Shown here: positions 1 through 64,000 of the stretch, piece after piece
Numbering within the stretch: position 1 is the stretch's first letter
Layout of the letters: every line of letters starts with the position of its first letter
Position numbers and translations under genes: made by a program
Source: Holophagae bacterium
GTDB taxonomy: Bacteria > Acidobacteriota > Holophagae > Acanthopleuribacterales > Acanthopleuribacteraceae
Length of the DNA stretch: 64,000 nucleotides
Assembly (NCBI GenBank): GCA_030429565.1
Contig: JAUIFE010000001.1
Span: 434,001-498,000 of the forward strand
Reading direction: 5' to 3'
The notes under the pieces: generated by a model
Seen by the model: the letters and a program-made list of their open reading frames with translations, nothing else
Database searches by the model: none
What the model was told of the DNA's origin: nothing

Positions 1-1
1 G

Positions 2-2830
2 CGCGAAGCGGCCAACATCGATCCCCAAGAACGGTTGTTCCTGCAAACGGCATGGCACGCCTTGGAAGATGCGGGTTATGCGCCGGCCCATTTAGCCCCC
101 GAGCTGCGGCGCCGTTTCGGCGTTTTTGTCGGCATCACCAAACAGGGTTTTAACCTGACCGGCCAAAACGTGCCCGACGCCTTCCCCGCCACCTCCTTTG
201 CCGCCACGGCCAACCGGGTTTCGTACCAGCTCAACCTTCAGGGTCCCAGTATCCCCGTCGACACCATGTGCGCCTCCTCACTGACGGCCTTGCACGAAGC
301 CTGCGCCTACCTGCGACGCGGTGACGGCGACATGGCGCTGGCGGGCGGGGTCAACCTGTACCTGCACCCGGCGACCTACCAAGCGCTGACCTTGGGCCGG
401 ATTTTGGCGCGCGGTCCGCACTGCGCCGCCTTTTGTGCCGAGGACGACGGCTTTGTGCCAGGCGAAGCCGTCGGCGCCGTGGTCCTGAAACGCTACCACC
501 AGGCCGTCGCCGATCGCGACAGCATTCTCGGCGTGATTCGCGGCAGCGCGGTCAACCACGGCGGCCGCACCAACGGCTTTACCATTCCCAACCCCAACCA
601 ACAGGCGGCGGCGATCCGCGCCGCCATCGCGCAAGCGGGCATTGATCCCAACAGCGTGAGTTACCTCGAGGCAGCCGCCAACGGGTCACCGATGGGCGAC
701 ACGATTGAAATGACGGCGTTAACCGAGGTGTTCGGCAACAACGGACCGCGTCCCGGTTATTACCTTGGCTCGATCAAACCCAGCATCGGCCACGGCGAAT
801 CGGCGTCGGGCATCTCGCAATTGGCGCGTGTCCTGATGGCGCTGCGGCGGGAAACCCTGCCGGCGACCTTGATCCACGGCCGCCTAAACGAGGACATTCC
901 CTTTGACCGCCTGCCCTTTCAGCTCGTTCGCGAAACCACCCCGTGGCCCGCGCTCGAAGAAAACGGCCAACCGCTACCGCGCCGCGCCGGCATCTCGAAC
1001 ACCAGCGCCGGCGGCGTCAACGCCCACCTGATTGTGGAAGCACACCCGCCCAGCGCGGCCACGGCGCGCCAGGGTCCGTTTCTGTTCATTCTTTCCGCCT
1101 TGAGCCAAGAACGGTTGACGGCCTATGTCGCCGATTGGCGTGCCTGGTTGGCGACCCATGCTGAAACCGACCCGGCCGCGCTGGCTTACACGCTCCAGGT
1201 CGGTCGCCAGCCGCTGCCGTACCGACTGGCGGTTGTCGCGGACGACCTGACCGGTTTTGCCGAAGGCCTGGCCCGGCCGCCGTTCCAAGGCCGGGTTGAA
1301 AAAGGCCGACGCGCTGATCGCGCCGCCGTGCAACAGGCCCTCGCGTGCGCCGACCTCGAACGGCTCGCCGAACTCTGGGTTGCCGGGCACAGCGTTCCTT
1401 GGCCCGAATTGCAATCGGGTTTACCGCGCCTCAGCGGCCTGCCCACCTACCCTTTTGCCCGAAAAATCTGCCGCATCGACAACCCAGCCGAAGCCATCGA
1501 TCCGTCCTCGTCCTCCCAGACACCGCTTCCCGCCGACAAGGAGCCTCCCATCCAAGAAGAATACGAAAACCCAGCCGCCGAATTCTACGCCCACGCCACC
1601 CGGGGCGCCGACGAGAATTTCCAAGAGGAATACCTGACCTTTGCGCCCTTTGAAGAAAAGATCCCCGGTTTTTCGTCCTCACGCATTTGGCTCGATCCGT
1701 TGGGGAACCCCGAAGATTACGCGTTGATGAAAGCCAAGCAACGCGAGATGCGCCAAGTCTTATTCTGTAGCGAGGATTTCCAACGCATCGACAGCATGCT
1801 TGATTTCGGCTGCGGCCGAGGGACCGACGTCATTCAGGTGGCCGAGCACTTCCCCCACATCACCACCCACGGTTTCACCATCACCAAAGTCCAAGCGGAG
1901 CTGGGTAACCGCCGCATTGCCGGCCGTAACCTGGCGCCCCGCGCCCGCATCTTCCACAAGGACAGCGCGGTCGATCCTTTCCCCGGCCGCTACGACCTGG
2001 TGATCGGCATTGAGGTGAGTTTCCACATTCGCGACAAGGACGCCCTCTTCGGCAAAATCGCCAAGGCGCTGAAATCCGGCGGGCGGGTGTTGCTGATGGA
2101 CTACATCGCCAACCTGCGCGGCCCGATTGTCGACCACGACGTCGAAGTCACCATTTTGACCCGCGAGAACTGGCTCGACCTGCTCGCCCGTCACGGCTTG
2201 CGCATCAGCGAAATCGTCGATGTCTCGCCCCAGGTCGCCAACTTCCTCTACGACCCCGAGTGTCGCGAAAACATCAAAGGCCAACCTCAAGTCACCCAGA
2301 ACTTGTGGTTGAACCACGCCAACCAGGCAACGGCTTTGGAACGCGGCTGGATTACCTATTGCCTGATGAAGTTCGAGAAAGAGGAACACTTGGACGAGGC
2401 CGCCCTCTACCGCCACAACGCGCACCACATCGACCGCCAAACACCGTACCCGGAAGCGGTTCGCGCCATGTTTCGCAGCGGCCACATCCCCTACCCGGTC
2501 ACACCGCCCGACGAGGTGATCCCAAGCCGAGCCGGCAATGCAACGCCGACAGCAGCGCCGGCGCCGCACGACACCGGAACCCGCCCTGATCGCGCCGCGA
2601 TTCGCACCCGCCTGGTTGCGATCTTCGCCAAGGTGCTCGGTTTTGAGAAACGCGAGATCCTCGAAAACAACAGCTTCGAAGCGCTCGGCATTAGTTCCAT
2701 CAACGCGGTCGAACTGCTGGAAGCGGTTAACACCGCCTTCGACCTCTACCTGCCCACCAGCATCGTTTTTGAATGCAACGACTTGGACAGCTTCAGCGAC
2801 TACTTGTACGAGGCCGTGCCCGATCAGCCG
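2..2830 (+). other. Module 1: KS0-MT-ACP, probably non-elongating, possibly O-methylating
   Basis: The KS keeps Cys but lacks the HGTGT His. The methyltransferase (FGCGRGTD, FTITKVQAELGN) differs clearly from the three C-methyltransferases downstream (EIGAGTGGTT). In trans-AT systems KS0-MT-ACP units can methylate an existing beta-hydroxyl without extending the chain. That O-methyl role is inference. Confidence 0.7.
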
Positions 2831-5800
2831 CTTACGCCGCCGGCACCTGGTGCGGAACCGCCGGCGGAGCCGCGCACGGCGGCCTCGGACGCCACGCCCC
2901 GCAAGCTCGAAGCAAGTGCGATCACGGCCGCATCCCCATTCCAGCGGCCGCGACAGCAGGAAATCGATGATGTGGCCGTGATTGGTTTGGCGTGCCGTTG
3001 TGCCGGCGCCGACGATCAGATTGCTTTTTGGCAACAGATTCGCGGCGGCAACGACTGCTTGGCGCGCGTGGTTGACCCCGGCACGCTCGGCGATTTTGAC
3101 GCGGGTTCGGACCAACACGCGCTGCTGCGTTACGGCATCATGCGCGATCCCGACTGTTTTGATCCGCTGTTTTTCCATATCTCGCCCAAGGAAGCCGAGA
3201 TGATGGATTACGCCCAACGGATATTGTTGGAAGAGTGTTACAAGGCCCTGGAAGACGCGGGCATTGCCCCGGGTTCGCTGAAGAAAAAGCGGGTCGGCAC
3301 CTACATCGGCGTCACCGGCGAACAGCGCGCCGTTTCCCAAAACTCACACCTCGCCATCCTCGGTGCCGACGCCTCCATCTTGGCGGCCCGCATCGCCTTT
3401 TACCTCGACCTCAAAGGGCCGGCGCTGGCCGTTAACACCGCTTGTTCCTCGTCCTTGGTCGCCATGGATTTGGCCTATCGCGCCTTACAACAGGGTGACA
3501 TTGATTTGGCCATCGCAGGCGGCATTACCATCTCCGGCCAGGTCGGCACCTACGCCTCCATGAACAACGCAGGCATGATCTCCCCGACCGGAACCTGCCG
3601 GCCCTTCGACAACGACGCCGACGGCATTGTCGTCGGCGACGGCGTCGGCATTGTCATCATGCAGCGCCAACGCGACGCCCACCAAAACCGGCACCACCAG
3701 TACGGCGTCATTCGCGGCAGCGGCACCAACCAGGACGGCCGCACCTCGGGCATTACGGTGCCCGGCTTTTTGGCACAAAGCGAGTTGGAAACCGCCGTCT
3801 ACCGCCGCGCCGGCATCAGCGCCGCCGACATTCAGTATGTCGAAGCCCACGGCACCGCCACCAAGCTGGGCGACCCCATCGAAATCCACGGCCTCACCCA
3901 CAGCTTTGCCCAGTTCACCCCCAAAAAACAGTTTTGCGCCATCGGTTCCCTCAAAGCCAACATCGGCCACACTGCTGCTGCGGCAGGCGTGCTCAGCGCG
4001 ATCAAATTACTGCTCAGCTTGAAACACCGCCAGATGCCGCCTTCGATTCATTTCAACCGCGAAAACGAACACATCGATTTCAAGAACAGCCCGGTTTATG
4101 TCAACACCGAACTAAAACCGTGGCAGGCCGGACCCGGCGGTTACCGGCTCGGCGCGGTCAGTTCCTTCGGCTACAGTGGCACCAACGCCCACATGCTGCT
4201 GTCCGATCCCGACCCAACGCCGGCCGGCCCGGCCCCTCAAAACACACCGCGATTGCTGGTGCTGTCGGCGCGATCCGAGGACCGTCTGCGGGCGCAAGCC
4301 GAGCAGCTCGCGACCTGGCTGCAAGCCCGACCCGACGCGAACTTGACCGACGTCGCCTACACCCTGCAAGTCGGCCGCGACGCCATGAACACGCGCCTCG
4401 CCTTTGTCGCCACCAACCATGCGGCGGCGATCACCCAGTTAAACGCCTGGTTGGCGGGCGACGAAACGGACGCAAGCCTGGCCCACGGCCAGGTGCAACC
4501 CGGCGACGCCTTCAACCTGTTCGATTCAGACGATGAGCTGCGCGCGGCCGTCGCCGGCTGGATGCAACGCGGCAAACTCGAACGCCTGTCGGCACTGTGG
4601 ACCAAAGGCCTGGCGGTCGACTGGGACCAACTCTACGCCACGCCGCCGCGCCGCATCAGCTTGCCAGGATACGCCTTTAAGCGCGAACGCATTCCCCTCG
4701 GCGGTCAGAACGCGCCGGCGACGACGCCGAACCCGGCCAAAACAGAACAACCCAAAGCAAACCAAGCGGCCGACACGCAGCCACTGGCTGATTGGGACGG
4801 TTTTTCCTTCAAACCCGAGTGGTTCCCCCAAGCCGCACCTGCGGCGAATCAACCCCACCGTGGTCGTTCCATTCTGATCCTGTCCGCCGGTGAGACCACC
4901 GACTTGGTCGGCGCCCTCGCGCGGGAAAGCCGGCAATCACCGCAAGCAACAGTGGTGCGGATCCATTTGGCCCAAACAACGCAACAGTTGGCGCAACACG
5001 AATGGTCGGTGGGCCCGGAAAGCGAGGCCTTCGCCACCAGCCTGGGTGACCGCCGCTTTGACACGGTGTTTTTCGTGACGGCGGCCGAAAACGGCGCCGG
5101 CCGCAATGAACGCGCCTTACTGCATCTCGTCCAGCACCTGCGTCGTCAAAACGACGACCTCGATCTGTTCGTGCTCCATGCCGATCAGGGCGCGGCTGGG
5201 TCGCAGGGTTCGGGCCTGCCCGGTTTGGCCTGCGCGATTGCCCAGGGCAGCCGCATTCGGGTGCGTAACCTCAGCCTAACGGGAGCGGCCGGCCTGGAAG
5301 CCGACCTCGTCACCGCCATCCTGCGTGAGCCGGCTTCGGAACGCGGCGAGCAGGTCCGCTTTCAGGCAGGCCGCCGTCAACGACGTCGTTTCCTTAAGTT
5401 AAGCCTGCAAGGCCTGCCCGACAGTGGTTTGCGCCGCAACGGCACCTACTTGTTGGTGGGTGGTTCCGGTGCGCTGGGTCGCGTCATCACCGACCACTTG
5501 CAACAGGAATTCGCGGCAACGGTGATTTGGATCGGACGCCGCGACGCCGCAACCGTGGCGGCAAGCGGCGGCGTCCAACCGGCCCACTACTTCCAAGCGG
5601 ATGTCACCGACGCGGCGGCGCTGCGACGCGCGCTGCAACACATGAAAGAAACGACACCAACCCTACACGGCGCCGTGTTTGCCGGGCTGGTTTACCATGC
5701 CGGCAACGGGATTACGATGGAGCCCGCCCGCTTCGGCGAGATGATCGACGTCAAAATCAAAGGCAGCCTGAACCTCTACCACGCCCTGGCCGACGAACCG

Positions 5801-8800
5801 CTCGACTTCATGTGCTGGTTCTCCTCGGTGCAGGCCTTCGCCTTCCTTTCCGCAAGCGACAGCGCAGGATACGCCACCGGCATTACCGCCGCCGACAGCC
5901 TGGTCGACGCCCTGCGGCCGGCGGCGCGGTTCCCGCTCGGCACGGTGAATTGGGGTTACTGGCACCGGTCGGTCGCCGGCACACCGCTGGCCGCCCGCAT
6001 CCAAAACCATTTTGAAACCATCGCGGACGGCGACGGTTTCCGTTTCTTCTCGCGTTTCACGGGCGCTTTACGTGCCGGCCGCCTCAGCCAAGCCCTGTAC
6101 GTGGGGACCTCGCCGGCGGTGCGCCGGCTGATGGCCTGCCCCGAAGCCACGCTGGTGAAAGCCGCGCCCAGCGCCGGCCCCGCCCTGATCGACAACCTGC
6201 GCCACTACCAAAACGAACGCAGCTACGCGGCATTCCTTGAAAACGATCCCTGGCCGGAACTCAATTCATGGATGGCGCGCCTGCTGTTCGTGCAACTGCG
6301 TCGGCTCGGTCTCTTTCACGACAACCTGCCCCAACCCCCGGCACGCCTGCGTGACCGCGCCGCCATCATCGACGCCTATACGCGCTGGTGGGACGAGTGT
6401 TGTTTGGGCATTTTGGAAACGGCCGGTTTGCTACAGCGCCACGCGGACGGCCTCGCCGCCACCCAGGCGGGCCTGAACCAGAGCGACGCCGTCTGGGACG
6501 AATGGCGTGTTTACCGCGAACAGTATCGCGACAACCGCGACCTGAAAGCAGCGGTAACCCTGGTTGAGAGTTGTTTGCAGGCGTTGCCCGAGATCTTGCG
6601 CGGCGAACGCCCGGCGACCGACGTTTTGTTCCCGCGTTCCTCCATGGAAAAAGTCGAGAACCTGTACCAACGCAACGTTTTGTCGGATTTCTTCAACAGC
6701 ATGGTGGCTGATTTGGTCGTGCGCACCGTGCAAGCCCGGGTCGCCGCCGATCCCAACACACGGCTGCGCATTGTGGAGATCGGCGCCGGCACCGGCGGCA
6801 CCACCGCCTTGGTTCTGCCCGCCCTGAAACCTTGGGCGGCGCATATTGAAGAATACTGTTACACGGATGTATCGCGCGCCTTTTTGATGCATGCCGCACA
6901 ACGCTACGGCGCCGACGCCCCGTTCCTCACCCAACACCTGTGGAATGTGGAACAAGACGCCGCCGCTCAAGGGCTGAACCAGTATTTCGACATCGCCGTG
7001 GCCACCAACGTGTTGCACGCAACCCGCGACATTCGGACGACGCTGCACAACGTGGCCGGCGCCCTCAAACACAACGGCTTGCTGATCCTCAACGAAAACA
7101 TCACCAAAACCACGCTGGGCACGCTGACTTTCGGCTTGTTGGACGGCTGGTGGCGTTATGAGGACGCCGCGCGACGCATTCCCGGTTGCCCGCTGCTTAG
7201 CCCCACCGGTTGGCAAGCGGTGTTAGGCGAAACCGGCTGGACCTCGATTTTGCCCGCCCGTGATGCAGCGCGCGCGCTCGGCCAACAGATCATCGTGGCG
7301 CAGAGCAACGGCTGGGTGCAGCACAGCGAAACAGCACCACCGCGCCAAGCCACCCCGGCCAAAGCCGAACGCCCACGTCAAAGCGTCACCAACGTCAAAA
7401 AGGTACCGGTTGCGTCCGCTGACCGCAAGCAACGGGTGACGGCCGTCGTGCGCCAAGCGCTGTCGCAAACGCTGAACCTGGCGCCGGCCGACATTGAGGG
7501 CCGTGTGCCCTTCTCGGACTACGGTATCGACTCCATCCTCGGCGTGACGTTCATGGACCAGATCAACGAGACGCTGGGCATTGCCATGAACACCACGATC
7601 CTCTTCGATCAAACCACGGTCGACGCCTTAAGCGCTCACATCCTGCAACACCACGCCGATCACCGGCACATGCCCGCAACCCTAGCCGACGACCTAACCG
7701 AGCGCGACCACGCGGCCACGCCGGTCGACGAGGAAATCGAAGAAACACCGGCCCCACGGCAAACAACCATCGCCGCCACAAGCCCGTCGCGGGAACGCGA
7801 TTCCGCCGTGGCCGTCATCGGCATCGCCGGCCGTTTCCCCGGCGCCAACGATCCGGCGACCTTCTGGCAAAACATGGTTGCCGGCCGCAGCGGCATTGTC
7901 GAACTACCCGAGGCGTACTGTCACGACGGTTCCTACCGCTGGGGCGGCATTCTGGCAGACCGCCACTGTTTCGATCCCCTCTTTTTCCATATCTCTCCCA
8001 AAGAGGCCGAGCTCATGAACGTACACCAACGCCTGGTGCTCGAGGAAAGTTGGAAGGCGTTGGAAGATGCCGGTTACAACCCGCGCGAGCTCAACGATTC
8101 CCGCACCGGCATCTACATCGGCGCCGAACCCAGCGGGCAAATCAACGGCTCGCTCACCGGTTCGTCGGACGCCATTATCGCCTCGCGCCTTTCCTACCAT
8201 CTCAATTTGAAAGGGCCGGCGATGGTGGTGAATACAGGCTGCTCTTCTTCCGGGGTGGCGCTGCACCTTGCTTGTGAGAGCCTGCGCAACGGGGAAACGG
8301 AAATGGCGCTGGCGGGCGGGGTTTTCGCCGCCATGGTGGCCGACGGCCTCGGCACCCTCGCCGAGATCGAAATGCTGTCCCCCAGCGGGACCTGCCACAC
8401 GTTCGACAGCAGTGCCAACGGCACGGTCCTGTCCGAAGGCGTCGGCGTGGTGGTGCTCAAGCGCCTGAGCGACGCACTGACCGACGGCGACCCCATCCAC
8501 GGCGTGATTGCGGCCTCCGGCGTGAATCAGGACGGCGCCAGCAACGGCATCACCGCCCCTAACGGTGCCGCCCAGGAACGGCTGATGCGCGATGTCTACG
8601 AACGCTTCGACATCAACCCCGCCGAGATTGGTTACTTCGAAGCCCACGGGACCGGCACCCGGCTGGGCGATCCGGTTGAAGCCAACGCCATGGTGCGCGC
8701 CTTCACGCGCGACGCCGAACCCCATCCCGGCTGTGCGCTTGGCAGCGCCAAATCCTTTATCGGCCACGCCTCGGCCGCCGCCGGCGTGATCGGTCTCATC

Positions 8801-11065
8801 AAAATCCTGCTCTCGCTCAAACACAAACAACTGCCGCCCATGCTCAACTTCAAAACGCTGAACCCGCTGATCGAATTTGAGCATTCACCCTTTAGCATTC
8901 CCACCCAAACCGTCCCCTGGCCGTCCCGCGCCGGCCGCCCCCGAACCGCCGCCCTCAACTCGTTCGGCCACAGCGGCACCAACGCCCACTTGGTCGTGCG
9001 CGAACACCTGGCCGCCCCGGTCACGCCCCGTCCGGCGGGGCCTTACCTGGTGGTTTTGTCGGCCCGCGACGAGAACCGCCTGCGCGAAGCCGCCCAACGT
9101 TTGGCGATTTTTGTAGCCGACACGGCGCCGCATTTGGCCGATGTCGCCTACACCTTGCAAGTCGGCCGCGACGCCATGGAAGAACGGCTCGCCTTTTTGG
9201 TGGAAAACAACGCCGCGCTGACGGAACAAATCCAAGCCTTTCTGGCCGGGGCCGGCGGCGCGAAAAAATCCTGGTTCCGCGGTCAAGTGCGACCGAATCG
9301 CGAAATGATCAGCCTGCTCAGCGACGACGACCTGTTCCCGACCATTGACGCCTGGATCAGCCACCGTCGTTACGCGCGACTGCTGGAACTGTGGGTGCGC
9401 GGTCTGCCGGTGGCTTGGGATCGCCTCTACGCTCAAGGTCTCCGTCCGCGCCGCATCCACCTGCCACCTTATGCCTTTGCCCGCAACCGCTACACCCCGC
9501 AAACGCAGGCGGCGGTCGCGACCGCGCCGACAGCGGCAACCCGAGCGGTTGTTCACGAACCGATCCCCGACACGCATTTCGGGTACCTGCCGCGTTGGGA
9601 AGAGGTCGACGCCTTACCCAGCGACCACGCGATAAACCGGCACCGCCTGGTGGTTTTGGTTTACAACGGCGAATCCTTCCGATTCGAAAACGATCTGGCC
9701 GACTATTACCGAAGCCACCATCCCGAGGCCCGCGTAATCCACATTCGCCTGTGCGATCAAACCCGTCAACGGGACGAAAACACCTGGCTTTGTAATCACG
9801 CCGATGTCGACGGGCCGGCGGCCTGTCTCGACGGCTTACCCGTGCCGGATGCGCTGTTTTTCATCGCCCCCTTCCAGGAGCGCGAAACGCTTTTGGATAA
9901 CGCGGCCTTGGCGCAGAGTATCCAGAGCAACGAAATCCAGGTTTTGCGTTTCGTCAAATACCTGCAACACCGCATGGCGGCAAGCGACACGCTCGATTGT
10001 TACCTGCTGACCGTCGACAACCACGCCGACCTGGAACCACCCAACCCTTACGGCGGCGGCATCTCCGGTTTGGCCTGCGCCATTGCCCAAGGCGAGCACC
10101 GCATACGCGTGCGCAACTTGGACTTAGCCCGTGAAGAGATGGCGGACGAAGCAGAGCGGGTCTTGCTGCCCGCGCAAATCCTAGCTGAGCCGTCATCCGA
10201 TCGCGGCGATGTTATCCGCCTACAGTACGGCCTGCGCCGCCGTCGCCATTTCGTGCGCTTGGACAGCGCGTCGTTAAAGGGTTCCACCCTGCGCCACGGC
10301 GGTGTTTACGTCATTCTCGGCGGTAGCGGCGTGGTGGGAAGCATCATCTCGCGCTACCTCATTCAAGAATACGCCGCCAAGGTCGTGTGGATCGGGCGCC
10401 GGCCGGCAACCGACCCGGACCTGCGCCAACGCCTGGCCGCGTTCGGCATGGCCACCCCCCACTACGTCCAGGCCGACGTCACCGACGCCGACGCCCTCAA
10501 AGCCGCCGTCGATGACATTCACGCCCAGTTCGGTGCCGTCCACGGCGCCGTCTTCTCCGGGCTGGTCTTTCACCCCGGCAACTCGGTGACCACCACCGAC
10601 GAAGCCGCGTTCCGAGCCATCCTCGACGTCAAAACCCAAGGCAGCCTCAACTTTTACAATGCCTTCCGCAACCACCCTCTGGATTTCATGTTCTGGTTTT
10701 CGTCAATTCAAGCATTTTCCTTCTTGGCAGCACGTGACAGCGCCGCGTATGCTACCGGAATTACCTTCGCCGACACTTTTGCCCGCTCGTTGGGCGAGAC
10801 GCCTTTCCCGGTTGGGATTGTGAATTGGGGTTATTGGGCCGCCTCCGTCCGAGGCACCCCGCTGGAAGCGCCATTGGCCGCCCACTTCGCCTTTATCGAA
10901 GACGAAATCGGCTTCCGTTATTTCGAGAAAGCCACGCTGCTGCTCAACCAAGGCGTGACCCAACTGCTGTGTCACGGCCCACGGCGCGCTGTTCGCCAAC
11001 TCATGCACTGCAACGACGACGAAATCATTTCCATCTACGAATCTTCCACATCAATCGGGATTTAA
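2..11065 (+). CDS. Trans-AT polyketide synthase, partial (5' end outside window): KS0-MT-ACP-KS-KR-cMT-ACP-KS-KR
   Basis: The reading frame is open from base 2 (REANIDPQERLF, inside a KS), so the gene starts upstream and the first visible start-like codon at 35 is not a start. Domains by position: KS about 2-1060, with the Cys in TMCASS (269-271) but AAANGS where HGTGT should be (His to Ala at 674-676), so probably non-elongating; methyltransferase about 1560-2440 (LDFGCGRGTD); ACP about 2580-2810 (GISSIN, Ser 2696); KS about 2960-4210 with intact Cys-His-His; KR about 4790-6020 (GGSGALG); C-methyltransferase about 6200-7310 (EIGAGTGGTT); ACP about 7420-7650 (GIDSIL); KS about 7800-9000 (intact); KR about 9590-11000 (GGSGVVG). 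LPTYPFA-type post-KS linkers and the lack of any AT domain identify a trans-AT enzyme. The last module continues in the next gene, one base downstream and in another frame. Confidence 0.96.
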   Translation, partial: REAANIDPQERLFLQTAWHALEDAGYAPAHLAPELRRRFGVFVGITKQGFNLTGQNVPDAFPATSFAATANRVSYQLNLQGPSIPVDTMCASSLTALHEACAYLRRGDGDMALAGGVNLYLHPATYQALTLGRILARGPHCAAFCAEDDGFVPGEAVGAVVLKRYHQAVADRDSILGVIRGSAVNHGGRTNGFTIPNPNQQAAAIRAAIAQAGIDPNSVSYLEAAANGSPMGDTIEMTALTEVFGNNGPRPGYYLGSIKPSIGHGESASGISQLARVLMALRRETLPATLIHGRLNEDIPFDRLPFQLVRETTPWPALEENGQPLPRRAGISNTSAGGVNAHLIVEAHPPSAATARQGPFLFILSALSQERLTAYVADWRAWLATHAETDPAALAYTLQVGRQPLPYRLAVVADDLTGFAEGLARPPFQGRVEKGRRADRAAVQQALACADLERLAELWVAGHSVPWPELQSGLPRLSGLPTYPFARKICRIDNPAEAIDPSSSSQTPLPADKEPPIQEEYENPAAEFYAHATRGADENFQEEYLTFAPFEEKIPGFSSSRIWLDPLGNPEDYALMKAKQREMRQVLFCSEDFQRIDSMLDFGCGRGTDVIQVAEHFPHITTHGFTITKVQAELGNRRIAGRNLAPRARIFHKDSAVDPFPGRYDLVIGIEVSFHIRDKDALFGKIAKALKSGGRVLLMDYIANLRGPIVDHDVEVTILTRENWLDLLARHGLRISEIVDVSPQVANFLYDPECRENIKGQPQVTQNLWLNHANQATALERGWITYCLMKFEKEEHLDEAALYRHNAHHIDRQTPYPEAVRAMFRSGHIPYPVTPPDEVIPSRAGNATPTAAPAPHDTGTRPDRAAIRTRLVAIFAKVLGFEKREILENNSFEALGISSINAVELLEAVNTAFDLYLPTSIVFECNDLDSFSDYLYEAVPDQPLTPPAPGAEPPAEPRTAASDATPRKLEASAITAASPFQRPRQQEIDDVAVIGLACRCAGADDQIAFWQQIRGGNDCLARVVDPGTLGDFDAGSDQHALLRYGIMRDPDCFDPLFFHISPKEAEMMDYAQRILLEECYKALEDAGIAPGSLKKKRVGTYIGVTGEQRAVSQNSHLAILGADASILAARIAFYLDLKGPALAVNTACSSSLVAMDLAYRALQQGDIDLAIAGGITISGQVGTYASMNNAGMISPTGTCRPFDNDADGIVVGDGVGIVIMQRQRDAHQNRHHQYGVIRGSGTNQDGRTSGITVPGFLAQSELETAVYRRAGISAADIQYVEAHGTATKLGDPIEIHGLTHSFAQFTPKKQFCAIGSLKANIGHTAAAAGVLSAIKLLLSLKHRQMPPSIHFNRENEHIDFKNSPVYVNTELKPWQAGPGGYRLGAVSSFGYSGTNAHMLLSDPDPTPAGPAPQNTPRLLVLSARSEDRLRAQAEQLATWLQARPDANLTDVAYTLQVGRDAMNTRLAFVATNHAAAITQLNAWLAGDETDASLAHGQVQPGDAFNLFDSDDELRAAVAGWMQRGKLERLSALWTKGLAVDWDQLYATPPRRISLPGYAFKRERIPLGGQNAPATTPNPAKTEQPKANQAADTQPLADWDGFSFKPEWFPQAAPAANQPHRGRSILILSAGETTDLVGALARESRQSPQATVVRIHLAQTTQQLAQHEWSVGPESEAFATSLGDRRFDTVFFVTAAENGAGRNERALLHLVQHLRRQNDDLDLFVLHADQGAAGSQGSGLPGLACAIAQGSRIRVRNLSLTGAAGLEADLVTAILREPASERGEQVRFQAGRRQRRRFLKLSLQGLPDSGLRRNGTYLLVGGSGALGRVITDHLQQEFAATVIWIGRRDAATVAASGGVQPAHYFQADVTDAAALRRALQHMKETTPTLHGAVFAGLVYHAGNGITMEPARFGEMIDVKIKGSLNLYHALADEPLDFMCWFSSVQAFAFLSASDSAGYATGITAADSLVDALRPAARFPLGTVNWGYWHRSVAGTPLAARIQNHFETIADGDGFRFFSRFTGALRAGRLSQALYVGTSPAVRRLMACPEATLVKAAPSAGPALIDNLRHYQNERSYAAFLENDPWPELNSWMARLLFVQLRRLGLFHDNLPQPPARLRDRAAIIDAYTRWWDECCLGILETAGLLQRHADGLAATQAGLNQSDAVWDEWRVYREQYRDNRDLKAAVTLVESCLQALPEILRGERPATDVLFPRSSMEKVENLYQRNVLSDFFNSMVADLVVRTVQARVAADPNTRLRIVEIGAGTGGTTALVLPALKPWAAHIEEYCYTDVSRAFLMHAAQRYGADAPFLTQHLWNVEQDAAAQGLNQYFDIAVATNVLHATRDIRTTLHNVAGALKHNGLLILNENITKTTLGTLTFGLLDGWWRYEDAARRIPGCPLLSPTGWQAVLGETGWTSILPARDAARALGQQIIVAQSNGWVQHSETAPPRQATPAKAERPRQSVTNVKKVPVASADRKQRVTAVVRQALSQTLNLAPADIEGRVPFSDYGIDSILGVTFMDQINETLGIAMNTTILFDQTTVDALSAHILQHHADHRHMPATLADDLTERDHAATPVDEEIEETPAPRQTTIAATSPSRERDSAVAVIGIAGRFPGANDPATFWQNMVAGRSGIVELPEAYCHDGSYRWGGILADRHCFDPLFFHISPKEAELMNVHQRLVLEESWKALEDAGYNPRELNDSRTGIYIGAEPSGQINGSLTGSSDAIIASRLSYHLNLKGPAMVVNTGCSSSGVALHLACESLRNGETEMALAGGVFAAMVADGLGTLAEIEMLSPSGTCHTFDSSANGTVLSEGVGVVVLKRLSDALTDGDPIHGVIAASGVNQDGASNGITAPNGAAQERLMRDVYERFDINPAEIGYFEAHGTGTRLGDPVEANAMVRAFTRDAEPHPGCALGSAKSFIGHASAAAGVIGLIKILLSLKHKQLPPMLNFKTLNPLIEFEHSPFSIPTQTVPWPSRAGRPRTAALNSFGHSGTNAHLVVREHLAAPVTPRPAGPYLVVLSARDENRLREAAQRLAIFVADTAPHLADVAYTLQVGRDAMEERLAFLVENNAALTEQIQAFLAGAGGAKKSWFRGQVRPNREMISLLSDDDLFPTIDAWISHRRYARLLELWVRGLPVAWDRLYAQGLRPRRIHLPPYAFARNRYTPQTQAAVATAPTAATRAVVHEPIPDTHFGYLPRWEEVDALPSDHAINRHRLVVLVYNGESFRFENDLADYYRSHHPEARVIHIRLCDQTRQRDENTWLCNHADVDGPAACLDGLPVPDALFFIAPFQERETLLDNAALAQSIQSNEIQVLRFVKYLQHRMAASDTLDCYLLTVDNHADLEPPNPYGGGISGLACAIAQGEHRIRVRNLDLAREEMADEAERVLLPAQILAEPSSDRGDVIRLQYGLRRRRHFVRLDSASLKGSTLRHGGVYVILGGSGVVGSIISRYLIQEYAAKVVWIGRRPATDPDLRQRLAAFGMATPHYVQADVTDADALKAAVDDIHAQFGAVHGAVFSGLVFHPGNSVTTTDEAAFRAILDVKTQGSLNFYNAFRNHPLDFMFWFSSIQAFSFLAARDSAAYATGITFADTFARSLGETPFPVGIVNWGYWAASVRGTPLEAPLAAHFAFIEDEIGFRYFEKATLLLNQGVTQLLCHGPRRAVRQLMHCNDDEIISIYESSTSIGI
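2960..7660 (+). other. Module 2: KS-KR-cMT-ACP
   Basis: Intact KS, reducing KR and C-methyltransferase, predicted to add an alpha-methyl beta-hydroxy unit. The KR has YATGI instead of the usual YAAAN around the catalytic Tyr. The LDD-type motif is absent, which would fit A-type stereochemistry. Confidence 0.8.
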
Positions 11066-12480
11066 TATGAAGCGAGACATCATCGACCGTCTGGTCACCA
11101 ACCCTCTTTGGGACGAACTCGAATCTTGGATGAGCCGCCTGCTTGGCGCGCAACTACAGCGTATGGGCGCCTTCGCAGCGGGTTTTTCACCCGCCGATGC
11201 CTGGCAAAAGGTCGGTGTCTTAGAAAAATACCGGCGCTGGTGGTGCGACTGTGCGCTCGAGATTTTGCAGCGCAACGGCAACCTGCCACCGTCGTCTTCG
11301 GACGCGCCGGACGCTGTTTGGCAAGCCTGGGAACCGCGTTTGCAACACTTCCTGACCGAACCCGATTTTGCCGCGGCGGTGCAGCTCGTCGACGCCTGCC
11401 TGCGCCGGTTGCCGGAGATTTTGCGCGGCACGGTCGCGGCCACCGATGTTTTGTTTCCGCGCGCCACTATGTCCCGCGTGGCAAACATGTATCAGCGCAA
11501 CACCCTCGCCGATTACCTCAACGGTTTGGTCGCCGACGCCGTGGTTGCGTTTCTCCAGCAACGGCTGGCCGCCGAGCCCAACGCCCGCTTGCGCCTGATT
11601 GAAATCGGCGCCGGCACGGGCGGCACCACGGCGGTGATCCTGCCCGCTTTGGCGTCTTTCCGCGACCAAATTGAAAGCTATTGTTATACCGATATTTCCC
11701 AAGCCTTTCTGATCCACGCCAAAACCCAGTTCGTGCCCGAGCATCCCTATCTGACGCCCGCGCTCTGGAATGTGGAACAGCCGCTGCCGGCGGCGCTGAC
11801 GCCGGGCGCCTACGACGTGGCGGTGGCGACCAACGTGCTGCACGCCACCCGCAACATCCGCGAAAGCCTGCGCCACGTCAAAACCGCGCTCAAAAGCGGG
11901 GGCCGCTTGATCCTCAACGAGGGCGTGCAAAAAACCACGCTCAACAGCCTGACCTTCGGCCTTTTGGACGGCTGGTGGCGTTTTGAAGATCCGCAACTGC
12001 GCATTCCCGGTTCGCCCTTACTGGAATCGCGCACCTGGCGCCGGGTCCTGGCCTGGGAAGGTTACCGCTTGCGCCCGCTCGCGCCGGCGGACGACCAAGG
12101 TCTGGGTCAGCAGATTTTGATCGGCGAAAGCGACGGCATGGTGCGCCGCGCCAACACCCAGCGCAACAGCGACGACACACCCGCGATCCAGACCCCGAAA
12201 GCCGTCGCCCACGAACCCAGCCCCGGCCCGCAAAAGCCGCCGCCCGCCGTCAGTCCCCAAGCCGTGCGTGCCCAGGTAGCCGAGGCCGTCACCCAGGCGT
12301 TGGCCGAATCGCTTAAGCTCGACGAAGCGGTCCAGGGCGACATTCCTTTTTCAGATTACGGTATCGACTCGATTCTCGGCGTCGGTTTTGTCGATCAGAT
12401 CAACGGAAGCCTGGGCCTTTCCTTGCCCACCGCCATTCTGTTCGACTACACCACCGTCGACACGCTGGCCGCGTACCTCA
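7800..12480 (+). other. Module 3: KS-KR | cMT-ACP, split over two proteins
   Basis: KS and KR end the first protein; cMT and ACP begin the second. Layout and sequence closely parallel module 2, suggesting tandem duplication. The KS has TGCSSSGVA and intact histidines, and the ACP has GIDSIL. Confidence 0.8.
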
Positions 12481-15400
12481 GCGACACCTACGCCGAACGC
12501 ATCAGCCGCAGCGAGGACACCACGCCCCCCGTTACGGCGCCGGCCCCGGCCGCACAACCCACCCGCGCCGCGCCGGCGAAGCAGGCCATCGCGCCGGCCC
12601 CGGCCGCACAACCCACGCGCCCTGCGCCGGCACCGCACACCCCGCCGCAACCCGACACCATTGCCGTCATCGGCATCGCCGGCCAATTTCCCGACGCGCC
12701 GGATCCCGCCACCTTCTGGCGCAATTTGATCGAAGGCCGCGACGGCATCACCCAACTGCCGGAGGCCTATCGCGACCTCGACCGGCTCGTCGGTCTCGAC
12801 GAAGAAGGCAATCCTTATTACCAGTGGGGCGGCGTGCTGGAACACCGCAACCATTTCGATCCCTTGTTCTTCAACATCGCGCCCCGCGAAGCCGAATCCA
12901 TGAACCCGCACCAGCGTTTGGTGTTGCAAGAGAGCTGGAAAGCGCTGGAAGACGCCGGTTACAACCCGCGCAACTTGGACGGCTCCCAGGTCGGCATTTT
13001 CATCGGCGCCGAACCCACCGAATACTTCTACGAATCCTTTACCGGCGCCTCGGAGGCCATCGTCGCCTCGCGCCTGTCCTACCATCTCAACCTACGCGGT
13101 CCGGCGCTGGTGGTGAATACGGGTTGTTCCTCATCCGGGGTCGCGATTCACCTGGCCTGTGAAAGCTTGCGCAGCGGCGAATCGGCCCTGGCCTTGGCCG
13201 GCGGCGTTTCGGCGGTGATGAAACAAAGCGGCCTCAATACCCTCGCTCAGGCGGGCATGCTCTCGCCAACCGGCGCCTGCCATACCTTTGACGCCTCCGG
13301 CAACGGCACCGTCTTATCCGAAGGCGTCGGCATGGTTGTGCTCAAACGCCATGCCGATGCGCTCGCCGACGGCGACCCGATTTACGGCTTAATCCTCGGT
13401 TCCGGCATGAACCAAGACGGCACCAGTAACGGCATCACCGCCCCCAACGGCTTGGCTCAAGAAGCCCTCATCCGCGGTGTTCAACAACGCTTCAACATCA
13501 ACGCCGACCACATCACCTACCTCGAAGCGCACGGGACCGGCACCAACCTGGGTGATCCCGTCGAAGGCAACGCCCTCGTGCGCGCCTTCCGCAAAACCAC
13601 GCGCCGCACCCATTTTTGCCGGGTCGGCAGTGCCAAAGCCCATATCGGCCACACCTCCGCCGCCGCCGGCGTTATCGGCCTGATCAAAATTTTGCTTTCG
13701 CTAAAACACCGCCGGTTGCCAGGACTGCTCCACTTCCAAACGCTCAATCCCCAAATCGACTTCACCGATTCACCCTTCTTCATCGACGCCCAAACCGCCG
13801 ACTGGGTCAACCCGCAGGCACCGCTCACCGCCGCGCTCAATTCCTTCGGCCACAGTGGGACCAACGTGCATTTGGTCGTGGCAGAGGCCGCGCGGCCCGC
13901 GCTTCGAGCGGAAACGCCGAACCGTTCCCAGTTGGTGCCGCTTTCGGCCTTTGACGAAGAACGCTTGCAAGAGGTCGCCGCCAACCTGCTGGCCTTTTTG
14001 GAAACCGAAAACGCAACCGACCCGACCCGATTGTGCGATCTGGCCCACACACTGCAAGTGGGTCGCGAAGCCATGCACGAACGCCTCATTTTTGAGGTGA
14101 AAAGCCTGGCCGAATTGAAGGACCGCCTCAAGCGCTTCCTGACGACGGGTGAGATCGTCGGGCGCCGAGGCCGGGTTACCGCCAAAAGCAAGGCCAAGTC
14201 GTTGCTCGCCGCCGGCGATGAGGACACGCGCGAGCTAATCGCCGCCTGGGCCGCCAAAGGGAAACTGGACAAACTGGCCGAGCTTTGGATTCAGGGTGTC
14301 GCCGTCGATTGGCGCCTAATCGACAACCAAAACGCACGCCGCATCAGCCTCCCCACCTACCCGTTCGCCCGCGAACACTTCGAGGCACCGCACAAAACCA
14401 GTACCACCGATTTGACCGCGCCGAGCGCCACGTCCGCTGCGTCCGTGCTACACCCGTTGGTACAACGCAATACCTCGAACTTTAAGGTTCAGCGCTACAG
14501 CGCCACCTTCCACGGCGATGAATTCTTTTTTGCCGATCACCGCGTCCACGGCGCGCGCGTGTTGCCAGGCGTCGCTTACCTGGAACTCGCGCAGACCGCC
14601 GTGCAGTTTGCGTTGGGTGAGGAAGCCGCCGGGACACGGATTTTCCTTAAAGATGTTGTGTGGTCGCGGCCGATTCGCATCGACGCCGACCCGCTTGAGG
14701 TGCACATCACCCTGGAACCGGGCCAAGACCGACATGGCAACGAAGAGATCCGCTTCCAAATCCTGACCGACATCGTCCACGCCGAAGGTTTGGCGGTAAC
14801 GGCGCCGGCACAACAGCCCCGCCTCGATTTGACCCAATTACAGGCGACCGTCCGCAACCAAAGCCTGGATGCCGACACGGTTTACGATGCCTTCCACCAA
14901 ATGGGCATCGATTACGGACCCGGCCATCGCGGTTTGCGCGTGCTCCATTTCGATACCTTCACGCGCGGCAACGCCACCGAACCCCAAATCCTGGCGCGGT
15001 TGGAACTTCCGCCAGGACACCAGAACCATCCCTACACTTTGCATCCCGGCTTAATGGATGCAGCGCTGCAAGCGTCGATCGGCTTCATGCTGGACCAAGG
15101 TCGCGGCGATGCGGAACGGAAACCCAGCCTGCCTTTTGCCTTGGAAGCGCTGGAAATTTTTGCGCCGATCCCGGCCGAAACCTGGGTCTGGACGCGACCG
15201 TCCGAAGGCGGCTCGTTTTACGACCGCGTACAAAAGTTGGACATCGACCTCTGCGATGCGGACGGCAAAGTCTGCGTGCGTTTGAAACGCTTTTCCTCGC
15301 GAACCCTGACCGGCGAGATTCCTACCGTCGACGCCGACCAAAACCGCCACGTGGGTTTGCTGACCCTGAGCCCGGTGTGGCAGGTGACGCGACCCGAACC

Positions 15401-18400
15401 GCACGCGCTGGATGCCGCGCAATCGGTGTTGGTCATCGGTGGGACGAACGACTTTTTCGACGATATCCGCACCCAGCTCCCCAAGGCCAAACCCCAAACC
15501 CTCACCGGTCAAGAAACGGTCGCGGCGCTCACCGACATCATCCAAAGGAATGGCGATCTGGACCACCTGATTTGGGTGGCCCCGACCGCTCAGGGCGAGA
15601 CGCTTGCCGCCGAAACCACCATCGCCGATCAAGAAGCCGGCGTGATTCAGGTGTTCCGTCTGGTCAAAGCCTTGCTGGCGGCGGGTTATAGCGAACGCGA
15701 TCTGGAATGGACCTTGATCACCACGCAAACCTTGGCGATCAGCGCCGGCGAAACCATTGCGCCCAGCCACGCCGCCGTCCACGGTTTAATCGGCTCGATG
15801 GCCAAGGAATATCCCCACTGGCGCGTACGCCTGGTGGACATTGCGGCGGATGAAACCCCCACCGCCGCGCGCATTTTGCAACAGCCCGCTCATCCCGAAG
15901 GCGACGCGCTCGTGCTGCGTGCGGAAAGCTGTTACACGCGCGGTTTGGCGCCGGTCACCGCCGCAAGCACGTCAGCCGATTCCAGTTACCGCCAAGGCGG
16001 CGTCTACGTGGTCATCGGCGGCGCGGGCGGTATCGGCGAGGTTTGGACCCGTCAGGTCGTGGCCGACCACGGCGCCCACGTCTACTGGTTGGGTCGCCGT
16101 CCCGAGGACGAACAGATCCGCGCACGGCTGGCCGCCTGCGGCAATACCGAATACCTGCAAGCCGACGCCGGCGATCGCGATGCGCTGCAACAGGCCGTCG
16201 CCCGCATCAAACAAAAACACCCGCGCATCCACGGCGTGGTCCATTCCGCCATCGTCCTGCGCGACAAAAGTTTGGCCCGCATGGATGAAGCGCGTTTCCG
16301 CGCCGGTTTAAGCGCCAAAGTCGACGTCAGCGTGCGTTTGGCGCAAGTCTTCGGCAACGAAGCACTGGACTTTGTGCTGTTTTTCTCGTCGCTCCAGTCC
16401 TTCACCCGAGGCGCGGGCCAGTCCAACTACGCCGCCGGTTGCACCTTCAAAGACGCCTACGCGCTGGCCTTGGCCGGCGCTTGGCCGGGAGAGCAGGCGC
16501 CGCGCATTCGCGTCATGAACTGGGGATACTGGGGCACCGTCGGCATCGTCACCGACGCGGCTTACCAGAAACGCATGGCCGAAGGCGGCTTGGGTTCGAT
16601 TGAGCCCGACGAAGGCATGGCCGCCGTCGACGCCTTACTGCGCGGCGCGCCTGAACAGTTGATCCTGCTCAAAACCACCGTGCCCGAAGTCGCCGAAGCC
16701 ATGTGTGTGCCGGAAACGGTGCAATTCTACCCGCCGACGCTGCCCGCCTGCCACGAGCGCTTCCCCAAGCGCCTGCCCCAACGCCACGACGATATCCAGG
16801 CGATTCACGCCGCCATGGGTCCCGACCTGGAAGCCATGAACACCCTGTACCTGGAACTATTGGGCGCGACCTTGGTGTCGCTCGGCCTCTTCGGCGCGAA
16901 CCCACCCACGCTGCCGGCGCTGTACCAACGCTGGTTCGCCGAAAGCATCAACCTGTTACAACAGCACGAACTGCTGCACGGCGAGCCAGGCGCCTGGACC
17001 CCGTCCGAGCGGCTCGACCTGGACCGGCGCCGGCAAGATTGGGAACGCGGGCGTCCGACCTGGATGCAGGCCGAAAACCAAAAAGCGCAAATCATCCTGG
17101 TCGAAGCCTGTTTGCGCGCCTTGCCCGAGATCCTCACCGGCCGCCGACAAGCCACCGACGTATTGTTCCCCAACGCCTCGATGGAGCTGGTTGAGGGCAT
17201 TCACAAAGGCAATGTCGCCGCCGATTTATTTAACGAAGTTTTGGAAGAAACCGTCGTCGCCTACTTGGAAGAACGGTGTCAGGACCCAAGCGCCGAAATC
17301 CGCATTTTGGAAATCGGTGCGGGTACGGGCGGAACCACCGCCGGTTTACTGCCGCGCCTCAAACCCTTCGCCAAGCAGATTCGCGAGTATTGTTTCACCG
17401 ATATCTCGCGCGCCTTCCTGTTGCATGCCGAAACCCATTACGCCGCCGAAAATCCCTTCCTCACCACCGCATTATTCGATGTGGGTTTGCCGTTGGCCGG
17501 CCAAAACATCGCGGCCGATCACTACGATGTGGTGATCGCAACCAATGTGCTCCACGCAACCGCCGACATTCGCCGAACGCTGCGCAACGCCAAAGCCACG
17601 ATGCACCGCAACGGCCTGCTGATCCTCAACGAACTGTGCAGCAACTCGTTGTTCGCCCACCTGACCTTTGGCCTTTTGGAAGGTTGGTGGCTTTACGAGG
17701 ACACGGAACTGCGCATTCTCGGCTGTCCCGGCTTGTATCCCGAAACCTGGGCCGCCCTGCTGGAAAGCGAAGGGTTCGCACCGGTCCTGTTCCCGGCCGC
17801 AGCCGTTCGCGACCTGGGTCAACAGGTGATCGTCGCCCCGTCCGACGGCGTTGTGCGCCAAAACCATGCCGGCGATGAACCGGCCCTACACGTCAATGTC
17901 ACCAGCTCCGCCGCCGAGGTGGCCGACGCGGAAGAACCCGCCGGCGACAGCTTGCGGGAGCGCGCCGCCGCGTATATCAAACGCATCGTCGCCGCCACCC
18001 TGCGCATGTCCAGTCGCAAATTGGACACATCGCAACCTTTGGAAATGTACGGCTTGGATTCGATCCTGGTGGTCCACCTCACCAACGCCATGCGCCAACA
18101 TTTCGACGGCATCACCAGCACCTTGTTTTTCGAGGTCCAAACCATCGACGCCCTGGTCGACCATTTATTGGAAACCCAGGAAGCGGCGCTCCTCAAGCAG
18201 GTCGGCCCCAAACAGGAACCGCGGCCGGTCCAAGCCCAAACCAAAACAGCGCCGGCGCCCACTGCCGCAAACCCGACGCGCCGTCGCTTTGCCGCCAAAC
18301 CGGCGCAAGCGCCGGCCACACCGATCACAGCGACGCCGGACACGCCCAAACCCGCAACCAACACCGGTGCCGTGGCAATCATCGGCGTAAGCGGTCGTTA

Positions 18401-21400
18401 TCCCATGGCCGCCGACACCGGCGAATTCTGGCAGCGTTTGGTTACCGGCACCCACTGCATTACCGAAGTCCCCGCCGACCGCTGGGACTGGCGCCGCTAC
18501 CACAGCGACAAACCAGGCGTACACGGTAAAATTTACAGCCGCTGGGGCGGGTTCATCGACCAACACGACCGCTTCGATCCGCTGTTTTTCCAGATCTCGC
18601 CCCGTGAAGCGCGCTTAATGGATCCGCAGGAACGGATTTTCCTGGAAACGGCACACGCCTGCATTGAAGACGCGGGTTACACGCCGGCCACGCTGGCCGA
18701 TGAACGCCGCCGCGTCGGCGTGTACGCGGGTGTGATGAACAGCACCTACGCACCGCAACCCAACTTCGCCACCATCGCCAACCGCATCTCCTACGTGTTC
18801 GATTTCCACGGACCCAGCATGTCGCTCGACACGGCCTGCTCCTCGTCGCTGACGGCGATCCACTTGGCGGTGGAAAGCATCAACGCGGGCACCTGCGACG
18901 CGGCCGTGGCGGGCGGTGTCCACCTCAACCTGCACCCAATCCATTACCAAGGCCTGTGTGAAGTGCGCATGCTCAGCCCCGACGGCCGCTGCAAAACCTT
19001 CGGCTTAGGGGCCGATGGCTTTGTGCCAGGCGAAGGGACCGGCGCGGTGCTGCTCAAGCCGCTCGATCGTGCCCTGGCCGACAAAGACACCATTTACGGC
19101 ATCATCAAGGGCAGTGCGATTAATGCGGGCGGCAAAACCAACGGCTACACCGTGCCCAACCCCAACGCCCAGTATCGCCTGATTGCCGACGCCATCACCC
19201 GCGCCGGAATTGATGCGCGCACCATTAGTTATGTGGAAGCTCACGGAACCGGCACCTCGCTGGGCGATCCCATTGAGATTTCGGCCCTGAACCGCGCCTT
19301 CAGCGACAGTCCCAACGACCAACACGGCCAAAAAACCTGCGCCGTTGGTTCGGTCAAAGCCAACGTCGGTCACTGTGAAAGTGCGGCCGGCATTGCCGGT
19401 CTCACCAAAATTCTGATGCAAATGAAACACGCCACCATCGCCCCTTCGCTCCACGCCGATCCACCCAACGACCACATCGATTTCGACAAGACGCCGTTCA
19501 GCGTCCCCCACGAAGCCATCGCTTGGCAGCGTCCCGAGATCACCGTCGACGGCGTGACCCAAACCGTACCGCGTCGCGCGGGCCTTTCTTCCTTCGGGGC
19601 CGGCGGCGCCAACGCCCATCTCATTCTCCAAGAAGCGCCGGCCGTTGCGCTTGCGACCGAAACCGAACGGGACCACCTCATTGTGTTGTCCGCCCGTAAA
19701 CCGGCGCAACTGCAACAGATGGTGGCCAATCTGCACGGGTTCCTCGCGGAACACCTCGCCAAAGCGCGCCCGCTCTCCATGACGAACCTGGCCTACACGC
19801 TGCAAGTCGGCCGCGAAGCCATGGAAGAACGGCTGGCACTGATCGCCCGCAGCGCCGAGGAACTGGCCGCCAAACTGCAAACCCTGATGGACCAATGGGC
19901 CGCCGGCGAACCGGAAGAAGTCGACGACCTCTTTCGCGGCAGCGTCCCAAGCGGCGCCCAAACCGACAATGCGTTGTCCGTGTTCACGGCCGACGAAGAG
20001 CTCCAAGAAGCGGTGGATAAGTGGATTCAACGCGGAAAATTCGCCCGCCTGCTGGACGTGTGGGTGCAAGGCCTCGCCTTTGATTGGCGCCGCTTGTACG
20101 CCGAAGATCAACCCTTACCGTCCCGCATGAACCTGCCCACCTATCCTTTCGCCCGCGACCGTTATTGGATGGACGGCGACGCCTGGGTGCCGGCTTTGGA
20201 AGAAGGCTCCAGCATGGGTCCGCGCGCGGTGAACCTCGGCGCCTGGTCACACAAAACAAAAGCGCAACCATTGCAAGCAGATACACCATCAACAGCGAAA
20301 GCCGTTGCGCCGCAGATAGTGCTTACGCCGGCGGTGGTTGCCCCCATCACCACCGCACCACCGCGCCACCAGGCGGCAATCGCAAAACCGAACGGTCAGG
20401 TGCAACTGACCCCCTTGGACGACATTCAACCAATGGGTCCACCGCCGCCGACAGCGGCCGCGGCGCCGACGCCCGCCAAGGAGACGCTAAAGCAAACCTT
20501 AACCCAGGGTTTGGCCGAAGCGCTGTTCATGGACGTCGCCGAAATCAACCCGGATAAACCTTTCACCGACATGGGTTTGGACTCGATTATCGGCGTCGAG
20601 TGGATTCACACCATCAATCAAAGCTACCAACTCGACCTGCAAGCGACCCAGCTTTACGACACACCCAACATCCATGCGTTAAGCGCCTTCCTGCACAGCA
20701 CGCTGCGCGGCCAGGCGACACCGACCGCCGCGCCCCCACGCGCCAAAGCCGTCGTCCTGCCCAAGCCCAGTATCAGCCTGCCGTCGATGGCGACCGCCGC
20801 GCCCAGCGGCCCGAGCCAAACAACGCCGGCCGCGCATAATCCGACACCGGCGGCGGCCGTGCCTCGCCCACCCGCCGCCACCGCGAGCCAAGCACCGCCG
20901 ACCCGAACGGAACCCCGACGCCGTTCGCTGGAAGCCGTGCGCGCCGAGGTGCGCGATACCCTTGCCGAGGCGTTATTTATGCAACCGGCCGAAATCGAAC
21001 TGGACCGTGCTTTTATCGCCATGGGTCTGGATTCCATCATCGGCGTCGAATGGGTGCAAACCATTAATGAACGCTTCAACTTGGACTTGCAGGCCACCAC
21101 GATTTACGACCATCCCACCGTGCGGGAGTTCGCAGCCTTCCTGCAAAAAGAAGCCCCCTTAGCGGCCGCACCGGCGACGCCCGAAACAGCCGCTGAACCC
21201 GTTGTCGACCCCCTGCCCGCCGCTGCACCGGCAACGGCTGAAGCGGTCGACGAGCCCGAACCACCTAGCGCATCACCTAGCGAACCGCTTAGCGAACTCA
21301 CGGCGATCACAACCCCGGCGCAACCGCCGCCGCAAACCGTCACGGCCGCCAAGCCGGTGTCACGCCTCGCCGGCCCGCAAGAACCCATTGCGGTCATCGG

Positions 21401-24400
21401 AATGTCGGGGCGTTATCCCGGCGCCGCCGATCTCGACAGCTACTGGCAAAACCTAACCCGTGGTGTTGACTCGGTAACCACCATTCCAAAATCGCGCTGG
21501 AACACCGCCGACTATTACGACAAAACGCCCGGTGTGCCCGGGAAAACCAACTCGAAATGGTTGGGTGTGCTCGAAGATATGGATTGTTTCGATCCACTGT
21601 TTTTCATGATCTCGCCCGCCGAAGCTGAAGGCATCGATCCCCAGCACCGTCTGTTCCTTGAAGAGGGCTGGCGCGCTTTTGAAGACGCCGGCCTCAACCG
21701 CGAAGCACTGAGCAACAGCCGATGCGGTGTCTACCTGGGCATCATGAGCAACGAATACGCCTACCTGGCTTCGAAGAACCCGGACGAGATTTCAGTGAGC
21801 GGTAACAGCTTCGCCATTGCCGCGGCACGGATCGCCTACTACCTCAACCTCAAGGGTCCGGCCATTCCCATTGATACCGCCTGTTCCTCGTCGCTGGTGG
21901 CCGCCCACCTCGCCTGTCAAGCCCTTGCCAACCGCGAAATCGATACCGCGCTGGTCGGCGGTGTCAGCCTGTATCTCGGACCCGAACCCTACCTGGGCCT
22001 GTCTGCCTCCGGCATGCTCGCCGCCGACGGTCGTTGCAAAACGTTCGACAACCGCGCCGACGGCTTTGTGCCAGGAGAAGGCGTCGGTGCCGTTGTGCTG
22101 AAACGACTCGTCGACGCCGAGGCCGATGGCGACCGCATCGAAGCCGTCATCATCGGGTCCGGCATCAACCAAGACGGCAAAACCAACGGCATCACCGCCC
22201 CCAGTGCCACCGCCCAAGCAGCACTGGAACGCGAAGTTTACCGCCGCAACGGCATCACGCCGGACAGCATCGGCTACATCGAAACCCACGGGACCGGCAC
22301 CAAATTGGGCGATCCCATTGAAATCGAAGCCTTAACCAAGGTTTTCCGCGAAGCAGGTGCCGCCGGACCCTGCGCCCTGGGTTCGGTAAAATCGAACCTG
22401 GGCCATACCTCGGCGGCGGCGGGCGTGGCTTCGCTGCACAAGGTGATTCACTGCTTGCAGCAGGGCAAATTGGTGCCGAGCCTGCACTTCCAACAAGCCA
22501 ACAGCCACCTTAACCTGGCGGCTTCGCCTTTTTACGTCAACACGGAAACCAAAGACTGGCGCAACGGTGACAAGCCGCGCCGTGCCGCCGTCAGTTCTTT
22601 TGGCTTCAGCGGCACCAACGCCCACCTGGTCGTCGAGGAATACCGACCGGTCAACCCGCCACCCCGACCCGAGCGCGACAGCTTGATTCCGCTTTCGGCC
22701 AAAAACGCTGATCGTTTGTTGGCAAGCGCCGAACGCCTGCTGCATTACCTGCGCGCCGGCAGCGCGCCCGCCCAGGCGGCGACCCAAATCGATACGGCCG
22801 CCCTCACCAGCGTCGTCGTCAACAAACTGGCCGCGATCCTTCACGTCGAGGCGGCGGATATCGACAGCGAACAAGACTTTATCGAGTTCGGTGTCGAGCC
22901 GATTCACCAAGCGCGCCTGCGGGAAGAACTGGAAAAAGAATGGGGGCTTGAGTGGGACGGCCGCGCCTTCATGCAAAAAGACTCGGTACGCGCCATTGTC
23001 GCCGATTTACCGGCGGGCGCAAGCCACGGCGGCAACGACGCGGCCCCGACCCAACCCGACCAAGCCGTGCCGGCGCGACGCCCGCACAACCTGCACCTCG
23101 CGGACCTGGCCCACACCCTGCAACACGGCCGCGATGCGATGGAGGAACGGGTCGCCTTTGTCTGCGCGTCCACCGACCAATTGGTGCAACAACTGGAAAC
23201 CTTTATCGGCCGAGGCGGCGCCGCCGACCCGGCCGCGCGCATCTGGCGCGGTTCGGTGCGGGACTACGCAACGCTGTCGGCGGGCCTCGACAATCCCGAC
23301 GATTTACAAGAAATGGTGGCCTTGCGTCTGGCCCGTCGCGATTTACCGCGTTTGGCCGCCTACTGGACACGCGGGGCCGGCATCGATTGGCACGAACTAG
23401 CGCAAGGCGCCAAGCCGCAACTGCTGAGTTTGCCCACCTACCCCTTCGCCCGCGAACGTTACTGGGCGGGCGCAGCGGCGCCCGCGACCGCAGCAAACCC
23501 CCAAGCCGAGGTCTTGCATCCGCTTCTGCACACCAACACGTCAACCCCTGACACGCAACGCTTCACCACGGTGTTTAGCGGCCGCGAATGGCTGTTGACG
23601 GATCACGTGATCCAACTGGACGGCGCGCTCGGGTTGCCTGTTTTGCCAGGCGTCGCCCACCTGGAAATGGCGCGCGCGGCGGCCCAGTTTAGCTTTGCCG
23701 GCCAACCCTTCCACCTGACCCACATCCTTTGGTTACGCCCGCTCATCGTCAGCGAACCCTGCACGGTTCACACGCGTTTGTTCCCCCTGGACAACGGCGT
23801 TGAAGGCGCACTTGCCTTCGAAATTTACGCGGACCAAAACGGCCGACGCACCGTTTACAGCCAAGGTCGTGTGCTGCCCGGCGCCGGTCAAGCCCCCGGC
23901 GAACCCACACCGCAACGGCCACCCCTCGCGGCCGGACAGACCACCGACGGCGCCGCCTGTTACCAACTGTTCGAAGCGATGGGCATAAAATACGGTCCGG
24001 CCTGCCGCGCCCTACAGCGGGTTTGTCGCGATGCGCACGGCGTTTGGGCCGACCTGGCGCTGCCCAGCCTGATCGCCGACGACGCCGACGCCTATCTGCT
24101 GCACCCCGGATTACTCGACGCCGCGTTGCAAGCAGCCATCGCTTTGACGCCGCTCGATCAAGCCCCGGAAAGCGGTGGACTCGGCCTGCCGTTCGCGATT
24201 GATAAAGTGGTGATCTCGCGCCAAACCCAACCCGTCCAAGCCTTTGTACGTCCCTGCCGGCAAGGTACGCCCTCCCGTTTGGATGTCACCCTGCTCGATG
24301 CCGACGGCAACCGCTGCATCGATCTAATTGGCTTCACCGCCAAGCCGGCGCCAAACCCAACGCCGCCCGTCAAAGCGGACAAAGAGGCGTTGGTCTGCCG

Positions 24401-27400
24401 CCGCGTCTGGCAGGAACAACCACTGCTCGCGGGTCAAGCTGAACCCTTCGCCTCGCGCTTGGTGCTGGTCGCCGCACCCCTGCGCCTCGAAGCGACGCCG
24501 GCCTACCGCGTGGTTTCCCTTCCCGCCGCCGCCAACGACCCCGCCGCCAATTACCGTGAGGCGGCCGTCACGCTGCTCCACGCCCTGCAATCGCTCTCGG
24601 GTCAAGGTCGCGTGTTGGTGCAACTGGTGATCCCGTCACAAGGTGAAGACCGCCTGTTCGCCGGCCTCGGCGCCATGCTTAAAACGGCCCAACTCGAATG
24701 GCCGCATTTGCAGGTGCAAATCATCGCGGTTGCGGCGGGTACGCGGGACCTCGCCGAAAAAGTGCAGGCGTGTAGCCTGTCGCCGGCGGAAACCGAAATC
24801 CGCTACCAGGGCGAACGCCGCGAAATCGGTTTCTGGCAAGAAACCCCTTTTAATCAAGCTGTTTCCCCCTGGCGCGACGGCGGGGTTTATTTGATTACCG
24901 GCGGGTTCTCCGGGCTCGGTCGCGTCTTGGCAACCCACATCGCGGCCCAAACCCGCAACGCCACGCTGATTTTGGTCGGCCGCTCGTCGGCGGACCCGGC
25001 CACCGTGGCAACCCTGGCGCGCGAGGCCCGCGTGCTCACCCGTCAAGTGGATGTGGCGCAGATGGAAGCGGTCCAGGCTTTGGTCGCCGAAATCGACCGG
25101 GACTTCGGACGCCTCGACGGCGTGTTGCACTGCGCCGGCGTCCTGCGCGACGCCTTGCTCCACCAAAAAACCGTCGCCGAATTGGACGCCGTTTTCGCGC
25201 CCAAGGTTCGCGGCACCGTCAATTTGGACCAGGCCACGCGCCACCTCGACCCCGCCACCTTCCTGCTGTTTTCATCCAGTGCCGGCGCCGCCGGCAGCAT
25301 CGGCCAAGCCGATTACGCCGCCGCCAACGGGTTTATGGACCAATACGCCGCCGTGCGTAACGAACGCTTGCGCGCCGAAAACCGGGCCGGGCAAACCCTT
25401 TCGATTAACTGGCCGCTGTGGCAAGACGGCGGCATGCGTCCCAATCGGGAAACAGAAGAACGGCTGTGGCGCGAAACCGGCATGGCCGCCATGGCCTCGG
25501 CCACCGGCCTCGACGCCTTGGCCCGAGCGCTGCGCTGCGGCGAAGATCAGGTTTTTGTGTTGGCCGGCGACACGCGCCGCTTGCGCCGCGTTTTGGTGCC
25601 GCCCTCACCCGTTACCGCCGCCGCGCCGGCAAGTGAACCGGTCTCGCGCAAACAGGCGCGCACCTGGTTGCGCGACCGCTTGGCCGCCCCCCTCAAAATC
25701 CCGGCCGACCGCTTGTTGTCCGACGAACCCTTTGAAAATTACGGGATTGATTCCATTCAAGCCGTCAAACTCACCAACAGCTTGGAGCACGACTTCGGCA
25801 GCCTGCCCACAACCTTGTTTTTCGAATGCGGCAACCTCGACGAAGTGACCGACTACTTTATGGAACACCACGGCGCGGCGCTGGCGCGTTGCCTGTCCCA
25901 ACCGGAACCAGACCGGCCGGCGCCGCGCACGGCCACGCCGCCGCCGACCCGCATCCAGGTGCAAGCCGGCGACACAAGCGTTGCCGCAAGCCACGCCGCC
26001 CCTCGTGAGGAAGCGATTGCCGTGGTTGGTTTGGCGGGCCGTTATCCCGGCGCCCGCGATTTGGACGCGTTTTGGAGCAACCTGCGCGAGGGCCGCGACT
26101 GCATTGTGGACGTGCCCAAGGATCGTTGGGACTGGCGCGCTTACTACAGCGACAACGCCGAGGAAGCCGGCGTTCACAGCAGCCGGCGCGGCGGTTTCAT
26201 CGAAGACGCCGACAAATTCGACGCTTTGTTTTTTGGGATCTCCCCCAAAGAGGCGCGGTACCTCGACCCGCAAGAACGGCTGTTCTTGGAACAAACCTGG
26301 GCGGCGATGGAAGACGCGGGCTACAACCGCGCGCACGTGCGTGGGGCGCAGGTCGGCGTTTACGCGGGCGTCATGTACGGGGAATACCAGTTCTTCGGGG
26401 TTGAAGCGAGTATGACCGGGCCGCGTATGGGTTTTGCCGGCACGCTGGCCGGTATCGCCAATCGGGTTTCGTACGTCTTTGACCTGCACGGTCCCAGCAT
26501 GACCATTGAAACCATGTGCTCCAGTTCCTTAACCGCATTGCACTTAGCCTGCCAGGATCTGCGTTACGGCGTCACCGAGATGGCGATCGCGGGTGGGGTT
26601 AACTTGAGTGTGCACCCCAACAAGTACCTGATGCTGAGCAGCGGGCAGTTCATCTCCAAACAAGGCCGGTGCGCGGCGTTTGGCGCAGACGGCGACGGGT
26701 ACATCCCCGGCGAAGGCGTGGGCGTGGCCGTGCTCAAACGGCTGGCCGACGCCGAACGCGATCGCGACCACATCTACGGCGTCATTCGCGGCAGTGCCGT
26801 CAACCACGGCGGCAAAACCAACGGCTACAGCGTCCCCAACCCGCGCGCCCAACAAAACGCCGTCAGCCGTGCCCTCAAAAACGCGCAGGTCGATCCCCGC
26901 CACATCAGTTACATCGAAGCGCACGGCACCGGGACCCGCCTCGGCGATCCCATCGAGGTCGCCGGCCTGACCGGCGCCTTCCGCGAATACACCGCCGACA
27001 ACGGTTTCTGCCGCATTGGTTCGGTCAAATCCAACATCGGCCACTGCGAAGCGGCGGCGGGCATCGCCGGCTTCACCAAGGTGTTGTTGCAACTCAAACA
27101 CGGCGCCGTCGCGCCAACCCTCCACGCCCGCAACGCCAATCCAAACATCAACTTCAGCGCAACCCCGTTTGTCGTCAACCACGAACTCAGCGATTGGGCG
27201 CAACCGCTCATCGACGGTCGACCCATCCCACGCTTGGCCGGCATATCCTCCTTTGGCGCAGGTGGTTCCAACGCGCACCTGTTGGTGGAAGAGTACCGTG
27301 GACAACACCAGCCTCGCCAAACGGGGCCTTATGTTGTGGTCTTATCCGCCAAAACCGAAGATCGCCTCAAGGCTTCCGCCCAACAACTGCTGACCTTCCT

Positions 27401-27938
27401 GGAACAACACCCCCAAACGGAAGCCGCCGACGTCGCTTACACCCTGCAAGTCGGTCGCGAGGCGATGACCGAACGTTTGGCGTTCACGGCGGATCGTCTG
27501 ACCGACATCATCGCCAGGTTGCGTGCCTTCCTGGTGGGTGACTCTGACGGCTTGGTGCGCGGCGCCTACCGCCGCGACCGCGAGGCGCCGACCTGGTCCG
27601 ATCTCAGTGGCGCCCAACGCGCTGCGATTGAAGCCGGCCGCTACGAGGAACTTTTGCTGCGGTGGTGCCAGGGCATGATCGTGGACTGGTCCCGTCTGTG
27701 GCACAACCAACCGCACCGCATCAGCCTGCCGACCTACCCGTTCGCGGGTCGCCGAACCTGGGTCGAACGGCCGAACCCGTCGCCACCGCCGCGCGCCGTC
27801 ACCAGTGCGCCGCCGTCAGTCGCCGTCGAAGCGGAACCCCGTGCGGCCTTTGAGCCGTTTCACGACGCCTTACTCGACCGCCTAATTGCTGAAGAAATCG
27901 ATCTCGAAACCGCCCTTGCAACCGTGAGAGGGGAATAA
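11067..27938 (+). CDS. Trans-AT polyketide synthase, 5623 aa: cMT-ACP-KS-DH-KR-cMT-ACP-KS-ACP-ACP-KS-DH-KR-ACP-KS
   Basis: The ATG lies one base after the previous stop. The protein opens directly with a C-methyltransferase (about 11067-12150, EIGAGTGGTT) and ACP (12250-12470), completing the module begun in the previous gene. Then come KS (12650-13890), DH (14440-15300, HRVHGARVLP), KR (15350-16640, GGAGGIG), cMT (16790-17860) and ACP (17940-18170); KS (18360-19640) with tandem ACPs (20470-20700, 20920-21150), both DSIIGVEW with the Trp six residues after the Ser that marks beta-branching ACPs; KS (21380-22640), an ACP-like insert lacking the Ser (22780-23010), DH (23510-24340), KR (24360-25560, GGFSGLG) and ACP (25640-25870); and a final KS (26000-27290). 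All four KSs keep Cys-His-His. The last roughly 30 residues form a helical docking tail, matching a short helical N-terminus in the next protein. Confidence 0.96.
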   Translation: MKRDIIDRLVTNPLWDELESWMSRLLGAQLQRMGAFAAGFSPADAWQKVGVLEKYRRWWCDCALEILQRNGNLPPSSSDAPDAVWQAWEPRLQHFLTEPDFAAAVQLVDACLRRLPEILRGTVAATDVLFPRATMSRVANMYQRNTLADYLNGLVADAVVAFLQQRLAAEPNARLRLIEIGAGTGGTTAVILPALASFRDQIESYCYTDISQAFLIHAKTQFVPEHPYLTPALWNVEQPLPAALTPGAYDVAVATNVLHATRNIRESLRHVKTALKSGGRLILNEGVQKTTLNSLTFGLLDGWWRFEDPQLRIPGSPLLESRTWRRVLAWEGYRLRPLAPADDQGLGQQILIGESDGMVRRANTQRNSDDTPAIQTPKAVAHEPSPGPQKPPPAVSPQAVRAQVAEAVTQALAESLKLDEAVQGDIPFSDYGIDSILGVGFVDQINGSLGLSLPTAILFDYTTVDTLAAYLSDTYAERISRSEDTTPPVTAPAPAAQPTRAAPAKQAIAPAPAAQPTRPAPAPHTPPQPDTIAVIGIAGQFPDAPDPATFWRNLIEGRDGITQLPEAYRDLDRLVGLDEEGNPYYQWGGVLEHRNHFDPLFFNIAPREAESMNPHQRLVLQESWKALEDAGYNPRNLDGSQVGIFIGAEPTEYFYESFTGASEAIVASRLSYHLNLRGPALVVNTGCSSSGVAIHLACESLRSGESALALAGGVSAVMKQSGLNTLAQAGMLSPTGACHTFDASGNGTVLSEGVGMVVLKRHADALADGDPIYGLILGSGMNQDGTSNGITAPNGLAQEALIRGVQQRFNINADHITYLEAHGTGTNLGDPVEGNALVRAFRKTTRRTHFCRVGSAKAHIGHTSAAAGVIGLIKILLSLKHRRLPGLLHFQTLNPQIDFTDSPFFIDAQTADWVNPQAPLTAALNSFGHSGTNVHLVVAEAARPALRAETPNRSQLVPLSAFDEERLQEVAANLLAFLETENATDPTRLCDLAHTLQVGREAMHERLIFEVKSLAELKDRLKRFLTTGEIVGRRGRVTAKSKAKSLLAAGDEDTRELIAAWAAKGKLDKLAELWIQGVAVDWRLIDNQNARRISLPTYPFAREHFEAPHKTSTTDLTAPSATSAASVLHPLVQRNTSNFKVQRYSATFHGDEFFFADHRVHGARVLPGVAYLELAQTAVQFALGEEAAGTRIFLKDVVWSRPIRIDADPLEVHITLEPGQDRHGNEEIRFQILTDIVHAEGLAVTAPAQQPRLDLTQLQATVRNQSLDADTVYDAFHQMGIDYGPGHRGLRVLHFDTFTRGNATEPQILARLELPPGHQNHPYTLHPGLMDAALQASIGFMLDQGRGDAERKPSLPFALEALEIFAPIPAETWVWTRPSEGGSFYDRVQKLDIDLCDADGKVCVRLKRFSSRTLTGEIPTVDADQNRHVGLLTLSPVWQVTRPEPHALDAAQSVLVIGGTNDFFDDIRTQLPKAKPQTLTGQETVAALTDIIQRNGDLDHLIWVAPTAQGETLAAETTIADQEAGVIQVFRLVKALLAAGYSERDLEWTLITTQTLAISAGETIAPSHAAVHGLIGSMAKEYPHWRVRLVDIAADETPTAARILQQPAHPEGDALVLRAESCYTRGLAPVTAASTSADSSYRQGGVYVVIGGAGGIGEVWTRQVVADHGAHVYWLGRRPEDEQIRARLAACGNTEYLQADAGDRDALQQAVARIKQKHPRIHGVVHSAIVLRDKSLARMDEARFRAGLSAKVDVSVRLAQVFGNEALDFVLFFSSLQSFTRGAGQSNYAAGCTFKDAYALALAGAWPGEQAPRIRVMNWGYWGTVGIVTDAAYQKRMAEGGLGSIEPDEGMAAVDALLRGAPEQLILLKTTVPEVAEAMCVPETVQFYPPTLPACHERFPKRLPQRHDDIQAIHAAMGPDLEAMNTLYLELLGATLVSLGLFGANPPTLPALYQRWFAESINLLQQHELLHGEPGAWTPSERLDLDRRRQDWERGRPTWMQAENQKAQIILVEACLRALPEILTGRRQATDVLFPNASMELVEGIHKGNVAADLFNEVLEETVVAYLEERCQDPSAEIRILEIGAGTGGTTAGLLPRLKPFAKQIREYCFTDISRAFLLHAETHYAAENPFLTTALFDVGLPLAGQNIAADHYDVVIATNVLHATADIRRTLRNAKATMHRNGLLILNELCSNSLFAHLTFGLLEGWWLYEDTELRILGCPGLYPETWAALLESEGFAPVLFPAAAVRDLGQQVIVAPSDGVVRQNHAGDEPALHVNVTSSAAEVADAEEPAGDSLRERAAAYIKRIVAATLRMSSRKLDTSQPLEMYGLDSILVVHLTNAMRQHFDGITSTLFFEVQTIDALVDHLLETQEAALLKQVGPKQEPRPVQAQTKTAPAPTAANPTRRRFAAKPAQAPATPITATPDTPKPATNTGAVAIIGVSGRYPMAADTGEFWQRLVTGTHCITEVPADRWDWRRYHSDKPGVHGKIYSRWGGFIDQHDRFDPLFFQISPREARLMDPQERIFLETAHACIEDAGYTPATLADERRRVGVYAGVMNSTYAPQPNFATIANRISYVFDFHGPSMSLDTACSSSLTAIHLAVESINAGTCDAAVAGGVHLNLHPIHYQGLCEVRMLSPDGRCKTFGLGADGFVPGEGTGAVLLKPLDRALADKDTIYGIIKGSAINAGGKTNGYTVPNPNAQYRLIADAITRAGIDARTISYVEAHGTGTSLGDPIEISALNRAFSDSPNDQHGQKTCAVGSVKANVGHCESAAGIAGLTKILMQMKHATIAPSLHADPPNDHIDFDKTPFSVPHEAIAWQRPEITVDGVTQTVPRRAGLSSFGAGGANAHLILQEAPAVALATETERDHLIVLSARKPAQLQQMVANLHGFLAEHLAKARPLSMTNLAYTLQVGREAMEERLALIARSAEELAAKLQTLMDQWAAGEPEEVDDLFRGSVPSGAQTDNALSVFTADEELQEAVDKWIQRGKFARLLDVWVQGLAFDWRRLYAEDQPLPSRMNLPTYPFARDRYWMDGDAWVPALEEGSSMGPRAVNLGAWSHKTKAQPLQADTPSTAKAVAPQIVLTPAVVAPITTAPPRHQAAIAKPNGQVQLTPLDDIQPMGPPPPTAAAAPTPAKETLKQTLTQGLAEALFMDVAEINPDKPFTDMGLDSIIGVEWIHTINQSYQLDLQATQLYDTPNIHALSAFLHSTLRGQATPTAAPPRAKAVVLPKPSISLPSMATAAPSGPSQTTPAAHNPTPAAAVPRPPAATASQAPPTRTEPRRRSLEAVRAEVRDTLAEALFMQPAEIELDRAFIAMGLDSIIGVEWVQTINERFNLDLQATTIYDHPTVREFAAFLQKEAPLAAAPATPETAAEPVVDPLPAAAPATAEAVDEPEPPSASPSEPLSELTAITTPAQPPPQTVTAAKPVSRLAGPQEPIAVIGMSGRYPGAADLDSYWQNLTRGVDSVTTIPKSRWNTADYYDKTPGVPGKTNSKWLGVLEDMDCFDPLFFMISPAEAEGIDPQHRLFLEEGWRAFEDAGLNREALSNSRCGVYLGIMSNEYAYLASKNPDEISVSGNSFAIAAARIAYYLNLKGPAIPIDTACSSSLVAAHLACQALANREIDTALVGGVSLYLGPEPYLGLSASGMLAADGRCKTFDNRADGFVPGEGVGAVVLKRLVDAEADGDRIEAVIIGSGINQDGKTNGITAPSATAQAALEREVYRRNGITPDSIGYIETHGTGTKLGDPIEIEALTKVFREAGAAGPCALGSVKSNLGHTSAAAGVASLHKVIHCLQQGKLVPSLHFQQANSHLNLAASPFYVNTETKDWRNGDKPRRAAVSSFGFSGTNAHLVVEEYRPVNPPPRPERDSLIPLSAKNADRLLASAERLLHYLRAGSAPAQAATQIDTAALTSVVVNKLAAILHVEAADIDSEQDFIEFGVEPIHQARLREELEKEWGLEWDGRAFMQKDSVRAIVADLPAGASHGGNDAAPTQPDQAVPARRPHNLHLADLAHTLQHGRDAMEERVAFVCASTDQLVQQLETFIGRGGAADPAARIWRGSVRDYATLSAGLDNPDDLQEMVALRLARRDLPRLAAYWTRGAGIDWHELAQGAKPQLLSLPTYPFARERYWAGAAAPATAANPQAEVLHPLLHTNTSTPDTQRFTTVFSGREWLLTDHVIQLDGALGLPVLPGVAHLEMARAAAQFSFAGQPFHLTHILWLRPLIVSEPCTVHTRLFPLDNGVEGALAFEIYADQNGRRTVYSQGRVLPGAGQAPGEPTPQRPPLAAGQTTDGAACYQLFEAMGIKYGPACRALQRVCRDAHGVWADLALPSLIADDADAYLLHPGLLDAALQAAIALTPLDQAPESGGLGLPFAIDKVVISRQTQPVQAFVRPCRQGTPSRLDVTLLDADGNRCIDLIGFTAKPAPNPTPPVKADKEALVCRRVWQEQPLLAGQAEPFASRLVLVAAPLRLEATPAYRVVSLPAAANDPAANYREAAVTLLHALQSLSGQGRVLVQLVIPSQGEDRLFAGLGAMLKTAQLEWPHLQVQIIAVAAGTRDLAEKVQACSLSPAETEIRYQGERREIGFWQETPFNQAVSPWRDGGVYLITGGFSGLGRVLATHIAAQTRNATLILVGRSSADPATVATLAREARVLTRQVDVAQMEAVQALVAEIDRDFGRLDGVLHCAGVLRDALLHQKTVAELDAVFAPKVRGTVNLDQATRHLDPATFLLFSSSAGAAGSIGQADYAAANGFMDQYAAVRNERLRAENRAGQTLSINWPLWQDGGMRPNRETEERLWRETGMAAMASATGLDALARALRCGEDQVFVLAGDTRRLRRVLVPPSPVTAAAPASEPVSRKQARTWLRDRLAAPLKIPADRLLSDEPFENYGIDSIQAVKLTNSLEHDFGSLPTTLFFECGNLDEVTDYFMEHHGAALARCLSQPEPDRPAPRTATPPPTRIQVQAGDTSVAASHAAPREEAIAVVGLAGRYPGARDLDAFWSNLREGRDCIVDVPKDRWDWRAYYSDNAEEAGVHSSRRGGFIEDADKFDALFFGISPKEARYLDPQERLFLEQTWAAMEDAGYNRAHVRGAQVGVYAGVMYGEYQFFGVEASMTGPRMGFAGTLAGIANRVSYVFDLHGPSMTIETMCSSSLTALHLACQDLRYGVTEMAIAGGVNLSVHPNKYLMLSSGQFISKQGRCAAFGADGDGYIPGEGVGVAVLKRLADAERDRDHIYGVIRGSAVNHGGKTNGYSVPNPRAQQNAVSRALKNAQVDPRHISYIEAHGTGTRLGDPIEVAGLTGAFREYTADNGFCRIGSVKSNIGHCEAAAGIAGFTKVLLQLKHGAVAPTLHARNANPNINFSATPFVVNHELSDWAQPLIDGRPIPRLAGISSFGAGGSNAHLLVEEYRGQHQPRQTGPYVVVLSAKTEDRLKASAQQLLTFLEQHPQTEAADVAYTLQVGREAMTERLAFTADRLTDIIARLRAFLVGDSDGLVRGAYRRDREAPTWSDLSGAQRAAIEAGRYEELLLRWCQGMIVDWSRLWHNQPHRISLPTYPFAGRRTWVERPNPSPPPRAVTSAPPSVAVEAEPRAAFEPFHDALLDRLIAEEIDLETALATVRGE
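12650..18180 (+). other. Module 4: KS-DH-KR-cMT-ACP
   Basis: All catalytic motifs are visible: KS TGCSSS, DH HRVHGARVLP with LMDAALQ, KR GGAGGIG with NYAAGC (a common trans-AT KR variant), cMT EIGAGTGGTT, ACP GLDSIL. Predicted to give an alpha-methyl alpha,beta-unsaturated intermediate. Confidence 0.8.
18360..21160 (+). other. Module 5: KS-ACP-ACP, first beta-branching station
   Basis: The KS is followed directly by two ACPs, each with MGLDSIIGVEW. The Trp (20601, 21051) is the known flag for recognition by the HMG-synthase cassette. No in-line hydratase is present here, so the HMGS, donor ACP and ECH enzymes must act in trans on the beta-ketone. Confidence 0.78.
21380..25880 (+). other. Module 6: KS-(ACP-like insert)-DH-KR-ACP
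   Basis: KS DTACSSS with intact histidines. A Ser-less ACP-like fold interrupts the post-KS linker. The DH motif carries about six extra residues between His and the LPG turn (HVIQLDGALGLPVLPG). KR GGFSGLG with YAAAN and an LRD motif (B-type-like). ACP GIDSIQ. Confidence 0.78.
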
Positions 27939-30140
27939 GCCATGAACAAAGCCATTGAACAAATCTACCGAAAAGTCGCCGCCAAAGAATTGACCAAAAC
28001 GGAGGCGATGACCCTCTTGCGGCAGCTCCAAGCAAGAACCACGGCCACCCAGCCCACGGCCGCCGTGGCGGCGACCTTGCCCAAACCCAGCGGCATCAAC
28101 CTGCTCGATCCCACCGCTCTGCCGACCCATTACCCGACCGGGCCGGACCGTCCGGCCCAGCGGCCGCTCCCCCTCGCGGCAATGCCGGCCCGCGCCCCAA
28201 AAGCAACCGCTTTGTACCGACTGCAACACCTCGGTGACGGCGTTTGGGTGCTGCGACCCGATGCGGACAACGGCCAACCCGCCGCCACCTGTTTGGCCAC
28301 CCTGACCAGCAGCCGTGATCCCCGCGTGTTGGTGTTGCTCGGCGGCGGTTGGGTAACCCTGCCGCGCGCTTTCAAGCTGCCCGTGTTGGCCGTACTCAGC
28401 GGCGACGTGCAAGGTCCGGCCTTGCTGCAAGCGGCGCGCTGCGACCTTGTTTTCTGTGCCGAACAGGGTCGTTACCACAGCGGTGTTTGTTCCGAATCGG
28501 AGCGTGAATTCCTCACCAACCGCTTCGGCGGCCCCGTCGCCGCCTTGTTATCCGGCGCCCAGCCCGTCGACGGCCACACCCTAAAACAGGCAGGCGCCGA
28601 CTTTGCCGTGCTGCCCACCGCCGCGTTGGAAACCGTTGCCTTGCAAACGGCGCACGCACTTAAGGAAACATCGCCCAAGGCATTGACGCTGCTCAAACAG
28701 CACCTTGCCGCAACGGACCTGTTCCCCACACCCCAACCCGAAGCGGGCGCGGTTGCCCTTGCAACGGAGCAGGCAATCGATCCCGGCAAACCGCAGGCGG
28801 TGGCGCTCGCTTCCGATAAGGTGACCATGATGGTGTACCCCGACGGGGTTGTGCTCGTCACCCTTTGTGACCGCGAAAGCAAAAATGCCTTTTCAGCGGA
28901 CATCGCCGCCGGTTTGTTTGATGTCTTCGCCAAGATCCAACACGACCCCGACTACCAGGTTTTGGTGTTAACCGGTTACGACCACCTGTTCGCTTCCGGC
29001 GGGACCCGCGACGGACTGATTGCCATTCAACAGGGCCAAACCCGCTACGCCGACGCCCCCATTTATCAACTGCTGCTCGACTGTCCGATTCCCGTCATCG
29101 CCGCCATGCAGGGCCACGCCGTCGGCGCCGGTTTGTCGATGGGCCTGTTCTGCGATTACCAGATCTATGCCGAGGAAAGCGTTTATTCCAGCCGCTTTAT
29201 GCGCTACGGATTCACCCCCGGTTTCGGCGCCACCCTGATCTTCCCCTACCGGCTCGGCTGCGATTTAGGCCGTTCGCTGCTGTTTACCGCCGAGGACGTC
29301 AAAGGGCGCGACCTGAAAAAACAGGCGCCGTTTTTGACGGTGGTCCCGCGCAAAACCGTTTTGGCCCTGGCCATGACCGCCGCTCACCACATGGCGACCA
29401 CCGGCCGCGACCAAAACCGCCGTGAAAAAGCCGGCCGAACCCAACCCTTGCGCGCCTGTCTCGACGCGGTCGTCCAACGAGAACTGGCCATGCACGGCCA
29501 AACCTTTGTCGGCAGCGAGGAAACCAGGCGGCGCATTGAAGCCGAATACGCGGCGCCCGCCATTCCACCCGCCGCGCCGGCCGCCGTCGCCACCCACACG
29601 GAAGAAACCCTGCGGGAAACGGTGTTGGCGACCTTGCGCAGCATGCTGGCCGAGGAGCTGTGCATGGAAACGGACCTGGTCGACGAGCACCTGCCTTTGA
29701 CGGAGATGGGCCTCGACTCGATTACCGGCGTCACCTGGGTGCGCCGCATCAACCAACATTTCGCGATCGAAATCCCGGCCACGCGCATTTACGATTTCGC
29801 CACCCTCAACGACTTCACCGCATACGTGGCGGGCGAAACCCAAGTCGCAACCCCGCCCACAACGACAACCACAAACGAAGCCGCCGCTGCTGAGCCGCCC
29901 GCACCGCCGGCGCTCGATGTGCGCGACAGCTTGCGCTCGTTGCTGGCCGAAGAGTTGTGCATGGAGGACGCGTTGGTCGAGGACCACGCGCTGTTGACCG
30001 ACATCGGTTTGGACTCCATCACCGGCGTGACCTGGATTCGCCGCATCAACGAACGCTACAACCTCGACCTTTCGGCCACCAAAATCTACGATCACGCGAC
30101 CCTCGCGGAATTTGCGCGTTACGTGGGTGCGGAAATCGCG
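26000..30140 (+). other. Module 7: KS | ECH-ECH-ACP-ACP, second beta-branching station, split over two proteins
   Basis: The KS ends the second protein. The third protein supplies a degenerate hydratase, a full ECH2-like hydratase and two Trp-flagged ACPs (GLDSITGVTW). Tandem ACPs plus an in-line ECH2 are a hallmark of beta-alkylation. Confidence 0.8.
27926..27935 (+). promoter_or_regulatory. Shine-Dalgarno of the third megasynthase gene
   Basis: The purine-rich run GAGAGGGGAA lies inside the end of the preceding gene, 6 nt before the ATG at 27942. This supports translational coupling of the two genes. Confidence 0.6.
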
Positions 30141-33100
30141 CACACGGTTCCGGCACCTGCATCTGCACCTGCACCTATGCCAATGAGTGCGGCGCCCCAG
30201 CCCCAGTCTCAAGTGACCCTTCCCGCCAAAGCCGAAGCGACACAGCCCACCCCAACCTCGGCACATCAACCAAACCGCGCACCGGACGACAGCCGGGCCG
30301 TCGCGGTTGTCGGCATGGCGGGCCGTTTTCCCATGGCCGAGAACATTGATGAATTTTGGCAAAACATCCTGGCGGGCCGCGACTGCATTAGCGAGATTCC
30401 GGCCGACCGTTGGGACTGGCGCGACTACGACGACGGTCGCGAAGAAACACGCGGCATTCGCTACGGCGGTTTTATCGACGATATTGCGCTGTTTGATCCG
30501 CTCGCCTTCGGCATCTCGCCCAAAGAAGCACGCTTCATGGATCCCCAGCAACGTTTGCTGTTGCTGTATACGCGGTTGGCACTGGATCACGCCGGCTTAA
30601 CCCCCGCCGACCTGCAACAGGACCGCACCGGCGTCTTCATCGCCGCCGCGCCAGGTGATTACGCCCGTTTGGCCGCCGCCGCCGCCGAGGGACCGCTGGG
30701 CCTGACCGCGATGGCGCCGTCCGTGATTCCCAACCGCATTTCCTACACCTTCAACCTCAAAGGCCCCAGCGAATGTTATGAAACGGTCTGCGCCTCCGTA
30801 TTTACCGCGCTCCACCACGCGGTCCAGTCCATCCAACGCGGCGAATGTGACCAAGCGATTGTCGGCGGCGTGCACCTGCTGCTTTCGCCCCATCAATTCA
30901 ACAGCGTGGCGGCCATGGGTTACCTGGCACCGGACGGCCGCTCGCGTCCCTTCCAAAAAGAAGCCGCCGGTTTTGCCCGCGCCGAAGGCGTCGGCGTCTT
31001 GGTGCTGCGCGCCGCCACCAAAGCCGTCGCAGACAACACCGTCTACGCGTGGGTGCGCGGCACGGGTGTGGCCCACGGCGGGCGCGGCCTCTCGCTTACG
31101 GCCCCCAGCGAAACCGGCATGAAAACGGCGATGCTCCAAGCCTGGCGGGCGGCGGGCGTAGACCCGCGCGGTGTGGCGCTGATCGAAGCCCACGGCACGG
31201 CCACGCCGCTTGGCGACGGCATCGAAATCGAAGCGCTGAAAGGTGCTTACCGCGAGCTCGCGCAAGCGCACGACGCCGACGCCGACGCGCCCTGTCGCAT
31301 CAGCAGCCTTAAACCCTGCATCGGGCACAGCGAAATCGTTTCCGGCATGGCGGCCCTGATCAAGGTCATCCAGGCCATGAACCACGGCGTGATCCCCGGA
31401 CTGCCCCACTTCGGAGAACGCCATGAACACGTCTCGCTGACCGGCAGTCCCTTCGTGATTGAACCCAACAACGCGCCTTGGCCGATGCGCACCGACCAAC
31501 AGGGCGCGCCGCAACCCCGTCGCGCCGGCCTCAACAGCTACGGCTTCGGCGGCGTCAACGCCCACGTCCTGCTGGAGGAAGGCCACCAACCCGCCCTTCA
31601 CCGCGACGGCTCGGAAGGCCCGTTCCTGCTGGTCCTCTCCGCGCCCGATCAGGCCCGTCTCTTCACCCTTGCCGCCCGGCTGCGGGCCCACCTGCAACAA
31701 CACGAAGTCGACATGACCAACCTGTGTTACACGCTGCAACGGGGACGGACCGCCGAACATGTCCGGCTCGCCTTTGTCACCGACGGCATCGCGGACGCGG
31801 TCACCAAGCTCGGCCAAGTGGACAACGCGGACCAGCGCGCCGCCCACCACCTTCACCTGGGTGACGCCGGACCCAAAGGGGCCGACCGCCTGCCGCGCCA
31901 CATTCGCAAGCTTTTCGGTCCAACCCAGCTAAACGAGAAAATCCAACAAGGCGCCTGGGATGAACTGGCCATGCTGTGGATCGGCGGGATCGACTTACCC
32001 TGGGCGACGCTTTACCGCAACCGCGCCGTCCGCCGCATCGCGTTACCCCACCAGCCGTTTGCGTTGGCGCGCTATTGGGTCGACGCCGCACCGACACCGG
32101 CACCCGTGCCGCCGGCAGCCGTGGCCCCGACCCCGCCACAACCCGCCGCCGGTGCCTCGCTTGAGGCAATCGTGACGGCCATAATCGCGGAACTGGTCGA
32201 CTTGCCGGCGGACCAAATTGATCGCGAGCGCCCCCTGCATTATCTGGGTTGGGATTCCGTGCTGACCTTGGAAATGGGGCGCCGTCTGCAAACGCGCTTT
32301 AATGTTTGCCCCGGTAACCGCGAACTCTTGGAACACGATACGGTGCAGGCCTTGGCCGCCCTGTTGACCGAAAAAGGCGTCGGCCCCAACGCCGCGCCCA
32401 ATCAGGTCGTCGCGGAAACCCGGTCCAAACCGAAGGCACCTCAAGCCGTCAGCGAACCCTTTCCCCTTGCCGAAGGGCAGCTCGGCCTGTGGTTGTTGCA
32501 AAAATCCGACCCGGCCATGAGCGCCTACAATGTGCCGATCGCCTTGGCAACGCAAACGCCGGTGGACGTGCCCAAACTACGGCAAGCGTGTCGGTGGTTG
32601 TTGCAACAGCACCCTGTTTTGCAGACCACCTTCCTCAGCGACGGCGGTAAACCCCTCCAAGTTCACGACATGGACAAACCTTTGTTTTTCGAACAAGGCC
32701 CATTGCCCAGCGAACCCGAAGCACGCATCGCCCTGCTCAAAACCACCGCCAAACAACCCTTCCGTCTCGACGGCGACCCTTTAATGCGGGTCCACCTCTT
32801 CAGCGCCGGCGACAACGACCACATCTTGCTCGTCACGCTGCACCACATCATCTTCGACGGCACCTCGATGAAAACCTTCACCACCGATCTGCTCGACGTC
32901 TACCAGGCTTTGTGTGAGGGTCGTGACCCGCGCAGCAGCGCCGCGAACGACGACGGTTATGCCGCCTTTGTCGCCTGGGAACAAAAACACCTCGCCGAGC
33001 AGGGCGAAGCGCTCACCGCTTGGTGGCGCGAACGTTTGGCCGGCCCCCTGCCCGTGTTGGCCCTCAACAACGACAAACCGCGCGGCAAACAACGGCGTTT

Positions 33101-36100
33101 CGAAGGCGCTTCGTTTTTTTCCCATCTCTCGCAAACGCGCAGCAACCAATTGCGCACACTGGCCAAACAACAGGGGGTCAGTACCTTTGTCGCCATGCTT
33201 GCCATCTACAAGGTACTCCTGTTCCGCCATACCCACCAACGGGATATCGTCGTCGGCACCCCCACCTCCGGCAGACCCCAACCGCGTTTTGAGCGAACCC
33301 TTGGTTACTTCATCAACACCATCGGCCTGCGCAGCCGCCTCGACGGTGACCTGACCTTTAGCGACCTGCTGCGCACCCTGAAGTGGCAAGTCGCCGATGC
33401 GCTGGACCACGCCGGCCTGCCGTTTCCCCGCCTGGTGGCCGCGCTCGGTATCAAACCCGGCGCCCACGCCCCGGTTTATCAAACCACCTTTTTGCTGCAA
33501 AACTTCTTTTCCGTCAAAGACCAAGACGCCTTTGCCGCGCGTTTCCCGGGTTGGTCTTCGGTTCACGGCGTCAAACAAGAAGGCGAAGACGAACTGTCCC
33601 TGCACGTGCTTGAGGGTCGCGACGCCTTTGCCCTCAGTTTCGGTTACAATCCCGAACTCTTCGAACGCGAAACCATCGAACGTTTGGCCGAACACTTCGC
33701 CCACCTGGTCGACGCGGTGTGCGACGACCCGCACCAAGCCATCGGCACCTACCGCTTTTTGGGCGCCGCCGAAAAAGAGAAGGTGTTGGTGCGCTGGAAC
33801 GACAGCCACGAGGATTTCGGCCCCGAGCGTTGCCTACACGACCATTTCAACCTGGCGCGACGCAAGCGACCCAACCAAATCGCGCTGGAAATGATCCGCG
33901 CGCAGGGTTCGGAAAAGCTGACCTTTGATGCACTGGGCCAACGGGTCGACAGCCTCGCCCATTGCTTGCGCGGGCGCGGGATCGGTCCCGACCAACGCGT
34001 GCCGATCTGCTTCCGCCGCTCGCTCGATATGGTCGTCGCCATGCTCGCCGTGCTCCAAGCGGGCGGCGCCTTCGTGCCCATCGACCCGGATCACCCGTTA
34101 GAACGAATTAACTATTTAATAAAGGACACGGACGCAACCGTCGTGCTGACGACGGCCGCGTTGGCGCCGCGTTTTTCGGCGAGCGGCGCCGCCATCATTG
34201 CGGTCGACCGCGACCAGGCGCAAATCCGTGCCGCCGAACCAACCGAAGCAAGCACGGTGAAACCCAATAACTTGGCCTATGTCATCTACACTTCCGGTAG
34301 CACCGGCCGTCCAAAAGGCGTGATGGTCGAACACCGCCAGATTGCCAATACGCTGCATTTCTTGGCCGACCGTTATCCGTTGGCCGAAGACCAAGCCTAC
34401 CTGCTCAAAACCAATTACACCTTCGACGTCTCGTTATCCGAACTGTTCGGTTGGGTGTTTGGTCGCGGCCGCTTGGTGATCCTGCCGCCCGGAGACGAAA
34501 AGAACCCGCACCGCTTGAGCGAAGTCCTCGTCAAGCATCGCATCACCCATCTCAATTTCGCGCCGTCCGCCCTCAACGCCTTTCTGCGCGTGGCCCAAGC
34601 CGACCCCGACTTCCTCGCGAGCAACGCCGTCAAGGTGCTGATGGTAGCGGGCGAGGCCTTCCCCAAGGATCTCGTCGCCAAAAGCGTGGCCGCTTTTCCA
34701 CGTGCCCGCGTTGAAAACATCTACGGACCAACCGAAGCCGCCATTTACGGTTCCTATTTTTCCTGTAGCGGTGCCGTCATTCACAGTGCCAACCTGCCCA
34801 TCGGCGGGCCGATCAGCAACACCCGTCTCACCATTGTCGACGAACACCTGTGCCCCGTCCCCATCGGTGTCCCCGGCGAGTTGTGCCTTTCCGGCAAAGG
34901 CATCGCACGCGGCTATTTGAACCGCCCCGAACTGACCCGCGAACGCTTTATTCCCAACCCTTTTTGCGAGGGTGACGACGACGGCCGCCTCTACCGCACC
35001 GGCGACCTCACCCGTTGGCTGGCGGACGGCAACGTCGAGTACCTGGGTCGCATTGACAACCAGGTCAAGGTGCGCGGGTACCGCGTCGAGCTGGGCGAAA
35101 TCGAAGCGCAACTGGACCGCCACCCCATGGTCGGTGAAAGCGTGGTTGTGCCGCGCGAACAAACGGGACAACTCGTGGCCTATTACCAGCCCAGCAACCC
35201 GCAACAAAACGCGAACCCAACCCGCTTGCGGGAACACTGTGCCGCCGTGTTGCCCGACTACATGGTTCCCGCCTTTTTTGTGGCCTTGGCGGAAATCCCA
35301 CTTTCCGCCAGTGGCAAAGTCGACCGCAAAGGTTTGGCGGCCCGCGAAATCGTCCTCGAACCGCAGGAACCCGCCGCGCCGGCCAAAACCCGCGCGCAAA
35401 TCCAAGCCGTCGTGCTCGACGCCTGGCGCAACATCCTGCAAATAAAAAACATTTCACCGGGCGACGCCTTCTTCGAAGCGGGTGGCGATTCGCTCAACGC
35501 CGTCCTGCTCGCGGAGCGGTTGCACAAAGATTTGGGCTGTGAATTCACCACCACCGACGTCTTGCACTACCCCACCGTCGCCGAGATGGCCGCCGTGTTG
35601 GTGGATCGGCTCGAGGCCGCGCACCCGGCCGACCCGCTGCCGGCCGAGCCGCCGGCCGAGCCACCCACCCCGCCGCCTGCCGTCGAAACCCCGCCGCCGC
35701 GTATCGAAGCAACGCAACAAACCCAACCACAACCGCCGTCCCCAGCCGATGAGGACGGTGTCGCCATCGTCGGCATCTCCTGCCGCTTCCCCGGCGCACC
35801 CGACCATCACGCCTTTTGGAACAACCTGCGTTTGGGCGCCGACGCCGGCATCGTCCATTCGCCTGCCGCCTTACGCGACCGTCGCGTGCCCGAATCCCTG
35901 ATCCAACATCCGAACTTTGTGCCGTTACAGATGGCAATTGAGGATCGCGACCTGTTCGATCCTGAATTTTTTAACCTGTCCCATCGCGACGCCTTGTTGA
36001 TGGATCCCCAATTCCGCTTGCTGCTCCAGCATTCGTGGCAGGCGGTGGAAGACGCCGGTTACGTGCCCGCCGCCATTCGCGACACCGCCGTCTACATGTC

Positions 36101-39100
36101 CGCCTCCACCAGCTTGTACCAAACCTTGCTGCACAACGCCGGCGAGGTTGGCCCCAAAGATCGTTATGTTTCCTGGATCTTGGCTCAGGGCGGTACCATT
36201 CCCACCCGCATTTCCCACCACCTGGGCCTGACCGGACCGAGCATGTTCGTCCACACCAATTGTTCCTCGTCGCTGACCGGCCTGCATGCCGCCTTCCAAA
36301 GCATTCGCAACGGCGACGCGACCTATGCGCTGGTTGGCGGCGCCACCGTGCCGCCCGTGGCCGCGCCTGGCTACATGCACCAGCCAGGCCTGAATTTCTC
36401 CGGCGACGGTCGCTGTAAAACCTTTGACGCCGACGCCGACGGCATGGTCGCCGGCGAAGGGGTCGCCGTGATTCTGTTAAAACAGGCGCGTGCGGCCGTT
36501 GCCGACGGCGACCGAATCTACGCCGTGTTGCGCGGGATCGGGATCAACAACGACGGCGCCGATAAAGCCGGTTACTACGCGCCCTCCGTTCGCGGTCAGG
36601 GCGCCGTCATCGACAAAGTCCTAAAGCAGACCGGCATTAGCGCGGAGAGTATCGGTTATATCGAAGCGCACGGCACCGGCACCAAGCTCGGCGACCCCAT
36701 TGAGGTGGCCGCCTTGACCGACATCTACCGACGTTATACCGACCAAAAACAATTCTGCGGTTTGGGTTCGGTTAAAACCAACATCGGCCACTTGGATACC
36801 GCTTCCGGGTTGGCGGGTTGCATCAAGGTTGCGCTTTCGCTGTATCACGGTGAACTGCCGCCGTCACTCCACTACCAAGAGCCCAATCCGGCCGTCGATT
36901 TTGCGGCGTCCCCGTTTTACGTGGTCGACCAACTCACCAAATGGCAACGGGGCGCGACGCCGCGTCGGGCCGGTTTGAGTTCGTTTGGCATCGGCGGCAC
37001 CAACGTGCACGCGTTGTTCGAGGAACCCGCCGCGCGGCCCGCGGCCCATGAGCCGGCGACCAACGACGCCTTTGTGATCGTGCTCTCCGCACGCAACCAG
37101 GAACGCCTGCGTGAGGCCGCCGCCAACTTGCACCGGTTCGCCTTGGTGCCCGATCAATGCCCGCTGGCCGAGGTCGCCTATACCCTGCAAGTCGGCCGCG
37201 TCGCCATGGCGCACCGTCTGGCCCTGGTCGTCGCCGACCGCCGCGCCTTGTTGCGCGGCCTGGAAGCCTTTCTCGCCGACGAACCCGGCGACTGGTCGTC
37301 CGGCTGTGTCGACGGCGGCGGGCCCGCCGTCTTTTCAGCAGAAGACCTGGCCGAGATGCAGCAAAAATGGGTGCGCGCCCGTCAATGGGACAAAATTGCG
37401 GCCTTGTGGTTGCAGGGCGGCTCAATCGCGTGGGACCGGCTCTACCCAGCGCGACCGCAGCGCATCAGCTTGCCAACCTACCCCTTTGCGCGCGAACGGT
37501 TTACGCTCAAACCGCCGCTCAAAAAATCACTCAACCACCTGCACCCGCTGGTCCACGAAAACGTGTCGACCTTACACCAGCAGGTTTACCGCTCGCGCTT
37601 CGACGGCACCGAATTTTTCTTGGCCGACCACCTGGTACGCGGGCAGAAGTTGTTGCCAGGCGTCGCTTATTTGGAAATGGCCCGTGCCGCCGCCGTCAAG
37701 GCCTACGGGGATGTGTCCGAAAGCGACGTGCGCTTGCGCAACATCGTGTGGTTGCGACCTTTCGCCGCTGAACAGGAAGAAAACCCCATTCGGATTGTGC
37801 TGGAACCAACGGAATCGGGCGACGGCGTCCGTTTTGAGGTGTGCGGCGAACAGGCGGACGGCGACCTGACCATTCATTGTCGCGGCATTGCCGAACACGC
37901 GCCCGGCCCCGTTCGCGAGCACCTCGCGTTGGACCCGCTGCGCGACCGCTGCCGGCGCCTCGTGATTGACGGCGCACGTTGTTACGCCACCTTCCGCGCC
38001 GTCGGCGTGGATTACGGGCCCGCCTTCCGCCTCATCCAAACGCTGCACAGCGGCGAACACGAGGTCGTCGCCCAACTGCGTCGGCGCGAAGATGCCGCGC
38101 CGGGTTTTCTGCTTGAGCCGGGTATGTTGGACGCCGCCTTGCAAGCCTGCATTGGCCTCAAACTCAAACCCAGCGGTGCCGCGAGCCAAGGCGACGGCGC
38201 ACCGATCCGTTTCTCACTGCCGTTTGCGCTCCAATCACTCAGCGTCCACGGACCGCTGCCGCAAGAAGCATGGGTCTGGATTCGCCATGCCGAGGGCAGT
38301 GGTGACAACGACCGCATGCGCAAACTCGACATCGATCTCTGCGACGGCGAGGGTCGCATTGCCCTGGCCCTGCGCGGCTTTTCGACGCGTGTCGTCGAGG
38401 CCGAGCGGCCGACGCCTGAACCACCGGCGACCTCGGCGCGCCAAGCCTTGCTGTTTCGCCCGCAATGGCTTCAGCGGGCGCTGACCGAAACCAGGACCCC
38501 CTTCCCCGCCGGCACCCGCCACATCGTTTTGCATTGCGATCCCACCCGCGATCAGGAGGCGCTGCGCAATCACGCCGAAGCGCTGGTGATGACCCTGCGC
38601 AGCGGACGCAGCGATACCCGTTACAGCGATTTGGCCGTGCGTGTGTTTGAAGAAATTTCCAGCCTGTTGGCGGGCCGCCGCGAGGGTTACACCTTTGTTC
38701 AGTTGCTCGTGCCCGCACCCATGCTGACCGGATTAGCCGCCGTGCTGAAATCGGCCCACGCCGAGCAACCCCGCTTCGTCGGCCAGTTACTTTTGTTGGA
38801 AGGCGACGAATCGCCGCAACAACTGGCGGGTTACCTGACCGACAACAGCTTGCACCCTGAGGACACCGTCGTCCGCTACCAAAACGGTCGTCGCGAAGTG
38901 CTCGTCTGGGAAGAACAGGCCGCCCCGGCAGCCGCGCAACCCACCTGGGTCGACAACGGTGTGTATCTGATTACCGGCGGCGCCGGCGGACTGGGTCTGT
39001 TGTTCGCCGAGGAAATCGCCAATCAAACGGAAAACCCGGTTTTGTTTTTGGTCGGCCGTTCCCCGTTGTCGGCAGAGAAACAAACCCGCGTCGCGCGCCT

Positions 39101-41996
39101 GACCCAACTCGGCGCCGCGGTTCATTACCACCAAGTCGACATCTGCGACACCACCGAGGTTCACAGCTTGGTGGACGTCATCAACGACCGTCACGGCCGT
39201 CTCGACGGCGTCCTGCACGCGGCCGGCGTTCTGGCAGACGGGTTCATCCTGAAAAAATCGGCCGATGCCTTTCGCACCGTGTTGGCGCCCAAAGTAACCG
39301 GGACCTTGCTTTTGGATGAAGCGACCCGCACACTCGACCCGTCGCTGTTTGTGTTGTTCTCCTCCGGCGTCGGCGTGTTGGGCGGACCCGCTCAGGTCGA
39401 TTACGCCGCCGCGAACGCCTTCCTGAACACCTTCGCCGAGGAACGTCGCACCCGCCTGCCGCATCGCACGACGCTGTCGGTCGCATGGCCGTTGTGGCGC
39501 GACGGCGGCATGCAGGTCAGCGAAACGCGGCGACGCACCATGGAACAAAACGCCGGCCTGCAACCCATGTCGCAAGCGGACGGCTTGGCCGCCTTCTACG
39601 CGGCCCACGCCCTGGAAACGAGCCAAGTGATGGTCTTAAACGGCGTGGCCGAACGCATTCGGGCCTTTATGCAACCGCGCACCCTGGTACGCGAAGCAAA
39701 CCCATCCGCCAAACCCTTCGCCACCGCCGCGACCGGCGATATTCGCGCCGCAACCCTCAACTGGGTGTGCGATATTCTGGCCGAAATCACCCGTGACGAC
39801 CGCCACAAGATCCGGCCGGAAACCGCCTTTGAACAGTTGGGCGTTGACTCAATCATGCAAATGAGTGTCATTGAAGCCTTGGAAAAAACAACCGGCGAGT
39901 TGCCCAAAACCTTGCTGTTTGAGTACCCCGACGTAGCCGAACTCGTCGACCACCTGCTGGTCGCCTACCCCGAACCGCTGCAACAGGCGTTTGGCGAGGC
40001 CCGCCAAGAGCCGCCGCCGGCCGAACCCACGCCGGCCGAACCCGTCGCCGCGACCCCGCCAAAAACGACACGGCCGTTTCGCATCCAGGCCGCGCCGTCG
40101 CCCCGCGCGCCGCAACCCGAGGCCCAAGTTAGCGACGGCATCGCGATTATCGGCATCAGCGGCCGCTACCCGCAATCCCCCGATCTCGACGCCTTGTGGC
40201 GCCACCTCCTCGCCGGCGATAATTGCATCACCCGCGCCGACGAAACCCGCTGGCAACATTCGCTCGGCACCTACCTCGGCGAAGCGGCCGTGACCCGCGC
40301 CCGCTACGGCGGGTTCCTCGATGACAGCGACCGCTTCGACCACCACTTGTTCGGCATCAACGCCGATCAGGTGCTCAACCTCTCCCCCGAGTTGCGTCTT
40401 TTCCTGGAAACGACCTGGCTCACGTTCGAGGACGCCGGCTATTCCCGCGCCGCGCTCAACGCCTTCCAGAAAAATCGCGACACCGGTGTCGGCGTCTTCG
40501 CCGGCCTGATGTACCACCAATACGCCTGGAGCATTCCCAACCCGGCCACCGCACGGCTCAGCACCAATGTCAGCGAGTGGCACATTCCCAACCGGACCTC
40601 GCACTTCTTTAACCTGACCGGCCCCAGCCTCTCGATCAACACCGCTTGCTCCAGCTCGCTTACCGCCATTCACACCGCCTGCGAAAGCCTGCGCCAAGGC
40701 ACCTGTTCCATGGCCGTCGCCGGCGGCGTCAACCTGACCCTGGATCCCTCTAAATACGACTTACTGGAAAAATCACGCCTGTTGGATGCCGGCGACCGCA
40801 GCCGCAGTTTCGGCACGGGTTCCGGTTACATTCCCGGCGAAGGGGTCGGCGCGGTTCTGCTAAAACCCCTCGCCGACGCAATTGCCGACGGCGACCGCAT
40901 CCACGCCGTCATTCGCAGCACCTTCACCAACCACGGTGGCGGTCGCCAGATGTACACCGCCCCCGATCCCAAACAACAAACCCAGGTCATCGCCACCGCC
41001 CTGCGGCGCTCCGGCATTGATCCCGCCACCATCGGCACCGTGGAATCAGCGGCCAACGGCTCGGACCTTGGCGACCCGCTCGAAGTGTTGGCCCTCAAAA
41101 AAGCCTTTGCCGCCGCCACCGACCGCCGCGATTTCTGCGCGCTCGGTTCCGTCAAATCCAACCTCGGCCACTTGGAAGCCGCTTCGGGCATCTCGCAATT
41201 GTCCAAGGTCCTACTGCAATTACGCCACCGCACCTTGGTCCCCACCATCAACGCAACGCCGCTGAACCCCAAAATTTCGTTGAAGGACTCGGCCTTTTAT
41301 TTACAGGAGGAAACCAAACCCTGGCAGGCCGAAACCGATCCCCAAACCGGCCAACCCCTGCCCCGTCGCGCCATGATCAACTCCTTCGGCGCCGGCGGCA
41401 GCTATACCAACCTCATCATTGAGGAATACCAGCCCCAACCCGTCGTGCTCCAATCCGCCCCGCGCGACCGCTTGTTCCTGTTCAGCGCCGCCACCGAGCA
41501 GGGCATGCATCTCTGGTTGGATCGCTTCAGCGAGCTGTTGGCCGACCAACCCGACCTCGACCCCGCCGCACTGGCCACCGCCCTGTGGCTGCGCGATCAC
41601 GGCCGTCCTTATCGGCTCGCCGTCGTGGCCGATTCCATCGCCGACCTGCGCCGCAAGCTAGCGGGCAGCCAGGAGTCGGGTGTTTTCGCTTCACGCGACG
41701 CCGACCCCGCCGCCGACGTGCCGACCATCACCGCCGCGCTCACCGGGTTTGAACTGCACGGTGTCGCCGCCGCCTTTGCCGCCGGTGAAAGCTTGGACCT
41801 GACCCCGTTGTTCGACCTCATTCCCAAACACGCCCTCCCGCAACTGCCCGCGACGTACCTGGAACACGAGCAGGTGTTTCGCCACACCGCCGGCGATCCC
41901 GATTTGGATTTCTTCCTCGACATTGCGGAAAAAATCACCACCGGCGCCTTATCGCCGCAACAATTCGACCAACTCGTGGCGGAGATGAAACCATGA
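27942..41996 (+). CDS. Hybrid trans-AT PKS/NRPS, 4684 aa: ECH-ECH-ACP-ACP-KS-ACP-C-A-PCP-KS-DH-KR-ACP-KS0
   Basis: Starts 3 nt after the previous stop with a GAGGGG Shine-Dalgarno. Order: N-terminal docking helices (27942-28030); a short degenerate enoyl-CoA hydratase fold (28200-28700); a full ECH (28810-29540; ASGGT and GHAVGAG oxyanion-hole regions) most like the decarboxylating ECH2 of beta-branching systems (PksI/BaeI type); two ACPs (DSITGVTW, Trp flag at 29736 and 30033); a divergent KS (30290-31580, TVCASV); ACP (32150-32380); condensation domain (HHIIFDG at 32841); adenylation domain (33840-35350, YTSGSTGRPKG); PCP (35390-35610, GGDSLN); KS (35750-37030); DH (37530-38400, HLVRGQKLLP); KR (38440-39660, GGAGGLG, YAAAN); ACP (39730-39960); and a terminal KS with Cys but ESAANGS for HGTGT (His to Ala at 41049-41051). 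The A-domain pocket residues, aligned by eye, read D-V-S-N-M-A-I-I-Y-K, which I cannot assign. The stop overlaps the next start (ATGA). Confidence 0.96.
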   Translation: MNKAIEQIYRKVAAKELTKTEAMTLLRQLQARTTATQPTAAVAATLPKPSGINLLDPTALPTHYPTGPDRPAQRPLPLAAMPARAPKATALYRLQHLGDGVWVLRPDADNGQPAATCLATLTSSRDPRVLVLLGGGWVTLPRAFKLPVLAVLSGDVQGPALLQAARCDLVFCAEQGRYHSGVCSESEREFLTNRFGGPVAALLSGAQPVDGHTLKQAGADFAVLPTAALETVALQTAHALKETSPKALTLLKQHLAATDLFPTPQPEAGAVALATEQAIDPGKPQAVALASDKVTMMVYPDGVVLVTLCDRESKNAFSADIAAGLFDVFAKIQHDPDYQVLVLTGYDHLFASGGTRDGLIAIQQGQTRYADAPIYQLLLDCPIPVIAAMQGHAVGAGLSMGLFCDYQIYAEESVYSSRFMRYGFTPGFGATLIFPYRLGCDLGRSLLFTAEDVKGRDLKKQAPFLTVVPRKTVLALAMTAAHHMATTGRDQNRREKAGRTQPLRACLDAVVQRELAMHGQTFVGSEETRRRIEAEYAAPAIPPAAPAAVATHTEETLRETVLATLRSMLAEELCMETDLVDEHLPLTEMGLDSITGVTWVRRINQHFAIEIPATRIYDFATLNDFTAYVAGETQVATPPTTTTTNEAAAAEPPAPPALDVRDSLRSLLAEELCMEDALVEDHALLTDIGLDSITGVTWIRRINERYNLDLSATKIYDHATLAEFARYVGAEIAHTVPAPASAPAPMPMSAAPQPQSQVTLPAKAEATQPTPTSAHQPNRAPDDSRAVAVVGMAGRFPMAENIDEFWQNILAGRDCISEIPADRWDWRDYDDGREETRGIRYGGFIDDIALFDPLAFGISPKEARFMDPQQRLLLLYTRLALDHAGLTPADLQQDRTGVFIAAAPGDYARLAAAAAEGPLGLTAMAPSVIPNRISYTFNLKGPSECYETVCASVFTALHHAVQSIQRGECDQAIVGGVHLLLSPHQFNSVAAMGYLAPDGRSRPFQKEAAGFARAEGVGVLVLRAATKAVADNTVYAWVRGTGVAHGGRGLSLTAPSETGMKTAMLQAWRAAGVDPRGVALIEAHGTATPLGDGIEIEALKGAYRELAQAHDADADAPCRISSLKPCIGHSEIVSGMAALIKVIQAMNHGVIPGLPHFGERHEHVSLTGSPFVIEPNNAPWPMRTDQQGAPQPRRAGLNSYGFGGVNAHVLLEEGHQPALHRDGSEGPFLLVLSAPDQARLFTLAARLRAHLQQHEVDMTNLCYTLQRGRTAEHVRLAFVTDGIADAVTKLGQVDNADQRAAHHLHLGDAGPKGADRLPRHIRKLFGPTQLNEKIQQGAWDELAMLWIGGIDLPWATLYRNRAVRRIALPHQPFALARYWVDAAPTPAPVPPAAVAPTPPQPAAGASLEAIVTAIIAELVDLPADQIDRERPLHYLGWDSVLTLEMGRRLQTRFNVCPGNRELLEHDTVQALAALLTEKGVGPNAAPNQVVAETRSKPKAPQAVSEPFPLAEGQLGLWLLQKSDPAMSAYNVPIALATQTPVDVPKLRQACRWLLQQHPVLQTTFLSDGGKPLQVHDMDKPLFFEQGPLPSEPEARIALLKTTAKQPFRLDGDPLMRVHLFSAGDNDHILLVTLHHIIFDGTSMKTFTTDLLDVYQALCEGRDPRSSAANDDGYAAFVAWEQKHLAEQGEALTAWWRERLAGPLPVLALNNDKPRGKQRRFEGASFFSHLSQTRSNQLRTLAKQQGVSTFVAMLAIYKVLLFRHTHQRDIVVGTPTSGRPQPRFERTLGYFINTIGLRSRLDGDLTFSDLLRTLKWQVADALDHAGLPFPRLVAALGIKPGAHAPVYQTTFLLQNFFSVKDQDAFAARFPGWSSVHGVKQEGEDELSLHVLEGRDAFALSFGYNPELFERETIERLAEHFAHLVDAVCDDPHQAIGTYRFLGAAEKEKVLVRWNDSHEDFGPERCLHDHFNLARRKRPNQIALEMIRAQGSEKLTFDALGQRVDSLAHCLRGRGIGPDQRVPICFRRSLDMVVAMLAVLQAGGAFVPIDPDHPLERINYLIKDTDATVVLTTAALAPRFSASGAAIIAVDRDQAQIRAAEPTEASTVKPNNLAYVIYTSGSTGRPKGVMVEHRQIANTLHFLADRYPLAEDQAYLLKTNYTFDVSLSELFGWVFGRGRLVILPPGDEKNPHRLSEVLVKHRITHLNFAPSALNAFLRVAQADPDFLASNAVKVLMVAGEAFPKDLVAKSVAAFPRARVENIYGPTEAAIYGSYFSCSGAVIHSANLPIGGPISNTRLTIVDEHLCPVPIGVPGELCLSGKGIARGYLNRPELTRERFIPNPFCEGDDDGRLYRTGDLTRWLADGNVEYLGRIDNQVKVRGYRVELGEIEAQLDRHPMVGESVVVPREQTGQLVAYYQPSNPQQNANPTRLREHCAAVLPDYMVPAFFVALAEIPLSASGKVDRKGLAAREIVLEPQEPAAPAKTRAQIQAVVLDAWRNILQIKNISPGDAFFEAGGDSLNAVLLAERLHKDLGCEFTTTDVLHYPTVAEMAAVLVDRLEAAHPADPLPAEPPAEPPTPPPAVETPPPRIEATQQTQPQPPSPADEDGVAIVGISCRFPGAPDHHAFWNNLRLGADAGIVHSPAALRDRRVPESLIQHPNFVPLQMAIEDRDLFDPEFFNLSHRDALLMDPQFRLLLQHSWQAVEDAGYVPAAIRDTAVYMSASTSLYQTLLHNAGEVGPKDRYVSWILAQGGTIPTRISHHLGLTGPSMFVHTNCSSSLTGLHAAFQSIRNGDATYALVGGATVPPVAAPGYMHQPGLNFSGDGRCKTFDADADGMVAGEGVAVILLKQARAAVADGDRIYAVLRGIGINNDGADKAGYYAPSVRGQGAVIDKVLKQTGISAESIGYIEAHGTGTKLGDPIEVAALTDIYRRYTDQKQFCGLGSVKTNIGHLDTASGLAGCIKVALSLYHGELPPSLHYQEPNPAVDFAASPFYVVDQLTKWQRGATPRRAGLSSFGIGGTNVHALFEEPAARPAAHEPATNDAFVIVLSARNQERLREAAANLHRFALVPDQCPLAEVAYTLQVGRVAMAHRLALVVADRRALLRGLEAFLADEPGDWSSGCVDGGGPAVFSAEDLAEMQQKWVRARQWDKIAALWLQGGSIAWDRLYPARPQRISLPTYPFARERFTLKPPLKKSLNHLHPLVHENVSTLHQQVYRSRFDGTEFFLADHLVRGQKLLPGVAYLEMARAAAVKAYGDVSESDVRLRNIVWLRPFAAEQEENPIRIVLEPTESGDGVRFEVCGEQADGDLTIHCRGIAEHAPGPVREHLALDPLRDRCRRLVIDGARCYATFRAVGVDYGPAFRLIQTLHSGEHEVVAQLRRREDAAPGFLLEPGMLDAALQACIGLKLKPSGAASQGDGAPIRFSLPFALQSLSVHGPLPQEAWVWIRHAEGSGDNDRMRKLDIDLCDGEGRIALALRGFSTRVVEAERPTPEPPATSARQALLFRPQWLQRALTETRTPFPAGTRHIVLHCDPTRDQEALRNHAEALVMTLRSGRSDTRYSDLAVRVFEEISSLLAGRREGYTFVQLLVPAPMLTGLAAVLKSAHAEQPRFVGQLLLLEGDESPQQLAGYLTDNSLHPEDTVVRYQNGRREVLVWEEQAAPAAAQPTWVDNGVYLITGGAGGLGLLFAEEIANQTENPVLFLVGRSPLSAEKQTRVARLTQLGAAVHYHQVDICDTTEVHSLVDVINDRHGRLDGVLHAAGVLADGFILKKSADAFRTVLAPKVTGTLLLDEATRTLDPSLFVLFSSGVGVLGGPAQVDYAAANAFLNTFAEERRTRLPHRTTLSVAWPLWRDGGMQVSETRRRTMEQNAGLQPMSQADGLAAFYAAHALETSQVMVLNGVAERIRAFMQPRTLVREANPSAKPFATAATGDIRAATLNWVCDILAEITRDDRHKIRPETAFEQLGVDSIMQMSVIEALEKTTGELPKTLLFEYPDVAELVDHLLVAYPEPLQQAFGEARQEPPPAEPTPAEPVAATPPKTTRPFRIQAAPSPRAPQPEAQVSDGIAIIGISGRYPQSPDLDALWRHLLAGDNCITRADETRWQHSLGTYLGEAAVTRARYGGFLDDSDRFDHHLFGINADQVLNLSPELRLFLETTWLTFEDAGYSRAALNAFQKNRDTGVGVFAGLMYHQYAWSIPNPATARLSTNVSEWHIPNRTSHFFNLTGPSLSINTACSSSLTAIHTACESLRQGTCSMAVAGGVNLTLDPSKYDLLEKSRLLDAGDRSRSFGTGSGYIPGEGVGAVLLKPLADAIADGDRIHAVIRSTFTNHGGGRQMYTAPDPKQQTQVIATALRRSGIDPATIGTVESAANGSDLGDPLEVLALKKAFAAATDRRDFCALGSVKSNLGHLEAASGISQLSKVLLQLRHRTLVPTINATPLNPKISLKDSAFYLQEETKPWQAETDPQTGQPLPRRAMINSFGAGGSYTNLIIEEYQPQPVVLQSAPRDRLFLFSAATEQGMHLWLDRFSELLADQPDLDPAALATALWLRDHGRPYRLAVVADSIADLRRKLAGSQESGVFASRDADPAADVPTITAALTGFELHGVAAAFAAGESLDLTPLFDLIPKHALPQLPATYLEHEQVFRHTAGDPDLDFFLDIAEKITTGALSPQQFDQLVAEMKP
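30290..32390 (+). other. Module 8: KS-ACP without reductive domains
   Basis: A divergent KS (TVCASV, EAHGTATPLGD, KPCIGH) followed by an ACP (LGWDSVL). Catalytic residues are kept, so a beta-keto intermediate or a pass-through transfer to the C domain are both possible. Confidence 0.7.
32450..35620 (+). other. Module 9: C-A-PCP, amino acid of unknown identity
   Basis: HHIIFDG, YTSGSTGRPKG, YRTGD and GGDSLN motifs are intact. The pocket code D-V-S-N-M-A-I-I-Y-K is not one I recognise. Asp at the first position indicates an alpha-amino acid. Confidence 0.8.
35750..39970 (+). other. Module 10: KS-DH-KR-ACP after an amino acid
   Basis: KS HTNCSSSLTG with intact histidines, DH HLVRGQKLLP, KR GGAGGLG with YAAAN and an LAD motif (B-type-like), ACP GVDSIM. 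Predicted to extend the aminoacyl unit and form an enoyl product. Confidence 0.78.
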
Positions 41997-43180
41997 ACCA
42001 AAACACCCTGTACCAAATGGTCCAAGCAGGCAAAATCGACCCGCTCGCCTTCGCCCGCCACATGAAACGCTTAAAGCGGCAACACCCGACTGCCGTCGTC
42101 GAACCCCTCTGCGAAACCTACGTTTATGACGAACCCTATTTGCGTGACCACACCATCGACGGCAAGCAGGTATTGCTAGGGGTTACCCATGCCGCTCTGG
42201 CGATCAATGCTTGGTTCTCCCAAAACCCGAACGCACCCGCGGTGCATCTGCAACGGTTGAACTTTACCGAACCCATCGAAGTCGGTCCCGGCCAAAAAGC
42301 CGAGGTGCGCATCGAAACCCAGCCAGGCGCCGCCGCCCTGGACATGACCGCACGTTACCGGGTGGGTAGCGAAAACCCTTGGCGTCAAACCGCTCACGGG
42401 CGGTTATCCGCAAGCCGTTTCCAAGCCGAATCCGTGGATTGGGCCGGCCTGCAAGCGGGCCTCACCCCGCACCCGGATCTCGGTCAACTGTACAGCGCCG
42501 GGGCGCCGGTTTTTGGCGTCGGCCCCAGCTTTCGCGTCATCGACCGTCTGGCCGTGGGTGACGGCAAGGCGCTGGCCACGCTCACCCTGCCGAGCGGCGC
42601 TCACCATTATTGGTTGGACCCGCTGATTACCTACAGCGCCTTTACCGCCCTGATCCCGCTCCTGAAACAAGGATTGGGCGGCGCCTTCCTGCCGTTTGGG
42701 ATTAAGTCGCTCGAATACCAACGCGGCGAACCCCTGCGTACCTGCCATGTCTTCGTGCGTTTGGTGAAAAACTCCGGTGAAATGATCCTGTTCGACGTCG
42801 ACCTCTTCGACGCCCAACAGCGCCAGGTCACCCGTTACCGTGGTTGCTCGATCAAACGCCTGCGTTTCCCGCAACAACACGCGGCCGAGCCGGCGGCCTC
42901 CCCCACCGTTCAACCCACCGCGCCGGCGCCCCACGCCGGCGGTTCCACTTCCTCGCGAATCCAAGCCTACCTGCGCGGTAAGTTGGCCGACGCCGTCGGG
43001 GTCGCCCCTGCCGCCATCGCCCCCGACGCCAACCTAATGGACGGCGGCATGGCCTCGATGCAACTGGTCGAGATGGCCGCCGACCTGGAACGGGAGATGG
43101 GCATTGAATTGGACCCAACCCTGTTTTTCGAGTACCCCAACCTGCGCGAGTTAACCGCTTATTTTGCCGACCAACACCGA
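40130..43180 (+). other. Module 11: KS0 | DH-ACP, split non-elongating half of a dehydrating-type bimodule
   Basis: The KS lacks the catalytic His (ESAANGS). The DH in the next protein lacks the motif Pro. KS0-DH-ACP units in trans-AT lines complete dehydration, shift a double bond or form a pyran. Module 10 already has an apparently complete DH, so a shift or cyclisation is plausible. Confidence 0.7.
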
Positions 43181-46100
43181 GCCGCCTTTACGCGGCACCT
43201 CGATACCGGCAAACCAACCAGCGACGCCGCCCCCATCACACCGCAACCGGCGCCGCCGCGCCAACCGCGCGTTACCGCCGCACCGCAAACGACGCCTAAA
43301 GCCAGGCCGTCCCTTAAGGCAGCCGAACCCAACGAGATCCGGGTCGACGATATCGCCGTCATCGGCATGGCCGGCATGTTCGGCGGCGCCGCCGATCTCG
43401 ACACCTTCTGGCAAAACCTGCTTGAGGGTCGCGACATCATCACCCAGGTGCCCGCCGACCATTGGGACATCCAGCCCTGGTTCCATCCCGAGCCAGGCAC
43501 CGAGGACCGCACCTATTGCCGCAACGGCAGTTTCATCGAAAACGTCTACGGCTTCGACCGCGAGTTTTTCAACCTTTCCGAACGGGAAGCCCAGTGGATG
43601 GATCCCCAGGTGCGCTTACTGCTGCAAACGGTTTACGCCGCCGCCGAAGACGCCGGTGTCGTCAAACACCTGCGCGGTTCCAAGACCGGTGTGTTTGCCG
43701 GCATCTGTTTCGCCGATTACGCCGACGAACTGGCCGCCGCCAAACTGCCGATCTCGCCCTATTCGCGTACCGCCGGCCCGGAAGGCGCCGCCAACCGCAT
43801 CTCCTTCCACTTCGACCTCAAAGGCCCGAGCCTCGTTTTTAATACCGCCTGTTCGTCCGCGTTGTTTGCGCTCCACGCCGCCCGCCAAGCCCTGCGCAAC
43901 CGCGAGTGTGACACCGCTTTTGTCGCCGCCGCCAACTTGGTGCTGAGTTCGCAACATTACCGCTACTTCTCCGCGCTCGGTTCGCTCTCCCGACACGGAA
44001 GCTGCCGCAGTTTCGACGACACCGCCGATGGTTATGTGCCGGGCGAATGTGTCGGTGCGGTTTTGTTAAAACCGCTGGCCCGCGCCGTCGCCGATGGTGA
44101 CCGCATCCACGCCGTCATTAAAGGTTCCGCCGCGCTGCACGCCGGTTACACGCCTTCATTTACCGCGCCGAGCGTGACCGGTCAGGAGAACGTGCTGCTT
44201 CAGGCTTGGCGGGACGCCGACATTGATCCCGCCAGCTTGACGTTCATTGAAGCCCACGGAACCGCCACCAAGCTGGGTGATTCCATCGAGATCAGCGCCC
44301 TCAAAAAAGCCTTGGCACAGCATACCGACAAACGCGGTTTCTGCACCGTCGGCACCGTCAAAACCCATCTGGGCCACACCGAAGGCGCCGCCGGTATGGC
44401 CGGTCTCCTCAAAGTCATCCTGCAAATGAAACACCGCTGTTTGCCGGCCATGGCGTCGTTGACGACCCCGAGCAGTTACCTGCGCCTCGACAACGCGCCG
44501 CTGCGCCTCGCCGACACGACCCGACCCTGGTCCGACGCAGACGGCCCGCGCCGCGCCGGTGTCTCCGCCTTTGGGTATTCCGGCGCCTATGCCCACGTCG
44601 TCGTGGAAGAATACAACCCGCCCACAAGCGCCGTGACCCGTCCGCAAACACCGGCGCTGGTGGTCCTTTCCGCCCGCGATGACGAGACCCTGCGCACCTC
44701 GGCCGAACGCCTGCGCGCCTTTATCCTTCGCAACCAAACCCACCTCGCCACCGACACGGCCGCCGCCGGCCAAGTTCGGCAATGGGAAACGCGGCTGCGC
44801 CAAATCGTCGGTGAGCTGCTTCAAGTGAGTGCCGAAGACATTGAGCGCGACCTCAGCTTAGCCGAATACGGTGTCGAACCGGTTTTTTATGCACAACTGG
44901 CCGAGCGTTTGGCTCACGAGCAGGTCCACCTGGCGCCCGCCTTTTTCTTGGAACACCCCACGCCGGCCCGCATTGCCGCCCAACTCGCCCGCACCGACGC
45001 CGGCCAACCGGCGGCCCAGAGCAGCGCCCTCAACCTTCACGATTTGGCCTACACCCTTCAGGTTGGCCGCGCCGAGATGCCGCAACGCCTGGGTCTGATC
45101 GCGCATTCCCTGGATGAAGCGGTCCAACTTCTCGACGATTACCTGGCGGGCCGCGACGCCGCCGCCCTGTTCCACGAACACACGGACCGACACCGGGAAA
45201 CCCTGGCTTTGTTCGCCGACGACGAGGAACTCGACGCCGTCGTTAGCGGTTGGTACCGGCGCGGTCGTTTCGAACGCCTGTTGGCCCTGTGGGTGCGCGG
45301 TTTCCCCTTCGATTGGTCGCGCTTTTACGAAGCCGACGCCCATGTCCCGCAACGTATTAGCTTGCCCACCTACCCCTTTCACAGCACCCCCTATGTGCAT
45401 CCCGCCCTCGCCCCGGACCCGATCGCCGCCCCGCCCTGTGAACAGTCGCCGCAAGCACCGCCGCCGGCGACACCCAACCCGGATACGCACCAGGCCGCGC
45501 ACGCTTGGCGTTTCCTTCCCGCCGACGCCGCGCTCACCGACGCCGGTGGACCCGAACCACCCCAAAAAGCACAACGGCTCTTGCGCCAATTGATTGCCCA
45601 CCGGGTTCACCGGCCCATCGACCACATTGCCCCCGACGCGGGTTTTCTCGAACTCGGCATGAAATCACGCGACCTCGTCAGCCTGGTTCAGGCGCTATCC
45701 CACCTGTTGCGCGCCGATCTCACCCCCGGCCTGCTGTTCGAATACACCACCGTCACCGCCCTTTCCAATTGGCTCGTCGACCAATACGAAGCGCAACTGC
45801 GGGCCATGCACGTATTGCGGCGTCAAACCCCGGCCCCGTCCGATGTGACGGAACCAGCCGCGCCTGCCGCCGCGCCGCCGCCATGCCTGCCGTTATCCGA
45901 AGGCCAACAAGGACTTTGGTTCCTGCAAAAAGCCGACCCAACCATGCATACCTTCAACTGTGCGCTTTCGTTCCGCGATACTTTGGACAGCGCCCATTTC
46001 GAAGCCGCCTGCCGCCTTTTGCAACAACGTTTCCCCATTCTGACCACCGTTTTCGAAGAAGATCGCCACGGAACCCCATACCAAGTGCAGCGGCCCGAGG

Positions 46101-49100
46101 CGCCGCTCGAACTGCACCACGCGGCGCCCGTCACCGAAGCCACGCTGACCGCTCGCTTACAGGAACACACCCAACAGCCCTTTGACATGACGCGATCCCT
46201 GTTTCGCGTCACCCTTTTCCCTTGTGGCAAAGAAACCGTCGTCCTGCTCAATGTGCATCACGCGATCTTTGACGGCAGTTCCTTTTCCCTGCTGCTCAAC
46301 ACCTTGCTGCATCTTTACGCGGAACAGCGCGCCGGTCGTCAGCCCATCGCCACACCACCCGAGCGGGATTACAGCGACTACGTGCGCGAGCAGCAACAGT
46401 TGTTGGCGGGCGAGGTCGGCAGGAAACGTTTGACCTGGTGGCGCCGCCAACTGGCCGATATGCCGCCGCGTTTGGAACTGCCGCTGGACACGCCCCGCGC
46501 CAAAAACCCTAGCGCCGCCTGCGCCAACCAAAGGCTGCGCGTCTCTGATGCGGACAGTCAACGCATTCGGGCCTTCAGCCAAACCCGCGCCGCTTACCCC
46601 TCGTCCTTTTTCCTGAGCCTGTTTCACAGCTTGCTGCACGCTTACAGCGGTCAAGACGACATCATCGTCGGCATGCCGGTCAACGAACGGGGTGCCGAGG
46701 ACCTGGCCAACATCGGTTACTACATCAACATGGTACCCATCCGCTGCCGTGATTTGGGGCGGCGCTCCTTTGCGCAAATCCTCCATCAATGCCAAGTGAC
46801 CCTAGTCGACAGCATGGCCGGCAGCCTGCCCTTCCCAACTCTCGTGCGCGAATTGGGCGCCAACGGATCCGATCACCATCCTATCTTCCAGGTCGCCTAC
46901 GCCTATCAGAACTTCCCCCGTGGCGAAAACGCCGCGGCCACCCAACCGGCAAACACACCCACCCTCGTTGACGGCCTCGTTCAGCCAAGCAACTACGACC
47001 TCGACCTCGAGGTCTACGACCGCCACAGCGGTTTTGAGCTCAACCTGCGCTACAACGCGGACCTGTTTACCGACGAAACCGTCGCCTGTTTGCTGGGCCA
47101 CCTGCAAGCGCTGATCGACGCCGTGCTCGCTCGGCCCGATCAACCGATTGCCGCGCTGAACCTCCTCTCCGAAACCGAGCTGCAATTAATGCAAACAACC
47201 TGGAACGCCACCGACCGCGTCTATGCCGACGGCGACCAATGCATGCACACCTTGTTCGAACGCCAAGCCGAACAAACGCCGGACGCGGTCGCGTTGCGCT
47301 ACGACGGCCAGGCGCTGACCTATGCCGAACTGGAACAACGCACCCGCCGCCTGGCCCTCAGCCTGCAAGCGCGCGGCGTCGGCCCCGAGGTGCGCGTGGG
47401 CGTCTGCCTCGAGCGCTCTTTCGACATGGTCGTCGCCCTGCTCGGGGTTCTGCGCGCCGGCGGCGCCTACGTCCCCTTGGATCCCGATTACCCCGCCAAT
47501 CGGCTCGCCTACATGGTCGACGACGCCGCACCCGCCCTGATCCTGACCCATGCCGAGCTTGCCGACCGGCTCCCGCACCAAGACATCCCCTTGTTGTGCC
47601 TCGATCAGCCCGACCGGCAGGAGCGCGAGGAACCAGAAGCAACCCTCAAGCGCGACGTCAGCCCCGACAACCTTGTTTACGTGCTGTACACCTCGGGCAG
47701 TACCGGCCGGCCCAAAGGCGTCATGGTGACGCACCGCGCCCTCGTCAACCGCATCCTGTGGATGCAGGAAACCTACGACTTAACCCCGCAAGATCGCATT
47801 CTGCAAAAAACGCCCTTTAGTTTTGATGTTTCCGGCTGGGAGTTCCACTGGCCGTTGATCGCCGGCGCCACCCTGGTCATCGCGCCGCCGGGCAAACACA
47901 AAGAGCCGCGCTGGCTTTGCGACACCATCCGTGCGCAAGCGATCACCATGCTGCATTTCGTGCCGTCCATGCTCAACGCTTTTCTGGAAGAGGACGGCGT
48001 CACAGGTTGTACCCACCTGCGCAAGGTCTTTTGCAGCGGTGAGGCGTTAACGCTCAGTCTCAAAAACCGCTTCTTTGAACGCCTGCCCGACCAGGAATTG
48101 CACAATCTCTACGGCCCCACCGAAGCCGCGATTGATGTCAGTTTCCACGCCTGTCAACCGCAGGAAACCACCGTGCCCATTGGCAAACCCATTGCCAACA
48201 CGGCCTTGCTGATTCTCAACCGCGCCGGGGTCCCGGTACCTCGCGGCGTTCCCGGTGAATTGTGCCTCGCCGGTGTCGGTTTAGCACGCGGCTACCTCAA
48301 CCGGCCCGAGCTCACCGCCGACACGTTTGTTCCCGCACCTGGCTGCATCGCTCACCTGTCAGGCCAACGTTTGTACCGCACCGGCGATCTCGTCCGTCGT
48401 CGCGCCGATGGTGCGCTTGAGTATTTGGGCCGCATCGACCACCAGGTCAAACTTCGCGGTATGCGCATCGAGCTCGGTGAAATCGAAGCCGCCCTGCTCC
48501 GTCAGCAAGGCCTACACCACGCCGTCGTCCAAGTACGCGACCTTCACGGCGAACAGCATTTGGTCGCCTTTTACGTGGTTGGGGAGACGCCGCCATGGAC
48601 GCCGACGTTGTTGCGCGACGCCCTCACCCAAGAATTACCCGCCTACATGGTGCCCACCCTGTTTCACCCCCTCCCGCACATGCCGCTTTCGGCCAATGGC
48701 AAAATCGACCGGCGCCGCCTCGCCAACGAAACCCTAACCCTGCAATCGGAACGCCCTTATCGCGCACCACGCAACCCGCTTGAAACCCAACTGGTCGCCC
48801 TTTGGGCCGAAGTGCTCGGCCTGGAACGCGTCGGCATCGCGGACGACTTCTTTGCTTTGGGCGGGCATTCCCTAACCGCGTTAAAGCTGCTTGCCCGCAT
48901 TGAAACAACCCTGGGACGACGTCTTCCCGTCAGTGTGCTTTTCCAAACACGCCAACCCATGCTGCTCGCCGCCTGGCTCAACCAAGAACAGGCCGGCGCC
49001 GCTTCCGCTTTGGTCAAGCTTCAGCCCGCCGGTGACGCCACCCCGCTTTATTTCGTGCACGGCTTGGGCGGGCACAGTCTCAACTACCTGCCGCTGAGCC

Positions 49101-49882
49101 GGGCCCTTGGCAACAACCAGCCCCTGTTCGGCTTTCAGCCGCCTGGTTTGGAAGACGATCGTGAACCCTGCCAATCGATTGAGCAACTGGCCGACGCCTA
49201 TGTGGCAACCATGCTCGCGCACCAACCCGACGGCCCCTTCCAGCTCGGCGGTTGGAGCATGGGCGGCGTCATTGCCCACGCAGCCGCCTGTAAACTCCAG
49301 GCAATGGGTAAGCCGGTCAGCCGCCTGATCCTGGTGGACAGCTACCTCGCCACCCATTTCCAGCGCTTCGCCGAAATTCTGACTGAAGCAGGTATGGCAA
49401 CGGACCACCTGCCGGCCATGGCCGCCGCTGATCCCCTCGACCAGTGCCGCGCCATGCTGCGCGAAATGGGGTTGCCGGTTGCGCCGGCGGAAGGCATCGA
49501 CGCCATGATCCATCGCGGCGACGTCAACGCCGCATTGGCTTTACCGCCGCAAGCCTTGCAGCGACTGCTGCGCATCCGTTGTGCCAACCACGAAGCTTTG
49601 CGGCTCTACCGGCCGAGCCGTTCTTTTGACGGCGACACCCATTATTTTTATGCCCTTCACCGCAATGTGCAGCACCCCGACCTAGCCGCGCCCATCGCCG
49701 ATGCCGACCTACGCCGTCGCATTGAAGCAGCCACGCGCCGTCTTTGGTCCCAGGTCCTCTGTGCCGCCAATACCCGGTTTGTCCTGCTCGACAGTAACCA
49801 TGACCACATGATTCGGGAACCGCATGTGCATGAAATCGCCGCCGCGATTCGAGGCACAGCCCAAATGGAGAACGATCGATAA
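41993..49882 (+). CDS. Terminal hybrid PKS/NRPS, 2629 aa: DH-ACP-KS-ACP-C-A(Ser)-PCP-TE
   Basis: Overlaps the previous gene by 4 nt. An N-terminal docking segment (41993-42090) leads into a dehydratase-fold domain (42100-42870) with HTIDGKQVLL (the motif Pro is Leu) and WLDPLIT (Asp kept, Gln to Thr). Then ACP (42950-43170, GMASMQ), KS (43340-44620, TACSSA, EAHGTAT, intact), an ACP-like insert lacking Ser (44770-44990), ACP (45560-45780, GMKSRD), condensation domain (45880-47200, HHAIFDG at 46256), adenylation domain (47250-48730), PCP (48760-48970, GGHSLT) and type I thioesterase (49020-49870; GWSMGG with Ser at 49256, His in SNHDHM). The A-domain code read by eye is D-V-W-H-F-S-L-I-D-K, the classic serine signature. 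The TE makes this the release protein: the chain ends in a seryl unit and leaves by hydrolysis or cyclisation. Confidence 0.96.
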   Translation: MNQNTLYQMVQAGKIDPLAFARHMKRLKRQHPTAVVEPLCETYVYDEPYLRDHTIDGKQVLLGVTHAALAINAWFSQNPNAPAVHLQRLNFTEPIEVGPGQKAEVRIETQPGAAALDMTARYRVGSENPWRQTAHGRLSASRFQAESVDWAGLQAGLTPHPDLGQLYSAGAPVFGVGPSFRVIDRLAVGDGKALATLTLPSGAHHYWLDPLITYSAFTALIPLLKQGLGGAFLPFGIKSLEYQRGEPLRTCHVFVRLVKNSGEMILFDVDLFDAQQRQVTRYRGCSIKRLRFPQQHAAEPAASPTVQPTAPAPHAGGSTSSRIQAYLRGKLADAVGVAPAAIAPDANLMDGGMASMQLVEMAADLEREMGIELDPTLFFEYPNLRELTAYFADQHRAAFTRHLDTGKPTSDAAPITPQPAPPRQPRVTAAPQTTPKARPSLKAAEPNEIRVDDIAVIGMAGMFGGAADLDTFWQNLLEGRDIITQVPADHWDIQPWFHPEPGTEDRTYCRNGSFIENVYGFDREFFNLSEREAQWMDPQVRLLLQTVYAAAEDAGVVKHLRGSKTGVFAGICFADYADELAAAKLPISPYSRTAGPEGAANRISFHFDLKGPSLVFNTACSSALFALHAARQALRNRECDTAFVAAANLVLSSQHYRYFSALGSLSRHGSCRSFDDTADGYVPGECVGAVLLKPLARAVADGDRIHAVIKGSAALHAGYTPSFTAPSVTGQENVLLQAWRDADIDPASLTFIEAHGTATKLGDSIEISALKKALAQHTDKRGFCTVGTVKTHLGHTEGAAGMAGLLKVILQMKHRCLPAMASLTTPSSYLRLDNAPLRLADTTRPWSDADGPRRAGVSAFGYSGAYAHVVVEEYNPPTSAVTRPQTPALVVLSARDDETLRTSAERLRAFILRNQTHLATDTAAAGQVRQWETRLRQIVGELLQVSAEDIERDLSLAEYGVEPVFYAQLAERLAHEQVHLAPAFFLEHPTPARIAAQLARTDAGQPAAQSSALNLHDLAYTLQVGRAEMPQRLGLIAHSLDEAVQLLDDYLAGRDAAALFHEHTDRHRETLALFADDEELDAVVSGWYRRGRFERLLALWVRGFPFDWSRFYEADAHVPQRISLPTYPFHSTPYVHPALAPDPIAAPPCEQSPQAPPPATPNPDTHQAAHAWRFLPADAALTDAGGPEPPQKAQRLLRQLIAHRVHRPIDHIAPDAGFLELGMKSRDLVSLVQALSHLLRADLTPGLLFEYTTVTALSNWLVDQYEAQLRAMHVLRRQTPAPSDVTEPAAPAAAPPPCLPLSEGQQGLWFLQKADPTMHTFNCALSFRDTLDSAHFEAACRLLQQRFPILTTVFEEDRHGTPYQVQRPEAPLELHHAAPVTEATLTARLQEHTQQPFDMTRSLFRVTLFPCGKETVVLLNVHHAIFDGSSFSLLLNTLLHLYAEQRAGRQPIATPPERDYSDYVREQQQLLAGEVGRKRLTWWRRQLADMPPRLELPLDTPRAKNPSAACANQRLRVSDADSQRIRAFSQTRAAYPSSFFLSLFHSLLHAYSGQDDIIVGMPVNERGAEDLANIGYYINMVPIRCRDLGRRSFAQILHQCQVTLVDSMAGSLPFPTLVRELGANGSDHHPIFQVAYAYQNFPRGENAAATQPANTPTLVDGLVQPSNYDLDLEVYDRHSGFELNLRYNADLFTDETVACLLGHLQALIDAVLARPDQPIAALNLLSETELQLMQTTWNATDRVYADGDQCMHTLFERQAEQTPDAVALRYDGQALTYAELEQRTRRLALSLQARGVGPEVRVGVCLERSFDMVVALLGVLRAGGAYVPLDPDYPANRLAYMVDDAAPALILTHAELADRLPHQDIPLLCLDQPDRQEREEPEATLKRDVSPDNLVYVLYTSGSTGRPKGVMVTHRALVNRILWMQETYDLTPQDRILQKTPFSFDVSGWEFHWPLIAGATLVIAPPGKHKEPRWLCDTIRAQAITMLHFVPSMLNAFLEEDGVTGCTHLRKVFCSGEALTLSLKNRFFERLPDQELHNLYGPTEAAIDVSFHACQPQETTVPIGKPIANTALLILNRAGVPVPRGVPGELCLAGVGLARGYLNRPELTADTFVPAPGCIAHLSGQRLYRTGDLVRRRADGALEYLGRIDHQVKLRGMRIELGEIEAALLRQQGLHHAVVQVRDLHGEQHLVAFYVVGETPPWTPTLLRDALTQELPAYMVPTLFHPLPHMPLSANGKIDRRRLANETLTLQSERPYRAPRNPLETQLVALWAEVLGLERVGIADDFFALGGHSLTALKLLARIETTLGRRLPVSVLFQTRQPMLLAAWLNQEQAGAASALVKLQPAGDATPLYFVHGLGGHSLNYLPLSRALGNNQPLFGFQPPGLEDDREPCQSIEQLADAYVATMLAHQPDGPFQLGGWSMGGVIAHAAACKLQAMGKPVSRLILVDSYLATHFQRFAEILTEAGMATDHLPAMAAADPLDQCRAMLREMGLPVAPAEGIDAMIHRGDVNAALALPPQALQRLLRIRCANHEALRLYRPSRSFDGDTHYFYALHRNVQHPDLAAPIADADLRRRIEAATRRLWSQVLCAANTRFVLLDSNHDHMIREPHVHEIAAAIRGTAQMENDR
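43340..45790 (+). other. Module 12: KS-(ACP-like insert)-ACP
   Basis: An intact KS, a Ser-less ACP-like insert (GVEPVF), then a functional-looking ACP (LGMKSRD). No reductive domain, so a beta-keto unit precedes the terminal seryl module. Confidence 0.72.
45880..49870 (+). other. Module 13: C-A(Ser)-PCP-TE release module
   Basis: Serine code D-V-W-H-F-S-L-I-D-K, intact C, PCP and TE motifs. The final unit of the product is predicted to be seryl-derived. Confidence 0.85.
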
Positions 49883-49934
49883 AACGTTCGCCAACCGCAT
49901 GCGCGGTTTACCGGTCCCGACACAAAACCCTTAT

Positions 49935-49940
49935 TGGAGA
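49935..49940 (+). promoter_or_regulatory. Shine-Dalgarno of the apyrase gene
   Basis: TGGAGA lies 7 nt before the ATG at 49948 and fixes the start that gives a signal peptide. The 65-nt gap after the synthase stop shows no terminator, so co-transcription is likely. Confidence 0.6.
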
Positions 49941-49947
49941 ACATTTC

Positions 49948-51126
49948 ATGAAGAGACTTCCCGTCAAATGGATGATCGCCCTGTGTTTCATTTCGCCCTT
50001 AATGGCCGCCGATCAATATTCGCTCGTCATCGATGCCGGCAGCAGCGGCTCGCGGATCTACATCTACCAAGTCGTCCCCAACCAGCACGATGACTTGCCC
50101 GCCGTCACCTATGTCGACAGCACTAGTGTCAATCCGGGCATTTCCGACTACAACGCCGATCCCGCCGCCGCCAAAGCCAATCTGCAAAAACTCATCGATT
50201 TCGCCAAAAGCAAAGTGCCCGCCGCCGTGCAAAAAGCCACGCCGTTACGTTTGATGGCAACCGCCGGCATGCGCATGCCGATTCGGACGGAACGGGACCA
50301 AATCATGACGGACGTCAACGCGTTCTTTAGCGCGGATGGTTCCTTCTCGTACAAAGGCGGCGTGATCTTGGCCGGTTCCTACGAGGCGCTTTACAGTTGG
50401 GTCGCGCTGAACTACAGCAATGATCAATTCGACCCGGCTCAAGCACGCGAAGGAATTATGGAGATGGGCGGTGCATCCACGCAGATCGCTTTCCACCGTA
50501 AGAAACCATTTAAGCATCACTACGTGGCCCGCGCTTACCGGGGCAAGGCCTATAACATTTACGCACGCAGCTACTTGTTCATGGGCCAAGTGGAAGCCAT
50601 GAAACTGTCCGTCGATTCGCCGTGTTACCCCAAAAAGTACCCAATGGATTTTGGCTTCGGCACCGGTAATTTCGACGACTGTTCCAACGAAATCATGGAG
50701 CGCTTCAACTCGATCTGCGAAAACATGGAGCACGGCAGAGGTCCTCACTGCATCTTTAAGAGACCGGTTAAGTCACGGGCCAACATCGCTTACTTCGCGG
50801 TACCCGCCTTCAAAGAAACCTTCGAGTTTTTCGGGCTCACCCCGGACGTCGATTTGAACGAACTGGCCGCGCAAGGTCGCGATTTCTGTTCCATGGACTG
50901 GGAGGCCGTCCAAGCCAAGTACCCGGACATCCACCCCTTCTTTCTCAAAACCTTCTGCTACAACGCCGCTTACTTCCACACCCTGATCAAAGAGGGGTAC
51001 GGCTTTGAAGACCGTGGCGCCAAGATTCTGCCCAACGACGGCAGTTGGACGTTGGGTGCCGTCATCGACACCCACATGGGTAACGAGCCCGCCGAATACA
51101 AAGCAGGCCGTAAACCGAAAACCTAA
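49948..51126 (+). CDS. Secreted GDA1/CD39-family nucleoside di/triphosphatase (apyrase)
   Basis: A 392-aa protein with a Sec-type signal peptide (K/R-rich start, hydrophobic stretch 8-19, likely cleavage after the Ala at about 20). Apyrase conserved regions are visible: ACR1 VIDAGSSGSR (about 27-36), ACR2 LMATAGMRM, ACR3 SYEALYSWVALNY with the expected catalytic Glu, and ACR4 MGGASTQIAF. At least six Cys in the C-terminal half fit disulfides of an exported enzyme. The family hydrolyses extracellular NTPs and NDPs. It is mainly eukaryotic and patchy in bacteria (Legionella is a known case). The gene follows the thioesterase gene on the same strand and ends the unit just before a terminator. 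Whether it takes part in the pathway, degrades external ATP or only shares the operon cannot be told from sequence. Confidence 0.9.
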   Translation: MKRLPVKWMIALCFISPLMAADQYSLVIDAGSSGSRIYIYQVVPNQHDDLPAVTYVDSTSVNPGISDYNADPAAAKANLQKLIDFAKSKVPAAVQKATPLRLMATAGMRMPIRTERDQIMTDVNAFFSADGSFSYKGGVILAGSYEALYSWVALNYSNDQFDPAQAREGIMEMGGASTQIAFHRKKPFKHHYVARAYRGKAYNIYARSYLFMGQVEAMKLSVDSPCYPKKYPMDFGFGTGNFDDCSNEIMERFNSICENMEHGRGPHCIFKRPVKSRANIAYFAVPAFKETFEFFGLTPDVDLNELAAQGRDFCSMDWEAVQAKYPDIHPFFLKTFCYNAAYFHTLIKEGYGFEDRGAKILPNDGSWTLGAVIDTHMGNEPAEYKAGRKPKT

Positions 51127-51136
51127 CCCAAGGACC

Positions 51137-51162
51137 GGGGCACCCAAGGTGCCCCGTTTTTT
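51137..51162 (+). terminator. Intrinsic terminator closing the biosynthetic unit
   Basis: Perfect 8-bp stem GGGGCACC/GGTGCCCC with a 3-nt loop, followed by G and six T, 10 nt after the apyrase stop. Confidence 0.92.
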
Positions 51163-51263
51163 CATTAAGCAACCGCCCGGGAACAAAAACGAAAAGCGCA
51201 GGCACCCACCAGAACCGGACGCAGACCCCAATGGGTCCTCTATACAAAAGGCCGAAACCCAAG

Positions 51264-51326
51264 CAGGCGCAGCCGCGGCCATCCCAAGGAAGCGGCGTCC
51301 AAAAAGAACAGGCGCAGCCGCGGCCA
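51264..51326. repeat. Pair of 18-nt direct repeats
   Basis: CAGGCGCAGCCGCGGCCA occurs at 51264-51281 and 51309-51326. A close copy (CAGGCGCAGCGGCCA) sits near 60580, just past the 3' end of the AOS-type gene. The repeats thus flank both the intact gene and its relic, and were probably copied with it. Confidence 0.65.
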
Positions 51327-51409
51327 ACCCATACCGACCGCGTTCTTTAAACAGCGCTCCCAACACGCGTCTAACAGCCGGCAAGCCGGCGGAGCACGGG
51401 GACTCGTAC

Positions 51410-51728
51410 CACAATCCACCAGCCGGCCGCCCAACCAAATAAACCACCCCTCCTGGCCACACAGCACACAGGACACAGCCGCAATGCCGCGCAGCAGCGC
51501 TTGCACGTCGGCTCCGCTCAGCGCATGCAAAACCGCCGCACCGCTGAGAGGCAAGGCCCAGTGCAGTTACCCATGATTGCGGCCGTCACCCACACTGATG
51601 CTGCGCAACGGAGCGCGCGGGGTCAACGGCACCCGCGTTGCACCCGATTGAACCGTCACGGCGAGATCCAGCGGCGTATGTTAATGCCCGCGAAAGTGTC
51701 GCGCAGGAGGGCCGCCAAACGCACCGGT
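51410..51728 (-). pseudogene. Decayed 3' fragment of an A-ACP-AOS-SCP2-like synthase gene
   Basis: On the minus strand this reads as a degraded copy of the C-terminal SCP2-like end of the intact gene at 60665-64000. SGADVQALLRGIAA..CVLCGQ and FIWLGGRLVD match [14 protein letters not shown]-like, CVLQGQ and [10 protein letters not shown] stretches of the intact protein; LHWALPLSG matches PHCSLRLSD but follows a stop. The DNA also matches upstream (ACCGTCACGGCGAG, GCCGCCAAACGC), with frame breaks. No ATG-led product is likely. The copy stops abruptly just before the first CRISPR repeat. The rest of 51165-51785 shows no gene. Confidence 0.8.
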
Positions 51729-51785
51729 CAGGTCGCGAGCGCGGTCACAAAATTATGCCACCGAGTGAAGAAAGTTTGCTACCTG

Positions 51786-54686
51786 GCTTTTACTCGCGCA
51801 ACGACTCCAAGGCCGCATTGCGACGCCAGACCGACCGGTAACCACCAGGGCACATCGTTCCTACTCGCGCAACGACTCCAAGGCCGTTGCGACGCAGCGA
51901 ACAAACTGGCGTTTTACATCGAAGGGTTTCTACTCGCGCAACGACTCCAAGGCCGTTGCGACGTGACCCGTTGGAAGTATCTTAAAATAAAAGCGTTTCT
52001 ACTCGCGCAACGACTCCAAGGCCGTTGCGACCGTGGCCTAACCAACAAAACCAACTGCGCCAAGGATTCTACTCGCGCAACGACTCCAAGGCCGTTGCGA
52101 CAACCCATGCACGTTGACCATTAACGCGCACGCCGTTTCTACTCGCGCAACGACTCCAAGGCCGTTGCGACCGGACTAGAGCTTCTTGTTGCCACTAAGT
52201 GGCGTTTCTACTCGCGCAACGACTCCAAGGCCGTTGCGACATTTGACATAAGCTGTTTGCTCCCAAGGCTTAGAGTCCCTACTCGCGCAACGACTCGACG
52301 GCCGTTGCGACGTTTACCCGCGCGGCACCCGGTTTTTCATCACCTTTTCTACTCGCGCAACGACTCGAAGGCCGTTGCGACGGAAAACTATCCTGCTGGC
52401 GAATGACTGTTTTGTTTTTACTCGCGCAACGACTCGAAGGCCGTTGCGACGATACCTGACTCCATGAAAGGGTTTGCGAGATCGTTTCTACTCGCGCAAC
52501 GATTCGAAGGCCGTTGCGACACAGAGACCTCGAGCTAAATCAAGAGCTCGACAACGTTTCTACTCGCGCAACGACTCGAAGGCCGTTGCGACATTGAGAC
52601 CCAAACGATAAATAAAGAATGGGAGTTTCTACTCGCGCAACGACTCGAAGGCCGTTGCGACGATCTTGATTATATGTATGACTCGGTTGCGCAGGTTTCT
52701 ACTCGCGCAACGACTCGAAGGCCGTTGCGACCACCAAATTTGCAACGAGTATGGTGAGTTCAGCGTTTCTACTCGCGCAACGACTCGAAGGCCGTTGCGA
52801 CTAAGGCTGCCGTGGTGCAGGAACTCTTGCAGGGTTTCTACTCGCGCAACGACTCGAAGGCCGTTGCGACACCAGTGACACCGCCTCAACTAGTGCGGCT
52901 ATGGTTTCTACTCGCGCAACGACTCGAAGGCCGTTGCGACACCTGACGGCGATCTCCGGTATGGCAGTCGGCGGTTTCTACTCGCGCAACGACTCGAAGG
53001 CCGTTGCGACATGACGGCTGGGATCCACTCGGGGTAGGCATTGTTTCTACTCGCGCAACGACTCGAAGGCCGTTGCGACCTATTTTCTGCGTGGCTACCA
53101 AAACCTTCGCCGTTTCTACTCGCGCAACGACTCGAAGGCCGTTGCGACATTCATTATTGAGGCGGGTTCGCCTCACAATAAGTTTCTACTCGCGCAACGA
53201 CTCGAAGGCCGTTGCGACAAATCCTGCAGTTAAGCGATCAAGGGGCAGTGAGTTTCTACTCGCGCAACGACTCGAAGGCCGTTGCGACATGACCGGCCCG
53301 CTGGGTGCTGATACGCCGCTGGTTTCTACTCGCGCAACGACTCGAAGGCCGTTGCGACATGCTCGCGAGTGGGATGGCCGCATTAGCATCGTTTCTACTC
53401 GCGCAACGACTCGAAGGCCGTTGCGACGCCGCCAACAAGGGCGGTGATGGCAAGACCGCAGTTTCTACTCGCGCAACGACTCGAAGGCCGTTGCGACTTA
53501 AAAAGTATATCTAAAGATAATATTACACATGTTTCTACTCGCGCAACGACTCGAAGGCCGTTGCGACGGCGGTCGTCGCGTGCGGCGGCAATGGTATCGC
53601 GTTTCTACTCGCGCAACGACTCGAAGGCCGTTGCGACAATCCTTCAACGCGATTGCCGCCGAGCTTAATGTGTTTCTACTCGCGCAACGACTCGAAGGCC
53701 GTTGCGACGAGCTGGAGATTGATTTGAGCATGACCCTTCGCAAGTTTCTACTCGCGCAACGACTCGAAGGCCGTTGCGACCGGGTTCGGCAACGCGGAAC
53801 ACCAGAACATCCTGTTTCTACTCGCGCAACGACTCGAAGGCCGTTGCGACACTGTCAGGCGGCGTAATAAACATATACGCCATGTTTCTACTCGCGCAAC
53901 GACTCGAAGGCCGTTGCGACAAGACCCATAGCCACCCACCAACCCACCATATGTTTCTACTCGCGCAACGACTCCAAGGCCGTTGCGACCGTCACCCGCT
54001 TCACCCGCCTTGTACCAATCTGTTTCTACTCGCGCAACGACTCGAAGGCCGTTGCGACTCACGTCGACGGCGGCGGTCCCTTTTTTGGCCGGTTTCTACT
54101 CGCGCAACGACTCGAAGGCCGTTGCGACACGTGATGAAGCCGCGCGAGGTGTGCGGTTAAGTTTCTACTCGCGCAACGACTCGAAGGCCGTTGCGACGCC
54201 GCACGGCAGGTGCCGGTGACGGCTGTCGTGTTTCTACTCGCGCAACGACTCGAAGGCCGTTGCGACATTTTGTTTACAGTGTAATTACATACGAGAGAGT
54301 TTCTACTCGCGCAACGACTCGAAGGCCGTTGCGACAGAGGCGGCTCGCCGTTGTCTACTGGGAGCCAAGTTTCTACTCGCGCAACGACTCGAAGGCCGTT
54401 GCGACAATTTTCGAGTCACTGGATGGATGGCTTGATTCTGTTTCTACTCGCGCAACGACTCGAAGGCCGTTGCGACATTAATCAATAGAGACAACTGGCG
54501 TGCTCAACGGGTTTCTACTCGCGCAACGACTCGAAGGCCGTTGCGACCTCGCCACGGTGCACGCCACCAAAGGCGGGACGTTTCTACTCGCGCAACGACT
54601 CGAAGGCCGTTGCGACTTCGCATTCTTGACGGAAGCGAGGGTATTAAACGTTTCTACTCGCGCAACGACTCGAAGGCCGTTGCGAC
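51786..54686 (-). CRISPR. CRISPR array, leader-distal segment: 42 repeats, 41 spacers
   Basis: The 37-nt repeat begins GTTTCTACTCGCGC and ends CCGTTGCGAC on the + strand, with an internal inverted pair CGCAACG/CGTTGCG. Period is 69-72 nt and spacers are 32-35 nt, all different by eye. On the minus strand the repeat begins GTCGCAACGG and ends GAGTAGAAAC, the usual orientation of a crRNA 3' handle. Repeats at 51786, 51857, 52065, 52275, 52345, 52414 and 52484 carry point changes, the first also a 2-nt insertion, and the first seven plus 53953 have CTCCAAGG for CTCGAAGG. Decay at the left marks the old (trailer) end. No cas gene is in the window. Confidence 0.97.
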
Positions 54687-54719
54687 CTCACCATCTCGGC
54701 AATCCAGTGGGTGTTGCCG
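54687..54719. repeat. CRISPR spacer cut off from its right-hand repeat by the mobile element
   Basis: Exactly 33 nt, the modal spacer length, between repeat 42 (ends 54686) and the start of the element's left inverted repeat. If the element is removed the next repeat is the one at 57270. Confidence 0.7.
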
Positions 54720-54733
54720 GTTGAACTAAACCG
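54720..54733 (+). repeat. Left terminal inverted repeat of the IS91-like element
   Basis: GTTGAACTAAACCG, matching the reverse complement of 57184-57197 at 13 of 14 positions. A short hairpin ACCGC-TTC-GCGGT overlaps its right side. Confidence 0.65.
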
Positions 54734-54780
54734 CTTCGCGGTAGTTGGCGCCCGCGACCCAATACAGACCACCTTGTAAA

Positions 54781-54810
54781 TCGAGGGTGATGTAACTGCA
54801 TCACCCTCGA
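54781..54810 (+). promoter_or_regulatory. Perfect 12-bp hairpin in the recombinase leader
   Basis: Arms TCGAGGGTGATG and CATCACCCTCGA with a 6-nt loop TAACTG, 9 nt before the Shine-Dalgarno. It could be an operator, an attenuation stem or part of the element's end. There is no T-run after it, so it is not a typical terminator. Confidence 0.6.
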
Positions 54811-54818
54811 CCCAAAAC

Positions 54819-54826
54819 AAGGAGGT
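54819..54826 (+). promoter_or_regulatory. Strong Shine-Dalgarno of the recombinase gene
   Basis: AAGGAGGT, fully complementary to the 16S rRNA tail, 5 nt before the GTG at 54832. It supports GTG as the start. Confidence 0.8.
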
Positions 54827-54831
54827 CACCG

Positions 54832-55710
54832 GTGACTCACCTCAGGACACAATTTACACAGTTTTTGACCATTCGCAACTATGCACCTTCCAGCATCACC
54901 AAATATGTCAACGTCGTTTCCGATCTTGCCTACCATTACCACCGCCGCCCAGACCTGATCACTTACCCCGAGATCCAGCATTATCTCCATTACCTCGTCA
55001 CACGACGTCGCTTCGCCTGGGCTACCGTTCACCTTCACGTCTCTGCTTTACGCTGCTTCTACTACCAGTTTCTCAACATCCCCTATTCCGACTTCGTCAT
55101 TCCAACCCCGAAACAACCCAAACGCTTGCCCCTGATTTGGACGCCTGCCGAGATCCAACACCTGATTCGTGTCGCCGGCAAACACTGCCCGCAAACCCGG
55201 ACCATTTTGATCGTGGCCTACGCCACCGGCCTTCGGCTTAGCGAACTGTGCCGCCTCCATCTCCGCGACCTCGATCCCGGCCACAAAACCATTTGGGTCC
55301 GACAAGGCAAGGGCCGTAAAGACCGTGCCGCCCTTTACACGCCACGACTCCGTGAATCCCTCCAACGCTATATCCGGGCTTATCGCCCTACTTCCTACCT
55401 CTTCTTCCGGCCCAATCAACACGACCTTTCCGTTACTCCTTCCGCCTTCGTTAGACGCTTCATCAAACTCAAACAGCGTGCCGGTCTCCAACGCGAAGGC
55501 GGCATCCATTCCTTCCGCCACAGCTTCGCCACCCATTTGGTCGCACGCGGCACCGACATCCACACGGTTCAAAAACTGCTCGGCCACAAAAACATCAGCA
55601 CCACCCAAGTCTACGTCCACCTCGCCCAAAGTATGATCCTCGCCCGCGCTGATTCCCTCGACCTCCTCGACTTTCGCAGCATTCCCGGTGCTGAAGACGG
55701 CGCGCCGTGA
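54832..55710 (+). CDS. Tyrosine recombinase/integrase of the IS91-like element
   Basis: A 292-aa protein with an N-terminal SAM-like core-binding domain (about 1-95) and a C-terminal catalytic domain. Catalytic residues are all visible: Arg in ATGLRLSEL, Lys in GKGRKDR, HxxR in HSFRHSFATHL, His in LGHKNIS and Tyr in TQVYVHL. It resembles Xer/phage-type integrases. Its stop overlaps the transposase start (GTGA), so the pair is translationally coupled; this arrangement is seen in other IS91-like elements. Translation starts at GTG behind a perfect Shine-Dalgarno. It probably acts on the element's own DNA, for instance resolving a circular or co-integrate intermediate; that role is inference. 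Confidence 0.93.
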   Translation: MTHLRTQFTQFLTIRNYAPSSITKYVNVVSDLAYHYHRRPDLITYPEIQHYLHYLVTRRRFAWATVHLHVSALRCFYYQFLNIPYSDFVIPTPKQPKRLPLIWTPAEIQHLIRVAGKHCPQTRTILIVAYATGLRLSELCRLHLRDLDPGHKTIWVRQGKGRKDRAALYTPRLRESLQRYIRAYRPTSYLFFRPNQHDLSVTPSAFVRRFIKLKQRAGLQREGGIHSFRHSFATHLVARGTDIHTVQKLLGHKNISTTQVYVHLAQSMILARADSLDLLDFRSIPGAEDGAP

Positions 55711-56912
55711 GCCTTGCCGCCTGTACCACGCCGACACACTCGGCCACGCTTCGCCTCGGCGCCATCCTTGCCGCGCTACCAGAATCCTTCACCCACCCGC
55801 TCACTCACCACCAACGCCGTGCCTTTCGGGACCTCGTCCGCTGTCGCACGCCGGCACTAGGCGGTGAACTTTGGGCCTGCGGTCACTGTGGCCGCCAGGT
55901 GCCTGTTTATCATTCCTGCGGCAACCGTCATTGTCCGCGTTGTGGCGCGGCCGCACGCGCCCGATGGGTTGGGCAACGCCTCGACGAGCTGCTACCCGTC
56001 CCCTACTTCCACACCGTGTTCACCCTGCCCAACGTGCTTAACCCACTCATCCAAGCCAATCCTCGTCAGCTCATCGGACTCCTCTTTCGCGCCGTTTCAG
56101 CCACCTTGCGTTCCTTTGCCCGTGATCCCAAACACCTGGGCGCCGAACCCGCTGTTCTGATGGTGCTTCACACCTGGGGCAGCCGTCTCAACCTTCACTA
56201 CCATATCCATTGCGTCGTTACCGGCGGCGGCTTGACCGACAACGGAACCTGGGTACCGGCCAAGTCGACCAAATTCCTGTTCCCGGTCAAAGCCATGTCA
56301 CCGGTCTTTCGCGGTAAGTTCGTTGACGGCTTGCACCGGCTTTTGGCCACGGCGTCCCTCCGTTTCCCGCATCACATCAATCCAAAAAGCTGGGCCGATC
56401 TCAAAGCCAAGCTCTATGCCAAACCATGGGTCGTTTACGCCAAACGGCCGTTTGGCGGCCCGGCTCAAGTCCTTAAGTACCTCGGCCGCTATACCCACCG
56501 TACCGCCATTTCCGACCAACGCATCCTCGCGCATCGTCGCGGCATGGTCACCTTCCGTTACAAAGACTACAAACGCGGCGGCAAACAACGCCGATTGATC
56601 CTTCCCGAAGCGATCTTCGCCAAGCGTTTCTTGCAACACGTCTTGCCACCCGGCGTCAAACGCGTCCGTTACGCCGGCTTGTTGGCGAGTTGCAAGAAAA
56701 GGCGTTGCCTCGCCCTAGCACGCGCCGTCTTGGGCGTGGTAACCATTGACCCACAGGCGGCGTTGCCCAAACGCAAAGACGAAGCACCCGCCGAACGCGA
56801 AGACGCACCGCGAACCTGCCCCTTTTGCCAACAGCCCAAGCTTGTTTTCCAGAAGCCACTTGCTGTCGAAACATCCACGCCGCCGACTCCCCCAACCAGC
56901 GACACATCCTAA
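55707..56912 (+). CDS. IS91-family transposase (HUH/Y2-type, zinc-finger N-terminus)
   Basis: A 401-aa protein starting at GTG inside the recombinase stop. The N-terminal zinc-binding region has CGHCGRQ then CGNRHCPRC. The HUH metal site is NLHYHIHCVV, and the catalytic tyrosine lies in YLGRYTHR. These are the defining features of IS91/ISCR-type rolling-circle transposases, which nick single strands and move without target duplication. Length fits the family. The reading frame is intact, so the element may still be active. It is transcribed against the inferred direction of the CRISPR array. Confidence 0.95.
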   Translation: MSLAACTTPTHSATLRLGAILAALPESFTHPLTHHQRRAFRDLVRCRTPALGGELWACGHCGRQVPVYHSCGNRHCPRCGAAARARWVGQRLDELLPVPYFHTVFTLPNVLNPLIQANPRQLIGLLFRAVSATLRSFARDPKHLGAEPAVLMVLHTWGSRLNLHYHIHCVVTGGGLTDNGTWVPAKSTKFLFPVKAMSPVFRGKFVDGLHRLLATASLRFPHHINPKSWADLKAKLYAKPWVVYAKRPFGGPAQVLKYLGRYTHRTAISDQRILAHRRGMVTFRYKDYKRGGKQRRLILPEAIFAKRFLQHVLPPGVKRVRYAGLLASCKKRRCLALARAVLGVVTIDPQAALPKRKDEAPAEREDAPRTCPFCQQPKLVFQKPLAVETSTPPTPPTSDTS

Positions 56913-57198
56913 AAGCTGCCCTGTTCCGCATGACAGGTTCCATGAACGGGCTTGGATCAGCGAGTCCAAGCCGGCCTATGCCTAGAGCACGGTTCGCCCA
57001 TCGGCAAAACCGCTGACGCAACCCAAAACGGCACATTCAGAACCCAAAACACCGCCGATCGGCGTGTGCTTGAACCATTCCAAGCAGCCTAATGCGCCGA
57101 CCGGTGCTAAAGAAAAGGAGACCGACGCATTAAATCCCCATAAGGCGAGGGCTTATCGGTTCACGAGCAGCCGCGCCGCTCACCGGTTCAGTTCAACA
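56913..57198. other. Non-coding right part of the IS91-like element
   Basis: About 285 nt without a convincing gene. It holds a 12-nt perfect palindrome CGCCGATCGGCG (57053-57064), a Shine-Dalgarno-like AAAAGGAG (57112-57119) with no ATG behind it, and the right inverted repeat (57184-57197). Confidence 0.6.
57184..57197 (-). repeat. Right inverted repeat of the IS91-like element
   Basis: CGGTTCAGTTCAAC, the reverse complement of the left end with one mismatch. Confidence 0.65.
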
Positions 57199-57263
57199 CG
57201 TTTTATCGTTAAGCGATGAAGCTGAAAAATCGGCCAAGCTTTGTCCCGCTTCACGATAAAACG
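57199..57263. repeat. Long-arm hairpin at the right end of the element
   Basis: 17-nt arms CGTTTTATCGTTAAGCG (57199-57215) and CGCTTCACGATAAAACG (57247-57263) pair at 16 of 17 positions around a 31-nt loop, ending 6 nt before a CRISPR repeat. It may be the rolling-circle origin end (oriIS-like). Confidence 0.6.
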
Positions 57264-57269
57264 CTCTTC

Positions 57270-58216
57270 GTTTCTACTCGCGCAACGACTCGAAGGCCGT
57301 TGCGACGAGCTGACCCGGCTTGAAGCGGTAATCCCGCTGTTTCTACTCGCGCAACGACTCGAAGGCCGTTGCGACCGCCGCGGCAAAGGACGCGGCCGGA
57401 ACCCATGGTGTTTCTACTCGCGCAACGACTCGAAGGCCGTTGCGACAGGGTTCCCCAGCCTCAAAGCTTCCATGTTGGGTTTCTACTCGCGCAACGACTC
57501 GAAGGCCGTTGCGACCACATACCGCTTGCTTCGGAGTTGATGCTGAAACGTTTCTACTCGCGCAACGACTCGAAGGCCGTTGCGACTTTTTTAGCGTTGC
57601 TGTATCAGTGGTCCAATAAGTTTCTACTCGCGCAACGACTCGAAGGCCGTTGCGACCCTAGCGGTATCTCTAATCTGGGTACCCACGGAGGTTTCTACTC
57701 GCGCAACGACTCGAAGGCCGTTGCGACGGGGCGAGGCGTCCGCTCTGTGATGCGCACCGAGTTTCTACTCGCGCAACGACTCGAAGGCCGTTGCGACTCG
57801 CATTGCCGCCTGTCGGCAATGCCCGTCACATGTTTCTACTCGCGCAACGACTCGAAGGCCGTTGCGACTTGGCCTGATGTTCCGCCGGGAACTATTATCG
57901 AGGTTTCTACTCGCGCAACGACTCGAAGGCCGTTGCGACTTCTCTCCGCAGTTATCAGTCTCCCTCACTTGTTTCTACTCGCGCAACGACTCGAAGGCCG
58001 TTGCGACTAAAAAAGAGGAGTCAGATATGAACTACGAATTGTTTCTACTCGCGCAACGACTCGAAGGCCGTTGCGACACCCCTAAAACGTTCATTCAACC
58101 GATAAACGGTGTTTCTACTCGCGCAACGACTCGAAGGCCGTTGCGACGTATCCCACTCAACAGCAAACAATCTATTCGCGTTTCTACTCGCGCAACGACT
58201 CGAAGGCCGTTGCGAC
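57270..58216 (-). CRISPR. CRISPR array, leader-proximal segment: 14 repeats, 13 spacers
   Basis: The same 37-nt repeat as in the left segment, without the point changes seen at the far-left end, with 31-34 nt spacers. Repeat starts: 57270, 57339, 57410, 57479, 57550, 57620, 57691, 57761, 57832, 57903, 57971, 58041, 58111 and 58180. The uniform repeats and the AT-rich flank on the right mark this as the young, leader-side part of what was one array of 56 repeats. Confidence 0.97.
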
Positions 58217-58350
58217 TCTTAAGGTTTTAACATACTTATAACCAGCATGTTAAGTAGTCAAAAATGCAGATGTCGAATGTCAACCCATTTTTTACATTTT
58301 ATTTTTTCACTGTTTTTTGTCAAACCAATTTAAACCAATCACTTACGCAA
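58217..58350 (-). promoter_or_regulatory. AT-rich CRISPR leader with probable promoter
   Basis: The block next to the youngest repeat is strikingly AT-rich (runs of T, TTTTACATTTTATTTTTT) in a GC-rich region, as leaders are. On the minus strand a -35-like TTGACT (58261-58256) and a -10-like TATAAG (58240-58235) are 15 nt apart, which would start transcription about 10 nt before the first repeat. A second TTGACA is at 58283-58278. Promoter positions are tentative; leader identity is firmer. Confidence 0.7.
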
Positions 58351-58394
58351 TCCGCCGATGTCCCGGGTTTTTATGTTCACTAGACATCGGCGGA
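58351..58394. repeat. 12-bp inverted repeat between leader and oxygenase gene
   Basis: TCCGCCGATGTC (58351-58362) and GACATCGGCGGA (58383-58394) pair perfectly around 20 nt. It lies about 70 nt past the oxygenase-like gene's stop. There is no T-run on either strand, so a terminator role is uncertain. 58395-58464 shows nothing else. Confidence 0.55.
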
Positions 58395-58464
58395 CAACGC
58401 CACTGCGTTGCCTGAGCACTGAACCTGGCATGCTGACGCCCACCGTTGCCGGTGCGGTATCCAC

Positions 58465-60456
58465 TTACGCCTTGGTCACCGGCGCCATCAGATCGCTTTC
58501 ACTTAACGTCGTGGCCAACGGCGGATAGGTGAAATTGGTTTCCTTGTTTTCGCGGCTACGTAGCTTATAAAACGCGCGTTGTGTCGCTTCGTCCGCCATC
58601 GTCAGCGGGGTGCCGTCCGCAAAAAACGCACCCTCCCCGCCGTAACGGATGAAGGTGTTCGTGGTCCGAAAGGTGAACCCCAGCCACGGGTTTTCCGACT
58701 GACGCAACCCGTCCACCAACACGATTTTGTGTTTAAAGCGACGGTTGACGGCCGTTGAAAACACCACCACGCCGTTGTGAACCAATGGGATTTCAAAGGT
58801 TTCGCCACCGCTCCCCTTCTCCGCTACTACCAACTTGCGCGATGGCTTCAGCGACGGCGATTGGTAACAGGAATACAACGCGATATACGAATCAGCCGCC
58901 AAATCTTGGGCTTGATCGGAATGGAAACCCATACGCGCGTAGGTGTCGTGGTAGCGCTCGACCAGCGCATTGTTGAAAGCCGTCGGCAGCGACGCGGCAT
59001 GGCGAATCAACTCAGCCAAGGCCACGTGTTCGGCGCGGAACACCTGCGCCGGCTGTTGGTATTTGCTGGTCGTGCGTACCAACGGCGTCCCGCGCCGCGC
59101 ATCATTGCGAACCAACACCATTCCTTCACGACCCTTGCCCACCGTCTCGAAATCAACCGAAGCCGCCAGGGTTTCAAACAGATCGTCGCGGTCGGGCAAT
59201 GGGTAACAAGGGAACTCATCGGCCAAACGATACGCGGGCGCGCGGTAATCGCCTTCGTTCATGCTGAAGTTAAAGTCCCGACCGTAAAGGATGGGGTCGG
59301 TTGATTTGTTTTCGGCCGCGTAACGTTTCCTCAACTCAGCCATGCCCTCGGTGGTTCGCGGTTCCAACGGCACGCGCGCGCCCTCGTATTTAAGCAAGGT
59401 CTGTCCGTCTTGGTGGACCGCCTCGGTTGCGGCGCAACGCACCACATAACCCAAACGCGTCGGTAAACGTTCCGCATCAAGCGTCGACGGTTTGATTTCA
59501 TGGGTGTACCAACGGTTGGTCGACAGCGGCATCAAAAACACCGAACCCGGATACAGTTTCACCGTGAATTGGGCCGGGTAACGATCGCCAAAACTTTCTC
59601 GCGCGGCGGGTTTTAAACGAAACACCAAGTCGGTCAGGCCGCTGGTGTTTTTGTAACCCCAATCGAAAGGATCCTTGGCCAAGGGTTGCAAGCGCTCCAA
59701 TTGGTCGTAAAAGGTGCAAAACGCCATAATGCCGTTGGCGGGCATATCCTTGGTTTTATCGGCATGCGCACGAATTTTGGCTTTGGTTTGCTTCGTCTCG
59801 TCAGTCGCCGGCGTGTTGCGGTAAACCTGTGCCAAGACGTGGTTTAACGGGGCATGGTTATCGAAAAGAAAGGCGGCCTCGCCATTGACCGCGTTAACGA
59901 TGTGGCGGTCATTGGCGCGAAAGTTCTCGGTCGGACCGGACAGGTTGGTGGAACAACGCAGCAAGTTGAAGTGCAAACCGGCCGCGTCACGCGTGACCGG
60001 GGTCAGGTAAATACCGGTGCGATGGGCTGTCGCCGGTTTGGTTGATTCGGTTAGTGCTTGAAACGCGTGTTCCTGGGTAATACGCTGAAAATAATCCTGT
60101 TCGGGATCGAAATAACGGCAATACAAAACGCCGAGCCCGTGAATCCGGCGTGGAACGCAACCCACGGCGATGATCGGCCAAGGCGGGTCGGCTTCGGTAA
60201 AACCAAAAGAATGTTCGCGGACCACCAACACCCGGGCACAGGTGGTCAGGTCGAGGTTGGCCGCCATGCTGATGTCGCCACACAGGTACACCGTTTTATG
60301 GGAAAGATCGGGCAGGACCTGCCCGCCAGGTTCTTTAACCTGAATGCGGGTCCCACAAAAGTCCTCGGGTAATCGCGTCGCTGCAGACTGGCCCAAAACA
60401 AGGAACACCATTTTTTCAACCGTCAGCACGGCATCATCCGATATAAAGTTCATCAC
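58465..60456 (-). CDS. Large protein with C-terminal AlkB-like 2-oxoglutarate/Fe(II) oxygenase fold
   Basis: A 663-aa soluble protein without signal peptide or membrane segment. The C-terminal third has MGFHSDQAQDL (HxD-like), then NRRFKHKIVL (candidate distal His) and GFTFRTTNTF (candidate Arg), the order expected for AlkB-type dioxygenases. The middle part repeats a similar end pattern: PGSVFLMPLSTNRWYTHEI then TRLGYVVR, suggesting a second, possibly degenerate fold copy. The N-terminal 200 residues are unrecognised. The start is GTG at 60456 or ATG at 60453; no clear Shine-Dalgarno. Oxygenases of this fold can hydroxylate small molecules, nucleic acids or proteins, so a tailoring role in the nearby pathway is possible but unproven. 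Confidence 0.6.
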   Translation of the reverse strand: MMNFISDDAVLTVEKMVFLVLGQSAATRLPEDFCGTRIQVKEPGGQVLPDLSHKTVYLCGDISMAANLDLTTCARVLVVREHSFGFTEADPPWPIIAVGCVPRRIHGLGVLYCRYFDPEQDYFQRITQEHAFQALTESTKPATAHRTGIYLTPVTRDAAGLHFNLLRCSTNLSGPTENFRANDRHIVNAVNGEAAFLFDNHAPLNHVLAQVYRNTPATDETKQTKAKIRAHADKTKDMPANGIMAFCTFYDQLERLQPLAKDPFDWGYKNTSGLTDLVFRLKPAARESFGDRYPAQFTVKLYPGSVFLMPLSTNRWYTHEIKPSTLDAERLPTRLGYVVRCAATEAVHQDGQTLLKYEGARVPLEPRTTEGMAELRKRYAAENKSTDPILYGRDFNFSMNEGDYRAPAYRLADEFPCYPLPDRDDLFETLAASVDFETVGKGREGMVLVRNDARRGTPLVRTTSKYQQPAQVFRAEHVALAELIRHAASLPTAFNNALVERYHDTYARMGFHSDQAQDLAADSYIALYSCYQSPSLKPSRKLVVAEKGSGGETFEIPLVHNGVVVFSTAVNRRFKHKIVLVDGLRQSENPWLGFTFRTTNTFIRYGGEGAFFADGTPLTMADEATQRAFYKLRSRENKETNFTYPPLATTLSESDLMAPVTKA

Positions 60457-60594
60457 ACACTCACAACATCAAATTTCAGCCACAACCCGAAACAAATTAA
60501 CAGGGCGGGTTCGGGAACGAAAACCGTCGCAATGCCGCGCCCCCCAGGGCGTTCTCCTAGTATAAGGTAGAACGGGCGCAGGCGCAGCGGCCAC

Positions 60595-60641
60595 ACCAAA
60601 AGGAAAAGGCGCGACCGGGAAACACATCCCAACCGCGCCTT
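60595..60641 (-). terminator. Intrinsic terminator of the AOS-type synthase gene
   Basis: On the minus strand AAGGCGCG (60641-60634) pairs with CGCGCCTT (60613-60606), with further imperfect pairing inside, followed by the T-rich TTTTCCTTTT. It lies 24 nt after the stop at 60665. The remaining gap to 60456 has no gene. Confidence 0.75.
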
Positions 60642-60664
60642 GGCTCAGTTGATCACGGCCTACC

Positions 60665-63600
60665 CTATACGCGCGAAAAAACCTCGGAACCGGCAGCCGC
60701 GCGCCAATCCACCAAACGGCCGATCAGCCAGATAAAGGGTTCAACCTGACCCTGAAGCACGCAGGTACCCGCCGCAATACTGCGCAGCAGCGCTTGCACG
60801 TCACTTTGGTTCAATGCGCTCAGAACCGTTGCATCCGATAGACGCAAGCTACAGTGCGGTAACGCCTTATCGTAGTCGTCACCCAAACTCACGTTGTGGT
60901 TTTGGATCTGTAACGTCAAAGCTTCCTGGGTTTCGCCCAGTTGAACCGTAACGGCGAGGTCCGGCAGCGGCTTTTGTTCGGCCGCGATCGCGTCACGCAG
61001 GAACGCCGCCAAACGCGCAGCCCACGTCTCCAGTTCACCCAGGCTGGGCGCCGTTTGTTCGGGCGCGATCGTCGCCCGGCCCGCGTCGATCTCGCGTTCG
61101 GCGTCGATCAGCGCCGCCAGCGTTTTGTCGACATCGGCGCGCGTGTGCGACGCGGAGCAAATCAAGCGCAGGCGCCCACGGCCTGGCTCCACAATGGGAT
61201 ACGTCACCGCCGAAACCTGCACGCCGCGTTGGAACATGCCCTGCACCAAAGCGTACAGCTTGTCTTTGTCGGCAAAGTGCGGCGTCACAATCGGGCCGTC
61301 GCCGGTGCCCAAATCGTAGCCGGCTTTGGTAAAGGCCTCGCGCATGTAACGGGTCGTGTCCCACAGGCGCGCGCGCAACCCCTCGTCGCTGCTGAGCCGA
61401 CGCAACGCGGTCAGCGCCGCCGCCATATCGGCCGGACTCACTGACGCCTGGAATATGTAGGCACGCGCCGAAGACTTCAACAGGTCGACGTATTCGCGTC
61501 GCGCCGCAATCACGCCGCCCAGACTGCCCAAGGCTTTGCTGAGCGTGGTCATAATGAAGTCGACCTCGTCGGTAACACCGGTTGCCGCACAAATCCCAGC
61601 GCCGCGCGGTCCATAAAAACCAAATGAGTGCGCCTCATCGACCAATACCAAGGCGCCGTGTTCTTTGGCGGTACGCACCAGCTTTGCCACCGGCGCCGCG
61701 CCTTCACCCATGCTGTACACGCCTTCAATCGCCACCAGAACGGTGCGGTAGGGCGAGGTTTCGGAGGCCAGCACCGCCGCCAGATCGTCGGCGTTGTTGT
61801 GTTGGAAGGTGCGGATGGTAGCGCCGCACAAACGCGCACCGTCCACAATCGAAGCGTGACATAACTGGTCGAGCACCACCACATCACCGGGACCCAACAG
61901 GCCCGCAATCACACCCACGTTGGCGGTGTAACCGGTGGGGAACAAACAGGCTGCCGCTTTGCCGGTCAAGGCGGCAAACTCGTCTTCAAAGGCCAAATGC
62001 AGGTCGGTCATACCCGACGCCGCCGCCGAGGTGCCCATTCCGGTACCAAAGTTTTCGACCGCCTCGCGCGCCGCCGCAATCACGGCCGGATCGCGGTTCA
62101 ACCCCAAGTAGAGGTTGGTTGTCCAAATCACCGCTTCTTGTTCTTCGTCGGTATAAGCGTCACCAACCAAACCACGACTGGCGCTGCCGGTGCGAATCAC
62201 CTTGCTGTAGGGGTTGCGGCGGTCGTCGTTTACCAAACGCATCACTTCTTGAACCAGCTTGCCTTTATCGGTCGCCGACCAAGCGTTGGCTTTGGCGGCC
62301 TGGAAGGTGGGGTGACTCGATTGGATATGCGCTTGGAACAAACCCAGCGAATCAACCTTCGCGGCGGCCGGTTTTTCAGCCGGCGTCGGCGCTTGGTTCA
62401 CGGATTCCGACAACAACGCATCGGCCAAAGCCGACGGCGTGGCGTGTAAAAACAGCGCCTGCACCGTTAAGTCGCGTCCCAACGCCTTGCTCAAGCGCCG
62501 GCTCAGTTCCGGTTTGGTCAAGGAGTCGAGCCCAAATCGGTCGAACGCATGGTGCGGCGCCAGTTGCTCGGGATCGGCCACGTGCAACAGGGCCGCCGCT
62601 TCGCGCTGGATGGTCGCCACCATGGCGGCGTGCTGTTGCGGCAAGGAAGCGGGAACGGCGCAGTGCGGCCCCTCCCCGGCTGTTGATTGGGACAAAGCCG
62701 CGTCACGCACCGCCGCCAGGTCCGGCAACCGTTCGCGATCGAGCTTGTCGTTGGGCAACAGCGGCAAGGCGTCGAGCGCCATTACCCATTGCGGCACCAT
62801 GTATTCCGGGAGACGTGAGGCCAGGAAGCTTTTCACCGCCGCTTCGGTGACCGCCGGATCTCGGCTAACCACATACATAACCAAAACCTTGGCACCAGTT
62901 GGACCCTCGTGCGCGGCGGCAGCGGCCGCATCGACGCCGTCCATCGCCTCCAGTACCGATTCAATCTCACCCAACTCGATACGGTAGCCACGCACCTTAA
63001 CTTGCTGATCGACGCGACCGAGAAATTCAATCTCACCATTGTCACACCACTGCACCAAATCACCGCTGCGGTAAAGGCGTGATTCGGGGACGGCCGCACT
63101 GGGCGTGACCGTCACAAAACGCGCTTCGGTCAGCGCCGGCTCGTGCAAGTAGCCGCGCGCCAGCTTCGCGCCGGCCAAAAACAATTCACCGGGAACGCCG
63201 GGCGGCAAGGGTTGCAGCCTTTCGTCGAGAATGTAAGCGCGACCACCGGCAACCGAGCCGCCAATGGTGACGCGCGCGACGCCTGGCTGCAACGCACAAA
63301 TCGTGGAAAAAACCGTATCTTCGGTTGGGCCGTAGGCGTTGATAACCCGTGGCGCGGTAGGCAACGCATGGATCTGACGCACCAGCGAAAGTTTCAGCGC
63401 TTCGCCGCCAAACACAACACAGCGAATGCTTGCGGGCAAGGGTGCGCCGGCCAAAAGCGCTTGCATTGCCGACGGCACCATCACGCAGGTCCGTACCTTG
63501 TCCACCATCGGCAATTTCGGCAAAGCCAGCCCATTCTCACCCAAAACAACCGTGCCGCCGAGGGATAAGGTTCCCAACGTCTCCATCACGGAGGTGTCAA

Positions 63601-64000
63601 AACAAGCCGAGGCGCCGGCAAACACACCTTCCAGCTCGGCTTGGCTGAACAGCCGACCCATGGCACGGCTCATGGCGAGCAGGTTGTCGTGGCCGACAGC
63701 GACGCCTTTGGGTTGGCCGGTCGAGCCGGACGTGTAAATCACGTAAGCCAAGTCGTCGGCCTTAGGTTGCACCGCTGCGTGGCGCGGCTCGGCGGCTTCG
63801 ACGTGGCGCAGCCAAATCAACTCGGCAACGCCGTCACAAAGCGCGGCGGCGTCGCGATCATCGACAATCACGGCGGCAGCGCGGGAATGCTCGAGCATGT
63901 AACGCACCCGGGCGGGCGGATAAGCCGGATCCAGCGGAACGTAAGCGCAACGGGCGCGCTGCACACCGATCAGGGTCGCAATCAGTTCCCAAGTGCGCGG
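60665..64000 (-). CDS. A-ACP-alpha-oxoamine synthase-SCP2-like fusion, partial (5' end outside window)
   Basis: The frame is open to base 64000 ([13 protein letters not shown] before [10 protein letters not shown], an adenylation-domain core), so the start is off the right edge. In coding order: A domain, C-terminal part about 64000-62750 ([23 protein letters not shown]); carrier protein about 62650-62390 (FGLDSLT); PLP-dependent alpha-oxoamine synthase about 62280-61060 ([13 protein letters not shown] Lys in TTLSKALGS at 61537-61535); and a C-terminal SCP2-like domain about 60980-60700. The oxoamine synthase fold joins an amino acid to an acyl thioester with loss of CO2, so the enzyme may make an alpha-amino ketone from a carrier-bound acyl chain. 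The A-domain pocket, read by eye as D-T-M-V-V-G-A-V-F-K, is not one I recognise. A decayed copy of its 3' end lies at 51410-51728. Confidence 0.9.

Follow-up and report, generated by a model that had tools for sequence, protein, structure and literature searches.

An IS91-family insertion sequence lineage that probably targets the 3′ end of CRISPR repeats in two bacterial genera

Introduction

The targets described for the insertion sequence IS801 are GAAC, GGAC, CAAG and CGAC, and variants of the family target are documented in the same work (PMC3189936). CRISPR arrays have been described as nearly transposon-free, and elements that interrupt them are usually read as accidents or as loss of function. 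The CRISPR loci of Sulfolobales have been called 'relatively intractable to transpositional events' (PMC4390879), and the casual insertions that do interrupt CRISPR-Cas (ISC1359, ISH4, IS10) are rare, or lie within spacers or cas genes, unlike the element described here (PMC4390879, PMC10359306). Prophage integration into CRISPR repeats is known, and an insertion sequence specialised for these repeats seems not to have been reported; our search, which lay mostly outside subscription journals, found no report of any such transposon or insertion sequence.

Here, we describe a two-gene insertion sequence of the IS91 family (Y2, rolling-circle type), found in a 64,000-nucleotide window of a Holophagae genome (the source genome, G000), whose lineage very probably targets the 3′ end of CRISPR repeats.

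Results

An IS91-family element splits a CRISPR array

The interrupted array is type I-C-like, with degenerate repeats at its left (trailer) side and AT-rich, leader-like sequence beyond position 58216 on its right. A type I-C cas operon, with arrays whose repeats are near-identical, lies on the minus strand of the source genome (C54:504.8-512.7 kb); crRNA orientation was taken from cas typing (I-C in the source genome, I-E in the second genome discussed below). The features of the locus are as follows.

51857..58216, minus strand: CRISPR array split by the element, with a repeat of 37 nt and its crRNA sense on the minus strand (GTCGC...GAAAC)
54687..54719, no strand: intact spacer of 33 nt that adjoins the element on its left
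54720..57269, plus strand: IS91-family element, 2,550 bp, borders uncertain by at most 3 nt
54724..54746, plus strand: left (ter) end, a short GC-rich hairpin within GTTGAACTAAACCGCTTCGCGGTAGTTGGC
54832..55710, plus strand: ORF1, tyrosine recombinase, 292 aa; Phage_integrase and SAM-like N-terminal domains, motifs intact
55707..56912, plus strand: ORF2, IS91-family transposase, 401 aa; Zn_Tnp_IS91 and Y2_Tnp domains
57199..57263, plus strand: right (ori) end, a long hairpin that stops 6 nt short of the junction (z = -4.5 versus shuffles)
57270..57306, minus strand: intact repeat adjoining the ori end; its first 13 nt, GTTTCTACTCGCG, match GTTYMTMCYCGCG

The repeat-to-repeat gap around the element measures 2,583 nt (2,550 plus the intact 33-nt spacer), and the gap around a second copy about 150 kb away (C54:338460-341009) measures 2,582 nt (2,550 plus a 32-nt spacer), so that excising 2,550 nt leaves a regular array at both sites. 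The array, the element and its junctions agree with the preliminary description, which had placed an IS91-like element at a spacer/repeat junction, between an intact 33-nt spacer and an intact repeat, and had stated that removing 54720-57269 restores a regular array. The two copies are 100% identical across 1-2550; their left flanks share 0 nt and their right flanks share 8 nt, which are the start of the repeat.

Element boundaries in the source genome were set by array regularity together with this second identical copy, and leave a margin of up to 3 nt, since both the element and the repeat that follows it begin with GTT. For a target duplication, this means that a 3-bp GTT duplication is indistinguishable from none, the GTT being assignable to neither side; nothing longer is duplicated. 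The empty site that had been proposed as a check was found neither in G001, of the same genus, nor in G004: arrays of G001 match in their repeats alone (65-76% identity) and share no spacers, and G004 gave no match. No spacer matched the element above chance.

In ORF2, the catalytic motifs are intact, with LHYHIH (HUH) from residue 163 and YLGRY (Y-x3-Y, two tyrosines) from residue 258, and both are conserved in the related elements of G003, described below. The Pfam scores of 197 bits for Y2_Tnp and 96.7 bits for Zn_Tnp_IS91 compare with cut-offs of 20.9 and 26.3, and the NCBIfam transpos_IS91 score of 402.7 with a cut-off of 125. Judged by its domains, motifs and ends as read from the DNA, the 2,550-bp element is a member of the IS91 family. 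The best NCBIfam match of ORF1 is XerA-type, followed by integron integrase, and the other long frames lie across ORF1 or ORF2, either antisense to them or in a different frame. Family matches within the 2,550 bp were limited to the integrase and the transposase; neither cas genes nor a Cas1-type casposase, as a CRISPR-associated (Tn7-like) transposon or a casposon would carry, were found there. The 2,550 bp likewise hold none of the phage or mobilisation genes expected of a prophage or IME at a CRISPR repeat.

Six copies occupy one repeat edge in two CRISPR types

The source genome contains exactly two copies. They occupy separate arrays whose repeat variants differ, with position in the repeat and orientation unchanged. 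Four copies of a related element, with a transposase about 60% identical, are present in G003, a single-contig genome from a second genus of the family. I-E repeats flank each of the four on either side; the copies lie in three type I-E arrays amid different spacers, and this repeat is unrelated to that of the source genome. Two of these copies are full-length, and two (copies 1 and 4) have one common internal deletion.

Across all six copies, which occupy five arrays of two CRISPR types, the layout is repeat-spacer-element-repeat: a single repeat edge and a single orientation were used throughout, so that the repeat always borders the ori end and a complete spacer borders the ter end. The ori end adjoins the 3′ end of the repeat (...GAAC| in I-E, ...GAAAC| in I-C), and the core read at this end is GTTC in 4/4 G003 copies and GTTT in both copies of the source genome. 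DNA searches found no copies elsewhere in either genome or in five other genomes of the family, and the CRISPR-located transposases form one tree branch with support of 100/100. The suggestion that CRISPR repeats serve as a landing pad is thus supported by every copy found in both genera.

All six copies have distinct ter and ori ends, with a hairpin at each and no inverted repeats. The 30 nt of the ter end are identical between the source element and G003 copies 1 and 2, and the energy of the ter hairpin is weak by itself (z = -0.6 and -1.5). The G003 ori end forms a hairpin of different sequence that also stops 6 nt short of the junction, with z values of -4.5 and -4.7 for the two elements. 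This evidence base comprises six copies from two genera of one family; as copies within one genome share one ancestor, it amounts to six insertions by two related elements, and G003 copies 1 and 4, with their shared deletion, are independent as insertion events and not as elements.

What sets the insertion site

We consider it probable that an HUH insertion-sequence lineage has become specialised for CRISPR repeats, so far of two unrelated types, and that it recognises the repeat at its crRNA-handle end, the arrays offering it many harmless landing sites. Four other explanations were weighed against this one.

An unlikely alternative has the XerA/integron-integrase-like tyrosine recombinase set the site, with a circular form integrating at G^TT of the repeat, like some prophages. 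ORF1 is intact in both copies of the source genome, and the integron integrase is its next-best family match, but in none of the four G003 copies is it whole: copy 2 has a stop after about 200 aa, copy 3 a frameshift, and copies 1 and 4 have lost the catalytic part, yet the deleted version is present in two different arrays. GTT does occur at both junctions, and the left end GTTGAAC fits an integron-type core, GTTRRRY. The GAAC within this left end is nevertheless also a feature of IS91/IS801 elements that lack an integrase (PMC3189936). Prophages are documented to integrate into CRISPR direct repeats (PMC10359306). Sister elements that carry this pair of integrase and transposase stay out of arrays, which counts against the alternative.

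Somewhat less likely is ordinary IS91 targeting, in which any GTTT or GTTC is used and arrays are struck by chance or retained through selection for harmlessness. Sister elements in G019 (type b) have a GTTT edge in 3/3 cases, which shows a short GTTY core to be real, and CRISPR arrays are dispensable; these sisters are, however, dispersed outside arrays, and harmless intergenic DNA far exceeds arrays in extent. All six copies lie within about 0.2% of the genome, for which targeting of any GTTC or any GTTT gives an estimated chance of 3.9 × 10⁻¹² in G003 and 7 × 10⁻⁶ in the source genome, and the inspected arrays contain no other interrupting insertion.

The preliminary description had read the site as fitting the IS91 habit of inserting beside GTTC or CTTG, with all array sites equal. 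Neither part is supported: the edge in the source genome is GTTT(C), that genome has an estimated total of about 31,000 GTTTC sites versus 317 repeats, and in the second G003 array, whose repeats read GGTC (or GGCC) with few exceptions, the element adjoins one of three GTTC repeats. Together with the dispersed GTTT-edge sisters, these data indicate that sites are unequal and that recognition extends beyond 4-5 nt. Since the I-C and I-E repeats share an ungapped start, GTTYMTMCYCGCG, with 9-10 of the first 13 nt matching, the target is likely a motif of about 13 nt, perhaps with a hairpin, and not the IS91 tetranucleotide alone. For this motif, derived from two repeat types only, the expectation outside arrays is about 9-12 occurrences per genome, versus 182-317 array copies.

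It is highly improbable that a single insertion spread among arrays by homologous recombination, or that the copies reflect an assembly error. The arrays have near-identical repeats and the two copies of the source genome are identical, but the repeat variant on either side differs between the latter, and they have no common left flank; G003 is one contig, its four copies are spread over three arrays amid different spacers, and I-E and I-C repeats are too dissimilar to recombine. We give almost no credence to uptake of the element by Cas1-Cas2 as a giant spacer, which would fit insertion exactly at the repeat border but duplicates the repeat (repeat-element-repeat), whereas all six copies lack a repeat on the left and lie away from the leader, three of the four in G003 being one or two repeats from the trailer end.

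Under dedicated targeting, the predicted nick by the transposase follows R-A-A-C on the CRISPR sense strand, which reads GAAC in I-E repeats and AAAC in I-C repeats, and the ori end would be joined at this site. A longer contact may add specificity, through the motif of about 13 nt read into the repeat, by itself or together with the repeat hairpin. Arrays could act as a safe harbour for the element, because hundreds of non-essential motif copies occur almost only there.

Distant relatives lie outside arrays

The proposed survey of IS91 transposases inside arrays found them there in the close lineage (6/6) and not beyond it: none of about 97 loci with other IS91 transposases (at most 49% identical) had a CRISPR array in the flanking sequence retrieved. 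A genome-contig scan with a single transposase returned 10 relatives (at most 45% identity), none in arrays; it used exact 8-residue patterns absent from the G003 transposase and is thus insensitive for this clade, of which it may miss other members. Viral contigs yielded one relative, 42% identical and without an array, and plasmids about 8,400 places, every one below 60% identity. Bacteroidota- and Bacillota-centred samples (about 715 genomes) held no close member, and none in arrays. A ter-end DNA pattern searched in 396 genomes of the phylum returned mostly chance matches, the pattern being misplaced, with 3 mismatches to the true element.

Discussion

Each insertion breaks no spacer and parts the older spacers from the leader. 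If our reading is correct, a transposon lineage that inserts at the repeat edge only, with spacers unbroken, would be an element living inside immune memory, and the question arises whether parting older spacers from the leader weakens them. It also poses a problem of target recognition that can be tested directly, namely how an HUH transposase would recognise a structured or roughly 13-nt target, and may be a lead toward site-specific single-strand insertion tools.

Among known systems, the IS91/IS801 family shares with this element the Zn_Tnp_IS91 and Y2_Tnp domains, end hairpins, the lack of visible terminal inverted repeats and GAAC in the left end; the ori end beside a GTTC/GTTT core, and a target with no clear duplication beyond the ambiguous GTT, are compatible with the family. 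It differs in using targets of about 4 nt across genomes and plasmids, whereas the present element uses one CRISPR-repeat position, with the core GTTT in the source genome. IS91-type elements with an upstream site-specific integrase, such as those on plasmids of Thiothrix, Polaromonas and Legionella, have the same integrase-transposase order with genes overlapping or nearly so; their transposases are 40-44% identical, and those examined lie outside CRISPR arrays. ISPsy8, ISPa11 and ISPpu9/10 belong to IS families other than IS91. These and other REP-specific insertion sequences resemble our element in strict insertion within a palindromic repeated sequence, but REPs are scattered intergenic repeats and not immune arrays (PMC1525189). 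Prophages in CRISPR direct repeats (cited in PMC10359306) are likewise mobile elements using the repeat as an insertion site; they use phage integrases with the repeat as attB, whereas the present element is a small HUH insertion sequence that occupies several arrays per genome.

Insertion of the element at a spacer-repeat junction

The window contains a CRISPR array interrupted by a 2,550-bp IS91-family element (54720-57269, outer borders uncertain by 3 nt). The preliminary description had placed this insertion at a spacer/repeat junction, and the boundaries bear this out: an intact 33-nt spacer lies to the left of the element and a whole repeat to its right. Its two genes overlap, and the transposase retains intact HUH and Y-x3-Y motifs. 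A short hairpin is found at the left (ter) end and a long hairpin at the right (ori) end, the latter stopping 6 nt short of the junction.

about 51857-58216: CRISPR array with a 37-nt repeat, interrupted by the element
54832-55710, + strand: first gene, tyrosine recombinase (Phage_integrase; XerA/integron-integrase-like)
55707-56912, + strand: second gene, IS91-family transposase (Zn_Tnp_IS91 and Y2_Tnp)
C54:501.6-514 kb: two arrays of the same genome with the type I-C cas operon between them

Next to the array, a stretch of about 250 bp (51486-51739) resembles 60779-61033 (about 75% identity in the best pieces), which encodes the C-terminal end of a synthase gene at 60665-63964; it looks like what remains of a duplicate of that gene. 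Two further open reading frames were assigned by eye, a very long one (41993-49882; 2,629 aa) resembling a hybrid polyketide/non-ribosomal peptide synthetase and one (49948-51126) resembling a nucleoside-triphosphate diphosphohydrolase (apyrase, GDA1/CD39 type), a type unusual in bacteria.

The entire assembly of this genome (G000, 10.4 Mb) holds two matches to the element, each full length and 100% identical. The second lies 150 kb away inside another CRISPR array with the variant repeat GTTTCTACCCGCGCAACGGCTCGGAGGCCGTTGCGAC. Both copies show the same junction order of complete spacer, element and repeat, with repeat-to-repeat gaps of 2,583 and 2,582 nt, equal to 2,550 nt plus a 33- or 32-nt spacer. 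Their flanks have 0 nt in common on the left and 8 nt, the repeat start, on the right. No orthologous empty site turned up. Each copy is bordered on both sides by its own repeat variant, which speaks against inter-array recombination and assembly mix-ups. Several arrays on contigs C54 and C67 (loci L124, L125 and L131) together hold at least 317 repeats of a single family, and the cas genes are of type I-C (Cas3c, 5c, 8c, 7c, 4 and 1).

Related copies in another genus

Transposases about 60% identical were found at four places in G003 (one contig, 11.8 Mb), one genome among 100 relatives and a member of another genus of the family. All four copies lie within CRISPR arrays, with repeat GTTCATCCCCGCGGGCGCGGGGAACAC or a close variant and type I-E cas genes nearby (Cas6e, Cas8e, Cas3e). 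Repeats are present on both flanks in every case, those on the left being degenerate trailer repeats in three. The left end GTTGAACTAAACCGCTTCGCGGTAGTTGGC is identical in the window element and copies 1 and 2, and differs at one base in copy 3. Copy 2 (2,636 bp) and copy 3 (2,634 bp) are full length; copies 1 and 4 have one internal deletion in common, fusing the integrase start to the transposase; the product, in frame in copy 4 (466 aa), would join the integrase N-terminus to a transposase without part of its zinc-binding region. Because this deleted form occupies two separate arrays, the shortened element seems to have moved.

L045:6838-8734: deleted copy in G003
L047, about 7190-9087, reverse strand: deleted copy in G003
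L046 (G003:C1:8999257-9005400): array of copy 3

Of the four insertions in G003, three sit close to the trailer end, at a distance of one or two repeats (C1:8956776-8968230, 9002.6-9005.4 kb and 9010-9012 kb), a position that could reflect old events or selection against leader-near hits.

A common insertion rule

Setting the crRNA sense from the cas genes, we found the ori end against the repeat 3' end (the crRNA handle side) in 6/6 insertions, the edge reading ...GATGAAC| in I-E and ...GAAAC| in I-C, with the element genes opposite to CRISPR transcription. These six copies at CRISPR repeats are spread over five arrays in two genera of one family, and their transposases form a single branch of the tree (support 100/100). 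DNA searches of G000, G003 and five other family genomes recovered no element fragment elsewhere.

No CRISPR array was present in the fetched flanks of about 97 loci of more distant IS91-type transposases (at most 49% identical), drawn from home-phylum-, Bacteroidota- and Bacillota-centred samples, contig collections and plasmids; the patterns used to scan the contig collections for further members were too strict for this clade. As a baseline, two multi-copy sister elements in genome G019 (nine copies in all) are dispersed without exception, with GTTT at the edge in 3/3 copies of one and a less clear edge in the other.

Target recognition and alternatives

A 4-nt core, GTT(T/C), appears to be required. 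In the copy 3 array nearly all repeats carry GGTC or GGCC and three carry GTTC, and the element adjoins one of those three. The repeats read GGTCATCC in nearly all and GTTCATCC in the three on the trailer side, a repeat-edge mutation that became fixed through leader-side growth and would also abolish the target core. The core is insufficient because genomic GTTT/GTTC sites far outnumber array repeats, at an estimated 118,000 GTTT and 31,000 GTTTC sites versus 317 repeats in G000, and 129,000 GTTC sites versus 182 in G003. Under random site choice, all copies would fall in arrays with odds of about 7e-6 (GTTT) or 1e-4 (GTTTC) for G000 and 4e-12 for G003, values that are rough since site numbers were extrapolated from the background composition of 27-70 kb samples.

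The first 13 nt of the I-C and I-E repeats, GTTTCTAC(T/C)CGCG and GTTCATCCCCGCG, match ungapped at 9-10 positions; the repeats are otherwise unrelated. The combined motif from these two repeat types, GTTYMTMCYCGCG, is expected only 9-12 times per genome outside arrays, so that recognition of such a motif alone would direct nearly all insertions into arrays. A hairpin also forms in both repeat types, lying 5-11 nt away from the junction, and structure-aware recognition is as likely as recognition of the motif. By analogy with the IS91/IS801 literature (PMC3189936), the transposase would recognize the repeat and nick after RAAC.

That the integrase instead determines the insertion site is less likely, as none of the four G003 copies retains an intact integrase gene, and sister elements carrying this integrase-transposase pair stay out of arrays. 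Random insertion followed by selection is contradicted by the numbers and spread through recombination by the flanks, while Cas1-Cas2 spacer capture would put repeats at both sides, and the left neighbor is a spacer. Among the spacers of the arrays read here, none matched the element beyond chance.

Comparison with known systems

IS insertions in CRISPR loci have been described as rare (PMC4390879), and those into cas genes as a route to immunity loss (PMC10359306); the latter source also notes that prophages can integrate at CRISPR repeats. No published account of a CRISPR-repeat-specific insertion sequence turned up in the literature searched, which covered few subscription journals, so this does not prove novelty. 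The REP-palindrome-specific insertion sequences (PMC1525189) set a precedent for elements that target a palindromic repeat.
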